NCBI RefSeq assembly: GCF_001050275.1
Contig: NZ_BBYA01000015.1
Location: 1 to 64,000, forward strand
Direction: 5' to 3'
Source: Leptolinea tardivitalis
GTDB lineage: Bacteria; Chloroflexota; Anaerolineae; Anaerolineales; Anaerolineaceae
DNA: 64,000 nt
The notes beneath the pieces were generated by a model that saw only the letters and a program-made list of their open reading frames with translations, did no database searches and was not told the DNA's origin. Shown in pieces: positions 1-64,000 of this stretch (position 1 is its first letter; the number at the start of each line of letters is the position of its first letter). A program made the translations under genes and the position numbers.

Positions 1-37
1 CGCATTGCCTCAAATTAAAAGTAACTTTAGGAGAAAC

Positions 38-60
38 GTTGCCTCACAATAGATGTTACC
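38..60 (+). repeat. Left inner terminal inverted repeat of the IS
   Basis: This 23-nt arm begins GTTGCCTCA and ends GTTACC. It matches the reverse complement of 1229-1251 at 21 of 23 positions. A weaker outer copy lies at 1-29. Confidence 0.8.
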
Positions 61-93
61 TTGGGCAGAGAATAGAGAGCTGCCGAGGGAGCT

Positions 94-1233
94 ATGATGA
101 GTCAACAAAGCAAGCGAGAATTAGTAGAAACCATCCGACCCCGCTATCAAAAAGGGAACAAAACAGAAAAAGCAAGAATACTGGATGAATTAGTCGCCAT
201 CACGGGATATCATCGTAAGTATGCGATACGAGTATTGGGTAGGACGGGAAAACCAAGAGCCAAAAAGAAACCGGGGCCACGGAGAATCTATCAAGGCGAG
301 GTGGTCACGGCCCTGGAGTATATCTGGGAAATATGTGGTCAGATTTGTTCGAAGCGTCTAAAGCCATTTTTGCCAGAAATCGTAAAGGTACTTGAACGGA
401 ATAACGAAATCCACATATCGCCAGAGACAAAAAAGTTACTGCTGCAAATGAGCCGGTCCAGCATAGACCGGTGTTTGAGTTCAAGATATGACGTGCGTCC
501 TCATGGGCTAAGCACCACAAAACCAGGTACACTCCTTAAAAAATCAATTCCGGTACGTACCTATACCCCCTGGAATGAGGAAAGACCGGGGTTCATGGAA
601 ATTGACCTTGTAGCTCACTGTGGAGATACAGCCGCAGGTCAATTCGTAAATACATTGACCTGCGTGGATATTTGCACGGGGTGGACCGAGTGCCAGGCAG
701 TCTTCCCGCGTAGCCGACAGACGGTTCTGGAGGCTATTGTGGCCATGCAAGAACGCCTCCCGTTTGATCTATTGGGGCTTGATTCAGATAATGGCAGCGA
801 ATTCATCAATGAGATGTTGTTCCAATACTGCCAATTTGAAAAGATCACTTTTACACGCTCTCGCCCTTATCGCAAGAATGATCAGGCTCATGTCGAACAG
901 AAGAATTGGTCTGTGGTACGTCATCTGGTCGGTTATGACCGCTTTGATACTCTCTCTGGATATAATCTTCTGCAGAGTATTTACTCTGATCTCAGTCTCT
1001 ATTTCAATTTCTTTCAACCAGTGCTTAAGCTTATCTCCAAGGAGTATGTTGATGGTCGAATTATCAAACTCTATGACAAAGCGGCTACTCCCTACCAACG
1101 AGTTCTCGGTTCTGATCTGATCCCCTTCCAGATCAAAGCCAACCTCACCAATTTGTATGTTCAGCTAAATCCAGTTACTCTTCGTAAGTCCATAGATCAG
1201 AAGGTTCACCAATTATGTACTTTATCTCGGTAA
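94..1233 (+). CDS. Integrase-type (rve/DDE) transposase
   Basis: A 379-residue transposase of the retroviral-integrase fold. An N-terminal helix-turn-helix region spans about residues 25-50 and is followed by a basic stretch (RAKKKPGPRR). The DDE catalytic core is visible as Asp171 in MEIDLVAH, Asp232 in DSDNGSEF and Glu268 in HVEQKNW, so the enzyme looks intact. It cuts and joins the element ends, acting on the doubled repeats at 1-60 and 1229-1290. The stop codon lies inside the right inner repeat. The start is the first of two adjacent ATGs, preceded by GAGGGAG. It is the only gene of the element. The exact IS family was not determined. Confidence 0.88.
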   Translation: MMSQQSKRELVETIRPRYQKGNKTEKARILDELVAITGYHRKYAIRVLGRTGKPRAKKKPGPRRIYQGEVVTALEYIWEICGQICSKRLKPFLPEIVKVLERNNEIHISPETKKLLLQMSRSSIDRCLSSRYDVRPHGLSTTKPGTLLKKSIPVRTYTPWNEERPGFMEIDLVAHCGDTAAGQFVNTLTCVDICTGWTECQAVFPRSRQTVLEAIVAMQERLPFDLLGLDSDNGSEFINEMLFQYCQFEKITFTRSRPYRKNDQAHVEQKNWSVVRHLVGYDRFDTLSGYNLLQSIYSDLSLYFNFFQPVLKLISKEYVDGRIIKLYDKAATPYQRVLGSDLIPFQIKANLTNLYVQLNPVTLRKSIDQKVHQLCTLSR

Positions 1234-1251
1234 CATCAATTATGAGGCAAC
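1229..1251 (-). repeat. Right inner terminal inverted repeat of the IS
   Basis: This arm is the inverted partner of 38-60 and overlaps the transposase stop codon. An outer related copy follows at about 1262-1290 and ends in TGAGGCATTACG, the counterpart of the start of the window. Confidence 0.8.
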
Positions 1252-1383
1252 GATTACCCTTTGGTTACATTTTCCCGTGAGGCATTACGTCCACTTTAAT
1301 TTTTTGTTGAATTGCGAATTAGGCTTTCTCACGGTATACTCTTTCAAAATTCTTCGCTGAAAATAAAAACATAGGAGAGAGTT

Positions 1384-2307
1384 TTGAAACGAGCTGTCAG
1401 CATCAGCATAGGATCTTCAAAACGGAATAAGTCAACACAGATTGATCTTCTTGGGGAAACCGTAGTCATTGAAAGGATTGGCACTGACGGCGATATGGAA
1501 AAAGCTGCCCAGTTATACGCCAATCTTGATGGAAAAGTTGATGCATTTGGAGTGGGTGGTACTGATCTCGGTTTTTGTATTGATGGAAAGTTCTTTCCAC
1601 TTAATAGTATCCAATTCATGTTTAAATCTATTAAGAAAACACCCCTTGTTGATGGTAATGGACTAAAAATCCTGCTTGAATCACAGGTCGCAAAAATTTT
1701 ACAAAATAACCTGGATGAAACAATTAAACCGAATAAAGTCCTGCTGGCTTCAGCTGTTGACCGATGGGGTTTGGCTGAATCATTTCGTCTGGCCGGATAT
1801 ACCTGCCTGTACGGTGATGTCATGTTTGCCCTCGGACTTTCTATTCCGGTCTACTCCATTAATACTCTACGGCGGCTTATCTCAGTCTTAATTCCAGTTG
1901 TATCCAACCTTCCCTTTAATTGGATCTACCCTACAGGTGAATCACAGGACAAACGGACACACAAATGGCAAAAGTATTTTGAATGGGCCGATGTGATCGC
2001 CGGAGATTGCCATTATCTGCACCGTTATATGCCAGATTATGTCCCGGGAAAGATCATTGTTACCAACACAACAACGCAAAGTGATCGAGATTTCTTCAAA
2101 CAAACTGGCGCTTACGGATTGATGACAACAACCCCTGTTCTTGATGGCAGATCATTTGGAACCAATATGATGGAAGCCGCTTTGATTGCAGTTTCTGGTT
2201 GGAAAAAACCGATAGACTATACGCAAAATAGTGAATATCTCAACCATTTGAAAACCTTAATTGAATCGATTCACCTGGAACCTCATTTACAAATCCTGAA
2301 TCCATAA
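1384..2307 (+). CDS. Conserved protein of unknown function, first gene of a three-gene operon
   Basis: A 307-residue soluble protein that I cannot assign with confidence. It begins at a TTG codon with GGAGAG a few bases upstream; no in-frame ATG gives a better start. Alternating hydrophobic strands and Gly-rich turns (VDAFGVGGTDLGF, DVIAGDCHYLHRY) suggest an alpha/beta Rossmann-like fold. From memory, related proteins in Anaerolineae are sometimes labelled quinate 5-dehydrogenase, but no motif here supports that activity. Its TAA stop overlaps the ATG of the nucleotidyltransferase gene by one base, so the two are translationally coupled. PAP2 follows in the same way. A role in assembling a phosphorylated or nucleotide-linked metabolite is only a guess from these neighbours. 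Confidence 0.6.
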   Translation: MKRAVSISIGSSKRNKSTQIDLLGETVVIERIGTDGDMEKAAQLYANLDGKVDAFGVGGTDLGFCIDGKFFPLNSIQFMFKSIKKTPLVDGNGLKILLESQVAKILQNNLDETIKPNKVLLASAVDRWGLAESFRLAGYTCLYGDVMFALGLSIPVYSINTLRRLISVLIPVVSNLPFNWIYPTGESQDKRTHKWQKYFEWADVIAGDCHYLHRYMPDYVPGKIIVTNTTTQSDRDFFKQTGAYGLMTTTPVLDGRSFGTNMMEAALIAVSGWKKPIDYTQNSEYLNHLKTLIESIHLEPHLQILNP

Positions 2308-3116
2308 TGAATAACATTTCCTCTTCCCTTACTCCTCTGGATGCCATAGTAACAGCGGGTGGTACTCCAACACAGGGTGAACCTTTATACCAATACTGTG
2401 GTGGTAAGCCAAAAGCGTTAATGGATTTTGCCGGTAAACCAATGATTCAATGGGTGCTCGATGCACTTTCCTCCTCCAAGAATATCCATCGTGTTGTGGT
2501 TATCGGTTTACCGCCATTCACCGATATTTCATGTTCCCATCCAATGACAATTCTGGAAACTAAAGGCTCCATTTTGGCAAACCTCCAAGAAGGTGTCCGC
2601 GAACTTCAAAAACAGGGTGGAATCAGTCAGAAAGTCCTGGCTGTATCCTCTGATATTCCGGCTGTTACTGGCGAAATGATCGATTGGCTCATTGAGAAAG
2701 TCCATCAGACTGACCACGATCTTTATTACAATGTCATATCCCGTGAAATCATGGAAAAGAAATTTCCAGCATCAAAACGCACGTATATCAAATTGCAGGA
2801 TGTAGAAATTTGCGGTGGTGATATCAACGCATTTGATTATGGAATGGTATTTCAAAAACAGAAGCTCTTTGATCAGATCATCAGTGCCCGCAAGAATCCC
2901 ATTAAACAGGCATCAATTCTGGGTTTTGACACACTTTTCTTCCTATTAATAAAGAAGATGACTCTTCTTCAGGCTGAAATCAGCGTCAGTAAAAAGATAG
3001 GGTCACGGGGACATGCCATATTATGCCCCTATGCTGAAATTGGGATGGATATTGATAAACCACATCAATTTGATGAATTGCTGGCTCATTTCAAACCTGC
3101 TGGAGCTCTGGGTTAA
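2307..3116 (+). CDS. NTP-transferase family (MobA/GlmU-like) nucleotidyltransferase
   Basis: A 269-residue protein with the N-terminal signature of GT-A-type nucleotidyltransferases: DAIVTAGG (residues 13-20) followed by KPKALMDFAGKPMIQWVLDAL, where the lysine normally contacts the NTP. SSDIPAVTGEMIDWL matches the usual metal-binding Asp region. Family members transfer a nucleotide monophosphate to a sugar phosphate or cofactor; the substrate cannot be read from the sequence. The glycine-rich loop (GGTPTQGEPLYQYCGGKPK) has an insertion compared with MobA or GlmU. The gene overlaps its upstream and downstream neighbours at TAATG junctions, so the three genes form one transcript ending with a PAP2 phosphatase. 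Confidence 0.75.
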   Translation: MNNISSSLTPLDAIVTAGGTPTQGEPLYQYCGGKPKALMDFAGKPMIQWVLDALSSSKNIHRVVVIGLPPFTDISCSHPMTILETKGSILANLQEGVRELQKQGGISQKVLAVSSDIPAVTGEMIDWLIEKVHQTDHDLYYNVISREIMEKKFPASKRTYIKLQDVEICGGDINAFDYGMVFQKQKLFDQIISARKNPIKQASILGFDTLFFLLIKKMTLLQAEISVSKKIGSRGHAILCPYAEIGMDIDKPHQFDELLAHFKPAGALG

Positions 3117-3652
3117 TGAAACAGTTGCTTCAGCTTGATGCAGATCTTTCTGCCCAGTTACGTCTATCACAATCATCCCGTTTCTGGAAACTGGCGGCTT
3201 TTACAGCTCATTCCGGTGATTCATGGTTCTGGATGCTGGGATTATTCATAATCTGGCTCGTCGGAAACAAGGAATGGCATCAGAGTTCTGCCTTGATGGC
3301 CGCCGGCGTAGCCGGATTGGCTTTATTTGTCTTTGCCCTTAAATTTACGATCAGACGTCAACGCCCACCTGGTGATTGGGGAGCCATCTACCGCAATACT
3401 GATCCACACTCATTCCCATCAGGTCATGCGGCCAGAGCTGGTTTGTTGGCCGTAATGGCTATGGGTTTGGGTCCTTCATGGTTTGGGATACTTGTACTTA
3501 TCTGGTCGCCATTGGTCAGTTTGTCCAGGGTTGGAACCGGTGTTCACTATTTATCTGATATTATCGCCGGTCTGCTTCTGGGTATTGTTGCTGGCTTCGT
3601 TGTCCTGGCTCTTTCACCCTGGCTCATGCACACATTCTCCATATTTTTCTGA
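3116..3652 (+). CDS. PAP2-family membrane phosphatase
   Basis: A 178-residue integral membrane protein with the three PAP2 (type 2 phosphatidic acid phosphatase) motifs intact: KFTIRRQRP (K-x6-RP), SFPSGHAAR (PSGH) and SRVGTGVHYLSD (SR-x5-H-x3-D). Several hydrophobic segments surround them. Family enzymes dephosphorylate lipid phosphates or undecaprenyl diphosphate with the active site facing the outside. This one is short and lacks extra domains. It is the last gene of an operon with a nucleotidyltransferase and an unknown protein, which is compatible with lipid-linked intermediates, although the substrate is not evident. Its stop codon abuts the end of the convergent gene at 3653. Confidence 0.88.
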   Translation: MKQLLQLDADLSAQLRLSQSSRFWKLAAFTAHSGDSWFWMLGLFIIWLVGNKEWHQSSALMAAGVAGLALFVFALKFTIRRQRPPGDWGAIYRNTDPHSFPSGHAARAGLLAVMAMGLGPSWFGILVLIWSPLVSLSRVGTGVHYLSDIIAGLLLGIVAGFVVLALSPWLMHTFSIFF

Positions 3653-4045
3653 TCACAAATCAGATTTATCTTTCGGTGTAAATTCTTGAAATAGTGTCCA
3701 GGTGCCTTTGCGGTTCTCCAATCCTTTCGGAGCTCGATCATAATAAATGTCAAAAAATCGCCCATTTGATGTGAGAATCCTGAAGAAAAATCGGCCAACA
3801 CCCCACGATCCTTTTATGGCTGCAAAAGTGGAATGTGCATAGCTCATGTTTCGGGCCATTCGTCCCCGACGTGAATAATCAACCCATTCCATAATCTGTT
3901 CCTGAATAATGAGTGTTTCACCTCTCCAAATAAAAGAATCTGGACATCTGGGTTTTTTCTCTAATACTGGTTGAGAAATATATGCCACACAAATGGACTC
4001 ATCTATGAAGTGGGTAGAATAAGAAGAAATATCAAAATTCATCAT
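3653..4045 (-). CDS. DUF6504-like protein
   Basis: A protein of about 130 residues resembling, from memory, the DUF6504 family: CPDSFIWRGETLIIQEQIMEWVDYSRRGR, then MARNMSYAHSTFAAIKGSWGVGRFFFRI and FDIYYDRAPKGLENRKGTW. Such proteins have no established function and look like small beta-rich domains. The open frame extends to a TTG at 4057, but the adjacent ATGs at 4045/4042 lie 4-7 nt after an AGG and are better starts. The gene is convergent with the PAP2 gene (stops adjacent) and divergent from the PLP enzyme at 4072, leaving very little room for two promoters. Confidence 0.6.
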   Translation of the reverse strand: MMNFDISSYSTHFIDESICVAYISQPVLEKKPRCPDSFIWRGETLIIQEQIMEWVDYSRRGRMARNMSYAHSTFAAIKGSWGVGRFFFRILTSNGRFFDIYYDRAPKGLENRKGTWTLFQEFTPKDKSDL

Positions 4046-4071
4046 CAACCTGAGCAATCTCTGTACATACT

Positions 4072-5175
4072 ATGAATTCTACACTTCTCGAAAACATAAT
4101 CAAACCAACATTGGTCCTTGACGAGAACAAAGTCAGGGAAAACATTCACTTTATGGCAGAGAAAGCTCGACGATCAAATGTAATTTTTCGCCCCCATTTC
4201 AAAACCCATCAATCGAGGGAAATTGGCCGCTGGTTCCGTGATGAAGACGTTAGGCAAATAACTGTCTCGTCTGTAGATATGGCGGAATACTTTATAAAAG
4301 ATGGCTGGGATAACATCACAATCGCCTTTCCTCTAAATTTCCGTCAACTTCCCCAGATTAACGAACTCGCTCAAATGATTAACCTGGGTATCCTGGTAGA
4401 AAATATCGAAGCCATACATGCTTTAGGGAGTTTAGATACTCCACTAAATATCTGGATAAAGATTGATACTGGTCTTCATCGGACAGATATTGAATGGAAC
4501 TCACCCCGAAAATTGAAAGAAATCTTAGATACATCTGAAAAATATCCGAAGTTAAATATTAATGGATTGGTAACCCATGCCGGCCATACATATTCAGCAA
4601 AAACGGCAGAAGAAGCTGTTCAAATTCACAACCAATCCATCAAATATATGAACGATTTACGGCAATTTATAAATAAGCCGCATTTACTGATCTCTGTCGG
4701 TGATACTCCCGGGTGTAGTCAAATTCCTGAATTCTCAGCGATCGATGAAATCCGTCCTGGGAATTTTATCTTCTTTGACGCCGAACAATTGGAGATTGGA
4801 TCATGCAAACCCGAACAAATATCTGTCGCACTTTTCTGCCCCATCGTTGCGTCTCATCCAGAAAGAAATGAAGTCGTAATTTATGGAGGTGCCGTTCATT
4901 TGAGCAAAGAGATGTATATCCATTCAGACCAACCGTGTTACGGATTGGTCGCTTCATTGGATTCCAATAAAGGCTGGGGTGAATTGTTGCAAGGCTGCAC
5001 AGTCACGCGTTTATCTCAAGAACACGGTGTTTTATCAATACCAAAAACCATGATGGATTTGTTTCATCCTGGTGATTTAATTCCAATAATTCCGGTTCAT
5101 TCCTGCCTTACCGCACATCTGATGCGCCGATATCTCTGTCTTGACGGGCATATGATTGATATGATGCCGATCTAG
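4072..5175 (+). CDS. D-threonine aldolase / D-serine dehydratase-like PLP enzyme
   Basis: A 367-residue fold-type III PLP enzyme. The N-terminal alanine-racemase-like barrel carries the PLP lysine in RPHFKTHQS (about residue 43), followed by QITVSSVDMAEYFIKDG. The C-terminal domain has the metal-binding His/Cys pair of this family (IIPVHSCLTAHLMRRY). The family acts on D-3-hydroxy amino acids, cleaving D-threonine to glycine and acetaldehyde or dehydrating D-serine; the sequence does not decide which. No clear ribosome binding site precedes the ATG. The stop codon overlaps the end of the convergent site-2 protease gene by four bases. Confidence 0.82.
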   Translation: MNSTLLENIIKPTLVLDENKVRENIHFMAEKARRSNVIFRPHFKTHQSREIGRWFRDEDVRQITVSSVDMAEYFIKDGWDNITIAFPLNFRQLPQINELAQMINLGILVENIEAIHALGSLDTPLNIWIKIDTGLHRTDIEWNSPRKLKEILDTSEKYPKLNINGLVTHAGHTYSAKTAEEAVQIHNQSIKYMNDLRQFINKPHLLISVGDTPGCSQIPEFSAIDEIRPGNFIFFDAEQLEIGSCKPEQISVALFCPIVASHPERNEVVIYGGAVHLSKEMYIHSDQPCYGLVASLDSNKGWGELLQGCTVTRLSQEHGVLSIPKTMMDLFHPGDLIPIIPVHSCLTAHLMRRYLCLDGHMIDMMPI

Positions 5176-6371
5176 CCAATCAGAGTTAATGGAACCGGGG
5201 TAAAAACCAGTAAAAACACAATTATCCCTATTACTGCCAGGATTTTTCTTTTATTATCCAATTCCGTGATCTGATCCATAGGTTCTGCGTAAATTCGGCC
5301 AATAAAAAAGATGATCGCAGCCCATAACCACCATCCGCTCCAGACAAAACCAAGTGCAATAAGAATTACCAGGATAATTGGGAATAATTTCTGGGCTTTT
5401 TCTTTGCCTAGAAGAACATAAACTGCATGTCCGCCGTCAAGTTGACCGGCCGGGATTAAGTTTAACGCTGTTACCAGCATACCTGCCCAACCCGCCCAGG
5501 CTACAGGATGTAGCATTACGTCTATCCCACCAGCTGGATATGGCTGCCCGGTAAAGAAATACATAAACCAATAAAGAACAGGATTCATTGTCCCATAACT
5601 GGCCGGAGCCGGCAAAAGTTTGCCAAAAGCCAGGAATTTCATAAATAAATATAGCAAGCTGTTTCCTTCCATCGAGAGCATCTGCCCGGATGGAATATCC
5701 GGTTGAAGGATATCGATTTTTGAAAGTTTCAATCCAATAAATAGAACCGGAATGGCAATAACTAGACCAGCTAAAGGACCGGCCAATCCAATATCCAATA
5801 ATTGTCGTCGATTGCGTGGAGACTCTTTCATATTAATAAAAGCCCCAAGTGTTCCAAAAGGACTCAATGGAAATGGAATGAAATACGGCAGAGTGACATG
5901 TATTCCATAATGCCTGCCCATAAGGTAATGCCCAAATTCATGAGCACCTAAAATAGCCAGCATACTGACAGCAAATGGCCAACCATTTTGGATGACAGAA
6001 TAGATTGATCCTGTAACTCCACCTGTAAAAGGATTATTCGTTCCGTACATGGCTCCTGTAATAAGTACACTAATAAAAGTGAGCAGGAATAACAGGAGAT
6101 TGATCCATGGATTTGATTTCTTGGGAGAAATCACGCCATTAATCAAAAGAATGACATGCCGCCCATCTTCTTTTCGAAAAAGCGGTGTTATATTGAATGA
6201 TCTCAATTCCTCAGAGAGTCGATCATAAGCCGAGACAGAATCCTCTGAACGAAGCCTGCCGCGATATCGGACAATGTATCCGTCTTTCTCATCGCCCAAT
6301 GTGACATCATCAATAATAAAAATTTGTTCAATAAATCGTCTTAATACCTCATCTGAGGCAAGATTTTCCAT
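5172..6371 (-). CDS. Site-2 protease family (M50) membrane metalloprotease
   Basis: A 399-residue polytopic membrane protein. Residues 1-105 form a cytoplasmic N-terminal domain. The zinc-binding HEFGH motif sits in a transmembrane helix (about residue 145, ILGAHEFGHYLMG). The second M50 motif, NLIPAGQLDGGH, supplies the third zinc ligand (about residue 315). The arrangement matches the EGY1/archaeal S2P-like subgroup that lacks a PDZ domain. These enzymes cut substrates within the membrane, often to release transcription factors. The substrate is unknown. The gene starts at ATG 6371, with a tRNA-Sec gene immediately upstream on the same strand, so read-through from the tRNA promoter is possible. 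Confidence 0.9.
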   Translation of the reverse strand: MENLASDEVLRRFIEQIFIIDDVTLGDEKDGYIVRYRGRLRSEDSVSAYDRLSEELRSFNITPLFRKEDGRHVILLINGVISPKKSNPWINLLLFLLTFISVLITGAMYGTNNPFTGGVTGSIYSVIQNGWPFAVSMLAILGAHEFGHYLMGRHYGIHVTLPYFIPFPLSPFGTLGAFINMKESPRNRRQLLDIGLAGPLAGLVIAIPVLFIGLKLSKIDILQPDIPSGQMLSMEGNSLLYLFMKFLAFGKLLPAPASYGTMNPVLYWFMYFFTGQPYPAGGIDVMLHPVAWAGWAGMLVTALNLIPAGQLDGGHAVYVLLGKEKAQKLFPIILVILIALGFVWSGWWLWAAIIFFIGRIYAEPMDQITELDNKRKILAVIGIIVFLLVFTPVPLTLIG

Positions 6372-6402
6372 GTGTGCACCCTGACTATGAATTTAAATAA
6401 GG

Positions 6403-6496
6403 CGGGAATGGATGGGAGTCGAACCCACTGCGGCCTGCATAACAGCCCGCCACAAGTTTTGAAGACAGGGAAGCCCACCGGGACTCAACCATTCCC
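6403..6496 (-). tRNA. selC: tRNA-Sec (anticodon UCA)
   Basis: On the minus strand this 94-nt gene forms an 8-bp acceptor stem (GGGAATGG with CCATTCCC), a T arm with GUGGG/CCCAU around UUCGACU, and a long variable arm (GCGGGCUG/CAGGCCGC, one mismatch). The anticodon loop CUUCAAA gives UCA. An 8-bp acceptor stem, G73 and a long extra arm are hallmarks of selenocysteine tRNA. CCA is not encoded (GCCT follows). The anticodon and D stems contain mismatches, so folding is imperfect on paper. It implies a selenocysteine pathway in this organism; selA, selB and selD are not in the window. Confidence 0.82.
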
Positions 6497-6701
6497 GCCA
6501 CAAGGATACTTCAGAGTAATTTCACATACAAGGGAAATTGTATGGTTTTGATTACAACTATTCTATAAAATCGTCGTATAGTGTGTATGAAAACAAAATT
6601 GATAGGTTTTCACCTCTTGTATTTTTGAAGGTTGCTACTATACTACAGGGCTGTTGTGTATTATTACCGGTAAAACCGGAGAAACAGGAAGAATTCACAT
6701 T
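6497..6701. other. Divergent intergenic region, tRNA-Sec to ATP-grasp gene
   Basis: About 205 AT-rich bases between divergent transcripts. A long open frame here (from 6538) is not convincing. The ribosome binding site AGGAAG at about 6687 belongs to the gene starting at 6702. Promoter elements were not resolved. Confidence 0.5.
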
Positions 6702-7904
6702 ATGGACGAGACAAAAGAAATCGAAAGCACTGAGGAAAACGATAAGCCTCCCAGTACTTCTCCGCGCCCCATTCGGGCGTGGAGAGTGGCAGTAATTGCC
6801 AATGTCAAGGGGGAAACAGTCTTACCAATTGATGGCCCCGCAGATGCAGGGGCTGAATTTGACAAGAAAGAAACAATTCAGGAAATTCAGTCAGCTATTG
6901 AGTCTGATGGTCATACTACAGTTTTTATACCAGCAGATGCAAACCTGCCTTATACGCTGGCACATGTAAGGCCAGATATTTGTTTTAATATCTCCGAAGG
7001 TATATATGGTGACGCTCGGGAAGCACAGATTCCGGCTCTTTTGGAATTATTACGCATCCCATATACAGCTTCTCGTGTATTAACCAATGCTGTATCTTTG
7101 GATAAGACCATGACAAAACGCATCTGGCGCGATAAAGGTCTTCCAACGGCGGCTTTTCAAGAGTTCGTCACAGGCAATGAGCCTCTCGCAGATGATCTTT
7201 CATTCCCCATGTTCGTTAAACCGGCCAGTGAAGGAACTGGTATGGGAATGGACGGCGGCTCTATAGTTTATGATAAAGAATCACTTTATCGGCGCATAAA
7301 ATGGGTCATAGAAAACTACCACCAGGCAGCTCTGGTGGAAGAGTATTTACCGGGTCGCGAGTTCACTGTGGCGGTTATGGGACGTAGTGATGCAGCCAGA
7401 TTCAGCCCCCGGCCTGACATCTATGGCCCGGATGGTTTTCACCGCTTTCCATTATTAGAAGTTGACAGCTCAGCCTCAGTTACACCAGGCATTTATGGTC
7501 ACATAGCCAAGACGCTACATACCGGAGAAGCAGGTGTACCTCAATTTATCTGTCCTGCCTCAGTTGAAGAACCACTGGCATCTACATTGCAGGATCTGGC
7601 CATAAAAGCACATAATGCCATCAATGCTTTGGATGTTTCCCGCGTCGACATCCGCCTGGATAAAAATGGTGTTCCCCGGCTAATGGAAATTAACACACTT
7701 CCCGGTTTAACCCGTGGATTTAGTGATCTTTGTGTAATTGCTGAAGCCGAAAATTGGAATTATCGCGATATAATACTGGAAATCCTCTACCTGGGAGCTT
7801 CCCGTTTTGGGATGGTCACCCCCAGCGACAAAACTGCAAGGGGCATTCCAGTGCAAATTCCAGAATTTGTTCCCGTTTTTCAGAATCAACGACATTCACG
7901 ATAA
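6702..7904 (+). CDS. ATP-grasp ligase of the D-alanine--D-alanine ligase family
   Basis: About 400 residues. The N-terminal pre-ATP-grasp domain contains FNISEGIYGDAREAQIPALLELLRIPYTAS, the Ddl-type substrate region. The ATP-grasp domain shows FVKPASEGTGMGMDGGS, the EEYLPGREFTVAV strand, and the Mg2+-binding RLMEINTLPGLTRG. Such enzymes join two small molecules through an acyl phosphate. Length and the first 60 residues differ from standard Ddl (about 310-370 residues), so a related dipeptide ligase is possible. I chose ATG 6702, preceded by AGGAAG, over an upstream ATG at 6654. A double hairpin follows the gene. Confidence 0.8.
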   Translation: MDETKEIESTEENDKPPSTSPRPIRAWRVAVIANVKGETVLPIDGPADAGAEFDKKETIQEIQSAIESDGHTTVFIPADANLPYTLAHVRPDICFNISEGIYGDAREAQIPALLELLRIPYTASRVLTNAVSLDKTMTKRIWRDKGLPTAAFQEFVTGNEPLADDLSFPMFVKPASEGTGMGMDGGSIVYDKESLYRRIKWVIENYHQAALVEEYLPGREFTVAVMGRSDAARFSPRPDIYGPDGFHRFPLLEVDSSASVTPGIYGHIAKTLHTGEAGVPQFICPASVEEPLASTLQDLAIKAHNAINALDVSRVDIRLDKNGVPRLMEINTLPGLTRGFSDLCVIAEAENWNYRDIILEILYLGASRFGMVTPSDKTARGIPVQIPEFVPVFQNQRHSR

Positions 7905-7912
7905 ATAGTGGT

Positions 7913-7987
7913 CCACTCCTTATGAAAGCATAAGGAGTGGATCTACTTCGAAAATCCCGGGACCCTTAATGATGGGCCGGGTTTTTT
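7913..7987 (+). terminator. Two consecutive hairpins ending in a T run
   Basis: The first hairpin has a perfect 12-bp stem (CCACTCCTTATG, 7913-7924, with 7929-7940) and a 4-nt loop. The second (CCCGG...CCGGG, from about 7956) is followed by TTTTTT at 7982-7987, a classical rho-independent terminator for the ATP-grasp gene. Confidence 0.8.
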
Positions 7988-8089
7988 GCTTATCCCATTT
8001 TTCCAGGTGGTCAGACCTTCGAGGAGTTGCTTATTGAAAAATCAAAATTGGTACACGTTCCACATAAAACACACAACCAAGGAGAGAAG

Positions 8090-9637
8090 ATGAAAACAAA
8101 GTTTTTTACCATTATGTCCCTTTTAGCTGTCTTTGCTATGATCCTGACAGCCTGTGCACCTGCCGCAACGCCAGCTCCTGCGGCTGAACCGACAAAAGCA
8201 GCAGATGCCGCCGCTCAACCGACCGCCGCCGAAGCCAAACCGGCTGCCACTAAGATTCGCGTTGCTTCTGATGCCGCTTATCCTCCTTTCGAAACCGTAG
8301 ATGAAAAGACCAAGGAAATGGTCGGCTTTGATATTGACCTCTTTAAAGCCATTGCTGAAAAAGAAGGTCTCGAAGTTGAATTTGTCAACATTGGTTTCGA
8401 TCCTCTACTGGCCGGTATGGCCCAGTGCCAGTATGATGCTGCCATCTCCGCGATCACCATCACTGATGAGCGCAAGCAGAATATGACCTTCTCTGATCCT
8501 TATTTCAAAGCCGGTCAGGCCATCACCGTGGCTGCTTCTAATGATGCCATTAAATCTGAAGCGGACCTCAAGGGTAAGACCATTGGTACCCAGCTCGGAA
8601 CAACCGGTGACATTCTCGCCAAGAAAATCGAAGGCGCCAATGTCAAAGCCTATGATAGCGTTGACCTGGCTTTCCAGGATCTACTGAACGGACAGGTGGA
8701 AGCCGTCGTCGCCGATAACGTTCCTTCCGAAGGTTTCGTAGGCAAGTCTCCGGATAAGATCAAGATTGTCGGTGATTTGTTGACTTCCGAAGATTACGGT
8801 ATCTCTGTTTGCAAGAAGAACACAGAATTACTCGAAAAAATTAACAAAGGCCTGGCCGCTGTTAAAGCAGACGGTTTAATTGAAAAATTAAACACCAAAT
8901 GGGTCAAAGGTGGAGTATCTGATGCCGCAGCCGCTCCTGCTGCAGCAGCTCCGGCAGAACCAATGAAGATTCGCGTTGCCTCTGATGCCGCTTATCCTCC
9001 TTTCGAAACCGTAGATGAGAAGACCAAAGAATTGGTCGGTTTTGATATTGACCTCTTCAAAGCCATTGCTGAGAAAGCCAATCTCCAGGTCGAATTTGTT
9101 AACATTGGTTTCGATCCTCTTCTGGCCGGTATGGCCCAGTGCCAGTATGATGCTGCCATCTCGGCGATCACCATCACTGATGAGCGCAAGCAGAATATGA
9201 CCTTCTCCGATCCTTATTTCAAAGCCGGTCAGGCCATCACTGTCGCTGTATCCAATGACAAGATCAAAACCGAAGCGGACCTCAAGGGCAAAACCATTGG
9301 TACCCAGCTCGGAACAACCGGAGACATTCTGGCCAAGAAAATCGAAGGCGCCAATGTCAAAGCCTATGATAGCGTTGACCTGGCTTTCCAGGATCTGCTG
9401 AACGGACAGGTGGAAGCCGTCGTCGCCGATAACGTTCCTTCCGAAGGTTTCGTAGGCAAATCTCCAGATAAGATCAAGATTGTCGGTGATTTGTTGACTT
9501 CCGAAGATTACGGTATCTCTGTCTGCAAGAAGAACACAGAATTGCTCGATAGAATCAACAAGGGTTTAAAGGAAGTAAAAGACGCTGGTTTGATTGACGA
9601 GTTGAACACCAAATGGGTTAAAGGCGCAAGTAAGTAA
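8090..9637 (+). CDS. Amino-acid-binding lipoprotein with two tandem SBP_bac_3 domains
   Basis: About 515 residues from ATG 8090, which has AAGGAGAG just upstream; the frame opens at 8027 but that start has no RBS. A lipoprotein signal ends in LTAC (lipobox), followed by an Ala/Pro/Thr-rich linker. Two complete family-3 solute-binding domains follow, each beginning KIRVASDAAYPPFETVDEKT and ending NTKWVKG. They are nearly identical and joined by another Ala/Pro linker. Family members capture polar amino acids for ABC importers. The substrate is not evident, and no permease or ATPase gene is adjacent. One lipoprotein presenting two binding domains is unusual, and the copies differ at only a few positions. 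A terminator follows at 9658. Confidence 0.9.
   Translation: MKTKFFTIMSLLAVFAMILTACAPAATPAPAAEPTKAADAAAQPTAAEAKPAATKIRVASDAAYPPFETVDEKTKEMVGFDIDLFKAIAEKEGLEVEFVNIGFDPLLAGMAQCQYDAAISAITITDERKQNMTFSDPYFKAGQAITVAASNDAIKSEADLKGKTIGTQLGTTGDILAKKIEGANVKAYDSVDLAFQDLLNGQVEAVVADNVPSEGFVGKSPDKIKIVGDLLTSEDYGISVCKKNTELLEKINKGLAAVKADGLIEKLNTKWVKGGVSDAAAAPAAAAPAEPMKIRVASDAAYPPFETVDEKTKELVGFDIDLFKAIAEKANLQVEFVNIGFDPLLAGMAQCQYDAAISAITITDERKQNMTFSDPYFKAGQAITVAVSNDKIKTEADLKGKTIGTQLGTTGDILAKKIEGANVKAYDSVDLAFQDLLNGQVEAVVADNVPSEGFVGKSPDKIKIVGDLLTSEDYGISVCKKNTELLDRINKGLKEVKDAGLIDELNTKWVKGASK
8252..9620 (+). repeat. Internal tandem gene duplication, 714-bp period
   Basis: The segment starting at 8252 (AAGATTCGCGTTGC) recurs at 8966. 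Similarity extends over about 650 bases per copy with scattered, mostly synonymous changes. The linker between the copies is Ala/Pro-rich. Confidence 0.9.
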
Positions 9638-9657
9638 GTCAAATTGATATCTAAGAT

Positions 9658-9695
9658 AAGCGGCAGTGATGTAAAAACATTGCTGCCGCTTTTTC
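9658..9695 (+). terminator. Rho-independent terminator of the binding-protein gene
   Basis: AAGCGGCAG and CTGCCGCTT form the outer stem, with an inner ATGT/ACAT pairing around AAAA. TTTTTCTT follows. Confidence 0.88.
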
Positions 9696-9720
9696 TTATA
9701 ATACTCAAACAAAAAGTACC

Positions 9721-9749
9721 TTGTTAGTCCTTCATATCAACCGTATAAT
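9721..9749 (+). promoter_or_regulatory. Promoter of the tmRNA gene
   Basis: TTGTTA (9721-9726) and a perfect TATAAT (9744-9749) are separated by 17 bases. The -10 box ends 12 bases before the mature tmRNA 5' end. Confidence 0.75.
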
Positions 9750-9761
9750 ACAAATAGTCCC

Positions 9762-10153
9762 GGGGATGATCGGCTTCGACGGGAGAGGCTGGTCCCGGAT
9801 GGCGAGCCGAGAGGTGCCGAACTCGTAAAATCCGCACAAAACTTTAAGTGCCAACCGCACTTCCTACGCTGCTCTTCCTCTCGCTGCATAAGCGATTGGA
9901 ATCAGTAACCGCCTCTTCGTGAGACGGCGTCTGCCTACCCCGTTCACCGTCCGGTGGTAGAGTGGGCGTCACAAGGCCGGTGTGCCGTGCAGATTTCCGT
10001 GATCTGTACGAAAGAGGGCTCTAGGGCCTAAACGGATCGTCTGTTATTTGTTCTGTTGATCTCTGAATGGCAGGCTAAATAAAAGATCAACTACGCTCGT
10101 AGAGGTTCGAGGGTCGAATCTTTCGGACGCGGGTTCAATTCCCGCCATCTCCA
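9762..10153 (+). ncRNA. ssrA: Transfer-messenger RNA (tmRNA)
   Basis: This one-piece tmRNA rescues stalled ribosomes. The 5' end GGGGATG pairs with CATCTCC at the 3' end (7 bp, one G-U). The 3' part has a normal T arm (GGGUUCAAUUCCC). The tag frame starts at GCC 9850 and ends with TAA at 9889-9891, encoding ANRTSYAALPLAA, a 13-residue tag with the ALAA-like end recognised by proteases. CCA is not encoded. The flanking promoter and terminator give a complete transcription unit. Confidence 0.95.
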
Positions 10154-10162
10154 CTCAAGAAC

Positions 10163-10191
10163 AAAAAAGGCAGCAAAAAGCTGTCTTTTTT
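10163..10191 (+). terminator. Terminator of tmRNA
   Basis: A 12-bp stem, AAAAAAGGCAGC with GCTGTCTTTTTT (one G-U), encloses a 5-nt A loop. The symmetric A/T arms mean it could also serve the convergent gene ending at 10212. Confidence 0.85.
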
Positions 10192-10211
10192 GTTTCTCCA
10201 TAATTCCTTTT

Positions 10212-13441
<3,230 letters not shown>

Positions 13442-13864
13442 TTATTTCTTTCTAGTAAGAGCAATGGCTGTTTCCTGTAATTTTCTATCTTCTTCTGTTG
13501 AAGGTTCAATCACTATACCATGAGGTATGGGCTTTGAGTTTTCATCCACATGAATAAATGTGATAAATCCTTTTACAACCAATTCTTGATTAGCCCATAC
13601 ATCAATGAATGCAACCATACTGGTGGTACCTGCGTAGATTATTTTGCTATTGTATGTGATGATTTCTCCACAATGTACTGGTCTGGAAAAGGTCATTCCA
13701 TGTATCTTCAAGCAGACAATACTATCGGGTGGTTTTATTCGAGCGGCTGCAATAAAACCAGCTTCAACAAACCATTCTGCACTTCTTCCAGCATACAAGG
13801 TACCATGATGGTTCAAATCTTCAGATTTCACCAAGTGATTTGAGGTATTACAGACCGGTTCCAC
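13442..13864 (-). CDS. Acyl-CoA thioesterase (hotdog fold)
   Basis: A 140-residue single hotdog domain. NHHGTLYAGRSAEWFVEAGFIAA carries the N/D-H-x-G-T-x-x-G-G-like motif of the YciA/BACH type of acyl-CoA thioesterases, with Arg in place of the usual second Gly. The enzyme should hydrolyse acyl-CoA to free acid and CoA; chain length cannot be predicted. It lies directly upstream of ligA on the same strand (9 bases), and divergent from the gene at 13912 with 47 bases between. Confidence 0.82.
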   Translation of the reverse strand: MEPVCNTSNHLVKSEDLNHHGTLYAGRSAEWFVEAGFIAAARIKPPDSIVCLKIHGMTFSRPVHCGEIITYNSKIIYAGTTSMVAFIDVWANQELVVKGFITFIHVDENSKPIPHGIVIEPSTEEDRKLQETAIALTRKK

Positions 13865-13911
13865 AAATGCTCCTTTTTGCTTGTGTTACACTTAATTATC
13901 CGGAGGAATAA

Positions 13912-14274
13912 ATGAATGCACTCAAAGTAATTGCATATATTGCTGCTGCTATTTTAATTTTCTTTGGTGTTCTGTTTATTTATGCAACATTTAGTCCCAA
14001 CGGTCAAATCGGATGGTTAATCATCGGTGTAATTAGTGTTTTGATCGGATTTGTTTTAATCTTTTGGGCAGCCAGAAAACCTGCACCCACATCAGATCAA
14101 AATGTAACAGTAAAAATTGATCTGCCGGGAAATGTATCAATGGATACTATTAAATGTAAATCCTGTGGTGGAGTTCTCAGCTCTGAGAATATCTCGCTGG
14201 TTGCAGGAGCGCCAGTGGTAACCTGTCCATATTGTAAAACTACATACCAGCTCACTGAAGAACCCAAGTGGTAG
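13912..14274 (+). CDS. Small membrane protein with a zinc ribbon
   Basis: A 120-residue protein with two N-terminal transmembrane segments (about 5-25 and 33-52). A soluble tail contains a four-cysteine zinc ribbon (CKSCGG...CPYCKTTYQ, about 82-112). The function is unknown. A GGAGGAA motif precedes the ATG. The gene is 34 bases upstream of the Cys-tail membrane protein and is probably the first gene of the radical SAM operon. Confidence 0.65.
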   Translation: MNALKVIAYIAAAILIFFGVLFIYATFSPNGQIGWLIIGVISVLIGFVLIFWAARKPAPTSDQNVTVKIDLPGNVSMDTIKCKSCGGVLSSENISLVAGAPVVTCPYCKTTYQLTEEPKW

Positions 14275-14308
14275 AAAAAACCCGAAATAAATCACGGGGA
14301 GGAGTCCA

Positions 14309-15994
14309 ATGTCCAGGTTTCGATGGTTAAGTATTACCTTGACTTTTCTATTGCTTTTATTTACAACTACATCTGCCTATGCGCAGACGTACCTCTTTCA
14401 GGTTCAAAGCCTCGATGTAAATGTCTATGCCAACACAGATGGCACATCATCCATTGATTATCAAATCGTTTTTAAGAACAGTGCAGATGCCGATCCTATT
14501 GACTATGTTGACATTGGCATACCCAATGATTCGTACTCACTATCGAACGTTAGCGCTGAAATTGACGGCTCCCGTATTTCTGATATTGAGAATTCAGAAT
14601 ATGTAAAACCGGGGGTGGCATTAGGTCTTGGTTCACGTGCGATTGCGCCTGGCAAAAGCGGAACACTACATGTAAGAATCAATAACATTAACCGCGTGTT
14701 TTATCCATCCACAGCGGAAGGTGTTAAAGATTATGCCAGTCTTGAGTTTTCGCCTACATGGTTTGGTTCACAGTATGTTACCGGAGCGACAAAGATGACG
14801 GTCACCTTCTTCTTGCCGCCCGGAATTTCTTCAGACGAACCTCGATATCATGCCGTTCGTGGAAATTGGCCGGGAAATACCGAGCCAGAATCAGGCTATG
14901 ATACAGAAGGCCGGGTGTATTATCGGTGGACTGCCGATTATGCCAATGCTTATACCCAATACACCTTTGGCGCCAGTTTCCCCGCGAAACTCATTCCAGC
15001 AGATTCAATCGTAAAAGCTCCATTGATTAATATAAGTTTTGAAGACGTTTGTTGCGGCGGAGTTGCGTTGTTCTTTGCAGGTTCGTTTATCTGGGGAATC
15101 TATGAAGCCATCTGGGGGGCAAAGAAACGCAAACTTCAATATCTTCCTCCGAAAATTTCAGTTGAAGGGCATGGGATCAAACGTGGTTTGACGGCTGTTG
15201 AAGCAGCTATTCTGATGGAACAACCCATCGATCGTGTTATGACGATGATTCTTTTCTCAATTATTAAAAAGAATGCTGCATCCGTTATTCAAAAAGAACC
15301 CCTTACCATCAAGCCGTCTTCACCATTGCCTGAGGGTCTAAATGATTATGAGAAAGAATTCATAACTGCCTTTGAAGATTCTGATAAAAACAAGCGGAAG
15401 CGTGATCTGCAAACAATGATCATTAATCTGGTAAAAAATGTTGGTGAGAAGATGAAAGGCTTTTCTCGTAAAGAGACGATTGCCTATTATAAAGACATCA
15501 TGGATCGCGCCTGGGCTCAGGTTGAAATGGCTGAAACACCTCAAGTGAAAATGGAAAAATATGACCAGTACATGGACTGGGCTATGTTGGATGATAAATT
15601 TGGCGATAAAACCAAAGAAGTCTTCCGCACTGAACCTGTATTTCTGCCTAACTGGTGGGGGCGGTATGATCCTGTGTTTTCCAGCCATTCCTCAGGCGGC
15701 TCATTTAAAGGAGCCGATGCCGTACCCTCCTCAAACAGTTCAGGAGGCGGCAGTATCTCCTTACCGTCTTTGCCTGGTGCTGATTTCGCTGCATCCATGG
15801 TTGGCGGTATTCAGAACTTTTCAAGCAATGTAGTAGGTGATCTGACATCTTTCACTAGCGGAATTACAGATAAAACCAATCCGGTTCCGGTAACACGTTC
15901 AACGTATCATGGTGGAGGTGGTGGAGGAAGTAGTTGTGCTTGCGCCTGTGCCTGTGCTGGATGTGCCTGTGCCTGTGCCGGGGGCGGCAGATAG
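14309..15994 (+). CDS. Membrane protein with a cysteine-alanine repeat C-terminus
   Basis: A 561-residue protein. An N-terminal signal peptide (cleavage likely after SAYA, about residue 25) precedes an extracytoplasmic beta-rich domain (about 27-240) beginning VQSLDVNVYANTDGTSSIDY, which recalls DUF2207-like proteins. A single transmembrane segment lies at about 248-268, then a cytoplasmic helical region with GLTAVEAAILMEQPIDRVMTM. A Ser/Gly-rich stretch follows, and the end is GGGGGGSS followed by CACACACAGCACACAGGGR with seven alternating cysteines. By this topology the Cys tail is cytoplasmic, as are the radical SAM proteins encoded next, so it is a candidate modification substrate (inference). 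Good RBS (GGGGAGGAG). Confidence 0.75.
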   Translation: MSRFRWLSITLTFLLLLFTTTSAYAQTYLFQVQSLDVNVYANTDGTSSIDYQIVFKNSADADPIDYVDIGIPNDSYSLSNVSAEIDGSRISDIENSEYVKPGVALGLGSRAIAPGKSGTLHVRINNINRVFYPSTAEGVKDYASLEFSPTWFGSQYVTGATKMTVTFFLPPGISSDEPRYHAVRGNWPGNTEPESGYDTEGRVYYRWTADYANAYTQYTFGASFPAKLIPADSIVKAPLINISFEDVCCGGVALFFAGSFIWGIYEAIWGAKKRKLQYLPPKISVEGHGIKRGLTAVEAAILMEQPIDRVMTMILFSIIKKNAASVIQKEPLTIKPSSPLPEGLNDYEKEFITAFEDSDKNKRKRDLQTMIINLVKNVGEKMKGFSRKETIAYYKDIMDRAWAQVEMAETPQVKMEKYDQYMDWAMLDDKFGDKTKEVFRTEPVFLPNWWGRYDPVFSSHSSGGSFKGADAVPSSNSSGGGSISLPSLPGADFAASMVGGIQNFSSNVVGDLTSFTSGITDKTNPVPVTRSTYHGGGGGGSSCACACACAGCACACAGGGR

Positions 15995-16007
15995 GACCCG
16001 AAAATTC

Positions 16008-17387
16008 GTGAATAAAATCACATTGCGGTATTCCTCTTCAGGATTATTCGGTTGGCTTCGTCAAAAAAGAACACCAGTCAAACCGGGTATCTATTCATTT
16101 GACCGACAGGATCACAATGAAAAATGCCGAATCCATCTGCGAATCGATCCAGATGGATTCGGTACCCTGATGGTCAATGCCGCCCGTATTTATCACCTCA
16201 ACGAGACAGCTTGTTTTATGGCCTGGTTATTTCTTAATGGCAAAACTGAACAGGAAGCCGTCTCGCGGATATCGCAGGTATATCAAATACCTTCACCAGA
16301 TGCCAAAGCAGACTATCTGGCATTTTACCCCTCAATTGAAGCCCTGATACACCCTGATTCTACCTGCCCGGTTTGCGATCTTGATCTTGAAATTAACACA
16401 CCTTTCAGTGCCCGTCCCACCGCCCCATATCGGATGGACCTGGCATTGACATATCGATGCAACAATAACTGTGCCCATTGTTACAATGCCCGCCCTCGCA
16501 ATTTTCCAGAAATTTCCACAGGCCAATGGAAAAAGGTAATTGACCGATGCTGGCAGATCGGAATACCACATATTATCTTTACCGGTGGTGAACCAACCTT
16601 GCGCGATGATCTAGCCGAATTAATATCCTATGCGCAGTCGCTGGGTCAGATCACTGGTATTAACACTAACGGACGCAGATTGTCTGATGTCAATTATCTT
16701 GAAAGTCTGATCGCTGCCGGGTTGGATCATGTGCAGATCACTCTTGAATCCTCAGATAGAGATATACATGATAAATTGGTCTGTCATTCGGGTGCCTGGG
16801 ACGAAACAATTGCCGGCATAAAAAACGCAGTCGCTTCAAAACTCTATATGATGACAAATACAACGCTTCTTCAAGAAAATTCGGATCATCTTGAAGAAAC
16901 GTTGTTATTTCTCCATAATGTCGGCGTTCCGACTGTTGGATTGAATGCCTTGATTTATTCCGGCAGAGGCGAAACGGTTGGCACTGGCTTGCCTGAAACC
17001 AGACTTCCAGCATTATTGGATACTGCCAGAAGATTGACATCTGAATTTGGCCAAAAGCTCATCTGGTATACACCTACTCAGTACTGCCATTTTGATCCAA
17101 TGTCACTGCAATTGGGGATTAAAGGTTGTACTGCGGCTTTGTACAATATGTGCATCGAACCGGATGGTTCTGTAATCCCCTGTCAATCGTTCTATCAACC
17201 GTTGGGAAATATTCTGAAGGATAAATGGTCATCCATTTGGGAACATCCTTTGTCAGTTTCTCTTAGAGAACGCAAGAATGTTCCTTCAGGTTGTACTTCT
17301 TGTGCCATGTTGCAGGAATGTGGTGGTGGTTGTCCATTGCATCAATTGACCAGTCAACCGATTCCTGTTCTTAAAGAACTTGCCTGA
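16008..17387 (+). CDS. Radical SAM/SPASM peptide-modifying-type enzyme with PqqD-like N-terminus
   Basis: About 459 residues from a GTG at 16008, 13 bases after the previous stop; the open frame extends back to 15909 but that part reads the Cys-Ala tail in another frame. Residues 60-115 resemble a PqqD-like peptide-recognition domain (HLNETACFMAWLFLNGKTEQEAV). The radical SAM core has CNNNCAHC (Cys151, 155, 158) for the 4Fe-4S cluster and TGGEPTLR for SAM. A SPASM domain closes the protein with CIEPDGSVIPCQ and CTSCAMLQECGGGCP for auxiliary clusters. Enzymes of this build install crosslinks or other modifications in peptides. The preceding Cys-tail protein is the obvious candidate substrate; no separate small precursor gene was seen. 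Confidence 0.85.
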   Translation: MNKITLRYSSSGLFGWLRQKRTPVKPGIYSFDRQDHNEKCRIHLRIDPDGFGTLMVNAARIYHLNETACFMAWLFLNGKTEQEAVSRISQVYQIPSPDAKADYLAFYPSIEALIHPDSTCPVCDLDLEINTPFSARPTAPYRMDLALTYRCNNNCAHCYNARPRNFPEISTGQWKKVIDRCWQIGIPHIIFTGGEPTLRDDLAELISYAQSLGQITGINTNGRRLSDVNYLESLIAAGLDHVQITLESSDRDIHDKLVCHSGAWDETIAGIKNAVASKLYMMTNTTLLQENSDHLEETLLFLHNVGVPTVGLNALIYSGRGETVGTGLPETRLPALLDTARRLTSEFGQKLIWYTPTQYCHFDPMSLQLGIKGCTAALYNMCIEPDGSVIPCQSFYQPLGNILKDKWSSIWEHPLSVSLRERKNVPSGCTSCAMLQECGGGCPLHQLTSQPIPVLKELA

Positions 17388-17406
17388 TTTTATGGGAGGT
17401 AATTAA

Positions 17407-18567
17407 ATGAAAAGTCTTCAATACATACGCGATCGTTTCTTCCCCAAACCACAACAATTGCCTTCCGGTTTTCATACATTTCAATCTCCTCCGGAAGTCA
17501 CTCCACCATACCGCTTGCAGCTCAGACTTGAAAATGATGGTACTGGCATCCTTGTCGTAAATGCAAGGACAGTATTACATCTGAACCAAACGGCAGCAGA
17601 AATAGCTTACCATCTCATCTCGCATGATTCTGTAGAAGAAACAACCAGGAAAATTTCCAAACGCTATAACGTACCCAGGCAGCAAGCCCTCAATGATGTT
17701 ACTGATTTTTCTGAACGTATTCAAACAATCATTGAGTCCCCTACGCTTGATCCGGTTTCCTTCCTTGATTTTGACAGGGTGGATCCCTACTCAAAAGAAC
17801 TATCTGCTCCATACAGACTTGATTGCGCTCTTACATATAAAACAAATGATGACGCACCAAATGCTTTACCTACAGAACGGGTCAAACGAGAATTACTGAC
17901 AGAAGAATGGAAAATTATCCTTCAGAAAACCTGGCTGGCAGGTATCCCGCAAATCGTCTTTACCGGTGGTGAACCCACCTTACGGCCTGACTTATGCGAA
18001 TTGATTGCCGTCACACAAAATCAAGGACAGGTGACCGGCCTTTTGACAGATGGAAAACGTTTGTCAGAACGTGATTTTTTGCATGAACTTTTACAAAGTG
18101 GACTTGACCATGTAATGATCAACCTTGATCCAGAATCTCCCCAGGTTTGGGAAGCGATACGGGATGTTTCAAGAGAAGATCTCTTTTTGACGGTCCACCT
18201 GACATTGACCACTCACACGATTTCTGAAGCTCATGTAGTATTGGAAAATCTGCAAAGTTATATGGGTGAAAACCGAAGCCTTTCATTATCGGTCAACAAC
18301 GCAGACCTATCCAAGCAATTAGATGCTATACGCAATGATGCGATAAGAATGGGATTCAATATGGTTTGGGATTTGCCGGTTCCATATTCTGCATTGAATC
18401 CGGTCTCATTGGAACTTGCAGAGGGAGCTTCCCCGGTAAAAGGCGCCGGGAACGCATGGTTATATGTCGAACCAGATGGCGATGTACTCCCTGCTCAGGG
18501 TATTACTACCGTGCTTGGTAACATTTTGACGGATCCCTGGGAAAAAATTTGGTCAAATCGAAAATAA
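17407..18567 (+). CDS. Radical SAM paralogue lacking all cluster cysteines (pseudoenzyme)
   Basis: A 386-residue paralogue of the preceding enzyme, with the same PqqD-like N-terminus (HLNQTAAEIAYHLISHDSVEE) and TIM-barrel core. The conserved TGGEPTLR and GLDHV elements are retained. The three cluster cysteines are gone: the CNNNCAHC stretch reads TNDDAPNA. The first SPASM cysteines are also lost (VEPDGDVLPAQ), and the protein stops where the second cysteine group should begin. The frame is intact and codon usage looks normal, so this is a maintained protein rather than a decaying gene. A partner or substrate-presenting role for the active paralogue is inference. RBS GGGAGG; 19 bases after the previous stop. 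Confidence 0.8.
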   Translation: MKSLQYIRDRFFPKPQQLPSGFHTFQSPPEVTPPYRLQLRLENDGTGILVVNARTVLHLNQTAAEIAYHLISHDSVEETTRKISKRYNVPRQQALNDVTDFSERIQTIIESPTLDPVSFLDFDRVDPYSKELSAPYRLDCALTYKTNDDAPNALPTERVKRELLTEEWKIILQKTWLAGIPQIVFTGGEPTLRPDLCELIAVTQNQGQVTGLLTDGKRLSERDFLHELLQSGLDHVMINLDPESPQVWEAIRDVSREDLFLTVHLTLTTHTISEAHVVLENLQSYMGENRSLSLSVNNADLSKQLDAIRNDAIRMGFNMVWDLPVPYSALNPVSLELAEGASPVKGAGNAWLYVEPDGDVLPAQGITTVLGNILTDPWEKIWSNRK

Positions 18568-18574
18568 TGCCTGA

Positions 18575-19324
18575 ATGACTTTTTCGAAAGACATACACAA
18601 CCGATTTAAAGAACAGGCTTCCTGGACATACCAGGTCCAGGAATTGTTTTTCAAATCGGCTCATTTAATTCCTCAATCCAATGTCCTTGAAGTCGGATGC
18701 GGTACTGGAGCGTTTCTTCAATCCTTAAGCTCCATCGGTAAAGTGAATTTGTATGGAATCGATATCCAACCTGATTTATTGACAGCCGCCCAAACGAATA
18801 CAATCTCCAGTCAAATTGCCTGTGCTGATGCAAATAGTTTACCTTTTGAAGACAACCTGTTTGATGCTGTACTATGTCATTATTTTCTTCTCTGGATCAA
18901 GAACATTGACCGGGTTCTTGGAGAGATGTACCGGGTATTAAAACCAGGTGGGATGATGGCTGCTCTGGCTGAACCAGATTATGGGTCTCAAATAAACTAC
19001 CCATCAGAATTTTCAATTTTGGGAGAGAAACAACGCGAATCGCTGATTCGCCAGGGGGCAAATCCTGATTTTGGACGCCAATTACCAACAGCATTGGCTC
19101 GTTCAGGTTGTTCAGACATTTCTTTCGGAATAATGGGAGCTTTTCAGCAAGTTTCTTATAACTCAGAACAAATAAAGTCGGAACAACAATTAATATCCTC
19201 AGATATTCACAATGAAATTTCTGAAGAGGCACTCATATCTTTACTCAAACAGGATACTTTGTGCAGAGTGGAAAACACAAGAGTTCATTTTATACCTACT
19301 TTTTATGCCTGGGGGAAAAAATAG
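18575..19324 (+). CDS. Class I SAM-dependent methyltransferase
   Basis: A 249-residue methyltransferase. VLEVGCGTGAFLQSL is the SAM-binding motif I, LYGIDIQPDLLTAA the acidic strand, and DNLFDAVLCHYFLLWI plus RVLKPGGMMAAL motifs II-III of the UbiE/Methyltransf_11 type. The substrate is unknown. It follows the pseudo-radical-SAM gene by seven bases and ends the operon, so a further modification of the same product is plausible but unproven. Confidence 0.8.
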   Translation: MTFSKDIHNRFKEQASWTYQVQELFFKSAHLIPQSNVLEVGCGTGAFLQSLSSIGKVNLYGIDIQPDLLTAAQTNTISSQIACADANSLPFEDNLFDAVLCHYFLLWIKNIDRVLGEMYRVLKPGGMMAALAEPDYGSQINYPSEFSILGEKQRESLIRQGANPDFGRQLPTALARSGCSDISFGIMGAFQQVSYNSEQIKSEQQLISSDIHNEISEEALISLLKQDTLCRVENTRVHFIPTFYAWGKK

Positions 19325-19342
19325 TTTGATAAAATTAGTATA

Positions 19343-19371
19343 TTGACATCATTTTTGCAGAGTGCTATTAT
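19343..19371 (+). promoter_or_regulatory. Sigma-70-type promoter of the MgtE_N/NRAMP operon
   Basis: A perfect TTGACA (19343-19348) and TATTAT (19366-19371) are separated by 17 bases. The 5' leader is then about 65-70 nt long. Confidence 0.75.
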
Positions 19372-19399
19372 CTCAACGTTATTTCATAACTAAAATATT

Positions 19400-19422
19400 A
19401 CGCCCCTGAAGAAATGGGGCGT
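19400..19422 (+). promoter_or_regulatory. 5'-leader hairpin before the MgtE_N gene
   Basis: ACGCCCC (19400-19406) pairs with GGGGCGT (19416-19422); TTTATATG follows, then AGGAGG at 19432. The hairpin ends 9 bases before the Shine-Dalgarno and could act as an attenuator or translational control element. It is too small for a known magnesium riboswitch. Confidence 0.45.
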
Positions 19423-19443
19423 TTATATGCCAGGAGGTGCAAA

Positions 19444-20697
19444 ATGCCGTTCGTCAGTGAACTTATGGGGCGAAAAGTAACCGATATAGATGGCAACACC
19501 ATAGGAACCCTGGTAGACCTGATAGCCACACAGGTCAATATTCCCATACCCAAGATCATCGCTATAAAAGTTAAGAGAAGTAATGGCAATGTGAACATAC
19601 CTGCCACAGATGTAGCAGCCCTATTTGCACCCATAATTCCATTGAACCAGCATCAGGGTAATCTATCAGTATATGAAGAGCAAAATGATGATCTGAATCT
19701 TGTAGAAGATGTGTTGGATAAACAAATCATTGACACCAACGGTGTTCGTGTCGTGCGGGTAAATGATCTCGAGATCACCAGGGTAAACGGTGAATTCTAT
19801 GTTTCCAACGTGGATATAGGCGGTGCAGGGTTATTACGTCGACTTGGTTTTAAAAGATCCACCCCGTCTGTTGCTGATAAAGCTGTTGGTGCCCTCCCAT
19901 CAGGGATGATTTCATGGGAAGACGTGGAATTAATCACCCATGATGAGCCCATGCGCTTAAAAGTTCCCAGTGACAAGCTGTCAGTTTTGCATCCGGCCGA
20001 CCTTGCTGAAATCCTTTCTGACCTTAACCGACAGGAAGGCAGCAAATTGTTGGAGTCTCTGGACGATGAGACACTGGCTGATACCCTGGAAGAGGTAGAA
20101 CCTGATTTTCAGGCCAGTCTGGTTGAACAACTACCCAATGAACGTATAGCAGACGTCCTGGAGGAAATGTCACCAGACGAAGCAGCCGACCTGCTTGCCG
20201 AACTTCCGGAAGACCGCTCTGAACAACTGTTGAACCTCATGGAAAAGGATGAGGCAGAAGATGTTCGTAAGCTTCTTACCTTCCCGGAGGAATCCGCTGG
20301 CGGTATCATGAATACCGAATTTGTCACTCTTCCCGTTGATCTCACTGCCGGTCAGGCAATCACTCGGATCAGGGAAACAGCCAATGAAGCAGAGACTATT
20401 TACTACCTGTATGTAACAGATGAAGCCGATCATCTTCTGGGAGTGTTTTCTCTGCGTCAATTAGTGTTGGCGAATCCAAAAGCTCATATAAAAGATTTTA
20501 TGGAGACACACCTGATCACTGTGGAATTGACAGATGATCAGAACCATTGCGCACAGATCATTTCAAAATACAATTTACTGGCAGTTCCGGTAGTTGACAA
20601 GAATAATGTAATCCACGGCATTGTTACGGCCGATGATGCGTTGGACAAGATTATCCCGACCGCCTGGAAGAAACGTCTTCCCAAGCTTTATCATTAA
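19444..20697 (+). CDS. Soluble PRC-barrel / MgtE_N / CBS-domain protein
   Basis: 417 residues from ATG 19444 with a strong AGGAGG; an ATG at 19414 in the same frame lacks an RBS. Two PRC-barrel-like segments come first (FVSELMGRKVTDIDGNTIG and a second around VLDKQIIDTNGVRVVRV). An MgtE_N superhelical domain follows (HPADLAEILSDLNRQEG, EEMSPDEAADLLAELPEDR), then a CBS pair (residues about 275-410). No transmembrane segment is present, so the channel part of MgtE is missing. In MgtE the N and CBS domains sense cytosolic Mg2+. Here the module is encoded 21 bases upstream of an NRAMP-like transporter and may regulate it (inference). Confidence 0.88.
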   Translation: MPFVSELMGRKVTDIDGNTIGTLVDLIATQVNIPIPKIIAIKVKRSNGNVNIPATDVAALFAPIIPLNQHQGNLSVYEEQNDDLNLVEDVLDKQIIDTNGVRVVRVNDLEITRVNGEFYVSNVDIGGAGLLRRLGFKRSTPSVADKAVGALPSGMISWEDVELITHDEPMRLKVPSDKLSVLHPADLAEILSDLNRQEGSKLLESLDDETLADTLEEVEPDFQASLVEQLPNERIADVLEEMSPDEAADLLAELPEDRSEQLLNLMEKDEAEDVRKLLTFPEESAGGIMNTEFVTLPVDLTAGQAITRIRETANEAETIYYLYVTDEADHLLGVFSLRQLVLANPKAHIKDFMETHLITVELTDDQNHCAQIISKYNLLAVPVVDKNNVIHGIVTADDALDKIIPTAWKKRLPKLYH

Positions 20698-20718
20698 TTC
20701 CCTATCCAGGAGGAGCAT

Positions 20719-21981
20719 ATGGCTTTCTTCAAAAAACTGAAGCGCTATCGGGCGCGCTTCCTCTTATTGCTGGCCGTTGTTGGTCCCGGGATCATCACAG
20801 CAAATGTTGATAATGATGCCGGTGGAATTGCCACGTATTCCGTTGCAGGCGCACATTATGGATATACCCTGTTATGGATGATGCCCCTGGTTGGTTTGGC
20901 ACTCATTATTATTCAAGAAATGTCTGCCCGTCTGGGTGTGGTGACAGGTAAAGGCCTGGCAGACCTTATCCGTGAAGGATTGGGGGTCAAATGGACGACC
21001 ATCATCCTCGGTATGCTTCTGTTTGTGAACCTGGCAAATACCGTTTCAGAATTTGCCGGTATAGCTGCCAGTATGGAAATATTTGGTATCAGCAAGTACA
21101 TTTCTGTTCCACTGGCAGCGGTGGGTGTCTGGTTCCTGATTGTCAAAGGAAATTACAAAACCACCGAGAGGATTTTTCTGGTGGCCAGCGCAATCTATCT
21201 TTCTTATGTCATCTCCGGTTTTCTGGCACACCCTGATTGGTCTGAGGTATTCAATGCCTCTATTTCTCCATCTTTTCGTTTTGATGCCGGGTACGTTACT
21301 ATATTTGTCACCATTATCGGTACAACAATCGCACCCTGGATGCAGTTCTACCAGCAATCCTCTATAGTTGATAAAGGGATTAAGCTCGAGGATTACAAAT
21401 ATGAAAAGGTGGATGTCCTGGTTGGGTCACTCTTCGCCGTCGTTGTAGCAGCTTTTATTATGATTGCCTGTGCAGCGACGATCTTTAAAACAGGTGCCCG
21501 AATTGAAGGCGCAAAAGATGCGGCTTTGGCATTGGGACCTCTGGCTGGAGAAAATGCCACCATTCTATTTGCATTAGGATTGTTGAATGCATCTCTGTTT
21601 TCCGCCGCCATCTTACCCCTCTCCACAGCATATACCGTCTGTGAAGCATTTGGTTGGGAAAGCAGTATCAGCCATGATTTAAAAGATGCACCTATGTTTT
21701 TTGGTATCTACACCGCCTTGATAGTACTTGGAGCTGCTATCATCTTGTTGCCCATAAAGTCTTTGATTGATGCCATGATGCTAAGTCAAACGTTCAACGG
21801 TGTGCTCTTGCCTGTTATTCTGATTTCCATGCTTTCACTGATCAATAATCGGCGTATTATGGGAGATTATGTCAACGGTAAAGTGTTTAATATTTTTGCC
21901 TGGATAACAGTTATTATTCTGATCATCCTGGCAGGCATTTTGGTGATAACAACATTTATCCCTGGTTTTGTTCCGGTATAA
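20719..21981 (+). CDS. NRAMP-family divalent metal transporter, divergent motifs
   Basis: A 420-residue protein with about 11 transmembrane segments and the NRAMP opening VVGPGIITANVDNDAGGIATYS. The canonical metal-binding DPGN of helix 1 reads DNDAG, and the MPH motif of helix 6 is replaced by TIAPWMQFYQQSS. Such substitutions are known in NRAMP-related transporters with altered ion choice, including Mg2+ carriers; the ion here is not established. AGGAGG precedes the ATG. It forms an operon with the soluble MgtE_N-CBS gene. Confidence 0.82.
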   Translation: MAFFKKLKRYRARFLLLLAVVGPGIITANVDNDAGGIATYSVAGAHYGYTLLWMMPLVGLALIIIQEMSARLGVVTGKGLADLIREGLGVKWTTIILGMLLFVNLANTVSEFAGIAASMEIFGISKYISVPLAAVGVWFLIVKGNYKTTERIFLVASAIYLSYVISGFLAHPDWSEVFNASISPSFRFDAGYVTIFVTIIGTTIAPWMQFYQQSSIVDKGIKLEDYKYEKVDVLVGSLFAVVVAAFIMIACAATIFKTGARIEGAKDAALALGPLAGENATILFALGLLNASLFSAAILPLSTAYTVCEAFGWESSISHDLKDAPMFFGIYTALIVLGAAIILLPIKSLIDAMMLSQTFNGVLLPVILISMLSLINNRRIMGDYVNGKVFNIFAWITVIILIILAGILVITTFIPGFVPV

Positions 21982-21999
21982 ATAGTCTTATGAAAAATC

Positions 22000-22029
22000 T
22001 TGCCAAAAACTGATAGTCAGGCTTATAAT
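22000..22029 (+). promoter_or_regulatory. Promoter of tRNA-Pro
   Basis: TTGCCA (22000-22005) and TATAAT (22024-22029) with an 18-base spacer, 10 bases before the tRNA. Confidence 0.65.
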
Positions 22030-22039
22030 ACAAAACATT

Positions 22040-22116
<77 letters not shown>

Positions 22117-22125
22117 CAGGCCAAT

Positions 22126-22180
22126 CACAGACATGTATACCTGTTCATTTGAGTAGGCATACGGTCTGTGGTTTTGTTTT
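22126..22180 (+). terminator. Terminator of tRNA-Pro
   Basis: CACAGAC (22126-22132) pairs with GTCTGTG (22164-22170), with an inner GTAT/ATAC helix. TTTTGTTTT follows. Confidence 0.75.
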
Positions 22181-22303
22181 ACGCACTTTTGGGGACTAAT
22201 CATCGACCGATTGCAAGAATTTCTCAAAATTACCTCCTTTCTATTGATTATCGTTGAGAATAATCGCCGAAGCACTAGATGACACTTCAGCTCATAAGAT
22301 GAT

Positions 22304-25300
22304 ATTTCAATCCACGCCCCCGCATGGGGAGCGACATCTTTGCCCCGGATATCCTCCGGGGTTGCCTGGGATTTCAATCCACGCCCCCGCATGGGGAGCG
22401 GCGCAAATACACAGGGTAACCTGTGGGGAGGCAAGATTTCAATCCACGCCCCCGCATGGGGAGCGACGGGGGCGTCCTTGCTGGCCCAACCGAAAGGTTG
22501 GATTTCAATCCACGCCCCCGCATGGGGAGCGACCAGGTACAGCGCGAGAAAGAATTAACCTAGTAAATTTCAATCCACGCCCCCGCATGGGGAGCGACAT
22601 GTAATCCTGCGGACAGACGCAAAAACACGTTCTATTTCAATCCACGCCCCCGCATGGGGAGCGACGAGTTCTTTCATTGGATTTATTGTAAGCAATGTAA
22701 CATTTCAATCCACGCCCCCGCATGGGGAGCGACCGAGTGACATTTGTCATATCTACCTATTGACAATATTTCAATCCACGCCCCCGCATGGGGAGCGACT
22801 TGTGACTTGGTTGAGGCAATTTTAGGCGGTAGCATTTCAATCCACGCCCCCGCATGGGGAGCGACCGAGTGACATTTGTCATATCTACCTATTGACAATA
22901 TTTCAATCCACGCCCCCGCATGGGGAGCGACTTGTGACTTGGTTGAGGCAATTTTAGGCGGTAGCATTTCAATCCACGCCCCCGCATGGGGAGCGACCAG
23001 GGTAGTGTGACCTAATAGCTTTTTCAGTGTATTTCAATCCACGCCCCCGCATGGGGAGCGACGGAGGAAATAATAAAGAATATTCAAATAGAAAAATTTC
23101 AATCCACGCCCCCGCATGGGGAGCGACGTTCTACGATTGGTCTGACGGTGACACATGGTGATTTCAATCCACGCCCCCGCATGGGGAGCGACTTATGGCC
23201 GGCGCAGAAGTGGCCCAGGCTGGTATATTTCAATCCACGCCCCCGCATGGGGAGCGACGTAAAATTGAAGAGATTTTACAATGTTTGCTAGATATTTCAA
23301 TCCACGCCCCCGCATGGGGAGCGACCTCGTATTCGGACATGTCATCGGCAAATTTGTCTATTTCAATCCACGCCCCCGCATGGGGAGCGACAAACCGTCA
23401 CCTCCTTCGTATCTGGAGACAACACATTTCAATCCACGCCCCCGCATGGGGAGCGACTGGTAAGAAAATATTCGGCCGCCTGGAAATTGTCAATTTCAAT
23501 CCACGCCCCCGCATGGGGAGCGACCCCAGGACAAATCTGTTTCTCCCCTGAATTTGTATTTCAATCCACGCCCCCGCATGGGGAGCGACTTGACTGTGGC
23601 TGTGACCTGCCCACCCCGCTGGATATTTCAATCCACGCCCCCGCATGGGGAGCGACGCCCAGGGTAGGCGCCCCCGGACTGTATCTCCCTATTTCAATCC
23701 ACGCCCCCGCATGGGGAGCGACTTCTTGCGTTGCGTATTTGATGGCATTATATTTTATTTCAATCCACGCCCCCGCATGGGGAGCGACGATATCAATAAC
23801 AGCAACAGCAAATACCCTGACATTTCAATCCACGCCCCCGCATGGGGAGCGACCCTTGGGATGGTTCATTTACCGCAGCCATCAGAATTTCAATCCACGC
23901 CCCCGCATGGGGAGCGACGAACTGGATCATAGTTGAAGCCTATGATTCCAGAATTTCAATCCACGCCCCCGCATGGGGAGCGACAAGGACGCAACGAATA
24001 CCGAAAAAATCAAAAAAAGTATTTCAATCCACGCCCCCGCATGGGGAGCGACTTTTTTCCTCTACTTCCTACATATTTTGTGATATATTTCAATCCACGC
24101 CCCCGCATGGGGAGCGACGACCATAGCATTAGCCACTAAAGAGGGTGTATTAATTTCAATCCACGCCCCCGCATGGGGAGCGACAAGATTGACTCATGGG
24201 CTATTTTGGAGCCAGGCGAATTTCAATCCACGCCCCCGCATGGGGAGCGACTAAATAGGGAAAAACAGTGCGCCGAAGCCAGGATATTTCAATCCACGCC
24301 CCCGCATGGGGAGCGACGCCGGAGACTATTGACCTGGCGTTTGGAAAACTGATTTCAATCCACGCCCCCGCATGGGGAGCGACACAGCAAACAGCCAAAA
24401 TCCTTGATCGTTTTCTCCATTTCAATCCACGCCCCCGCATGGGGAGCGACAGGATGGATTTGACGGAGCGTTGATCAACCTGTGATTTCAATCCACGCCC
24501 CCGCATGGGGAGCGACCTATATCATTCTCGATCCATGGCCGCTGCAGGAATTTCAATCCACGCCCCCGCATGGGGAGCGACGAAAAACTCCCTGCCGGAT
24601 GCGTAATTGTGCGCCATTTTCAATCCACGCCCCCGCATGGGGAGCGACCCGCTACCCCTACCGCTACCCCCGATATTATAGTATTTCAATCCACGCCCCC
24701 GCATGGGGAGCGACCATCCATGGGCAGACAGTACCGGTATTACCTCATTTCAATCCACGCCCCCGCATGGGGAGCGACCATTTGTAGGTGATTAATCCAC
24801 CGCGTTTGATTTTATTTCAATCCACGCCCCCGCATGGGGAGCGACGGCCGGAGATATTGTCAGGCCGATCGGGGATTATGTATTTCAATCCACGCCCCCG
24901 CATGGGGAGCGACGGATACACCGGCACTGCTGTTCCGGATCATGCAGATTTCAATCCACGCCCCCGCATGGGGAGCGACCGTTGACCTTGCCCCATACTG
25001 GGGCAGGCATCCCATTTCAATCCACGCCCCCGCATGGGGAGCGACGATATTCGGGCAGCGGATCCGGCGCCGAACGCAAGATTTCAATCCACGCCCCCGC
25101 ATGGGGAGCGACTCCAGACCAACCTGTCCCCAGTCTGTCTTGGTGAAATTTCAATCCACGCCCCCGCATGGGGAGCGACCTACCGGGCTATATCTTTCGG
25201 CCGCGCTGGACTGATTTCAATCCACGCCCCCGCATGGGGAGCGACACCGGGCGGGATGGGTCAGCCGGACGGAGAAATGATTTCAATCCACGCCCCCGCA

Positions 25301-28300
25301 TGGGGAGCGACGTCATGCAGGTGCGCTATCCGTGCTTCTGGCGGATTTCAATCCACGCCCCCGCATGGGGAGCGACGATGATATCTCATTCAAGGTATGT
25401 ATTGTTAATGAATTTCAATCCACGCCCCCGCATGGGGAGCGACCAGCCAGTCGCATCTGTTCCTTGATCATATTATCATTTCAATCCACGCCCCCGCATG
25501 GGGAGCGACGCTACCCCCGACATTGTAGCAAACATTCATGGTCATTTCAATCCACGCCCCCGCATGGGGAGCGACTTGGTAGGCACGGTGGATTTCCCTC
25601 GTTCACTGATTTCAATCCACGCCCCCGCATGGGGAGCGACGGAGGAGAGGCGACATGCAAATTATAAATGTCGTTATTTCAATCCACGCCCCCGCATGGG
25701 GAGCGACGTGACGAATGCCGGAAATCCAGGCATCTTCACCAATTATTTCAATCCACGCCCCCGCATGGGGAGCGACTCTGCGGGGGCATCAAATGAGCGA
25801 GACAAAACCCATTTCAATCCACGCCCCCGCATGGGGAGCGACGTCCAGCGCGTCAAGGGCTTTGCGGTCACGGTCTATTTCAATCCACGCCCCCGCATGG
25901 GGAGCGACTGCTTGCGGGCGATGATATGGCGTAACCTTTTTTATTTCAATCCACGCCCCCGCATGGGGAGCGACAGGAATGCGGGTGGTGGTACAAAATA
26001 TTCGGGGAATTTCAATCCACGCCCCCGCATGGGGAGCGACTCCGGCGGTGGTGGGGTAGGAGGATGAGATGAGCATTTCAATCCACGCCCCCGCATGGGG
26101 AGCGACAATCGTCTACATGGTTGGACGTGGCAGGCTGGATATTTCAATCCACGCCCCCGCATGGGGAGCGACCCATCTATGATGTGGTGGTGTTTTCGGC
26201 ATACGGATTTCAATCCACGCCCCCGCATGGGGAGCGACATATTCGGGCAGCGGATCCGGCGCCGAACGCAAGATTTCAATCCACGCCCCCGCATGGGGAG
26301 CGACGGCTGTAATATTCGCCGGGCTGCTGGATGGCCAATTTCAATCCACGCCCCCGCATGGGGAGCGACTTTTGGTGCTGTTTTGGTCAAAATGGTTCGT
26401 ATATTTCAATCCACGCCCCCGCATGGGGAGCGACTTTACGGGCGTTCAAAAGTGCCCAGGTAGAACATATTTCAATCCACGCCCCCGCATGGGGAGCGAC
26501 TAAATGGTCGCCTCGTACCCGTTTGTCAGGCGCAGATTTCAATCCACGCCCCCGCATGGGGAGCGACGGCAGTATCAGGGTTTGAGCCTCGGCAATTTCT
26601 GATTTCAATCCACGCCCCCGCATGGGGAGCGACCGCGCTGGCTGGGGCATAACAACGTCGAGGTCACATTTCAATCCACGCCCCCGCATGGGGAGCGACG
26701 CGCGGGGTCGCACAGTGGCCGTTGCCTGACGGATTTCAATCCACGCCCCCGCATGGGGAGCGACGCAAAGTTGTACTATATACACAACTGCCATATTAGA
26801 TTTCAATCCACGCCCCCGCATGGGGAGCGACGTCATGCAGGTGCGCTATCCGTGCTTCTGGCGGATTTCAATCCACGCCCCCGCATGGGGAGCGACGTGA
26901 CAGCTTGCAGGGAGCTTCATAGGCGCTGGTATTTCAATCCACGCCCCCGCATGGGGAGCGACAGCATTGATTTACAGACGCCAGTTTTCCACGGGAATTT
27001 CAATCCACGCCCCCGCATGGGGAGCGACGCCATTATGCAGTACCTGTCAAAATGGTGCGGGCATTTCAATCCACGCCCCCGCATGGGGAGCGACATCCGT
27101 AAATTTCGCCCTTCTGTTCCCCATCAGCATTTCAATCCACGCCCCCGCATGGGGAGCGACAAAAGCGGATCATCCATATGGGCATCCGGTCGTATTTCAA
27201 TCCACGCCCCCGCATGGGGAGCGACTAATACATGATTTCCCGCCGACGCCGGCTTTGATGATTTCAATCCACGCCCCCGCATGGGGAGCGACGTGACATT
27301 TACCACGGCTACCTAGGATATCAATATTTCAATCCACGCCCCCGCATGGGGAGCGACGTTCCCGCGTGCGAACGCCTCAATCGACAATGCCGCATTTCAA
27401 TCCACGCCCCCGCATGGGGAGCGACCATGATGTAGATGGCGCGGCGCCTGCTATGGGGATATTTCAATCCACGCCCCCGCATGGGGAGCGACGGGATTGG
27501 TAATCCAACCAAAGCCGCGTGGCGCGCATTTCAATCCACGCCCCCGCATGGGGAGCGACCCCGAACAACCGTGTTTGTGGCGTAGCATCTCCAGATTTCA
27601 ATCCACGCCCCCGCATGGGGAGCGACGATTGATCAAACTGGATGGTTTTCTGGCTGGCATAAATTTCAATCCACGCCCCCGCATGGGGAGCGACTTGTGG
27701 ATGCAACTGTTACATTGGATACGACCAGATTTCAATCCACGCCCCCGCATGGGGAGCGACCCGGTACCGTCCTTGATATACAAATCAATTTGAGATTTCA
27801 ATCCACGCCCCCGCATGGGGAGCGACGAGCGTCAGACAGGGCAACAATCTCGCGGCCTTTATTTCAATCCACGCCCCCGCATGGGGAGCGACTCCAGGAG
27901 TATATACCATTGTGATGCAGACTGGGATTTCAATCCACGCCCCCGCATGGGGAGCGACCGGCCGCCATTGAAAAAGCCGAAGCATTGGAAAGTATTTCAA
28001 TCCACGCCCCCGCATGGGGAGCGACATGTCGATTATTGGTTGCCGACCCGCCCCTGTCCATTTCAATCCACGCCCCCGCATGGGGAGCGACTTCATGTTG
28101 CGGGTGGTAATCTTCGACATATTGATTTCAATCCACGCCCCCGCATGGGGAGCGACCAAACGCCATACCCGCGCTCTGCCAGCCATCGAAATTTCAATCC
28201 ACGCCCCCGCATGGGGAGCGACCGTGTGATTTGCGGATCATTGTTTATTCCAATCTATTTCAATCCACGCCCCCGCATGGGGAGCGACGGCAATCCCAAC

Positions 28301-28620
28301 CATCATAACGGCGCTACTGGAATTTCAATCCACGCCCCCGCATGGGGAGCGACGTGATGCTGGCGGAGCGTTCATCGTCGGTGATAGTATTTCAATCCAC
28401 GCCCCCGCATGGGGAGCGACGCTGCCGTTATCAGCATAGGCAGGTTTTGGATAATATTTCAATCCACGCCCCCGCATGGGGAGCGACTTATCCGTCCGGT
28501 GGAATCGGTCCATGATCTTGTCATTTCAATCCACGCCCCCGCATGGGGAGCGACTCCGGCGGATGATGACCCGGATTATGACCTGGAGATTTCAATCCAC
28601 GCCCCCGCATGGGGAGCGAC
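22304..28620 (-). CRISPR. Type I-C CRISPR array, 96 repeats / 95 spacers
   Basis: The repeats are 32 nt, reading ATTTCAATCCACGCCCCCGC then ATGGGGAGCGAC on the plus strand; spacers are mostly 33-36 nt. The repeat is of the kind used by subtype I-C. In that family the crRNA 5' handle derives from the end TGGATTGAAAT, so transcription should run on the minus strand from 28620 towards 22304, the same direction as the cas operon. The leader-proximal (young) end is then 28620. Repeats are almost perfectly conserved. The second from the distal end (22371-22402) ends GC instead of AC, and the one at about 24617 has its first base changed. Several spacers are duplicated. Open frames running through the array are artefacts. 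Confidence 0.98.
22734..22965 (-). repeat. Tandem duplication of two repeat-spacer units inside the array
   Basis: Spacers at 22734-22767 and 22800-22833 recur identically at 22866-22899 and 22932-22965, a 132-bp period. This is an A-B-A-B order near the old end of the array. Confidence 0.95.
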
Positions 28621-28778
28621 CGCAATTTCTGGCGATATTATTATCACTATCCCCCATATACTGGGGATCAATTGCTTTTATCTAATAAATCTCCCTTCTT
28701 TAAACGAAATTCTATCAAAAATGACTGCTTTTTTCCTGCGAACCTCAACAGCAATCCGTGTGAACATACACTTCGCAA
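28621..28778 (-). promoter_or_regulatory. Leader of the type I-C array
   Basis: 158 AT-rich bases between the cas2 stop and the first (leader-proximal) repeat, in the position and orientation expected of a leader. It contains a small hairpin (ATCCCC/GGGGAT, 28649-28668). No coding sequence is seen. Promoter boxes were not resolved. Confidence 0.7.
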
Positions 28779-29069
28779 TTATATAATTAACGTTCCTTCC
28801 AAATCCATGGTTTTTTTTGATCCCACATGATACACCCTCGTTTTCCATTCATCACCTAAATAATAAAACCGGAGGCTGTCCTTTTCCTTATCCATTATCT
28901 TCTCCAATTGATCCTGCAATTGTTTGAACATGGCCGGTTCAATAAGGCATTCAAAAACAGAGTTTTGGACACGCTGACCGTAGTTCGTGCACTTTTTGGC
29001 CATTTTCGCCAGCCTTTTTTTCCCGGCGGCTGTCTCTGTATTAACATCGTATGTAATCAAAACCATCAT
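28779..29069 (-). CDS. cas2: CRISPR-associated endonuclease Cas2 (type I-C)
   Basis: 96 residues: MMVLITYDVNTETAAGKKRLAKMAKKC with the catalytic-type Asp in the first strand (ITYDV), QNSVFECL in strand 2, and the dimer-swapping C-terminus. It forms the spacer-integration complex with Cas1. The open frame extends upstream into cas1, but ATG 29069 follows AGGA by eight bases and gives the normal Cas2 length. It is the last cas gene before the leader. Confidence 0.95.
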   Translation of the reverse strand: MMVLITYDVNTETAAGKKRLAKMAKKCTNYGQRVQNSVFECLIEPAMFKQLQDQLEKIMDKEKDSLRFYYLGDEWKTRVYHVGSKKTMDLEGTLII

Positions 29070-29079
29070 GGTGATTTTC

Positions 29080-30111
29080 CTAATTCCAGAAAAAAGGTGG
29101 ATAAGCGTCAATATCTCCCCGTAAATACCGAGCCAGAAGCAGTGCCTGAATATAAGGGACAAGACCAAGTGACACTCTCTCTTGCAGGTAGGGATGGGTG
29201 ATCTGGTCCTTTTTTCTCTCCTGCCAGACAGTAAGCACTTTTTTACGGGTATCATCATCCATAAGAAATCCTCCGCTTTCTTTCTCTATAAATCCAGAAC
29301 CATCAATCTGCTTTAGATTCACCATCGATAGAGCAAGCCGATCTGCCATAACAGGCCGCAACTCCTCCATAAGATCAAGAGCAAGTGAAGGTCTGCCGGG
29401 GCGATCCTGATGAAGAAAGCCTACATACGGATCCAAACCAACGGATTCTAAGGCTGAAGCGGCATCGTTGGCCAACATTGTGTACAAAAAAGATAGTAAC
29501 GCATTCATCCTATCCAATGGTGGGCGTCTATTGCGTCCGGAAAAATGGAAGTCGTCTTTTTGATGTAAAATCATATGGTTGAAAATACTAAAGTAGACAC
29601 GGGCAGCACTTCCCTCGTATCCCATGAGCTCTGAAACTTCCGTGCTATTCTTTACCTGCATCAGCATTTCCTTTAACGAAAAAGATGCATTAGATAACAG
29701 ATCTCCATCGACCAGAATTGCATGGTCTCGAATTGTTCTATTGATAACCTTGCGACAATTTGAAATTTTTCCAAGTAAAAATCCCGAAGCAATGCGGGCA
29801 CTTTCTGATTCATTCTCAGAAACCCGATATTGCTTTTTCCGCAATAGAACATTTCCGCGTACTTTGCCCTCCACTCTGGCGAGAAATTTACCATTAGGAG
29901 TAAGAAAGCATAATCTAATATTCTTTTCGGCACAGGCGCCCATCAATCCTGGGCTAACACCCTGATAGTTAAAGCAAATGATCTGCTCAAGGTTGTGCAA
30001 AGGAACCCTGGCAATAGTTCTTTCATCCTGTCGAAGAACGATATTTTCTCCATCTAATCCCAGGTAGGAATCTGGAGTGGTGATGTATAAAACATTAAGC
30101 AGTTTTTTCAT
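29080..30111 (-). CDS. cas1: CRISPR-associated endonuclease Cas1 (type I-C)
   Basis: A 343-residue integrase of the spacer-acquisition complex. The N-terminal beta domain starts LLNVLYITTPDSYLGLDGENIVL. The metal-binding residues lie around GYEGSAARVYFSIFNHMI (Glu), the Asn-Arg-Arg-Pro-Pro-Asp (GRNRRPPLD) region, and HQDRPGRPSLALDLMEELRPVMADRLAL (His, Asp). Its ATG follows the cas4 stop directly. It is clearly distinct from the type III cas1 at 55469. Confidence 0.96.
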   Translation of the reverse strand: MKKLLNVLYITTPDSYLGLDGENIVLRQDERTIARVPLHNLEQIICFNYQGVSPGLMGACAEKNIRLCFLTPNGKFLARVEGKVRGNVLLRKKQYRVSENESESARIASGFLLGKISNCRKVINRTIRDHAILVDGDLLSNASFSLKEMLMQVKNSTEVSELMGYEGSAARVYFSIFNHMILHQKDDFHFSGRNRRPPLDRMNALLSFLYTMLANDAASALESVGLDPYVGFLHQDRPGRPSLALDLMEELRPVMADRLALSMVNLKQIDGSGFIEKESGGFLMDDDTRKKVLTVWQERKKDQITHPYLQERVSLGLVPYIQALLLARYLRGDIDAYPPFFWN

Positions 30112-30780
30112 TCACTCATTCTCAATATTCCTTTGTATATATTGAGAAACCGGCTCGACATTGCTTAACAAATCTGGAAGACATATATCAGATAACGAAC
30201 ATGACTGGCATGCCTTTGTTGGTTTTACTCGGGGAGTGTACCCTCGAGCAAAATACTCATGCATTTCATTGGCTATCTTCTCCACCAGGCATCGAAGGTC
30301 ATTCTTGAATTCAACCTTTATCCGATGTCTGATTTCACCATAATAGAAAAAACCGTAATCTATCTCGATCGAAAGCATCTCTTCCAGACATATCGCCTGA
30401 GCACAAAGTTGAACTTCATCGCACGGATTAGATTTCACCGTGCCATGTTTGTATTCCACAGGAATCGGCATGAAAAACCCCTGCCGCCCAGGCAGGTTTA
30501 CCCCGTCTTGCGACGGGGTAAACTCAACAACATCGCAAACGCCGTTCAAGCCCAGACGGTATGAAGCCACCGGCACGGATCGTGTGATGATCACACCATC
30601 GCGGACTTCTGTTTCGAACGGTTGGTCTGCCCGGTGATGCATAATTCGACCTTCTGATGTCAACACATTTTCCTGCCACTGACGCTCCACATGGATGAGC
30701 GCCCATTGACGCCGGCAAAATTGGAAGTGCTGCAAACCAGAAAGCGGCAGCAAATCATCAGCAGAGTACTCTGTCTTCAT
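30112..30780 (-). CDS. cas4: CRISPR-associated exonuclease Cas4
   Basis: 222 residues. Cys in LQHFQFCRRQWALIHVE and the C-terminal cysteines (CQSCSLSDICLP) can form the 4Fe-4S cluster. Central PD-(D/E)xK nuclease elements are visible (GVCDVVEF, VEYKHGTVK). Cas4 trims prespacers and selects the PAM end in subtype I-C. It lies between cas7 and cas1, as usual for I-C. Confidence 0.93.
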   Translation of the reverse strand: MKTEYSADDLLPLSGLQHFQFCRRQWALIHVERQWQENVLTSEGRIMHHRADQPFETEVRDGVIITRSVPVASYRLGLNGVCDVVEFTPSQDGVNLPGRQGFFMPIPVEYKHGTVKSNPCDEVQLCAQAICLEEMLSIEIDYGFFYYGEIRHRIKVEFKNDLRCLVEKIANEMHEYFARGYTPRVKPTKACQSCSLSDICLPDLLSNVEPVSQYIQRNIENE

Positions 30781-30800
30781 CCTGTGATACTCAACTGCTT

Positions 30801-31685
30801 TTATTCACCTTCAAGAACTTCACATTCCAGCCCTGGCAGGTCTTTATCAATCTCCGCCTTATCTGGAATTACATAATCATGAATACTCTGCGGTTCAGAA
30901 ACACCGTCCTTCACTCTCACCCGGCTTTCTACTGTACGATGGACCTTCGCGGAAGAATACTGTCCATTATTCGAGTTATGTTTCCACCAATAGACCCGAT
31001 AAACTTCCATGCTTCCCTCTGGCCGGGCAGAAGAAGCGTCATTCCGGAACAGGGACAATATGGCTTTCTTTACCGCTTCGGAATCCTCATTTGAAAAACC
31101 GGTTTTAGATGCCAGTTGCGGATTCATGGTTCCATAAAAAACATACACGCCATGATCCACACGATGTTTCATCCCCATGGTATCTGAGGCTTTTTTGGTT
31201 CCGTCGCCTTCACCGCTGACGCTCTTGGTAATCTGAATACTTGAAATTCGATCCAGAACCGGTGCTATCGAAAATGCCGGTTGAATGGAAACCGGGCCGC
31301 GTATACCGATGGAGACTCCATCACCCTTACCTTCACCGCCATAGGCAAAGACCTGGCCAAATGCCCTCACATCAATCCACTTTTTGCAGGCTGCTTCGGC
31401 AAACTTCGATTTATCATTTCTTATTTCTTTTGATAATTCACCTTCTACTCGGCTTCTCAGGCTCGGATAATTGTCAACCCGATTATCATCTGATTGGACA
31501 AAAATTGATAATCCTGAATCCTGCAGACGGTTTCGAATCTTTCGTTTCAAGCAGACATCAGAAAGTTCACCCCGCCCGTTGTAATCCACTCTAGGGCGAT
31601 TTCCATTAAGAGGGTCACCATTCGGGTTGGCATTTTTCACAAATACGACAACGGCAAAGTCAATTTTATTCTGTAGTGTGGTCAT
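30801..31685 (-). CDS. cas7c: Cascade backbone Cas7c (Csd2)
   Basis: A 294-residue RAMP protein of the Csd2 family: NKIDFAVVVFVKNANPNGDPLNGNRPRVDYNGRGELSDVCLKRKIRNRLQD is the typical N-terminus. KSVSGEGDGTKKASDTMGMKHRVDHGVYVFYG and YRVYWWKHNSNNGQYSSAKVH are also characteristic. Several copies should line the crRNA in the type I-C surveillance complex. GGGAGAAAATAAC precedes the ATG. Confidence 0.95.
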   Translation of the reverse strand: MTTLQNKIDFAVVVFVKNANPNGDPLNGNRPRVDYNGRGELSDVCLKRKIRNRLQDSGLSIFVQSDDNRVDNYPSLRSRVEGELSKEIRNDKSKFAEAACKKWIDVRAFGQVFAYGGEGKGDGVSIGIRGPVSIQPAFSIAPVLDRISSIQITKSVSGEGDGTKKASDTMGMKHRVDHGVYVFYGTMNPQLASKTGFSNEDSEAVKKAILSLFRNDASSARPEGSMEVYRVYWWKHNSNNGQYSSAKVHRTVESRVRVKDGVSEPQSIHDYVIPDKAEIDKDLPGLECEVLEGE

Positions 31686-31702
31686 GTTATTTTCTCCCTG
31701 TT

Positions 31703-32089
31703 TTAGTTTTCGTCTACTTCAGTATCATGATTTGAATCACTGGCTTTTCGCAATTCTTCCCTCTGGCAGTGATAGCCCAGCAGAAATTCTCCTGAAAGTT
31801 TCTTGTCGCTTAGAAAATCATCGTCGTTAAACGATGCAATGACCTCATCAATCATTCTCTGGCGTTTAATGGATTGCCCTCCCAGCCGGGCTTTATATGG
31901 CACCAATGAAAGCTCGATGTTCCTCCAGGTGGAATATGGATGATCAGCAAAACGCTGCATCAATCGGGCGGCACTGGTTTCACGGTTTTCACCCGCTTTA
32001 TTCAAAGCCCATTGTTCCAGGCTCTCCGCCAGGGCTAACAATCGTCCATATAAATAATCGCGTGTTTTTCGATCTGGATCTAGACTCAT
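31703..32089 (-). CDS. cas11c: Internal small subunit Cas11c, translated from within cas8c
   Basis: In subtype I-C the small subunit is made from an internal start in cas8c. Here an in-frame ATG (32089) is preceded by AGGGAG with a 9-base spacer. It begins MSLDPDRKTRDYLYGRLLALAES, which resembles known Cas11c starts from memory. The product would be 128 residues and helical. Expression is predicted, not shown. Confidence 0.7.
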   Translation of the reverse strand: MSLDPDRKTRDYLYGRLLALAESLEQWALNKAGENRETSAARLMQRFADHPYSTWRNIELSLVPYKARLGGQSIKRQRMIDEVIASFNDDDFLSDKKLSGEFLLGYHCQREELRKASDSNHDTEVDEN

Positions 32090-33691
32090 ACTATATTTCT
32101 CCCTTTCATAGTTTTGTTTTCTGAATAATGCACATGCAATACTCAGGGTTTTGTTCCATTCCCTGGCTTCCTTCGAATTCTGGTTTTCCGCACCTAGCAA
32201 GGCCTCTTCAAATTTCGTATTGTGTGGCAAAGATTCACAGGCTTTCATCGAATTCCGGTTTACTGCACGCCGGCAAGCTGATTCAACCAGATCTCTGGGA
32301 ACAGGTTGTCCCTCGATAATGCAGGGAAGAATTCGTTTCAAAGTGGCTTTCCGCAATTTTTCATCAAGCCGGGAGCCATATGCAGCTACAGCAATATCGA
32401 TGGGTGCAGGAGCGCCGATGAATTGAACAGGCCTGCGTATTACCTTTCCATTACTTTCATCTTGTGCAGTAACAAAATGGTAGGAGTGCATCCATGCACA
32501 GGATTCCTGCCAGTCTAATAAGCGGTTCAGGAATTCGGATCCATTCAATTTTTGGTAATAAGTCACAGACATCCGACCGGGCGTAGCTGCATCCAAACCC
32601 ATCACAATGACAGATGTATTCACATCCAATTTCTGTGAATAACCGGCGATCAATTTATTCACCTGATGGGCAATTTCTTCGGCGGTTGGAACATTGGCTA
32701 CTTTTCCTTCTGGCAGGGTATCTAAACCGAGCAGATCAACCGCATCATCCATGATCTGAGGAACATCCATCCCTGATGTCGCCCAAACGACAATTGCCAG
32801 GCCATCTTTCTGGTATCCCTGCCGGCTGATCAACCATCGCAGGGCAGAATGAGCTTTATGCGTTTCTTCATATCCTACAGTTGCCGCCTGTTCGGGTGTA
32901 ATAAACCTCCCCCGGAACGTGAACCCAGAAAAATCATTCCCCGATATGAGTTTGGCTTTATCACCATCATGGCGGATTTTTGCCGGATGTTGTTCCGCCG
33001 GATAGCAGCGATTACCGGAAACATAACTCACGTCTGATTCCGTTCTTGTGCTGAGATAGAATTTAATCCACTTATCCCAGAGGTCCCGATCCGTCCAAAC
33101 GGCACTCTGTATCGAACCGGGTATTTCGACCGCCCACCGAATAAAAATATCAGTCTGAGAAGAAGCAACCTCAAATATTCTGGGAGTCGGAATATCTTTT
33201 GTTTTTTCCCACTTATCCAGAAGTTTGTTATCTTTGCCGGCGATTAGAACATTTGCTGCTACGAGATCAGCAATCAGTGTTCCACCTTTAACATACTTTA
33301 ATATTGCATGGATTTTAGGATCGGAATACGGCGAAGAACACCATTCTTCTAATAATTTTATATAAGAGTTTGTATAGGATCTCTTTGTTCCACCTACTTC
33401 AGAATAATTGTAGGCAATATATTGCAGCTTATCACATAATGGATGAGGAGCTTCACCGCTTGTACGCCCGCTTGAACTCTCTGTACATGGGATGATTGTT
33501 CGTGATGATTCTTTTGGAACTACGCTGGCCCGTCTGAACTTTCCTTCTTCATCAAGTACAACTTCCACCTGAGCTTTTTGCGTGGTATGGCAAATGGGCA
33601 GCAATGGCACGTTATTTTCATCTTCATCAATCTGTCCCACAATAGTCTGGCATTTTTCGTAGGTTTCAAATAAATCTTGCATCCAGCTCAT
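31703..33691 (-). CDS. cas8c: Cascade large subunit Cas8c (Csd1)
   Basis: 662 residues from ATG 33691, one base after the cas5c stop; an upstream in-frame start at 33736 would overlap cas5c by 44 bases and is less likely. Csd1 features include the N-terminal SWMQDLFETYEKCQTIVG and the CHTTQKAQVEVVLDEEGKFRRASVV region, with SHSALRWLISRQGYQKDGLAIVVWATSG in the middle. Cas8c recognises the PAM. The last 128 codons also appear to be translated separately as Cas11c (see that entry). Confidence 0.95.
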   Translation of the reverse strand: MSWMQDLFETYEKCQTIVGQIDEDENNVPLLPICHTTQKAQVEVVLDEEGKFRRASVVPKESSRTIIPCTESSSGRTSGEAPHPLCDKLQYIAYNYSEVGGTKRSYTNSYIKLLEEWCSSPYSDPKIHAILKYVKGGTLIADLVAANVLIAGKDNKLLDKWEKTKDIPTPRIFEVASSQTDIFIRWAVEIPGSIQSAVWTDRDLWDKWIKFYLSTRTESDVSYVSGNRCYPAEQHPAKIRHDGDKAKLISGNDFSGFTFRGRFITPEQAATVGYEETHKAHSALRWLISRQGYQKDGLAIVVWATSGMDVPQIMDDAVDLLGLDTLPEGKVANVPTAEEIAHQVNKLIAGYSQKLDVNTSVIVMGLDAATPGRMSVTYYQKLNGSEFLNRLLDWQESCAWMHSYHFVTAQDESNGKVIRRPVQFIGAPAPIDIAVAAYGSRLDEKLRKATLKRILPCIIEGQPVPRDLVESACRRAVNRNSMKACESLPHNTKFEEALLGAENQNSKEAREWNKTLSIACALFRKQNYEREKYSMSLDPDRKTRDYLYGRLLALAESLEQWALNKAGENRETSAARLMQRFADHPYSTWRNIELSLVPYKARLGGQSIKRQRMIDEVIASFNDDDFLSDKKLSGEFLLGYHCQREELRKASDSNHDTEVDEN

Positions 33692-33692
33692 C

Positions 33693-34406
33693 TTAGGCCA
33701 CCCTTTCTGAATACCCTTCAAGCAAACCGGGCTCATCCAGCCCTACAGAGGAAGGCGGTCTGGCTATCATCGGACGGATAACTCTGCGAATGGAACAATC
33801 TTCCGGTTTGATGAATTGAATTACACCATCCTGCATCGTCGGACGCCAGAATCTGGCCTGTAATTCGCCTTTCCCTGTCTCATCCGGATAATCAAATCCA
33901 TGAAACATAAGGTCAAAAGCCAGAGTTCCATAATTATCATAATATCCTTGTGCCTCACCAAACTTGACGGGTTCCACGTATGCCTGGCACTCTCGAGTAC
34001 CTAAAAAGACATCCCGCCGTCCTCCCCTCTCGATCATTCGGCGGGCAGAAAAGAAATGCTTGTTTTCATTCCGATCCTTTTCCAGATCTGGCCGATGCAT
34101 GTTCCAGATGAAATGTGCCTGAACCTGATACTCTACATCGATCAGGTAGGTATAGATTGAAAGGTCATTTCCTCCACTGTATTTAATCGGACGGATATTT
34201 CTGGCTTGCGTGCGGATCGGTCTCAATATACGCACCCTGTCTATCACCCAGATGAAAGTTGGTTTCCAATATATGGAACACATAATCCCTTTCAATGCCT
34301 CATATGTTGGAATTTGATAGGTGCATTTTTCTCCACCCACTCTGGTGATTGGATCTGTAAAAAGTGCGTATTTCCCTGTTACCTTGAATTCGACAATATT
34401 ATCCAT
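33693..34406 (-). CDS. cas5c: Cas5c, pre-crRNA endonuclease and Cascade subunit
   Basis: A 237-residue RAMP protein. The N-terminal ferredoxin-like fold reads VEFKVTGKYALFTDPITRVGGEKCTYQIPTYEALKGIM, with RMIERGGRRDVFLGTRECQAYVEP and the Cas5 C-terminal region. In I-C systems Cas5c replaces Cas6 and cuts the repeat to give the 11-nt 5' handle, consistent with no cas6 in this operon. It lies nine bases after cas3. Confidence 0.95.
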   Translation of the reverse strand: MDNIVEFKVTGKYALFTDPITRVGGEKCTYQIPTYEALKGIMCSIYWKPTFIWVIDRVRILRPIRTQARNIRPIKYSGGNDLSIYTYLIDVEYQVQAHFIWNMHRPDLEKDRNENKHFFSARRMIERGGRRDVFLGTRECQAYVEPVKFGEAQGYYDNYGTLAFDLMFHGFDYPDETGKGELQARFWRPTMQDGVIQFIKPEDCSIRRVIRPMIARPPSSVGLDEPGLLEGYSERVA

Positions 34407-34415
34407 TACACCTCC

Positions 34416-36893
34416 TTAGAAACACAACAAAGACAATTCATTACCTGGTTCTTCACATAGACCATATTTTTCGTTGTAATACTGCTCATCCAGGTAAAAT
34501 ATTCCGCTTTCTGGTTTCACCTCCCTTACTCCACCTGACCTGGCAAGTTGCATAAAAGCATTTTCAAATGTATTAATCGAATAACGTTGTGCCTGCCGCA
34601 GCCAGTAGAATTGACTGTTACCGTACCATTCGCCACACAATCCAGCAATGATCTCTTTTCCTCTTGTTTTATATGGAACAACCACTCCTTTCGATACGGT
34701 ATCGATTACACGAAATGCCCTTGAAGCCGATTGAAATGATTGCTTAAACGGTAGTATTTTCCCAACCAGTCCTTTTTTCTTCCAATTGTTAGTAGAAATT
34801 GAATTGGTAGATAACAAATTAAAAATATCGTCATGCCGGCCAATTACAGATTGTTCAGATACAGGAAATGTCATCACATCTTCCCGTTCGTAAAAGTAAT
34901 GCCGGTAGTACTCTTCCATCAATTCGGGGCTTAATCGGCTATTCGAAAATCTCTGCGGATTTGCTTTGAAATCATCCAGCATTCTGTTTGTTTTTTCAGC
35001 ACCCACTCGAATATCCACCAATCTATCCAAATTTTCATCCGCCGGATTGACAATCCATACATTCCCTGTTGTCCTGATGCCATTGCGATTACATCGACCG
35101 GCAGCCTGTGCGATCGAATCTAATCCGGCCAGATACCGAATCACCGAACCAAAATCAATATCCACTCCGGCTTCAATTAATTGTGTACTTACACAAATCA
35201 CTGGTATCTTATCCTCTAACCTTTGGCGGATTTCTGAAAGTACATCCAATCGATGAGCCGGGCACATATTTGTACTCAAGTGAAAGACCAGATCCGGTTT
35301 TTGTTCACTTAACTTCTGAAATAGTTGTAAAGCAGATCGCTTTGTGTTTACAACAATCAAAACACTTCTGGATGAATCCAATTCATCCAGGGCTAATCGG
35401 GTAACTTCATTGACATCCCAACCGCCGGGTTTTCGTTCATCTAAAATTCTTGTACGTTGTAAGGCTGAAAAGAGCTCTTTCTCGTACGAAATGATTTTAT
35501 TCTCCGGCATAATGGGTAATGACCGTTCTACAGACTTTATTTCATTTAGTAACGGCTGTGTAGCGGTAGAAAGTACTACCGAGCACCGGCAATTATTGAC
35601 AAGAAAACGAACTGCCACATTAAAAAGATGAACACAACGCAACGGAATGGTTTGAATTTCATCGAAGATGATGACTGAATTGGCCAATTGGTGCATTCGT
35701 CTGGCACTTCCAGTTGCCGATCCGAATAGGGATTCGAGAAATTGAACCTGCGTAGTAAAAACAATCGGAGCATCCCAGTTTTGAGAAAGTATTTTCTGTT
35801 TATGTGATTCCTCATCGGGTGTGAGGTTGGAATGATGTTCCAGAACAATTCTGTCTAGTGGATTTCCTTTTTCATCACAATCATTCATTGCTTTGCGTAC
35901 TTCACTGGCATTTTGATCAATGATGGATGTATAGGGAATAATATAAAAAACTCTATCCATATTGTTTGCTTTTGCATGGTTCAAAGCAAACCTTAAACTT
36001 GAAAAGGTCTTTCCACCGCCAGTAGGCACAGATAACTGGTAAATGCCGCGTGGTTTGGGCGCAAATTCGAAGCAAGTCTGAGAAACTCTATTTCGGAGTT
36101 CATCTACATAGTTCTTGTTTTCTTTATTTTCGAATTCTTTGATCTTTATATTTAATCGGTTCAACAATTCGTCCCAATGCACATAGTTGCCATATTGTCT
36201 AACCTGTTTATTTTCAGGATGCTCAAAATCCGCCGTATCAATGCGATCTGCATCTATCAGGCAGCTATACATAAACCGAATCAACAATCCAAACTTGAAC
36301 GTCAGAGTATCTTTTGTGTCTGAATTCTCTTTTAATGTACTAAGTGTTGTGATGATGGAATTCCGGATTCTTTCATCTGACAATTTTTGCATAATCAGAT
36401 TGCGCTGGGATTCCTCCAGTCTGGAAAAAGCCTCTTGTGTATGGGTAAAATCCTCCGATTTCTCCATCCGCCGGTCGAAAACATTTTCACCAGAAGGAGA
36501 GAGGCAATCAATCATTCCACTATGGTGTGACGCCACACAAAGAGCCAAGAACTGCCCTGTCAGTAATCCATCCTTCTCATTTTTCAAGTAAGAAAACATC
36601 AATTGTGCGCCTGCACTGGAATGATCAATCCTTCCTTTAAATTTTTCCGTGTCCACATAGTCATCACTATCCGGATCAATCATTCCGACTCCTGATTGGA
36701 TATACTGTTGGAAATTTTCACTGGCTTTTCCAAGATCGTGAACCAATCCCAACAATTCGCCTGCTTCCCTTAATCCAACGACATCCGCGAATCGGCCGGT
36801 GATCTCTGATACACCGCAAAGATGTTCCCAAACACTTTGCGGTTGTTTATCACTTTCCCGCATATGTGCGATCAATGTTTTATTCTTTTTCAT
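34416..36893 (-). CDS. cas3: Cas3 nuclease-helicase (type I-C)
   Basis: 825 residues. The HD nuclease domain (VWEHLCGV...LGLVHDLGKASENFQQY, with DHSSAGAQL and SHHSG) is followed by an SF2 helicase: Walker A SVPTGGGKTFSSLRF, DEIQ box IIFDEIQTIPLR, STATQPLL, and motifs V/VI QLIEAGVDIDFG and QAAGRCNRNG. Both enzymatic parts look intact. ATG 36893 is chosen, with GGGGGAG over the stop of the upstream gene, rather than 36917. Confidence 0.96.
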   Translation of the reverse strand: MKKNKTLIAHMRESDKQPQSVWEHLCGVSEITGRFADVVGLREAGELLGLVHDLGKASENFQQYIQSGVGMIDPDSDDYVDTEKFKGRIDHSSAGAQLMFSYLKNEKDGLLTGQFLALCVASHHSGMIDCLSPSGENVFDRRMEKSEDFTHTQEAFSRLEESQRNLIMQKLSDERIRNSIITTLSTLKENSDTKDTLTFKFGLLIRFMYSCLIDADRIDTADFEHPENKQVRQYGNYVHWDELLNRLNIKIKEFENKENKNYVDELRNRVSQTCFEFAPKPRGIYQLSVPTGGGKTFSSLRFALNHAKANNMDRVFYIIPYTSIIDQNASEVRKAMNDCDEKGNPLDRIVLEHHSNLTPDEESHKQKILSQNWDAPIVFTTQVQFLESLFGSATGSARRMHQLANSVIIFDEIQTIPLRCVHLFNVAVRFLVNNCRCSVVLSTATQPLLNEIKSVERSLPIMPENKIISYEKELFSALQRTRILDERKPGGWDVNEVTRLALDELDSSRSVLIVVNTKRSALQLFQKLSEQKPDLVFHLSTNMCPAHRLDVLSEIRQRLEDKIPVICVSTQLIEAGVDIDFGSVIRYLAGLDSIAQAAGRCNRNGIRTTGNVWIVNPADENLDRLVDIRVGAEKTNRMLDDFKANPQRFSNSRLSPELMEEYYRHYFYEREDVMTFPVSEQSVIGRHDDIFNLLSTNSISTNNWKKKGLVGKILPFKQSFQSASRAFRVIDTVSKGVVVPYKTRGKEIIAGLCGEWYGNSQFYWLRQAQRYSINTFENAFMQLARSGGVREVKPESGIFYLDEQYYNEKYGLCEEPGNELSLLCF

Positions 36894-36897
36894 ACAT

Positions 36898-37878
36898 TTA
36901 CTCCCCCACAATTCCATATGTTTTAGCCATTTTTAGTGTTTCGTCCCTGAGTTCTATCCTCAAGTTTTCTGGTGTTAGAACTTCAACACCCGCCCCCCAC
37001 CCCCTGATCCAGGGCAGCATTTCCCTCGGTTCGGCAATCATCCCTTTCCAGATGATGCTTCCATCATTATTTTCTATCATTGTTTGAGATGGATGCCAGC
37101 GTGTCTCTTTTACTCTTTGTGCTACATTTTGAGAAAACTTTAGGACCACTTCCACCGGTTGCGAATCTGTGAACCAGACACCCCAGGCATTATTTAGAAG
37201 AACTTCGGGATCAAAATCTTCGGGAATCTGATACGGCTCATCCAGAAGTTCAATTGAAGTCACCCGTTCAATCTTGAACGTCCTGAATTCAAGCGAAGGA
37301 TAGATCTTTCCAATGGCATAAAGTGACTGACCAAAAGCTCCAACTTCAATAAAATATGGAGCAAATATATATTCCTTAATTGGTCCATTTTCATGACTGC
37401 GATACCTGAGCAGTAATTTGCGATTTCTTGCCCAGGCTGATGTCATAATCTCCAACACATGCGTATACAATTGATCCGGCCGTTTGGACTCATTATCAAA
37501 CGTATTGGCTGACTCACGGATAAACCGGCTGATTTGCGGTGCCAGACTTTCAAGAGTGATCCCCAATTTTCGGATAGTCGATGCTGCATGGGGATTTTTT
37601 CTATCCATATGGGTAGTCATCAAACGGCCGGCCAGATGGATAAACAAAACTTCATGTAAATTTAACCGCAGATTGACAAGGTATGCTTCTTTATCAATAT
37701 AAAGTCGATTGTTTTCTTGATATATTGGAATAGGAATGTCTACGAGATTTCTATGGATGGTGGATCGATGAACACCCAGACGTCTGGCCAGTTCAGATTG
37801 AGTCAGTCCATCAGGACTGTCAAGTAGCAACGTTTCGATCTGCGAAAGTCGATGAGTTTTTTTCTCTATGTCGGTCAT
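36898..37878 (-). CDS. WYL-domain transcriptional regulator of the I-C operon
   Basis: 326 residues from ATG 37878 (AAGGATGAG upstream); the frame extends to a TTG at 37896. An N-terminal winged HTH (LIDSPDGL-like TQSELARRLGVHRSTIHRNLVDI) precedes a WYL domain (RNRKLLLRYRSHENGPIKEYIFAPYFIEVGAFGQSLYAIG), a presumed ligand or nucleic-acid sensor. A WYL C-terminal extension ends the protein. It is first in the cas operon, four bases before cas3, so it probably controls it. Two palindromes lie just upstream at 37901-37927. Confidence 0.88.
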   Translation of the reverse strand: MTDIEKKTHRLSQIETLLLDSPDGLTQSELARRLGVHRSTIHRNLVDIPIPIYQENNRLYIDKEAYLVNLRLNLHEVLFIHLAGRLMTTHMDRKNPHAASTIRKLGITLESLAPQISRFIRESANTFDNESKRPDQLYTHVLEIMTSAWARNRKLLLRYRSHENGPIKEYIFAPYFIEVGAFGQSLYAIGKIYPSLEFRTFKIERVTSIELLDEPYQIPEDFDPEVLLNNAWGVWFTDSQPVEVVLKFSQNVAQRVKETRWHPSQTMIENNDGSIIWKGMIAEPREMLPWIRGWGAGVEVLTPENLRIELRDETLKMAKTYGIVGE

Positions 37879-37900
37879 GGTCTCATCCTTATTCAATTAT

Positions 37901-37927
37901 GACAGTTGTCTGTTGCATTTTGTGCAA
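37901..37927 (-). promoter_or_regulatory. Candidate operator upstream of the WYL-cas operon
   Basis: Two short palindromes stand side by side: GACAGTTGTC (37901-37910) and TTGCA-TTTTG-TGCAA (37913-37927), 23-49 bases before the WYL start. Either could bind the WYL regulator. Confidence 0.4.
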
Positions 37928-38114
37928 CACCGAGATTTCCCCATAAGATTTTTCTAGAGAAAAGTTTACTCCAAATCAATCAATATTTCATTTTTATATT
38001 GAATAGTCAGTTCTTACCACTAATTTTTCCTGAATATCTGGGAAAATCATCTGTTGGTTCTGTTACAGTTTCAACAATTAATTATGAATTGAAAAATTCA
38101 TCACCTGAAAAATG

Positions 38115-38151
38115 AAACTCCGCCGAACAAAAGTATTGTCCGGCGGAGTTT
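38115..38151 (-). terminator. Terminator of the ABC/two-component operon
   Basis: An 11-bp perfect stem (AAACTCCGCCG, 38115-38125, with 38141-38151) and 15-nt loop, in the 383-base gap between the permease stop and the WYL start. On the minus strand a short T-rich tract follows. No gene is seen in the gap. Confidence 0.7.
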
Positions 38152-38261
38152 TAAAAATTGTTTTTTTATCAACTCAAAAAAACTTTTCGCAGAGAGAAAT
38201 TGCCTTTTAACACGATTGCCAATTATTTAGTGTTATAAGCTGCATGAATAATGGTTTTGAA

Positions 38262-40832
38262 TCAAATCGTATCATCCCGAAGAGCATCAATAATATTTTC
38301 TCTCTCAATCTCATTAATGGCATACCACATAGTAATGAACACGATTGTAAGAACGCTAAACACGCTGATGGTCATACTACTCCAGGGGAAAACATAATTG
38401 AAATTGTCTACCCGTTCCACAGTGACCAACACTTTATAAATCAGCCACGAAATGATTCCTGCTATTGGAAGCCCATACAAGAGCGTTCTCATACCATAAA
38501 AGACACACTCAAAATTCATCATCTTATTGAAATCGCGATCAGACATCCCCACTGAGCGGAGCATGGCAAGCTCACGTCTCCGCAACCTGACATTCGTGGA
38601 AATCGTGTTGAATACATTGGCAATCGCAATTAATGAAATCATGAAAACGAAAAAATAAGTAAACACATCGATAACAAAAGTTAAGCTGCGCCATTGTTCA
38701 AATATTGCGTGAACATTGTACAGTGAATACTCGGACGTAATCCCCGCCCCCTGTAGTATCATTTCCATTTCAGTTACCGATTGTGATGGATTCTTGGACA
38801 GAAAAATCAAACCCACGTTTGCTTTTAAATCCTGTATTTGAAATTCCCCGATGAGCGAATATGGAGCAATCACCATAAAAATATACCCTTTAGGTGTTGA
38901 AGATTGATCTGGGGGAGGATCCACAGGGTATGTATCAACAAATGTTAAATCGAGCTTTTTCGCCAATTTTTCCATTGGTTGATTATTTTTTATTGGAATG
39001 ACATTCATAGCCATAGAACGATTCGCAAACATATCAAACACTTCTATCGTGCCATCTTTTTTTTCGATCTGTTGCCTGGCAATGACAATCAGTTTCGCAT
39101 GACGCCCTGTATACTCTTTTTCAGATAGACCCAATTTTTTGACAAATTCTACATATTTGCTATCCTCAATGAACTGGATATTCATCGGCAGATTTACTTC
39201 CTGGTCTGTTACTGTATGTCCCGTAAATTTCCGGTACCGATCAGAAAGATCATTGGCTTTAACTTCACACGAATACGCAAAAACCGCCTGATATGTGCTT
39301 CCATAGATCCCATCGGCGGTTTTTAATGTATCGTAAAGCGTGAACATTTCATTGATGTTCATTTCTTGAGCATTAAAAAGGATGTCACCTTCTATATCCG
39401 TCACATACTGTTCTGAAAGCCGTTCTAGTGTTGTTCTAAATGTGGTTCCCGATACAAATAACACCAGGCTCAAAACAAGCGAAAGTACGATGCTGCGATA
39501 GCGTGTTTTATTTCTCTTAAAATTCTTCAGTGCAAGATTCCCCTCCAGGCCGTAGATGTGTTGTGCGAGTTTTGATGTTTTTACAGCGTTTGATTCGGTT
39601 TTAATCACGTTCGTCTGGCGGATACTTTCTATTATGGGAGTCTTTGCTGCTTTTCGAGCCGGAATATAAGCTGATATCAATATCGTAACCAGACTGATTG
39701 CCACTGCCCCGATAATTGTGTAGATGGATACCGATAGGGTTAACGGTACGGAACTATAGAGAATAGTTCCGAAATTTCTGGCGACAACAGGTATGACCAG
39801 CCATATGCTGCCAATACCTGCCAGAACGCCAATCGGTATACCAATCGCACCAATACAAAGCCCCTCAAACAGAACCGAATCTCGCAATTGGCTTGGCGTG
39901 GCGCCTACCGATGAGAGAATCCCAAACTGACGGGTTCGTTCATTCAGCGATATATTAAACGAGTTATAAATCAGAAAAATTGAGCCTATCATGATGATGG
40001 CAACCAATATGCCGCCAACCGTGTACAGAAGTGTATTGATAAGTTTATTGTCTGATAGGCCCATGAAACGTAGCACATTATCGTTAAGGATATAGCCATG
40101 TGTTTCGGCTGCGCTGCTTGCATAAGCCTGCACATAGCGTGGATCTTTTAATGTAATGAACAGAGTGTAGCTGTCTATCTGGTCAGCCGGCTCTACTTTT
40201 GTAATTAATGTATATCCTGGTGCTGAATGTTCCTCAAAGGTAGGCCTTTCGCAGATGCCCACAACCGTGTAGGTTCTCTTGGTGATGGGTATAAGCGTTT
40301 CCTTGCCGGAAAGGAAAGGATCATGTTGGTTGAGACTCTTGTTTTCGGCTAAGCGATTTCCAACAGCAAGGGTAATCGTGTCACCTACCTTGAATCTGAC
40401 GCCGCCCTTTATCGCGATGTGGGCCGGGACAAGCATCTCCCCGCTATTTTCAGGCAATCTGCCAGAAATCAGGCTGATGGGCAGGGTATTAAAAGTATCA
40501 TCGCTGAATCCGGCGATAAAAAGATAGGGCTTTTCGGGGCTTCTCCCACCGTCCAGCGTTGCATAGCCGATGTTTTCGAATGTGGCGGTTTTTACAACGC
40601 CATTGTCATGAGATCGTTTCTGCACAAAAGAGGAATCAACCTCTAAAAATTCAACATGCCAGTTGCCGTATTTCACAATAGAACTGTTTAATAAGAAATT
40701 CAACAGGGAAGTGCCAAAGGTGGCGACTGCCGTAATCATGGTTGTGGACAAAATAACACCGATTATCGTGACAATTGTTCGGGTATGGCTTTTTTTCATA
40801 CTTTGCAGGGTGATTTTATGAAAAACATTCAT
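38262..40832 (-). CDS. FtsX/MacB-type ABC transporter permease
   Basis: An 856-residue permease with two FtsX-like membrane units. An N-terminal helix and a large extracytoplasmic domain (about 45-270) lead to helices around 275-400 (IGSIFLIYNSFNISLNERTRQFGILSSVGAT). A second extracytoplasmic domain (about 455-720) precedes the C-terminal helices with RLRRRELAMLRSVGMSDRDFNKM. This layout resembles exporters or lipid/peptide-detoxification transporters more than importers. It overlaps the ATPase gene by four bases, and a two-component system is encoded just upstream. Confidence 0.88.
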   Translation of the reverse strand: MNVFHKITLQSMKKSHTRTIVTIIGVILSTTMITAVATFGTSLLNFLLNSSIVKYGNWHVEFLEVDSSFVQKRSHDNGVVKTATFENIGYATLDGGRSPEKPYLFIAGFSDDTFNTLPISLISGRLPENSGEMLVPAHIAIKGGVRFKVGDTITLAVGNRLAENKSLNQHDPFLSGKETLIPITKRTYTVVGICERPTFEEHSAPGYTLITKVEPADQIDSYTLFITLKDPRYVQAYASSAAETHGYILNDNVLRFMGLSDNKLINTLLYTVGGILVAIIMIGSIFLIYNSFNISLNERTRQFGILSSVGATPSQLRDSVLFEGLCIGAIGIPIGVLAGIGSIWLVIPVVARNFGTILYSSVPLTLSVSIYTIIGAVAISLVTILISAYIPARKAAKTPIIESIRQTNVIKTESNAVKTSKLAQHIYGLEGNLALKNFKRNKTRYRSIVLSLVLSLVLFVSGTTFRTTLERLSEQYVTDIEGDILFNAQEMNINEMFTLYDTLKTADGIYGSTYQAVFAYSCEVKANDLSDRYRKFTGHTVTDQEVNLPMNIQFIEDSKYVEFVKKLGLSEKEYTGRHAKLIVIARQQIEKKDGTIEVFDMFANRSMAMNVIPIKNNQPMEKLAKKLDLTFVDTYPVDPPPDQSSTPKGYIFMVIAPYSLIGEFQIQDLKANVGLIFLSKNPSQSVTEMEMILQGAGITSEYSLYNVHAIFEQWRSLTFVIDVFTYFFVFMISLIAIANVFNTISTNVRLRRRELAMLRSVGMSDRDFNKMMNFECVFYGMRTLLYGLPIAGIISWLIYKVLVTVERVDNFNYVFPWSSMTISVFSVLTIVFITMWYAINEIERENIIDALRDDTI

Positions 40833-41515
40833 GGCCGCATCATCCTTTCATCCCGTGTTACTTTGCCGTCTGATATGCCGATAATACGGTGAGCTTGCAG
40901 GGCGATATTCTCGTCATGGGTGACCAGGATCAGAGTCTGACCAAATTTCTTATTGCTTTCTTTCAACAGTTTGATGATTTCATTCCCATTCCGGCTGTCC
41001 AAATTGCCAGTGGGTTCATCGGCAAGCATAACCGCCGGAGCATTCATCAATGCACGTCCTATAGATACACGTTGTTGCTGACCGCCAGAAAGCTGATTGG
41101 GCAGATGCGTTTTGCGATCTTGCAGCCCAAGCATTTCAAGAAGGTCATTCAGCCGTTCCTCGTTGACTTTACGTTTGTCCATCAGGATCGGCAAGGTGAT
41201 ATTTTCCACCACATTCAGAGTGGGAATGAGGTTGTGAAACTGGTAAATCAGCCCAACCTGCCGTCTGCGGAAAATGGCGAGTTTTTCATTGTTTTGGGCA
41301 TATACATCCTGCCCGTCCAAATATACCTTCCCACTTGTTGGTGTGTCTACGCCACCGATGATGTGAAGCAATGTAGATTTTCCCGATCCGGAAGAACCGA
41401 TGATTGCTGTAAACTCCCCCTTGTCGAAGGTAAGCGAAACATGGTCAAGCGCGGTAACCTGGTTTTCATCTTTTCCGTAAACCTTGCACAAATTATCAAT
41501 TTTTATAAACTCCAT
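40829..41515 (-). CDS. ABC transporter ATPase (MacB/LolD-type)
   Basis: 228 residues from ATG 41515, which has AGGAG ten bases upstream (a frame start at 41536 has none). Walker A GSSGSGKSTLL, signature LSGGQQQRVSIGRAL and Walker B VMLADEPTGNLD are intact. It energises the permease encoded next, whose ATG overlaps this stop. Confidence 0.94.
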   Translation of the reverse strand: MEFIKIDNLCKVYGKDENQVTALDHVSLTFDKGEFTAIIGSSGSGKSTLLHIIGGVDTPTSGKVYLDGQDVYAQNNEKLAIFRRRQVGLIYQFHNLIPTLNVVENITLPILMDKRKVNEERLNDLLEMLGLQDRKTHLPNQLSGGQQQRVSIGRALMNAPAVMLADEPTGNLDSRNGNEIIKLLKESNKKFGQTLILVTHDENIALQAHRIIGISDGKVTRDERMMRP

Positions 41516-41597
41516 TATGTGAGTCTCCTGTCTCATGGTTTACCCATATAATAGAAGCTCTAGCTTACGTTTCTGTGACATACAGGTGAGAGATTCG

Positions 41598-42587
41598 TCA
41601 CTTTGGAAAACGTATGATGAATAACGCGCCGCCTTGCGGGTGATTTTTGGCGGTAATCGTCCCTCCCTGTCGGGTGACAATCATTTTGCAAAGAGCCAAT
41701 CCAATCCCATATCCTTTAGCGTTGGTCTTTTTTCCCCGATAAAACCTGTCAAACAGGCAAGGTAAATCTTCTTTATCAAAGCCCGCACCGCTGTCGTGGA
41801 TGGTAATCTCAGAAAAAAGCGGGTTGTCAATGCAAACTATCTCAATCTTCCCTTTCTCACCTATGCTTTCCATGCAATTCTTCAGAATGTTTTGAATGGC
41901 TTCCGAAAGCCAACCAGAATCACCCTTAATAATCATCCCTTTGGGGATGTCTATCAACACATCAATATCATGGAGATCTAACGGGATCAAGAACGGGCGA
42001 AGGGCTGCGTCTATCAGGTTATAAATATCAATCGGCCCATTTTGGAACACAACAATACCTGCGTCTAGACGGGACAATTTCAATAATGAAGTAACTAACC
42101 AATCCATACGAACTACCAATTCCTCTGTTTCCCGCAGGAATGCATTCCGTTCGTTTTCATCAGGGTTATTTGCCAACAAAGAAAGAATAAGGCTTGCCGA
42201 TGTGAGCGGGGTTCGGAGTTGGTGGGCGATGTCGGCCAGCGAATCAGCAAGATGTTCTTTTTCCTTTTTCAGCGTTTCATTTTGCTCCCGAATACGTTGC
42301 AGCATCTTTGTTATTTCACATTTAAGAATGGATAGTTCACCCTCGTCTGATTCACCAATATCCATGTGGTCCAAATTATGAAGGACAATATCGATTTGGT
42401 CTGAAATTCGTGCAATGCTTTTATATCGGGCTCTGGTAAATATAAAAAATGCCGTACCAAATGCTGCGGCAGAAGATATTGAAAGAATTCCCGCCGCTGT
42501 ATTAATAGCAAATCCAAACAAGACAGAAATGGCAGTTAGGAAGGAAAATAAGATGGCGAACTGCCGAAATTCTTTATTCCGAAGCAT
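41598..42587 (-). CDS. Sensor histidine kinase, short intramembrane-sensing type
   Basis: 329 residues: two transmembrane helices at the N-terminus with almost no external loop, a coiled linker, then the phospho-acceptor His in LADIAHQLRTPLTS. HATPase motifs follow (N box LSEAIQNILKNCMES, HDSGAGFDKEDLPCLFDRFYRG, GYGIGLALCKMIV). Lack of an external sensor suggests that it perceives its signal in the membrane or through the neighbouring transporter, as in Bce-like modules. It overlaps the response-regulator gene by 14 bases. Confidence 0.92.
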   Translation of the reverse strand: MLRNKEFRQFAILFSFLTAISVLFGFAINTAAGILSISSAAAFGTAFFIFTRARYKSIARISDQIDIVLHNLDHMDIGESDEGELSILKCEITKMLQRIREQNETLKKEKEHLADSLADIAHQLRTPLTSASLILSLLANNPDENERNAFLRETEELVVRMDWLVTSLLKLSRLDAGIVVFQNGPIDIYNLIDAALRPFLIPLDLHDIDVLIDIPKGMIIKGDSGWLSEAIQNILKNCMESIGEKGKIEIVCIDNPLFSEITIHDSGAGFDKEDLPCLFDRFYRGKKTNAKGYGIGLALCKMIVTRQGGTITAKNHPQGGALFIIRFPK

Positions 42588-43263
42588 TCCCGCCCCCCAA
42601 TCGATATCCTGTCCCGCGAACTGTCAGAATGATTTTCGGGTTAGCTGGCTCTTCCTCAATTTTTTCTCGCAAACGTTTAATATACACAGTTAATGTATTG
42701 TCATTAACAAACTCACCGGCCGCGTCCCATAATTCGTCAAGCAGCCTCCCCCGCGTGATAATACTTTTTGGGTTGTTAATAAATACGAGCAATAAGCGGT
42801 ACTCCAATGCTGAAAGAAAAACCTCTTTCCCGTTTTTTTTCACTACACCATTAACCGTATCGACATGAAGCCCGTGAATTTCAATATCCGATCCGGAATG
42901 CCCGGTTTTTCGCAGTGCAGAGCCAATTCGTGCAATCAATTCACGAGGACGAAAAGGCTTGGTGATATAGTCGTCTGCACCCATATTCAACCCGGTTACA
43001 ACACTGCCTTCATCGCCCGAAGCTGTCAGGAAAATAACTGGAATATCTTTCTTCATCTTTATTTCCGTACAAACCGTAAAGCCGTTCCCATCCGGCAAAG
43101 AAATATCAACCAATGCCAGATCAAATTTATTCTCGGCAAGAACAGTCAGAGTCTCGTTCCGCGTAGACGTGTGGGTAACAGCAAATCCCTCTCTGCGGAG
43201 TAAAAGTATAAGATTCTTGGCGATTTCTTCATCATCTTCAACAAGAAGTAATCGTGGCATCAA
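42574..43263 (-). CDS. OmpR/PhoB-family response regulator
   Basis: 229 residues. The receiver domain has acidic VEDDEE, phospho-acceptor Asp in LALVDISLPDGNG and the conserved Lys in ITKPFRPREL. The C-terminal winged helix shows the PhoB-type signature (LSALEYRLLLVFINNPKSIITRGRLLDELW, NTLTVYIKRLREKI). It is first in the four-gene operon with the kinase and ABC transporter, which it most likely controls. Confidence 0.94.
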   Translation of the reverse strand: MMPRLLLVEDDEEIAKNLILLLRREGFAVTHTSTRNETLTVLAENKFDLALVDISLPDGNGFTVCTEIKMKKDIPVIFLTASGDEGSVVTGLNMGADDYITKPFRPRELIARIGSALRKTGHSGSDIEIHGLHVDTVNGVVKKNGKEVFLSALEYRLLLVFINNPKSIITRGRLLDELWDAAGEFVNDNTLTVYIKRLREKIEEEPANPKIILTVRGTGYRLGGGNASE

Positions 43264-43917
43264 TCAGTCCTCCGATTCATTAACCATTCTTGAAAGTCGT
43301 CCATGTCTTCGTCACATAATTCATTATTGGAAAAAGTAGGAATACCAACCATATAAGCAATTATCCTGAAAGCATCAGTTTACCACGCCAGATATTGTGC
43401 CAAGACAGGGCTCAAGCAATCACTACCGTTCCCCTTTGACAGGCTCGCGGCTCGATAATGCTAACAAAATCATCTGATGGCAAAACCGCATTACTGAAAC
43501 TACCTGAAAAGATAGGCAAGCTCTTCTTATGTTACTTATTTGTTCCACCATTCTTGAATTACATTTCAATATTGTTCAGATGATCGGTGATGTGGTCACC
43601 CTCAGGATAATGCGAGTAGAAACCAACAATTCTTCACCTGAGAATCCCTAGAAGATCATTCTGGAAGTCTATAAAGATCAAATGGATAATTTAATAGACA
43701 ATTCCCTAAAGCACATTATTCAGATTGCCGAAATTCATTTTTCACTTGCTTATCTGATTCACTTCTACCAGTGATAAAAGCCAAAAGTTACTCGTAGCTG
43801 TTGATATCTACATTTTTCAAGAGATATCAAGGCCTTCTTGAAATACTATCCAGTCAATAGAATTTTTGTTTACATGATTTTATGATATTCGTTACTTCCA
43901 TAAGAAAACAAAAAAGG
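43264..43917. other. 650-base region without an intact gene, upstream of IS copy 1
   Basis: No complete gene is visible. Short open stretches (about 43457-43575 and 43651-43789 on the plus strand, the latter reading KIILEVYKDQMDNLIDN) could be the remains of a decayed gene, but no family is recognisable. The first bases must contain the promoter of the operon starting at 43263. Confidence 0.4.
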
Positions 43918-43957
43918 TGTCAACATCCCAAAATTAGTACCACTTTAAAGTAGAAAC

Positions 43958-44920
43958 TCAGGCATGAATTGATGCATATTGGTACGGTGATAAGCCCTTC
44001 AATGACTCATGGGGCCTAATGACATTGTATTCTTCCAACCATTGTTCTGAAATTTCTCTCACCTCATTCAGTGAATTGAATAAATAGGCATCCAGAATAT
44101 CTTCCCGGTAGGTCCGGTTGAATCGTTCAATATATGCGTTCTGAGCCGGTTTGCCAGGCTGTGTGTGAGCCAATTGAACGTTGTGTTCCTGTGCCCATTC
44201 CTCCAACCGATGGGAAATAAATTCCGGCCCATTGTCCATCCGTATTTGCTTGGGGCAGCCACGCCATGAAATGATCATCTCCAGAACCCTTATTACGCGT
44301 TCTGCGGGTAAAGAAGTGTCCACTTCGATCCACAATGCTTCTCGGTTGAAATCATCCAGAATATTCAATGTTCTAAACGCTCTTCCGCTGGCCAGGCTAT
44401 CGCTCATAAAATCGATTGACCAGCAGTGGTTGGCCACCTCTGGTTGAATCAGTGGCAGCGGAATTCGTTTTGGTAGTCGTTTTTGGGGCTTGATTTTTAG
44501 ATTTAGGCGTAAATCACAATAGACCCGTCGAATTCGCTTGTGATTCCAACCATGAGCCTCATTTCTCAAATAATCACGCATTTTCCCGAATCCCCATCGA
44601 GGCTTTCTCCCTGCCAGTTCTAGCAAAGCCTTTGCGATCTCCTCGTCCTTGCTCTTTTTTGCCTGATACCGGTACACGGTTCGGCTCAATTTCAGCATCC
44701 CACATGCCTGACGCTCGCTCAGTCCATACTCTTGCATAGCATATCTCGCCAAATCCCGGCGTGCATCAGGCTTTATAGTTTTTTTTGAACAATATCCTTT
44801 AACGCTTGATGTTCCAGACTCAAATCGGCAAACATCCGTTTGAGGCGCTGGTTTTCTTCTTCCAATTCTTTTAATCTTCTCAGCGAACTGGCATCCATTC
44901 CGCTGTACTTTGATTTCCAC
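43958..44920 (-). CDS. IS3-family transposase OrfB (expressed as OrfAB by frameshift), copy 1
   Basis: The catalytic half has an rve core: Asp in [11 protein letters not shown], Asp in [11 protein letters not shown] and Glu in [16 protein letters not shown]. An HTH_21-like segment precedes it. The frame is open up to 44920, but its first part overlaps orfA in another frame. The genuine product is probably the OrfAB fusion, made by -1 slippage at an A8 run (about 44779-44786; orfA reads CAA AAA AAA CTA, orfB TCA AAA AAA ACT). Confidence 0.9.
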
Positions 44921-45039
44921 TTGTAGAAGGCACTTTTGCTAAATCCGTGCTTCCGGCTTAAATCTTCAACCGGTATCCCTGATTCCGCCTCTTTGAGGAT
45001 CGTCACGATCTGACCTTCTGTGAACTTCATCCGCTTCAT
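44773..45039 (-). CDS. IS3-family transposase OrfA, copy 1
   Basis: 88 residues from ATG 45039 (AGGAG eight bases upstream). HTH domain [21 protein letters not shown]...[19 protein letters not shown] is followed by a leucine-zipper-like coiled coil ([22 protein letters not shown]). It binds the element ends and supplies the N-terminus of OrfAB. Confidence 0.9.
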
Positions 45040-45159
45040 GTGGTCTTCTCCTGGTCTGATTTTGCCAGAAGTTTCCACTTCTTGCTGGTACTATTTTAGG
45101 GGATGGTTACCAAGGGTATATATCTCTTTAGAGTTTTGTTCTAATGTCCTTGGGGAAAA

Positions 45160-46044
45160 ATGAAATCGTGCATCGTAGCTACATTAGGAACTGAAGCCCA
45201 GGTAATTACCACTGTAACTGATTGCCTTCTGGAATTAAAGAATAATATCTCGCAGGTTTATATTATTCATACGTCTACGTCGGATGGTTCCATTAAAATT
45301 GCTCTTGATCGATTAAAAAAAGAAATAAAAACATACCCTGGTTATAAAAATATCAAGTTTGATTTTTGTCCTATAAAATTATCTTCTGGTGAAAGTATTA
45401 CTGATGTTGACTCTATTGAATCGGGTCAGGCAGGCTTCCAGCTGATATATCGAACAATTTTAGATGCAAAAAGAAATGGATTTCAAATATTTCTATGCAT
45501 TTCTGGGGGCAGGAAAAATTTATCTCTCTTTGGAATGTCAGCAGCTCAATTATTATTTGACGATAATGACAGACTTATCCATCTCTATTCTTCACCTGAT
45601 TTTGTCTCAAGTAAGGAGATGCATCCAAGAAATCGTTTTGATGCCAACCTTGTAGAAATTCCTGTACTTCTTTGGAGCAAAATTTCTCCGGCTTATTTGT
45701 TGCTAAATGACGTGGTTGATCCTCTTAAAGCAATCGAAATATATAAGAACATACATTTAGAAGAGAGAATAGAAAACGGCAGCGTGTTTCTGCTTTCCAT
45801 TCTTTCTCCAGCCGAACAACAGGTTGTAGAATGGCTGGTCATTAGCGGATTGACAGATATAGAGATAGGCAAAATTTTGCATATCTCAGATCGAACCGTT
45901 GAAAGTCATATACGATCAGCCCGCATCAAAGCAGAAGACTATTTTCAGATTTCAACGATCAACCGAGCCGGTCTAATTGCACTTCTTCAACCAGCGGTAA
46001 TCTTTATCAAAGGAGGTAAATTCGGGGAAAATCCGGATGTTTAA
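45160..46044 (+). CDS. CARF (NE0113/Csm6-type) protein fused to a LuxR-type HTH
   Basis: 294 residues. Residues 1-180 resemble the NE0113 CARF family of type III loci: VATLGTEAQVITTVTDCLL (residues 6-24), VYIIHTSTSDGSIKIAL, and the ligand-loop ISGGRKNLSLFGMSAAQLL (114-132). Residues 216-278 are a GerE/LuxR helix-turn-helix (LSPAEQQVVEWLVISGLTDIEIGKIL, SDRTVESHIRSARIKA). The protein should bind cyclic oligoadenylate and DNA, which would make it a signal-responsive transcription factor; this is inferred from the domains. CARF proteins with ArsR/MarR-like domains (Csa3) are known, and a LuxR-type partner is unusual. It is the first gene of the type III locus, 48 bases after IS copy 1, which may have cut off older upstream sequence. 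Confidence 0.82.
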   Translation: MKSCIVATLGTEAQVITTVTDCLLELKNNISQVYIIHTSTSDGSIKIALDRLKKEIKTYPGYKNIKFDFCPIKLSSGESITDVDSIESGQAGFQLIYRTILDAKRNGFQIFLCISGGRKNLSLFGMSAAQLLFDDNDRLIHLYSSPDFVSSKEMHPRNRFDANLVEIPVLLWSKISPAYLLLNDVVDPLKAIEIYKNIHLEERIENGSVFLLSILSPAEQQVVEWLVISGLTDIEIGKILHISDRTVESHIRSARIKAEDYFQISTINRAGLIALLQPAVIFIKGGKFGENPDV

Positions 46045-46069
46045 TAATTCAACATGTCATAAGATAGAT

Positions 46070-46125
46070 GCGTTCACACCCATCAGGCAGGGGAAACAGG
46101 GGGTACGGTCTGGTGGGTGTGACGC
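46070..46125 (+). promoter_or_regulatory. Large inverted repeat before cas10
   Basis: GCGTTCACACCCATCAG (46070-46086) faces CTGGTGGGTGTGACGC (46110-46125), 16 pairs with one G-T and one bulge, separated by 23 G-rich bases. There is no T tract, so it is not a typical terminator. It sits between the CARF-HTH gene and cas10, 27 bases before the cas10 start, and could be an operator or an RNA control element. Confidence 0.55.
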
Positions 46126-46152
46126 TAAGAACATTCATAGATGGGAGGGTTA

Positions 46153-48633
46153 ATGGAAGAATACATTTTACAAGCAGCTTTGGCTGGTCTGATCCATGAT
46201 GTGGGGAAAATTCTTCATCGGGCGGATGAAAAACCAAAAGCAAAACACGCAGAATATACGCAAAGCTTCATAGACCTTCTTCCCGCAAGATACAGAATGA
46301 TGTGTCGTGTATCTGAATACCATCACAATCCCGATTCAGGCGATGCAAGTTCTCTTCCGGTGACGTGGCAGGTTTCCCTGGGTGATAAACTTTCTGCCGG
46401 TGAGAGGGCAGATGAAAGATCTGAAAAAGATGGAAATGATTTTCCGATGCAAATGGTCTCCATCTTTGATCGCATAAACCATCCCTCGATCTTAAATGAT
46501 GCAAACGGCACCCATTATCTCTCGCTGGAACCTTTGAAATTAAGCAAAGACCACATCTTTCCACAAAATGCACCTTTGCCAAAAGCTCAACAGCATCATC
46601 TTTACGAGAGCTTGAAAGCAGAACTTATAAAAATAGGGCAATGTGACCAGGACGACCCTGAAACATATATTGAAACCTTTCTGTCTGCTCTGAAGGAGTT
46701 TGCCTGGTCAGTTCCCTCTGGCTATTACTACAACCTCCCGGATATTTCTCTCTATGATCATTCGAGAATGACCGCCGCGCTGGCTGTCTGTGTGGCTGAT
46801 TGGCCAATTGAGAAATTACGATCCATTCATGGCGCAGTTGTCAGGAAATGGCTTGCAGATAAAGACCCTCAAAAGAATAAGCTTCAACCAGAAGATGTAG
46901 AAAATTTAAAAACTCCATGTGCTCTGCTTGTAGGTGGTGATCTTTCTGGTCTACAGAAATTTCTTTATACCCTCTCTTCCTCTGAAGCAGCAAAGACACT
47001 ACGTGGACGCTCATTCTATCTTCAGTTATTAACAGAAGCGGTTATGCGCCTGGTTTTACGAAGGGTTGGAATTCCGGGGACGAATGTGGTCTATTCAGGT
47101 GGTGGTCATTTTTATATTCTGGCTCCTGTTTCTTCTGAATCAAAGCTTGTATCGGTTCGAAAGGAAATAGGCAGAATTTTGACCAGGGCACATGGTTCTG
47201 AGCTCACCCTTACTTTAGCCTGGACAAAAGTACCTGCAGAAGGTTTTTCGGTGAAAGAATTTCCGAAATACTGGGGAGACATGCAATCGGCCTTGAGTAA
47301 AGCAAAGTTGACACCATTCTCAGAACTGGAAGAAGATCTTTATGATCTCATCTTCAAAATCAAGGAGACTGGCGGCAACCGGGATCATGTTTGTTCAATT
47401 TGTGGAAATGAGAACGATTCTGTTCATAAAGATGCCGATGCCAAAGAAATCCAGCTATGTTCCCTTTGTCAATCATTTATTAAAGAGTTGGGCACCCAAC
47501 TGCCGATCTCTAGCCAGATAATTCTGGGTTTTGGTGAACCTGTAGAATTACCGACATCTGGTTTCACCGCGTTAAATATTTTATCGGCTCTGGGTATGGA
47601 GGTTCATTTTAGTGACGGTAAAAATGAAGTGGATTTCAGCTCTCAAAAACAAATTTTTGTGGAAAAAGCCTGCGTTTGGGAATTAAATGATATTACGTCG
47701 AAGAAAGTGAAAGTTACAGGCGTCCCCTGTTGGAGAACCAGACACTACACAGTAAACCAGATTCCCAAGGAAAAAGATCAGCCTATTACATTTGATGATC
47801 TTCAGAAGAAGGCTGAGGGAATCCACAGACTGGGTGTATTAAGGATGGATGTGGATAACCTGGGTAGTCTTTTCGAAAAAGGACTTCGAGATAAAAAAGA
47901 TCAGTCTCTTGGTTCGCTCTCACGGTTAAGTACCCTTAGTTTCTCACTTTCACTCTTTTTTGAAGGATGGGTTGGAAAGATCTGCTCCACCTACAAAGAT
48001 CGAATCTATGCCGTTTATGCCGGCGGGGATGATTTGTTCCTGATTGCTCCGTGGAATGATGTCCCCGGACTTGCCCTTGCAATTGTGGATGACTTTCGCG
48101 CTTTTACGGGAAATAATCCTAATCTGCACATTAGCGGAGGAATGGCATTCATCCACGGGAAATACCCGATTTATCAGGCGGCGGAAGATGCCGGTGAAGC
48201 CGAAAACCTGGCAAAATCTTTTGAAGGTAAGAACGCATTCGGTTTCCTTGGAAAGGCCTACTCCTGGGATCAATTTAAAGAACTAGACAGGATACATAAA
48301 TCTATTCGAAATCTTGTCACATCGAAGGATGAAAATGGCCTTACCGGACCACAGGCGCTCATTGGGTTGCTCAGGGAATTGGGTGACCAAGCGGAAGACG
48401 CCCGTAAGAAAAAAGGAAAACCTGTTTATGGTCCCTGGATCTGGCGGGGTGAATACACTCTCACTCGCATGATCGAACGGGAGAGAAAGAGCCATCCAGA
48501 ATTAGCAGATTCATTAGAAAAACTAAAATCTGACCTTCACAAAGATATGTATATGAGAATTGAAGATTACGCCGTTGCTGCCCGCTGGGCGCAGCTTGAA
48601 ATCCGTAAAAATCATCAGGAGGATAAAAAATGA
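46153..48633 (+). CDS. cas10: Cas10/Csm1, type III-A effector with HD and cyclase motifs
   Basis: 826 residues from ATG 46153 (GGGAGGG upstream), rather than 46141. The N-terminal HD nuclease has His15-Asp16 in GLIHDVGKILHRAD and downstream SEYHHNP. A zinc-binding element CSIC...CSLC follows the first palm domain. The second palm carries the cyclase motif GGDD at residues 624-627 (YAGGDDLFLIAPW). Both activities look intact: target-activated DNA cleavage and synthesis of cyclic oligoadenylates. It leads the csm operon and overlaps csm2 by four bases. Confidence 0.96.
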   Translation: MEEYILQAALAGLIHDVGKILHRADEKPKAKHAEYTQSFIDLLPARYRMMCRVSEYHHNPDSGDASSLPVTWQVSLGDKLSAGERADERSEKDGNDFPMQMVSIFDRINHPSILNDANGTHYLSLEPLKLSKDHIFPQNAPLPKAQQHHLYESLKAELIKIGQCDQDDPETYIETFLSALKEFAWSVPSGYYYNLPDISLYDHSRMTAALAVCVADWPIEKLRSIHGAVVRKWLADKDPQKNKLQPEDVENLKTPCALLVGGDLSGLQKFLYTLSSSEAAKTLRGRSFYLQLLTEAVMRLVLRRVGIPGTNVVYSGGGHFYILAPVSSESKLVSVRKEIGRILTRAHGSELTLTLAWTKVPAEGFSVKEFPKYWGDMQSALSKAKLTPFSELEEDLYDLIFKIKETGGNRDHVCSICGNENDSVHKDADAKEIQLCSLCQSFIKELGTQLPISSQIILGFGEPVELPTSGFTALNILSALGMEVHFSDGKNEVDFSSQKQIFVEKACVWELNDITSKKVKVTGVPCWRTRHYTVNQIPKEKDQPITFDDLQKKAEGIHRLGVLRMDVDNLGSLFEKGLRDKKDQSLGSLSRLSTLSFSLSLFFEGWVGKICSTYKDRIYAVYAGGDDLFLIAPWNDVPGLALAIVDDFRAFTGNNPNLHISGGMAFIHGKYPIYQAAEDAGEAENLAKSFEGKNAFGFLGKAYSWDQFKELDRIHKSIRNLVTSKDENGLTGPQALIGLLRELGDQAEDARKKKGKPVYGPWIWRGEYTLTRMIERERKSHPELADSLEKLKSDLHKDMYMRIEDYAVAARWAQLEIRKNHQEDKK

Positions 48634-49022
48634 ACATTCAAACAATTATTACCGCCGATCCAGATGGGCAGGAACTGGTAAAACAGGCTGAAATCCTTGG
48701 GAAAAACCTTAAGGATGGCAACGTTACAAAATCCCAAATGCGGTCAATTTTTTCTGAAGCCCGTCAGATTGAGGCTTCCTGGGGAAAAGGGAATTCGGCA
48801 CTTCGGTTAAGCATGTTAAAACCAAAGCTGGCTTATCAAAAAGCGCGCCAACCGAAAAACGCAAAAACAGCTTTTGGTGATTTGGTATTAGATCTAACAC
48901 AAGGAATTGATGCAGTTCTGGATTCCAAGGTCTCTGTTGAAGAACGTGATAAACGTTTCAAGAAACTGATGAATTATTTCGAAGCTGTTATTGCCTACCA
49001 TCGCGCTGCCGGTGGCCAATAA
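48630..49022 (+). CDS. csm2: Csm2, small subunit of the type III-A complex
   Basis: A 130-residue helical protein: NVTKSQMRSIFSEARQIEASWGKG and LRLSMLKPKLAYQKARQP match the Csm2 core, with a C-terminal helix VEERDKRFKKLMNYFEAVIAYHRAAGG. It lines the complex opposite the Csm3 backbone. Normal length; ATG overlaps the cas10 stop (ATGA). Confidence 0.93.
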   Translation: MNIQTIITADPDGQELVKQAEILGKNLKDGNVTKSQMRSIFSEARQIEASWGKGNSALRLSMLKPKLAYQKARQPKNAKTAFGDLVLDLTQGIDAVLDSKVSVEERDKRFKKLMNYFEAVIAYHRAAGGQ

Positions 49023-49042
49023 ATCTCTGGGAGAAATTCAAA

Positions 49043-49843
49043 ATGACAACCAACATTCAACTTTATGGACGTGTCGTAATCACGGCAAATATTAATACGC
49101 TAACCGGCTTGCACATCGGGGGTACTTCGGCGTCAATGGAAATTGGTTGTGTTGACAATACCATCATCCGCAATCCGATCAATGACCAACCTTATATCCC
49201 TGGTTCCAGTTTGCGCGGAAAGATGCGTTCACAGACAGAAAAGATTCTGGGTTTGGAACAAAATCAATCCATTGGACAGGATGTTACCATTCACTCCTGC
49301 CAGGAACCGGAAGATTTTAAAAAGAATGGCGGATGCCCGGTCTGTACGATTTATGGATTACCCGGCGAACGGGATTTCAATACAACATCACGGCTTGTTG
49401 TACGGGATGTGTCCATGACACCGGAGAGTGTAGAAAAACTGAAACACTTGCAAACCTATCTTCCTTTCGTGGAATGCAAGACAGAAGTAGCTATAGACCG
49501 GGTGACCAGCAAAGCAACACCTCGTTCAATGGAACGCGTTCCTGCTGGAACGGTATTTGGACCTGCAGAACTTGTTTATTCCATTTATGAAGTGAATGAT
49601 TTTGAGCGTCTATCTTATGTTTTTGAAGCCCTCCAGTTGGTTGAAGATGATTATCTGGGTGGGTCAGGATCTCGTGGTAGTGGAAAAATCCGGTTTGAAT
49701 CGATAAAACTTACCGCGCGTTCTAAAAAGGATTACGGTAACGCCGTAGATCTGGGCACTTTCCCATCCATTCAGGAACTGAACAATGCGCTCAAATCAAT
49801 AACAGCAAAAGCGAAGGAAACCATTCTTTTGGAGTCAAAATGA
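49043..49843 (+). CDS. csm3: Csm3, backbone RAMP and target-RNA nuclease
   Basis: 266 residues. The RAMP N-terminus TGLHIGGTSASMEIGCVDNTIIRNPINDQPYIPGSSLRGKMRS contains Asp38, which aligns with the catalytic Asp of Csm3 that cuts target RNA every six bases. A family-typical GGCPVCTIYGLPGE (zinc-binding Cys) and the glycine-rich GGSGSRGSGKIRF loop are present. It overlaps csm4 by four bases. Confidence 0.96.
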   Translation: MTTNIQLYGRVVITANINTLTGLHIGGTSASMEIGCVDNTIIRNPINDQPYIPGSSLRGKMRSQTEKILGLEQNQSIGQDVTIHSCQEPEDFKKNGGCPVCTIYGLPGERDFNTTSRLVVRDVSMTPESVEKLKHLQTYLPFVECKTEVAIDRVTSKATPRSMERVPAGTVFGPAELVYSIYEVNDFERLSYVFEALQLVEDDYLGGSGSRGSGKIRFESIKLTARSKKDYGNAVDLGTFPSIQELNNALKSITAKAKETILLESK

Positions 49844-50859
49844 ATCTGATAACCTGGGAATTCACCGGCGGTCCGTTTCATTTTGGCCGGCGGGGATTAG
49901 GACAGGAGGTTACTGCCGCCTGGTTCTCTTCTGACTCCCTGTTCTCCGCGCTTATTTCCCGCCTGGCTGCGATTGAAGGGGCAGAAGCTATTGACGCATT
50001 CATGGAACCTTTTGTCAACAATTCTGCTCCATTTATCCTATCCTCTCTGTTTCCCCGTGTTGGCAGACTTTACTTCTTTCCGGTTCCAGTTGCCCGTGGA
50101 AAACGGGAATTAAAAGAGAACATCTCGTATAAAGACCTGAAGAAGGTTCGTTTCCTCTCAGAACGGCTTTTTATGCGAGTCATCAAAGGCGAAGATCTTG
50201 TAGATATTTATCCTAAAGCTGTCAAAATGCAAAATGGAATCTTACTGGCGGATCCTGATGAAGCCAGGGATGTTCCTTCGCAGGTATGGAAAGAAGATAA
50301 ACGTCCACATGTCACTCTGGACCGCCTGACTCAAAAATCCATGTTGTATTTCACGGGTGAGATTTATTTCGCACAGGACTGTGGTTTTTGGACGGCAGCG
50401 GATATCCGCGAGGCATCATATCTTCCAACGTTAAGTTATCTTTTAAATGAAGTGGGAGAAGCTGGTATTGGAGCAGACCGCAGCACTGGTTTAGGTAGGT
50501 GCGCCGTGGTACGAGGAAAAAGCATTGACCTTCCCGAACCGAAATCAGACGGGTTGATGGTCACATTGGGTCGGTTCCTGCCCAAAAAAGAAGAGACCCA
50601 TACCTTTATGAAGGATGGTTGCGCTTATAAACTGGAAACAATCGGCGGATGGATCACTTCACCGCAGGAGATGAATCAGCGGAGACGGATCATTCGCATG
50701 GTTTCTGAAGGCGCTGTACTTGGTTCTCTCCCTCATCCATGTGGAGACCTTGTAGATGTACGGCCGGTATATGACGGGAAAGCCGGTTTGGACCACCCGG
50801 TCTGGCGCAACGGGCAAGTACTCGCATCCGCATATGTACCTGCAATGAAAGGTGGTTAG
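49840..50859 (+). CDS. csm4: Csm4, crRNA 5'-end binding RAMP
   Basis: 339 residues. The N-terminal RAMP fold (WEFTGGPFHFGRRGLGQEVTAAWFSSDSLFSALISRLAA), the family FPRVGRLYFFPVPVAR stretch and the Gly-rich GEAGIGADRSTGLGRC motif identify Csm4 (Cas5-like). It caps the crRNA handle next to Cas10. Tight spacing (two bases) to csm5. Confidence 0.94.
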   Translation: MNLITWEFTGGPFHFGRRGLGQEVTAAWFSSDSLFSALISRLAAIEGAEAIDAFMEPFVNNSAPFILSSLFPRVGRLYFFPVPVARGKRELKENISYKDLKKVRFLSERLFMRVIKGEDLVDIYPKAVKMQNGILLADPDEARDVPSQVWKEDKRPHVTLDRLTQKSMLYFTGEIYFAQDCGFWTAADIREASYLPTLSYLLNEVGEAGIGADRSTGLGRCAVVRGKSIDLPEPKSDGLMVTLGRFLPKKEETHTFMKDGCAYKLETIGGWITSPQEMNQRRRIIRMVSEGAVLGSLPHPCGDLVDVRPVYDGKAGLDHPVWRNGQVLASAYVPAMKGG

Positions 50860-50861
50860 AA

Positions 50862-51992
50862 ATGACTACTTTTGATATTAAATTGACAACGAAATTTCCG
50901 GTGCATATCGGTGATGGAACAACCTTGCATAATAAATTCGATTTTATCTCTGACGACAGATTTACCATGCGGTTGAATGAAGAAACAATCCTGAAAAAGT
51001 ATGGTTCTCAGTTGGTTCCAGGGAGCAACGGTTTTTACCGAGCACCGGGTGATTTATTATCCGCAAATGATAAGAATGACAGCCAATTCTTCCGCTACAT
51101 AATCCCTGGCACACCCCATTCTGTGAAAGAATACTCAGAACTCAAATCATGCATCAAAGACGTATATGACCGGCCGTATATCCCCGGTTCATCTCTGAAA
51201 GGTGCTATCCGAACCGCTCTGGCATGGGCAGGGTTTCAAGAAAGAAATCTCAAACCATCGAAGGATGTTCTATTTCAAAAAAGAGAAGAAGCAGGGCAGA
51301 TATTTGAGAGAGAACTTTTCGGGGTTGATTCTAATCAAAGTATTATGCGTGCTTTGCAAGTCTCGGATCTAACCATAGACAGTGAATATGATAAACCAGG
51401 CGGTGGATTGAAAGTTTTTAATGCACAGGTGATCACAGAAAAGTCTTCTGATTCTCTTATTCAAATTGAAGCCATCAGAAGAGGTGTTGGCTTTTATGGA
51501 ACTATCAAAGTTGATAGCTTTTTATTTCCTGAGGTGAAAAATTCATCACCCTATGCATTGGAGGTTAAAAAGAAACTTGGATTTGGAAAACGCGCCGATT
51601 GGTTTACTACAATTTGCGAACGAACCACTCGTAATAGCATAGAACGAATTGAAAGATTGCTAGAATGGTTCTCTAAAGTTGATGGCAGTGAAAAAGTAAC
51701 GAATTATTACAATGACCTGTTAAATTCAAAAATTGGTGAGAATGAAACCTTGATACAGCTTGGTTGGGGAACCGGCTGGGATGGCATGACTTTTGGTGCC
51801 TTGCTTCAAGAAGACAAGTACTTATTTGAGCAAATTGTGAGCAAGTTCAACATGTCCAAACTCTCAAAATCAGGTATTCACCGTCAACCAGGAGAAAAAT
51901 TCCCAAAATCCCGCAGAGTTATCACCCATAATGGTGCAAGTTACGCCCCTCTGGGTTGGGTAATGGTGGAATTCAAGGAGCGAAAATCATGA
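50862..51992 (+). CDS. csm5: Csm5, terminal RAMP of the type III-A complex
   Basis: 376 residues beginning FDIKLTTKFPVHIGDGTTLHNKFDFI, with PYIPGSSLKGAIRTALAW (RAMP Gly-rich motif) and a C-terminal GWGTGWDGMTFGALL and RRVITHNGASYAPLGWV. Csm5 caps the crRNA 3' side and recruits maturation nucleases. Its stop overlaps the csx1 start (ATGA). Confidence 0.94.
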   Translation: MTTFDIKLTTKFPVHIGDGTTLHNKFDFISDDRFTMRLNEETILKKYGSQLVPGSNGFYRAPGDLLSANDKNDSQFFRYIIPGTPHSVKEYSELKSCIKDVYDRPYIPGSSLKGAIRTALAWAGFQERNLKPSKDVLFQKREEAGQIFERELFGVDSNQSIMRALQVSDLTIDSEYDKPGGGLKVFNAQVITEKSSDSLIQIEAIRRGVGFYGTIKVDSFLFPEVKNSSPYALEVKKKLGFGKRADWFTTICERTTRNSIERIERLLEWFSKVDGSEKVTNYYNDLLNSKIGENETLIQLGWGTGWDGMTFGALLQEDKYLFEQIVSKFNMSKLSKSGIHRQPGEKFPKSRRVITHNGASYAPLGWVMVEFKERKS

Positions 51993-53203
51993 TCCTTTTC
52001 ACTTTCCTTGGGGCTGGATCGTATAACGAAACTACATATACCCTGGGGGAAGAAAAGCGGGTATCTTGTTATTCTCCTGCTGCAGCGGCTCATCTTCTTC
52101 ATGTGACGTCTGTAACCGCGTTCCTGACAGATGAAGCAGAAGCAATCCATCGGGAAGGGCTGGAACAGGCCCTTCCCGACGGATGCCAATTGAAATGTGT
52201 CCATATCCCCTACGGGCGCAATGAAAATGAATTCTGGGAAATATTCCATGCTCTTAGCCAGGAAGCCTCATATGCCGGTGACCAGGCCTGGGATGTGACC
52301 CATGGTTTTCGCAGCCTTCCATTGCTAAGCATGCTTACATTGACTTTCTTGCGAAGCGGTTTGGGTATAAAGCCAGTGCGCGTACTTTATAGCTTATATG
52401 AGAAGAATGCGGATTCCTGCCCAATGATAGACCTTGCACCCATGTTGAATCTGATGGACTGGGCTTCTGCCGCCGATACCTTTACCCGTAGTGGTGATTC
52501 TCGCCCCCTCGCCTCCATTTTAAATAACATACGCAATGGTTTTATGCGTGAAGGGCCAAAAACCAAACAACAACAGATCGAAATGGCACCGGTTACGGAT
52601 TTAGCCGCGACCATGGAGGATCTTTCCATGTCGCTGGCTTTGCTGCGTCCGAGTTTGATCACAGACGCTGCCAAAAAATTACACGCAGTACTTCCGGATT
52701 CAGAAAAAGCCCTTGAATTTTCTTCTCGTACTCACCCCATTTCCCTGTTACTGCCGCGTATCGGCTCAGCCTATAAACCCCTCGTCCTAGAAGATGGTTC
52801 CATATCCTCACAGCTGGCCTCCTGGTTGAACCTCATCGGCTGGTATATCGACCGCGGATACTATGCACAGGCTGCCACTCTCGAAAGAGAATGGTTAATC
52901 TCATGGCTGATGGAGCGCAAAGGGAAAAAGGAATTGCTTCTTAATGTGGAAGATCGTGAAGCTATGGCCAGAATTCTTACCCGTGAAGCAGATGACTTTA
53001 TTCGTTCTAAAAAAGAACCGGTCGAACTGGCGGATATTCCCAACATCAGGAATATTTTTGGCCCCTGGAAAGGTTTCTTCGAGATCCGCAATGATCTGGA
53101 TCACGCCGGTATGCGGCCTCAATCCAAACCGCCCGCGGCAATTATCGCGACAATCGAAAGAACGTTTGCCATGCTGAAAAACCTGCCGCTGGAAGTAGAA
53201 TAA
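51989..53203 (+). CDS. csx1: Csx1-type CARF-HEPN ribonuclease
   Basis: 404 residues from ATG 51989 (AAGGAG upstream, overlapping the csm5 stop); the frame opens further upstream at 51956. The CARF half carries the DxTHG motif (WDVTHGFRSLPLL, Asp102-Gly106) of the TM1812/Csx2 group. The C-terminal HEPN domain has the RNase motif R-x4-H (FFEIRNDLDHAG, Arg367-His372). Cyclic oligoadenylate from Cas10 should switch on collateral RNA cleavage. Confidence 0.9.
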   Translation: MILFTFLGAGSYNETTYTLGEEKRVSCYSPAAAAHLLHVTSVTAFLTDEAEAIHREGLEQALPDGCQLKCVHIPYGRNENEFWEIFHALSQEASYAGDQAWDVTHGFRSLPLLSMLTLTFLRSGLGIKPVRVLYSLYEKNADSCPMIDLAPMLNLMDWASAADTFTRSGDSRPLASILNNIRNGFMREGPKTKQQQIEMAPVTDLAATMEDLSMSLALLRPSLITDAAKKLHAVLPDSEKALEFSSRTHPISLLLPRIGSAYKPLVLEDGSISSQLASWLNLIGWYIDRGYYAQAATLEREWLISWLMERKGKKELLLNVEDREAMARILTREADDFIRSKKEPVELADIPNIRNIFGPWKGFFEIRNDLDHAGMRPQSKPPAAIIATIERTFAMLKNLPLEVE

Positions 53204-53207
53204 AAAC

Positions 53208-54182
53208 ATGTTCCTTCTTTCCCTGGTAGGCGAACAGCCTATACCCGTCTTGATTCCATTATGGCAGCAATGGACTACCCGACCGTTTTCCAGGTCTTCG
53301 GGAGCATCCCCTTTCTCCTGCATACAATTTGCCGGTTCTAAAAACACGCTGCCAGTAATTGCCCACCTTGAAGTGATTATTCGCAATAAACCCGGCTTTG
53401 AAGACGTAGAGATCCGCCCTGCATTGACGATTGATGCATATGACATCCAATCTACCAGACAGGCGCTCGAAGAAGCAACAAGTAGTGCGGAGGCGGATGG
53501 ATTTCGTAGTGTTCTCAACATCACCGGCGGCACGAAATTAATGACTCTGGCTGCGCTTCAGGCAATGAAAAGAAAATCATCCATCAGCGATAACCTTCTA
53601 GAAACAAATATGTTGTATATCAACACAGAAAAAAATCGCCTGATTTTTCTCAACGCAGACGGGGAAGAAACCGGCAGTGAGGAAATATGTGTCAATCTGA
53701 CCATCGCCGAGTATCTTCAAGCGCATGGTATTGAGGTAAGTGATAACCAGGCGTTTAACCCCAAAGGTGCCAATAATGACGCCCTCCCGCCTAAAGCGGG
53801 AGATGCTCTTGAAGAACGTGTGACCTCCCTTGCAATAGATTCGGGGTATTTTGATGAAGTCCGCCGCAATGTGTACATCCGTAAACCGGTGCCTGACGGA
53901 AAAACTGTATCCAATGAGCTGGATGTGGTGGCCATTTCCAATGGCAGGCTGGTGGTTTGTTCTTGCAAAGCCGGGATAAATATCAAAAAAGAAATGCTAT
54001 ACGAATTGTCTTCCCTTTCTCGCCGTGAAGCTGCCGGTATTTACTGCGGCAAGGTCCTGGCACTTGGGCAGGAAGACATTCCGCCGGGAATCCTTGAAAG
54101 GGCACGCGCCGATCACATTCGGCTGGTAACCGGTTCTGAGATAAACCGGATTGCCTTTATCATGCACCTGGAAACCAGATAA
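53208..54182 (+). CDS. Can2/Card1-like CARF nuclease (DUF1887 family)
   Basis: 324 residues. The N-terminal CARF domain has SLVGEQPIPVLIPLWQ and NITGGTKLMTLAALQAM (residues 104-120). The C-terminal PD-(D/E)xK-like domain reads NELDVVAISNGRLVVCSCKAG: Glu237, Asp239 and Lys254 are in place, but the position of the usual catalytic Glu is Ser252. Relatives with ISCK at this place exist as far as I recall, so activity cannot be excluded. The family cuts DNA and/or RNA when cyclic oligoadenylate binds. Four bases separate it from csx1. Confidence 0.85.
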   Translation: MFLLSLVGEQPIPVLIPLWQQWTTRPFSRSSGASPFSCIQFAGSKNTLPVIAHLEVIIRNKPGFEDVEIRPALTIDAYDIQSTRQALEEATSSAEADGFRSVLNITGGTKLMTLAALQAMKRKSSISDNLLETNMLYINTEKNRLIFLNADGEETGSEEICVNLTIAEYLQAHGIEVSDNQAFNPKGANNDALPPKAGDALEERVTSLAIDSGYFDEVRRNVYIRKPVPDGKTVSNELDVVAISNGRLVVCSCKAGINIKKEMLYELSSLSRREAAGIYCGKVLALGQEDIPPGILERARADHIRLVTGSEINRIAFIMHLETR

Positions 54183-54209
54183 GAAAAATCTTTATTAACC
54201 GGATATTTC

Positions 54210-54596
54210 ATGATCATCATCAATTTTTCCCACCCACTTTCTGAAAACCAGATTCATCAGATCGAAACACTTACCCCGCATAAGGTGGAACAGGTTATCA
54301 ACCTGCCAGTGCAATTCGATAATGACCTGCCCTACGCTCCACAGGTCAAACAGTTAGCTGACCGTATACCCCTCGATAGTGAGACGCTTCAAACCGCGAG
54401 GATTCTCATTAACCCGCCGGCGCTCAACTTCATTACCGCCATGTTACTGGCCGAACTACACGGGCGCATGGGTTTTTTCCCGCCGATTCTTCGCCTCCGT
54501 CCTGAACCGGATAGTATGCCTCCGACCTTCGAAGTCTTCGAAATCATAAATTTGCAGCATATTCGGGAAGAAGCCCGCAAAACTCGTGAGAAATGA
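54210..54596 (+). CDS. csx15: CRISPR-associated protein Csx15
   Basis: 128 residues starting MIIINFSHPLSENQIHQIETLTPHKVEQVI, with LINPPALNFITAMLLAELHGRMGFFPPILRLRP and FEVFEIINLQHIREEAR, which match Csx15 from memory. Csx15 is found in type III loci and has been proposed to be a ring nuclease that degrades cyclic oligoadenylate; the activity is predicted. The position after two CARF effectors fits an off-switch. RBS is weak (GGATATTTC); 28 bases after the previous stop. Confidence 0.75.
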   Translation: MIIINFSHPLSENQIHQIETLTPHKVEQVINLPVQFDNDLPYAPQVKQLADRIPLDSETLQTARILINPPALNFITAMLLAELHGRMGFFPPILRLRPEPDSMPPTFEVFEIINLQHIREEARKTREK

Positions 54597-54614
54597 CTAC
54601 AGGTCGGAAATAGA

Positions 54615-55457
54615 ATGACGAATAAGACCGAATTGTTATCCATTGTCTTATTGATAAAAAAAACAACAGATGCCACTGACGGCCAGCCAGTCTGGTGGGG
54701 ACGTGCCGCGCATGCCTTCGTGCTGGACCTTATCCGGCAGGCTGATGAAAAGCTGGCGGCGGAGATTCATGACAGTGACAGCCTTAAGCCTTTCACAGTT
54801 TCATCGCTGATCCCGGTTAGACCGAAGCAGGAGGAAAATGGCTGTCTTTACCGTCTACGGATAACCGGCCTGACTGCCGCCGTGTGCGCCGTTTTGGAAG
54901 ATTCTCTGCAATCTTCAGGCTCATTAGCCCCGGGAAAAGTAATTGAACTGGATTACCAGCCTTTCACCATCCAGGAAGATGGTGACACACCCTCCGTGAG
55001 AGAGTGGCACGGATGCGGCCGGTATGACTTACTGGCGACTTCACGGCTGGGTTCAGAGGCTCAACCGCCCCGCCGCTTCGGCTTTGTGTTCACCAGCCCT
55101 ACAGCCTTCCATCAGGCAGAAAAGACAATGCCGCTGCCTCTGCCGGGATTGGTGTTTGGCAGCCTACTCGAACGCTGGAACCGGTATTCTCCCATTCAAT
55201 TCCCGCCTGAAGCCAGGCGTTATGCAGAAGAATGCCTGGGAATCTCAGGGTTTGATCTGCACAGCCGGCCGACGCGGGTGAAGAACGGCGGCTTGCGGCT
55301 CGGCGCTATTGGAGAGGTGAGCTTCACCGCATTGACGTATGACCGCTACTGGCAAAGTGTCCTTGATGTGTTGTCGGAGCTGGCGGTATTCAGCGGTGTG
55401 GGTGTGATGACTTCGCAGGGTTTCGGGCAGTGCCATCGAAAGGACGAACAGAAATAA
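54615..55457 (+). CDS. cas6: Cas6 pre-crRNA endonuclease
   Basis: 280 residues. It ends with the Cas6 C-terminal pattern GAIGEVSFTALTYDRYWQSVLDVLSELAVFSGVGVMTSQGFGQC, including the Gly-rich loop. Relevant N-terminal His is in WWGRAAHAFVLDLI. It processes transcripts of the 36-nt-repeat array, leaving the 8-nt ATTGAGAC tag. The higher GC of this gene and its neighbours from 52000 on suggests a partly different origin from cas10. Confidence 0.9.
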   Translation: MTNKTELLSIVLLIKKTTDATDGQPVWWGRAAHAFVLDLIRQADEKLAAEIHDSDSLKPFTVSSLIPVRPKQEENGCLYRLRITGLTAAVCAVLEDSLQSSGSLAPGKVIELDYQPFTIQEDGDTPSVREWHGCGRYDLLATSRLGSEAQPPRRFGFVFTSPTAFHQAEKTMPLPLPGLVFGSLLERWNRYSPIQFPPEARRYAEECLGISGFDLHSRPTRVKNGGLRLGAIGEVSFTALTYDRYWQSVLDVLSELAVFSGVGVMTSQGFGQCHRKDEQK

Positions 55458-55468
55458 CAGGGGGAAAG

Positions 55469-56479
55469 ATGCCACCGGTTTATGTTGTTCAACAGAATTC
55501 GCGGATTCGTATCCGTAACCGGCGTTTGCAGGTGGAGAACGGAGAAGAGGATAACGCAGAGGTTCTCACCAGTATTCCACTGGCCCAGGTAGATCAGGTT
55601 GTGTTGTTTGGAAATATTAGCCTGACCACTCCAGCAATTAACGCCCTGCTTGAAAAAGAAAGTGATGTGGTTTTTCTCACTTCAGATGGTGATTTCCGAG
55701 GAAGATTAGTGGGTGCCGTCACTCCGCATGTTCCTCTCCGTCGTGCACAGTATGAACACACCGGTAATCCTGAATTTGTATTACAGACAGCCAAGGGGAT
55801 TCTTAACGCAAAAGTGTCTCACCAGCGTACTCTTCTTATGCGCCATATGAGAGATTTCCCCGACCCAGTTATCGCTTCAGCCATTGATCAATTGGGAAAT
55901 TGTTTATTATCCATATCCCGAAAAAACACTCTATCATCGTTACTTGGTCTCGAAGGAGCGACAACGGCGGGGTATTTCAGCGGATATCGGCGTTTCTTCT
56001 CATCGGAATGGAATTTTAACGATCGCAACCGCCGACCACCAGCTGATCCCGTAAATGTCCTTCTATCATTCGGTTATACTCTGCTGGCTCAAATCGCCAA
56101 TGGAGCAATTCAGACTGTAGGAATGGATCCGTTTGCAGGAATTTATCACCAGGTAGCCTACAACCGCCCGGCACTCGCTCTGGATCTGATGGAAGAGTTC
56201 AGGCCGGTTGTGGATGGCGTTGTTATGTGGTGCTGCCGCAGCGGGCAGATCACACCTGCTGATTTTTCCCCTGGACCCGACGAAAAACCAGTTATTCTTA
56301 ATCAACAGGGATGCAGGCGGTTTATCGCAGCCTTTGAGGAACGTATGGATAAACCATACACACATCCCATTGCGAAACAGAGACTGCCAATTCGCCAGTG
56401 TGTCATTGAACAGGCGCGCCAACTTGCCCGACGTTTTCAGGAAAACCGCCCCGGTTATCAGGGAATGGGTTTTCATTAG
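55469..56479 (+). CDS. cas1: Cas1 of the type III-A locus
   Basis: 336 residues from ATG 55469 (GGGGGAAAG upstream); the frame opens at 55430. Cas1 landmarks: GLEGATTAGYFSGYRRFF (metal-binding Glu), NDRNRRPPADPVNVLLSFGYTLL, and YHQVAYNRPALALDLMEEFRPVVD. It is only distantly similar to the I-C Cas1 at 29080, so the two loci have separate adaptation modules. No cas4 lies here. Confidence 0.95.
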   Translation: MPPVYVVQQNSRIRIRNRRLQVENGEEDNAEVLTSIPLAQVDQVVLFGNISLTTPAINALLEKESDVVFLTSDGDFRGRLVGAVTPHVPLRRAQYEHTGNPEFVLQTAKGILNAKVSHQRTLLMRHMRDFPDPVIASAIDQLGNCLLSISRKNTLSSLLGLEGATTAGYFSGYRRFFSSEWNFNDRNRRPPADPVNVLLSFGYTLLAQIANGAIQTVGMDPFAGIYHQVAYNRPALALDLMEEFRPVVDGVVMWCCRSGQITPADFSPGPDEKPVILNQQGCRRFIAAFEERMDKPYTHPIAKQRLPIRQCVIEQARQLARRFQENRPGYQGMGFH

Positions 56480-56499
56480 TTTTCATTAGAGGTAATGGT

Positions 56500-56784
56500 A
56501 TGGACCGTTTCTTTTACATACTTGCTTATGATATTTCAAATGACAAACGCCGTACAAAAATTGCAAAGCTCATGGAATCGAGCGGTACACGAGTTCAGGG
56601 AAGTGTCTTTGAAGCCTGGTTTTCACCGAAAGAACTGGATAAGGTGGTGCAGCGTTCAAAAAGAATACTTGTTGATAAAGAAGATTCTCTACGTGTGTAC
56701 TTTCTCTGTGAAGATTGCCGCAAAAAAGTCAGTCTGTATGGTAAAGGAAAAGTGACAGAAAAACCTGGATTGGTGATTATTTGA
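56500..56784 (+). CDS. cas2: Cas2 of the type III-A locus
   Basis: 94 residues: MDRFFYILAYDISNDKRRTKIAKLMESSGTRVQGSVFEAWFSPKELDKVV, with the Asp in AYDIS and the usual C-terminal strand (EKPGLVII). GAGGTAATGGT precedes the ATG. It is the last protein gene before the array leader. Confidence 0.95.
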   Translation: MDRFFYILAYDISNDKRRTKIAKLMESSGTRVQGSVFEAWFSPKELDKVVQRSKRILVDKEDSLRVYFLCEDCRKKVSLYGKGKVTEKPGLVII

Positions 56785-56884
56785 TGAATTCGCGCACCCC
56801 CTCTTAAAAAATGGTAAAATATACATAATTTGTGAGGGAGGATGCGCGACCAAAGGAATATATTAAAAGAAGAAACAAACTACG
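56785..56884 (+). promoter_or_regulatory. Leader of the type III array
   Basis: 100 bases between cas2 and the first repeat. An imperfect inverted repeat (CGCGCACCCCCTC, 56791-56803, with GAGGGAGGATGCGCG, 56834-56848) encloses an A/T-rich segment with a TAAAAT-like box, a likely promoter. Confidence 0.6.
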
Positions 56885-57953
56885 GTTTAAAACAATAAAT
56901 GCCCGTCAGGGCATTGAGACTCATCCAGCCATGCGGGAAGAGTACTGTCTTCATCCCAGTTTAAAACAATAAATGCCCGTCAGGGCATTGAGACATAACC
57001 CATGATGCGGGTATATCCACCCTTGGTCTGGTAGGTTTAAAACAATAAATGCCCGTCAGGGCATTGAGACTAAATTTTGAGAAATGAATCACATCAATCT
57101 GGTTTATCACAAGTTTAAAACAATAAATGCCCGTCAGGGCATTGAGACTCAGCCAGGCTGTTATTTATTAGCTTTTCCAATTGTGTTTAAAACAATAAAT
57201 GCCCGTCAGGGCATTGAGACCAACTGAACTATTTTCCTATGCTTCAACTGAAGTTTAAAACAATAAATGCCCGTCAGGGCATTGAGACCTCCATCAATTC
57301 GGCATTCGAATGACCTCTCTTATTCTTTTGTTTAAAACAATAAATGCCCGTCAGGGCATTGAGACAAGGATTTTCTTGCCTTTGTCATCCGTCATTGTTT
57401 TTGTTTAAAACAATAAATGCCCGTCAGGGCATTGAGACTCGGAATCAACTTCCTGACTAGCGAAGCCTGCGCCCTTTGTTTAAAACAATAAATGCCCGTC
57501 AGGGCATTGAGACATCAACTGTTTAGCGGCGGCCTGCAATACGTCTGCTGGTATAGTTTAAAACAATAAATGCCCGTCAGGGCATTGAGACTCATTGGTG
57601 GATTTTACCAGTTGCATGAGGATTGTTTAAAACAATAAATGCCCGTCAGGGCATTGAGACCATCAGCTTCACTGTTGTACTTCATAAGTACAGTAAGTTT
57701 AAAACAATAAATGCCCGTCAGGGCATTGAGACGGACCTCAACAGCCCGCTTTGAATGGACATAATCGATGGTTTAAAACAATAAATGCCCGTCAGGGCAT
57801 TGAGACATCCTGGTTTCTGGCGGATATATCGCGGAGGCGGAGATAGTTTAAAACAATAAATGCCCGTCAGGGCATTGAGACCAAAATCTCCTTTAACTCG
57901 CCCTCTAACTCTAAACTGTTTAAAACAATAAATGCCCGTCAGGGCATTGAGAC
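56885..57953 (+). CRISPR. Type III CRISPR array, leader-proximal part: 15 repeats
   Basis: Fifteen 36-nt repeats, GTTTAAAACAATAAATGCCC then GTCAGGGCATTGAGAC, with 14 spacers of about 35-40 nt. The inner GCCC/GGGC palindrome and the 3' end ATTGAGAC (an ATTGAAAC-like 8-nt tag) fit Cas6-processed type III crRNAs transcribed on the plus strand. The repeats are identical to those at 59520-59924. Confidence 0.97.
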
Positions 57954-58002
57954 CCGTTGAAAGAAATTCTGGAAAAGATAGCTATATGATGAAAGAAGAA
58001 AA
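57954..58002. other. Junction between the array and the inserted segment
   Basis: 49 bases after the last repeat of the first part. No degenerate repeat is present, so the array does not decay here. An RBS-like GAAAGAAG precedes the small gene at 58003. Confidence 0.5.
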
Positions 58003-58156
58003 ATGAACACTATTTCATCTGAGTTAATTTTTATGCTTGTGATATTTGCTGTTCTGTTTGTTACAACAATTGGATCACTGTTACTAATTTATATTGCAAT
58101 AAAGATACAACAAACTTGTCAACATCCCAAAATTAGTACCACTTTAAAGTAGAAAC

Positions 58157-59119
58157 TCAGGCATGAATTGATGCATATTGGTACGGTGATAAGCCCTTCA
58201 ATGACTCATGGGGCCTAATGACATTGTATTCTTCCAACCATTGTTCTGAAATTTCTCTCACCTCATTCAGTGAATTGAATAAATAGGCATCCAGAATATC
58301 TTCCCGGTAGGTCCGGTTGAATCGTTCAATATATGCGTTCTGAGCCGGTTTGCCAGGCTGTGTGTGAGCCAATTGAACGTTGTGTTCCTGTGCCCATTCC
58401 TCCAACCGATGGGAAATAAATTCCGGCCCATTGTCCATCCGTATTTGCTTGGGGCAGCCACGCCATGAAATGATCATCTCCAGAACCCTTATTACGCGTT
58501 CTGCGGGTAAAGAAGTGTCCACTTCGATCCACAATGCTTCTCGGTTGAAATCATCCAGAATATTCAATGTTCTAAACGCTCTTCCGCTGGCCAGGCTATC
58601 GCTCATAAAATCGATTGACCAGCAGTGGTTGGCCACCTCTGGTTGAATCAGTGGCAGCGGAATTCGTTTTGGTAGTCGTTTTTGGGGCTTGATTTTTAGA
58701 TTTAGGCGTAAATCACAATAGACCCGTCGAATTCGCTTGTGATTCCAACCATGAGCCTCATTTCTCAAATAATCACGCATTTTCCCGAATCCCCATCGAG
58801 GCTTTCTCCCTGCCAGTTCTAGCAAAGCCTTTGCGATCTCCTCGTCCTTGCTCTTTTTTGCCTGATACCGGTACACGGTTCGGCTCAATTTCAGCATCCC
58901 ACATGCCTGACGCTCGCTCAGTCCATACTCTTGCATAGCATATCTCGCCAAATCCCGGCGTGCATCAGGCTTTATAGTTTTTTTTGAACAATATCCTTTA
59001 ACGCTTGATGTTCCAGACTCAAATCGGCAAACATCCGTTTGAGGCGCTGGTTTTCTTCTTCCAATTCTTTTAATCTTCTCAGCGAACTGGCATCCATTCC
59101 GCTGTACTTTGATTTCCAC
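58157..59119 (-). CDS. IS3-family transposase OrfB, copy 2
   Basis: Identical in translation to the OrfB of copy 1 (43958-44920), with intact DDE residues and the same A8 slippery site near its junction with orfA. The start shown is the limit of the open frame; the real product is probably OrfAB. Confidence 0.9.
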
Positions 59120-59238
59120 TTGTAGAAGGCACTTTTGCTAAATCCGTGCTTCCGGCTTAAATCTTCAACCGGTATCCCTGATTCCGCCTCTTTGAGGATC
59201 GTCACGATCTGACCTTCTGTGAACTTCATCCGCTTCAT
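58972..59238 (-). CDS. IS3-family transposase OrfA, copy 2
   Basis: Identical to OrfA of copy 1: an HTH plus coiled coil, 88 residues from the ATG preceded by AGGAG. Confidence 0.9.
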
Positions 59239-59519
59239 GTGGTCTTCTCCTGGTCTGATTTTGCCAGAAGTTTCCACTTCTTGCTGGTACTATTTTAGGG
59301 GATGGTTACCGAGGTTGAAAAATTAGGTAAGAAAATTGAACAGATTATTGGCGCATTATTCCTTATTGGGTTCATCTTGCTTTTCGCGTGTTATGGACCA
59401 ATCATAATTTTTTAGGCCTTTCACTGCCACCATGCCATTGAACTGAGATTCTTCAGTTCTTAATATTGAACTACCTCAAGGTTATCAAACCGCTTCGTTC
59501 TAATGAATGTTTGAAATGA

Positions 59520-59924
59520 GTTTAAAACAATAAATGCCCGTCAGGGCATTGAGACCTACATCGACTGCAATTCCTGTCGACCGATTTAAAACTTCGGTTT
59601 AAAACAATAAATGCCCGTCAGGGCATTGAGACATTGATACATGTCCTTGACAGTCCGATTCAAAACAGTTTAAAACAATAAATGCCCGTCAGGGCATTGA
59701 GACAAAACTACCGCATATTTTGTGCCTTTTCTGAATTTTGTTTAAAACAATAAATGCCCGTCAGGGCATTGAGACGAAAGTCATAAGTAATTGTGGCGTC
59801 GAAAAAATCAAACATGTTTAAAACAATAAATGCCCGTCAGGGCATTGAGACTTGACGGCCTCGGCGCTTGCCGTGTTCTGTAAACTTGGTTTAAAACAAT
59901 AAATGCCCGTCAGGGCATTGAGAC
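59520..59924 (+). CRISPR. Type III CRISPR array, distal part: 6 repeats
   Basis: Six repeats identical to those at 56885-57953, with five spacers of 35-41 nt. A sixth spacer-sized stretch (59925-59961) is followed by a degenerate repeat start (GTTAAAACATATTAAT, from 59962), as expected at the old end of an array. No leader-like sequence precedes this part, which supports it being the trailing half of one array. Confidence 0.95.
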
Positions 59925-60378
59925 GCTCCGATGGCTGAGCTCGTCGAAGCCGTCGAAGCTGGTTAAAACATATTAATTTAACATTTACAACGATTCCGTA
60001 CCGCCATGTTATAAACTTGAAATCAGGAAATTTCAATAGCAAGACGAAAAGTATTACTATCAACCACAACGTTACACAATTTTCATAGCATGAGTCAGTA
60101 TGCCAGAGAATCAGCGAACACTATGCACAACAAAGTTGTTCATCAGGTCTGCAGTCATCGAAAAACTGAACTGTTTTTATTACGGCTTCAGTTGCATCAT
60201 CTACTTATCCATTAATCATAAAACATCAAACCTTTGACGGATGTATTTTTATTCATCACATTGATGGAAAAACACGCGAGAATTCGGTTCGTAACACAAT
60301 CCATATAATCTGTTCCTTCGTATACGTCTGGCTTTTCTTGAAAAATAGACAATCCCGTCAGAATTGACAGTTTGAAGA
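59925..60378. other. Intergenic region after the type III array
   Basis: 454 AT-rich bases. Apart from the degenerate repeat at 59962 I see no gene or clear terminator. The minus-strand open frame here spans CRISPR repeats and is not credible. Confidence 0.6.
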
Positions 60379-61836
60379 TCAAAAATTATTGAATCCACTG
60401 TTCAGATCAAATTGTGGGTAATTTCGTTCCAGCTGCTCCCTGTACCATTCATACGTCAATAATCCTCGAGAAACGATGACAATTTCCCGGCGCATTCCTA
60501 ATGCGTACTGGTAATACCACAGGGCAAAGGTTTCACCATCAGATTTCGGGTAGAGTATCTCCCCGGGTTTTGCCCCAGAAAGAGTTGTTTCAGCATAGTG
60601 AGCCAGGTCACCTGAACGGGGATCCACCTGTGCATACCGTGTAGGCACCGTCCACACCAGTGAAATCGCCAGGGCAATAGACATCACAATACCGATGTTT
60701 AACGACCATTTTGTGTAATGCCATAAGTACAATAATCCCCAGAAGATCCAGATGGCAAAACAAACCATCGCCGGCAAGGAATAGACAAGAGAATCTGTTG
60801 TTTTGTATCCAACAGCCATAATGGTATAGGCGAAGAAAACATATACCGTTATGCGATGAAATTTCCTGTTTTGTTGAAAAGTTAAAACACCGATCATTCC
60901 AGAAATCAGCCCGATATACCCGAAATTGTCGGTCAGCATTCCACAAAACGAAATAATCCGTTGAAGATATTCATGGGGAAGTATGGCAAATAAATAATCG
61001 TGGTAATCACCCCCGCTCACCAGCCACAAAAAGCCGCTCCATGACCGTGCATCCCCCCAGCTCACGGCAGGAAGGTCGGCCGCACGGAGAGGAATAATTA
61101 TGTACGGTATCAACCCTGAAAACCAGCCGGCAAAAGCCGTCACGGCGGATGCTGTTGAATGGCTCTTTTTATAAAACACCCACGATGCATAAAGAATTGC
61201 CGGATACATTAACAAAATGGACGTATGATTGCCAATCCCCAACCCACCGACAAAGGCGATGGCACAAAATCCCGTAAGATGTTTACGGATGGTTTCATCC
61301 GGTTGTGAAAGGATGGCAGCTATCCAGAAAAGCGCCAGAGATAAGAATAATGCATGTAGTGCATACACTTCAACGATCACCGCCTGTGACCAGAAAAGCG
61401 TTGAAACTGTAAGGCACAATGTTGTCAGGCTGCAGGCTAACTTATTGCCGGAAAAAGGGAAAAAGCGCAACGTACTGTAAAAAAGAACTGCACAGATGCC
61501 TGCCGGCAGGATGGAAGCCTGTGCCTGCCTCCAGACCGGCGTCCCAAAGGGGATCTTCTGACATAATTCAGAAAGAAGCAGATAAATGGGATAACCGGTT
61601 GGATGGGGAACGCCGTTTGTCAGAACAGCTGTGAGAAAGTCGCCGCCGTCACTGCCAAAATTCGCAGAAGAAAGGCGAGAAGGCGCCATACTCTCAAACA
61701 AAACAACGGAGAACAAGAAAACTCCAATCTGCAGGCACACATCGGATTGGAGCAGGTTAAATAAAAAGTGGGTTTTCCACCCACTTTTCACATTTTCTGT
61801 TTGTTTGCTTTCAGGGTTACGATGGTTTTCCGACAA
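60379..61836 (-). CDS. DUF2723-family polytopic membrane protein
   Basis: 485 residues with about 10-12 hydrophobic helices. The region SANFGSDGGDFLTAVLTNGVPHPTGYPIYLLLSELC carries the acidic and His residues of the first luminal loop typical of DUF2723 and related GT-C glycosyltransferase-like proteins; LGIGNHTSILLMYPAIL follows. Function is presumably transfer of a sugar from a lipid carrier, but this is inferred from fold resemblance. It ends the minus-strand group of this corner. Confidence 0.78.
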   Translation of the reverse strand: MSENHRNPESKQTENVKSGWKTHFLFNLLQSDVCLQIGVFLFSVVLFESMAPSRLSSANFGSDGGDFLTAVLTNGVPHPTGYPIYLLLSELCQKIPFGTPVWRQAQASILPAGICAVLFYSTLRFFPFSGNKLACSLTTLCLTVSTLFWSQAVIVEVYALHALFLSLALFWIAAILSQPDETIRKHLTGFCAIAFVGGLGIGNHTSILLMYPAILYASWVFYKKSHSTASAVTAFAGWFSGLIPYIIIPLRAADLPAVSWGDARSWSGFLWLVSGGDYHDYLFAILPHEYLQRIISFCGMLTDNFGYIGLISGMIGVLTFQQNRKFHRITVYVFFAYTIMAVGYKTTDSLVYSLPAMVCFAIWIFWGLLYLWHYTKWSLNIGIVMSIALAISLVWTVPTRYAQVDPRSGDLAHYAETTLSGAKPGEILYPKSDGETFALWYYQYALGMRREIVIVSRGLLTYEWYREQLERNYPQFDLNSGFNNF

Positions 61837-62368
61837 CGAAAATGCCTGTCAGGTTTGTTTCAGCAGAAAGATAGTCACCGTCCAGTGCTGCTACAATACG
61901 AGTCCATGCGCCAGACACAGGATCAAAATGGTATAGCCCCATATCAGGGTCTTTCTTCAAGGCTTCTTTTTCTGATTCGGCTAAAAATACACCGACTTTC
62001 ATCTTTCCTGAGAAATCCTTTTCGTCAACAGTAACCTGAAATGGTTCTGTGAGGAAATTAAAAGAGGCCAGTGGTTTGATATCATCCTGGGTCAGCACAA
62101 CCATTGACATAGCTGTTCCAGGTTTGGGGCATTCAATGAATTCAACCCGGCCTACGTTGGCAATTTCCAGAACCACGTTCTCGCACTTATCCGGAGCGAT
62201 CAAAGTGGCGGTCGTGCCACCGGTAACTGGAATTACAACATCTGGACCGCCAATTGGGGGCGGATTATATGGGATGGTCCCCTGGGCATTAACCACATTC
62301 CAATTTACGCTGAACAGACTGGCAACAATCATAAAAGTAGATAAGAATCCAATGAGCATTTTTTTCAT
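61817..62368 (-). CDS. Secreted protein of unknown function
   Basis: 183 residues from ATG 62368 (TTGGAGGG upstream; the frame opens at 62401). A signal peptide (MKKMLIGFLSTFMIVASLF...VNAQ, cleavage about residue 29) is followed by a Pro/Gly-rich linker. A beta-rich domain ends in YHFDPVSGAWTRIVAALDGDYLSAETNLTGIFVVGKPS, reminiscent of ZU5/autoproteolytic or cell-surface sandwich domains. The 3' end overlaps the DUF2723 frame by 20 bases. Confidence 0.65.
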   Translation of the reverse strand: MKKMLIGFLSTFMIVASLFSVNWNVVNAQGTIPYNPPPIGGPDVVIPVTGGTTATLIAPDKCENVVLEIANVGRVEFIECPKPGTAMSMVVLTQDDIKPLASFNFLTEPFQVTVDEKDFSGKMKVGVFLAESEKEALKKDPDMGLYHFDPVSGAWTRIVAALDGDYLSAETNLTGIFVVGKPS

Positions 62369-62490
62369 GGTATTTCCCTCCAAATTGAACAGAACATTCA
62401 TTCAATTACCCTCAAGTATAAGATATCAATCCCAAAGATGAATAGCTAATTCCACGTATTCTTTGGAAAACACTGATTAAGTGTCTGCAC

Positions 62491-63144
62491 TTAATTTGTG
62501 TTCTTTAACCATCCATTTTTTGATGCAATAAATACAGCCTGAGTTCGGCTGGTTGCATTGAGTTTTCTCAGAATATTCCTGACATGGGCTTCAACCGTCC
62601 GTTCACTGATCCCAAGATGACTGCCGATTATCTTGTTCGGCAGACCTTCATATAACAGGTTCAATATGAGGTTTTCACGTTTGGATAATTCAGGGGTTTC
62701 AGAAGAAAGCCCGGTTACTGGTTCGTCTAATTTTCGGATATACGCCAATAACTCGGCGACCACCGTCGGCGATAACGGTGATTTATTGGAAGCCACGTCA
62801 CGGATTGATTGAACCAGGTAATCTTCTCCCATATTGACTTGAATGCATCCATGTGCACCGGCACGCAATAACCGGATGATGGATGTAGGGTTAAGAGGAT
62901 CTTTGGCCAGCAGAAGAAACTTGGTGTGATTTTCACAGTGTTCTGAAATCACTTTTTGCATCTCATCTAGGCATTGTTGCATGTCCAGAACGACTACATC
63001 AGGATGATACTGTTGGATATCCCCTCGCAATTGACTGCAATCTAACGTCAGGCAGATGATATTAAAATCAGCCTGACGGGAAAGGATGGAAACCAGTCCA
63101 GAACGGGATAAATAAAAGGAATCAGAAACCAGTATATTGATCAT
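62491..63144 (-). CDS. NarL/FixJ-family response regulator
   Basis: 217 residues. The receiver-like domain starts INILVSDSFYLSRSGLVSIL and has the phospho-acceptor Asp in DVVVLDMQQ and Lys in LLAKDPLN. The C-terminal LuxR HTH is LSKRENLILNLLYEGLPNKIIGSHLGISERTVEAHVRNILRKL. The receiver is divergent, and no kinase gene is in the window, so it may be an orphan regulator. Target genes unknown; the secreted protein encoded just downstream is a possibility. Confidence 0.85.
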   Translation of the reverse strand: MINILVSDSFYLSRSGLVSILSRQADFNIICLTLDCSQLRGDIQQYHPDVVVLDMQQCLDEMQKVISEHCENHTKFLLLAKDPLNPTSIIRLLRAGAHGCIQVNMGEDYLVQSIRDVASNKSPLSPTVVAELLAYIRKLDEPVTGLSSETPELSKRENLILNLLYEGLPNKIIGSHLGISERTVEAHVRNILRKLNATSRTQAVFIASKNGWLKNTN

Positions 63145-63189
63145 AAATCAGGGTGAAATTTTTTGTAAAAATAGTTGAATATCTGGCCG

Positions 63190-63999
63190 TTAATGGATTG
63201 AATAGGAAAAAGTAAGGGTATTAATTGATTGTTCAAAGTTTCCCTCAAAAGCCCATTCATTTTTTGACCGGCTCATGTAGAATTCAGGTTCGCTGGAAAC
63301 AAATCTGGCGTTTGCGGGAATTTTTATATAGATTTTTACTGGAAGACTGTCAATTCCGGGTTGTTTTTGAAATGTCAAGGAATAGGTTGTTTTTATTGAA
63401 TCTGACGACAATACATATTCTGGTAAATTTTCATCAAGTCTGACTGACCTTTCAGATTCTGCCGGAACGATGACCAGTCCATTAACTTCGTGAAAATCAC
63501 CCGGTTCAGTTTCTTCTCCGGGGTTTGGTGACCATGCTTGAGAAGACAGGAACAACGAAGGATCGAGTTCTGGAACATTAAAAGCGGATAATGTCGTTCC
63601 CTTATTCCTGATAATCCGCCAGTAATCCCAGTAACAGGCTGGTTTCATATAAACCATCTGACTTTTTTGTTCGGGGGTACTCCCCTGAATGCAATTCACA
63701 CTCCCCCTGAACGGATTCTCATAGGTCATTTCTACTTTGGAAACCGGTTTCTGTGGATTCGAGAGATCAACAGAATATGTCAGGCGGCGCTTGATCAACT
63801 TATCCAATTTGTTATAACCCAGGTTTGAATCGACCAGCATCAGGTAATCCTGCTGACTACCGGCTAATCCCCCGTCAACCTGCCAGGATTTGATCATAGC
63901 CTGGATTTCTGCATCATTTGACATACAGAGGATGTCGCCCTCCAAAACTAGCGTTTTAATGAGCCGTATACCCCCGGTCAGATGATTAACGTCCATCAT
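63190..63999 (-). CDS. C-terminal part of a DUF4012 family protein
   Basis: At least 269 residues, very probably continuing beyond the window edge, since the only start is at the last bases. MLVDSNLGYNKLDKLIKRRLTYSVDL, MVYMKPACYWDYWRIIRNKGTTL and FSYSIH at the end match the C-terminal region of DUF4012 proteins as I remember it. Function unknown; these are usually membrane-anchored surface proteins next to polysaccharide genes. Confidence 0.6.
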   Translation of the reverse strand: MMDVNHLTGGIRLIKTLVLEGDILCMSNDAEIQAMIKSWQVDGGLAGSQQDYLMLVDSNLGYNKLDKLIKRRLTYSVDLSNPQKPVSKVEMTYENPFRGSVNCIQGSTPEQKSQMVYMKPACYWDYWRIIRNKGTTLSAFNVPELDPSLFLSSQAWSPNPGEETEPGDFHEVNGLVIVPAESERSVRLDENLPEYVLSSDSIKTTYSLTFQKQPGIDSLPVKIYIKIPANARFVSSEPEFYMSRSKNEWAFEGNFEQSINTLTFSYSIH

Positions 64000-64000
64000 C

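Follow-up and report, generated by a model that had tools for sequence, protein, structure and literature searches.

A CARF–LuxR fusion protein at the head of a type III-A CRISPR locus of Leptolinea tardivitalis, a probable cyclic-oligoadenylate-sensing regulator of the csm operon

Several described systems resemble the protein considered in this report. Csa3 of the Sulfolobales (Csa3a and Csa3b) joins a CARF domain to a DNA-binding helix-turn-helix (HTH), binds cA4, and is associated with a promoter palindrome, CAPPa (TCCC-N8-GGGA), that is located upstream of the acquisition genes and of CRISPR leaders (PMC8699464). According to a review from 2022, Csa3 is the only non-nuclease CARF effector to have been characterized experimentally (PMC9704534). 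The NE0113 family was predicted in 2014 to consist of CARF–HTH transcription regulators; the main text of that paper speaks of a winged HTH (wHTH) without the words "LuxR" or "GerE", and its available part names no operator or target (PMC4012209). RtcR, whose CARF domain is divergent, activates transcription in bacteria (PMC7790460).

Here we describe a gene found at positions 45160–46044 (plus strand) of a 64,000-nucleotide stretch of DNA from Leptolinea tardivitalis, hereafter the window. Its product has the CARF domain of the NE0113/Csx14/CARF3 group (PF09623, PADLOC CARF3), and the nearest CARF fold and cA4 pocket are those of the Crn1 ring nucleases (Sso2081, Sso1393), from which it differs by the absence of the serine of motif I and by a LuxR HTH in place of a helical lid or a wHTH. 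Like the LuxR/NarL/FixJ regulators EL222, VpsT, and FixJ, it carries a four-helix HTH behind a sensor domain, and its proposed site would have a lux-box-like position; VpsT, from the title of its structure entry, binds the cyclic nucleotide c-di-GMP. The sensor is here a CARF domain, whose signal would be expected to come from CRISPR surveillance. Csa3, in contrast, has a MarR-like wHTH and belongs to archaeal type I-A systems and their acquisition genes, whereas the system described here is bacterial and type III-A, with the csm operon as the predicted target and a GGG-N4-CCC palindrome accompanied by a bacterial -10 box. RtcR differs in being an AAA+ activator that works with sigma-54 (PMC4012209), in its association with RNA repair genes, and in having no link to type III CRISPR. 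CARF–HTH regulators are thus known already; what differs here is the LuxR/GerE output, the bacterial type III-A setting, and the element at the csm promoter. We found no published description of the LuxR fusion together with the element, and the CARF classification of 2020 (NAR gkaa635) may describe the fusion.

The gene begins with ATG and encodes 294 amino acids. The preliminary description had read it as an NE0113-like CARF region followed by a LuxR-type HTH, and the profile searches agree. The Pfam family Cas_NE0113 (PF09623) matches residues 14–158 with 97.5 bits (E 1.2e-27; gathering cut-off 23), and GerE (PF00196) matches residues 214–254 with 32.4 bits (gathering cut-off 23.5); the models for region 4 of sigma-70, a related HTH, score below GerE, and there is no MarR match at E 1. 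The PADLOC model CARF3 (PDLC01851) spans residues 2–282 at 2.9e-96. The family itself is therefore already catalogued by PADLOC, under a name that mentions no HTH. The curated cut-offs of TIGR02584 (NE0113; 24.3 versus 80.65 bits) and TIGR03642 (Csx14; 55.4 versus 90.35 bits) were missed, and no catalytic domain was found among the Pfam, NCBIfam, and PADLOC profiles.

The structure predicted by AlphaFold2 from 103 sequences (mean pLDDT 94.2, pTM 0.86) runs from a Rossmann-type CARF domain through a long helix to four further helices, and this bears out the CARF fold that had been anticipated. The CARF domain occupies approximately residues 1–170 (45160–45669), as judged from PF09623, the fold match to Sso2081, and the residue counts given below; the linker helix of the model covers residues 188–214 (45721–45801), and the four-helix LuxR/GerE HTH covers residues 215–283 (45802–46008), as judged from PF00196, matches to PDB profiles, and the fold. 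The closest structural match of residues 3–169 of the model is the CARF domain of the ring nuclease Sso2081, with a Z of 19.4 and an rmsd of 1.7 across 147 residues. The C-terminal 109 residues, modelled separately with a pLDDT of 90.2, have EL222, FixJ, and VpsT as their closest matches (Z 10.9 to 9.5; rmsd 1.9 over 81 residues for EL222) and also resemble NarL. Because the folds are similar, chains of sigma region 4 follow closely (Z 8 to 9); Foldseek returned nothing for the C-terminal part at E 0.001 or better (best E 0.03). The sequence profile of the family leads at one end to Sso2081 (5e-13) and at the other to VraR, GerE, and NarL (about 1e-8). These results confirm that the open reading frame encodes a CARF domain and a LuxR/GerE HTH with a long helix between them; the recognition helix of the window protein extends from about S243 to K257.

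The ligand site of the CARF domain comprises D82 and G116-G117-R118-K119, and motif I reads G10-T11-E12. In Sso2081, Asp75 and Arg105 contribute most to the binding of cA4, and Ser11 of motif I, a motif described as the signature of the degrading CARF domains, matters for cleavage; in the orthologue Sis0455 the same serine seemed not to be critical (PMC10018336). By family profile alignment and structural neighbourhood, Asp75 and Arg105 correspond to D82 and R118, which are conserved in 99 and 100 of 103 members, respectively. Motif II is also kept, as GGRK in the window protein and with lysine (68) or arginine (35) after R118 in the 103 members. At the serine position of motif I (Gly-Thr-Ser), residue 12, the same 103 proteins have glutamate (63), lysine (21), or glutamine (19) and never serine or threonine. 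A pocket that is kept and a motif-I serine that is lost lean toward a sensor rather than a ring nuclease but, given Sis0455, are no proof of one. The most likely ligand is cA4, which also fits the neighbouring Csx1 and Card1 effectors, as relatives of these use cA4 (PMC9704534). One relative, on plasmid pRMAR01 of Rhodothermus marinus (L031), bears the NCBI name "CRISPR-associated ring nuclease"; its motif I is G-E-Q, without serine.

The regulator gene is located directly upstream of a type III-A operon of the order cas10-csm2-5-csx1-card1-csx15-cas6-cas1-cas2, followed by a CRISPR array, with all of these features on the plus strand. The cas10/csm1 gene (46141–48633; TIGR02578) keeps both the HD and the GGDD motifs, in agreement with the earlier placement of the regulator at the head of a type III-A locus with an intact Cas10. 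It is followed by csm2, csm3, csm4, and csm5 (48630–51992; NCBIfam), a Csx1-type CARF–HEPN effector (51956–53203; PADLOC CARF2--CARF_HEPN, 6.8e-92, with an RNDLDH motif), a Card1/Can2-type CARF–PD-(D/E)xK effector (53208–54182; PF09002, PF23400, PADLOC), csx15 (54210–54596; NF040560, 1.2e-49), and cas6, cas1, and cas2 (54615–56784; Pfam, PADLOC). The array (56885–59924) has 21 repeats and is split by an insertion sequence at 58107–59314. A second copy, at 43908–45115, is 99.67% identical to the first over 1208 bp; from their two overlapping transposase ORFs, we take both copies to be IS3-like. As the second copy ends approximately 45 nt before the start codon of the regulator gene, it may have changed the expression of the regulator in the Leptolinea strain. 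Beside the CRISPR locus, at 42574–43263 on the minus strand, a stretch of 59 residues matches the SduA/DUF4263 defence family (PADLOC, 8.9e-7).

The family was matched in 57 of 400 Chloroflexota genomes at E 1e-6, with the genome of the window included in the sample. A pattern scan of one genome per species over 84,980 species yielded 94 relatives, and the best 80 of these 94 span Chloroflexota, Bacillota, Bipolaricaulota, Latescibacterota, Poribacteria, and others. Together with 30 loci of the Chloroflexota search and a single one of the two Rhodothermus plasmids, these 80 make up the 111 loci used below. Among 104 aligned members, the window protein included, the CARF model is matched by all 104 and GerE by 91 at E 0.01, while MarR and MarR_2 are matched by two and four, respectively; the pairing of CARF with GerE is far beyond chance. 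A cas10 gene like that of the window starts on the same strand 23–464 nt past the stop codon in 44 of the 111 loci (40 of 107 once four duplicates are removed), a screen that used the cas10 of the window as its only query and so misses distant cas10 genes, and in which many contigs end early. In loci from Bacillota and one Armatimonadota (L088, L089, L090, L093, L094, L095, L098, L099, L105, and L109) the CARF–LuxR gene abuts csx15, the match to which starts between -13 and +9 nt from its stop codon. This adjacency ties the CARF–LuxR gene to the unsolved Csx15.

A conserved element, TAGGGGAAAACCCGCATGAC, was found at the junction of the regulator gene with cas10. The first hint of it came from a comparison by eye of the junctions of close relatives, and an EM search was then run without that knowledge. 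With 35 junction regions and 60 starts, this search returned TAGGGGAAAACCCGCATGAC with an LL of 326.9, compared with 71.2–84.8 for eight dinucleotide-shuffled sets (15 starts each). The resulting matrix scored at least 17 in 36 of 104 scanned loci (the 111 loci minus four duplicates and three cut loci), most of the 36 having helped to train the matrix, and in 3 of 3000 random 480-nt regions drawn from 66 loci. Leave-one-out matrices from which near-identical sites were also omitted recovered the same place in all 36 cases, which represent 26 distinct site sequences, and the element was also found in loci outside the training set (L043, L044, L050, L051, L056, and L064) and, in L046, beyond the stretch used for training. 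It is present in 31 of the 40 loci with cas10 behind the regulator gene; the other five of the 36 lie on contigs that end within 354 nt. Named strains that carry it include Bellilinea caldifistulae (L034), Ornatilinea apprima (L039), and Thermanaerothrix daxensis (L045). In Anaerolinea thermolimosa (L043) the csm-adjacent regulator ends early, at 168 amino acids; the element is kept with a score of 28.7, and the same strain holds a second family member (L075).

The element has the build of a promoter with an upstream palindrome. The sequence TAnnnT occurs exactly 18 nt past the element in 28 of the 33 sites with enough sequence, compared with 0 to 3 sites at the other offsets from 8 to 31. An imperfect palindrome, GGG-N4-CCC, extends from about -47 to -38 relative to the predicted start; its centre falls at approximately -42.5 by virtue of the fixed 18-nt step to the -10 box, taken as -12 to -7. 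The conserved part of the EM motif reaches to about -50 and includes the palindrome. In the relatives the -35-like box is ATGACA, near the consensus and separated from the -10 box by a 17-nt spacer. For comparison, the lux box, an inverted repeat of 20 bp, has its centre at -42.5 (PMC3376562), and the geometry predicted here fits it. The element lies inside the regulator ORF in 7 loci, across its stop codon in 11, and after the stop codon in 18; several of the copies within the ORF encode the tail GENPHD or a similar one. Because the element may be inside the end of the ORF, over the stop codon, or beyond it, the conservation acts on the DNA and not on the peptide.

In the window the element, and thus the proposed operator, is TCGGGGAAAATCCGGATGTT at 46022–46041 on the plus strand, within the 3' end of the regulator gene. 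Its score is 20.1, and no other place in the 64 kb reaches 11; with the leave-one-out matrix the score is 14.2, still the top place of its junction. The -35-like hexamer is ATGTTT (46037–46042), which aligns with ATGACA of the relatives, and the -10-like hexamer is TAAGAT (46060–46065), 18 nt past the element, with the predicted start at about 46072. This version has diverged, with GGATGTT where the relatives have GCATGAC, and it is common to a Leptolinea relative with 72% protein identity. No match of at least 13 was found on the same strand within 500 nt upstream of the regulator genes, a region shorter than 150 nt in some loci, and autoregulation through the same site was rejected on this ground.

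The preliminary description had proposed the segment 46070–46125 as a gel-shift probe, which misses the likely site within the 3' end of the gene. An operator at 46070–46125 was rejected, as the conserved element is upstream and this segment falls in the predicted transcribed leader of cas10. It forms there a predicted hairpin (plus strand) with a 15-pair stem located by search, a folding z of -3.9, and two G-runs in the loop. In the relatives the sequence of the stem varies, the stems average 8.4 pairs compared with 6.4 in shuffles, and 20 of 32 loops have at least two G-runs; the mean folding z is only -1.05, with 10 of the 32 below -2, and Rfam gave no match at the leader. These values are suggestive of a conserved RNA, and the hairpin could possibly provide a second control at the level of RNA.

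The element follows mainly one clade of the regulator and its recognition helix. When mapped on a protein tree with 97 members, the presence of the element needs 5 changes, compared with 28.7 when the labels are shuffled. In one part of the tree, which has a support of 84/72 so that the branch is not firm, 34 of 38 rows carry the element and four are without it; one further element-bearing row, L107, is found elsewhere. In the aligned regulators with the element S243, R245, and E248 of the recognition helix are present in 35, 35, and 34 of 35 proteins, respectively, and in the 68 other members these residues are present in 45, 15, and 8. Three genomes hold two family members, of which only one has the element (L043/L075, L040/L074, and L037/L081). 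An additional 29 cas10 loci were examined, and in 18 of these the stretch covered contains no CARF–LuxR gene. The element scores 5.1 or less at 16 of these 18, the other two having less than 60 nt upstream; the 16 are not all independent (L115 and L116 share their best site), and their cas10 genes are also more distant. The other 11 loci have a CARF–LuxR gene; two have the element (L124 and L139, the latter from the same genome as L007), and the remaining nine are without it, their best-matching query coming from other clades. EM searches for the operators of other clades, with and without forced palindromy, returned mostly coding sequence and no clean palindrome. A TACCA/TGGTA palindrome upstream of the Bacillota members appeared in one EM run, was not recovered in another, and is not claimed. 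Just after the stop codon of the regulator gene, a KSB1 relative (L065) has a long palindrome that is almost perfect, a candidate terminator or operator of a different clade.

The earlier expectation that the protein binds DNA and is not a nuclease is supported by the conserved LuxR recognition helix, the lack of a catalytic domain among the profiles searched, the absence of the motif-I serine from all 103 members, and the conserved element adjacent to the gene. It had also been suggested that the regulator acts on its own locus or on distant genes. The evidence points mainly to the first, the neighbouring csm operon; for the second, two perfect matches away from the junctions in 30 other genomes suggest distant targets in some hosts. 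In these 30 genomes (one held twice) GGGWWWHYCCGCATGAC has 62 matches with at most one mismatch, compared with 10 for the reversed pattern. By their coordinates, 24 of the 62 are junction sites (16 perfect and 8 with one mismatch), which leaves 2 perfect matches and 36 with one mismatch, one of the latter being a duplicate genome copy. Both of the perfect off-junction matches carry the promoter build described above, as TATAAA or TATATT follows at 18 nt. One is located in G104 (L172, near 6087), a genome that shares an identical regulator with Bellilinea caldifistulae (L034), and precedes a gene for a 109-residue protein. The other is on the reverse strand in the Anaerolinea MAG of L037 (L173, near 1912), before a gene for a 94-residue protein, approximately 10 kb from the junction of its genome and behind a cas6 match. 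Neither protein matches a Pfam family; in both, hydrophobic segments can be seen by eye, and the two are candidates for transcriptionally induced effectors.

All 36 one-mismatch places were inspected and none has TAnnnT at 18 nt; those that score at least 17 include L174, L177, L183, L186, L196, L201, L205, L206, and L210. In the 3.69 Mb genome from which the window is taken, the window version of the element occurs once at up to three mismatches, at 46021–46040. The generic pattern of the clade occurs there at 45 places at the same threshold, compared with 10 for the reversed pattern; the seven places with two mismatches, which were the ones inspected, score 7.8–13.9 and lack TAnnnT, and a further 37 have three mismatches. 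The regulator thus looks mainly local, with the neighbouring csm operon as its target and small additions in some hosts, and weaker distant sites may also exist.

Taken as a whole, we consider it probable that the protein is a cyclic-oligoadenylate-sensing transcription factor that regulates its own csm operon, most likely as an activator, and that it acts at the element. In the proposed mechanism the neighbouring Cas10 would make cyclic oligoadenylate, most likely cA4, once a crRNA meets the RNA of an invader. A dimer of the CARF domains would sense this signal, and the long helix would relay it to the pair of LuxR-type HTH domains, which would bind GGG-N4-CCC at the cas10-csm promoter next to the -35 box. 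The bound regulator would most likely recruit RNA polymerase, such that the first alarm would raise the levels of the Csm complex, Csx1, and Card1 in a positive feedback. The more specific proposal, that a CARF–LuxR dimer activated by cA4 switches on the csm operon and in some hosts also small membrane-protein effectors, is a tentative one, to which we would give slightly less than an even chance. For the predicted gating by cA4, Csa3 serves by analogy as a warning, since two studies found its promoter binding to be independent of cA4 (PMC8699464, PMC8844856).

Three other explanations have to be considered, and these are compatible with one another and with the activator proposed above. The protein could act as a repressor or dampener, with the free protein holding the csm promoter low until cyclic oligoadenylate releases it, or with the ligand-bound protein shutting the operon. 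This has the DNA-binding part in common with the preferred reading. Several CARF effectors are known to degrade their own signal and so keep it in check (PMC12409355), and an element that abuts a near-consensus -35 box in the relatives could allow occlusion; a centre at about -42.5, however, the position of the lux box (PMC3376562), would keep the -35/-10 core unobstructed, and we regard repression as unlikely. The element could also be an ordinary strong csm promoter that is unrelated to the CARF–LuxR protein. It does have -35-like and -10-like boxes at a 17-nt spacing, similar sequences elsewhere in the genomes are commoner than the reversed pattern, and, with a -35 box near the consensus in the relatives, the promoter may work without an activator. 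An ordinary promoter would, however, sit poorly with conservation that extends to about -50 and takes in the palindrome, with the absence of the element before the 16 cas10 genes that lack the regulator (although those cas10 genes are more distant), with its association with a particular regulator clade and recognition helix, and with the lack of a -10 box at most of the places elsewhere. The chance that the element has nothing to do with the protein is therefore small in our estimation; another regulator could bind the imperfect palindrome instead.

A ring nuclease is compatible with DNA binding too and corresponds to the name given by NCBI to the Rhodothermus relative. The HTH would then be structural or auto-inhibitory, as was reported for the wHTH of an orthologue of Sso1393. 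The CARF domain is nearest to that of Sso2081, there is a match to Csx14 (TIGR03642) below the cut-off, and motif II (GGR-K/R) is kept. Against this stand the glutamate, lysine, or glutamine in place of the motif-I serine in every one of the 103 members, which is no proof given the results with Sis0455 (PMC10018336), and an HTH that retains the LuxR invariants and whose recognition helix tracks the element. We consider degradation of the ligand to be quite improbable as the function of this protein. If the protein is indeed a sensor, this would correct the name of the Rhodothermus relative.

Little is known about how bacterial type III operons are switched on, or about the effect of cyclic oligoadenylates on bacterial gene expression. 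The family described here provides a widespread and concrete case, with a named protein, a 20-bp site, and a promoter, that makes feedback in type III immunity directly testable. If the activator proposal is correct, type III immunity would have a gene-expression arm beside its nuclease arm, and clade-specific operators would keep paralogous circuits apart.
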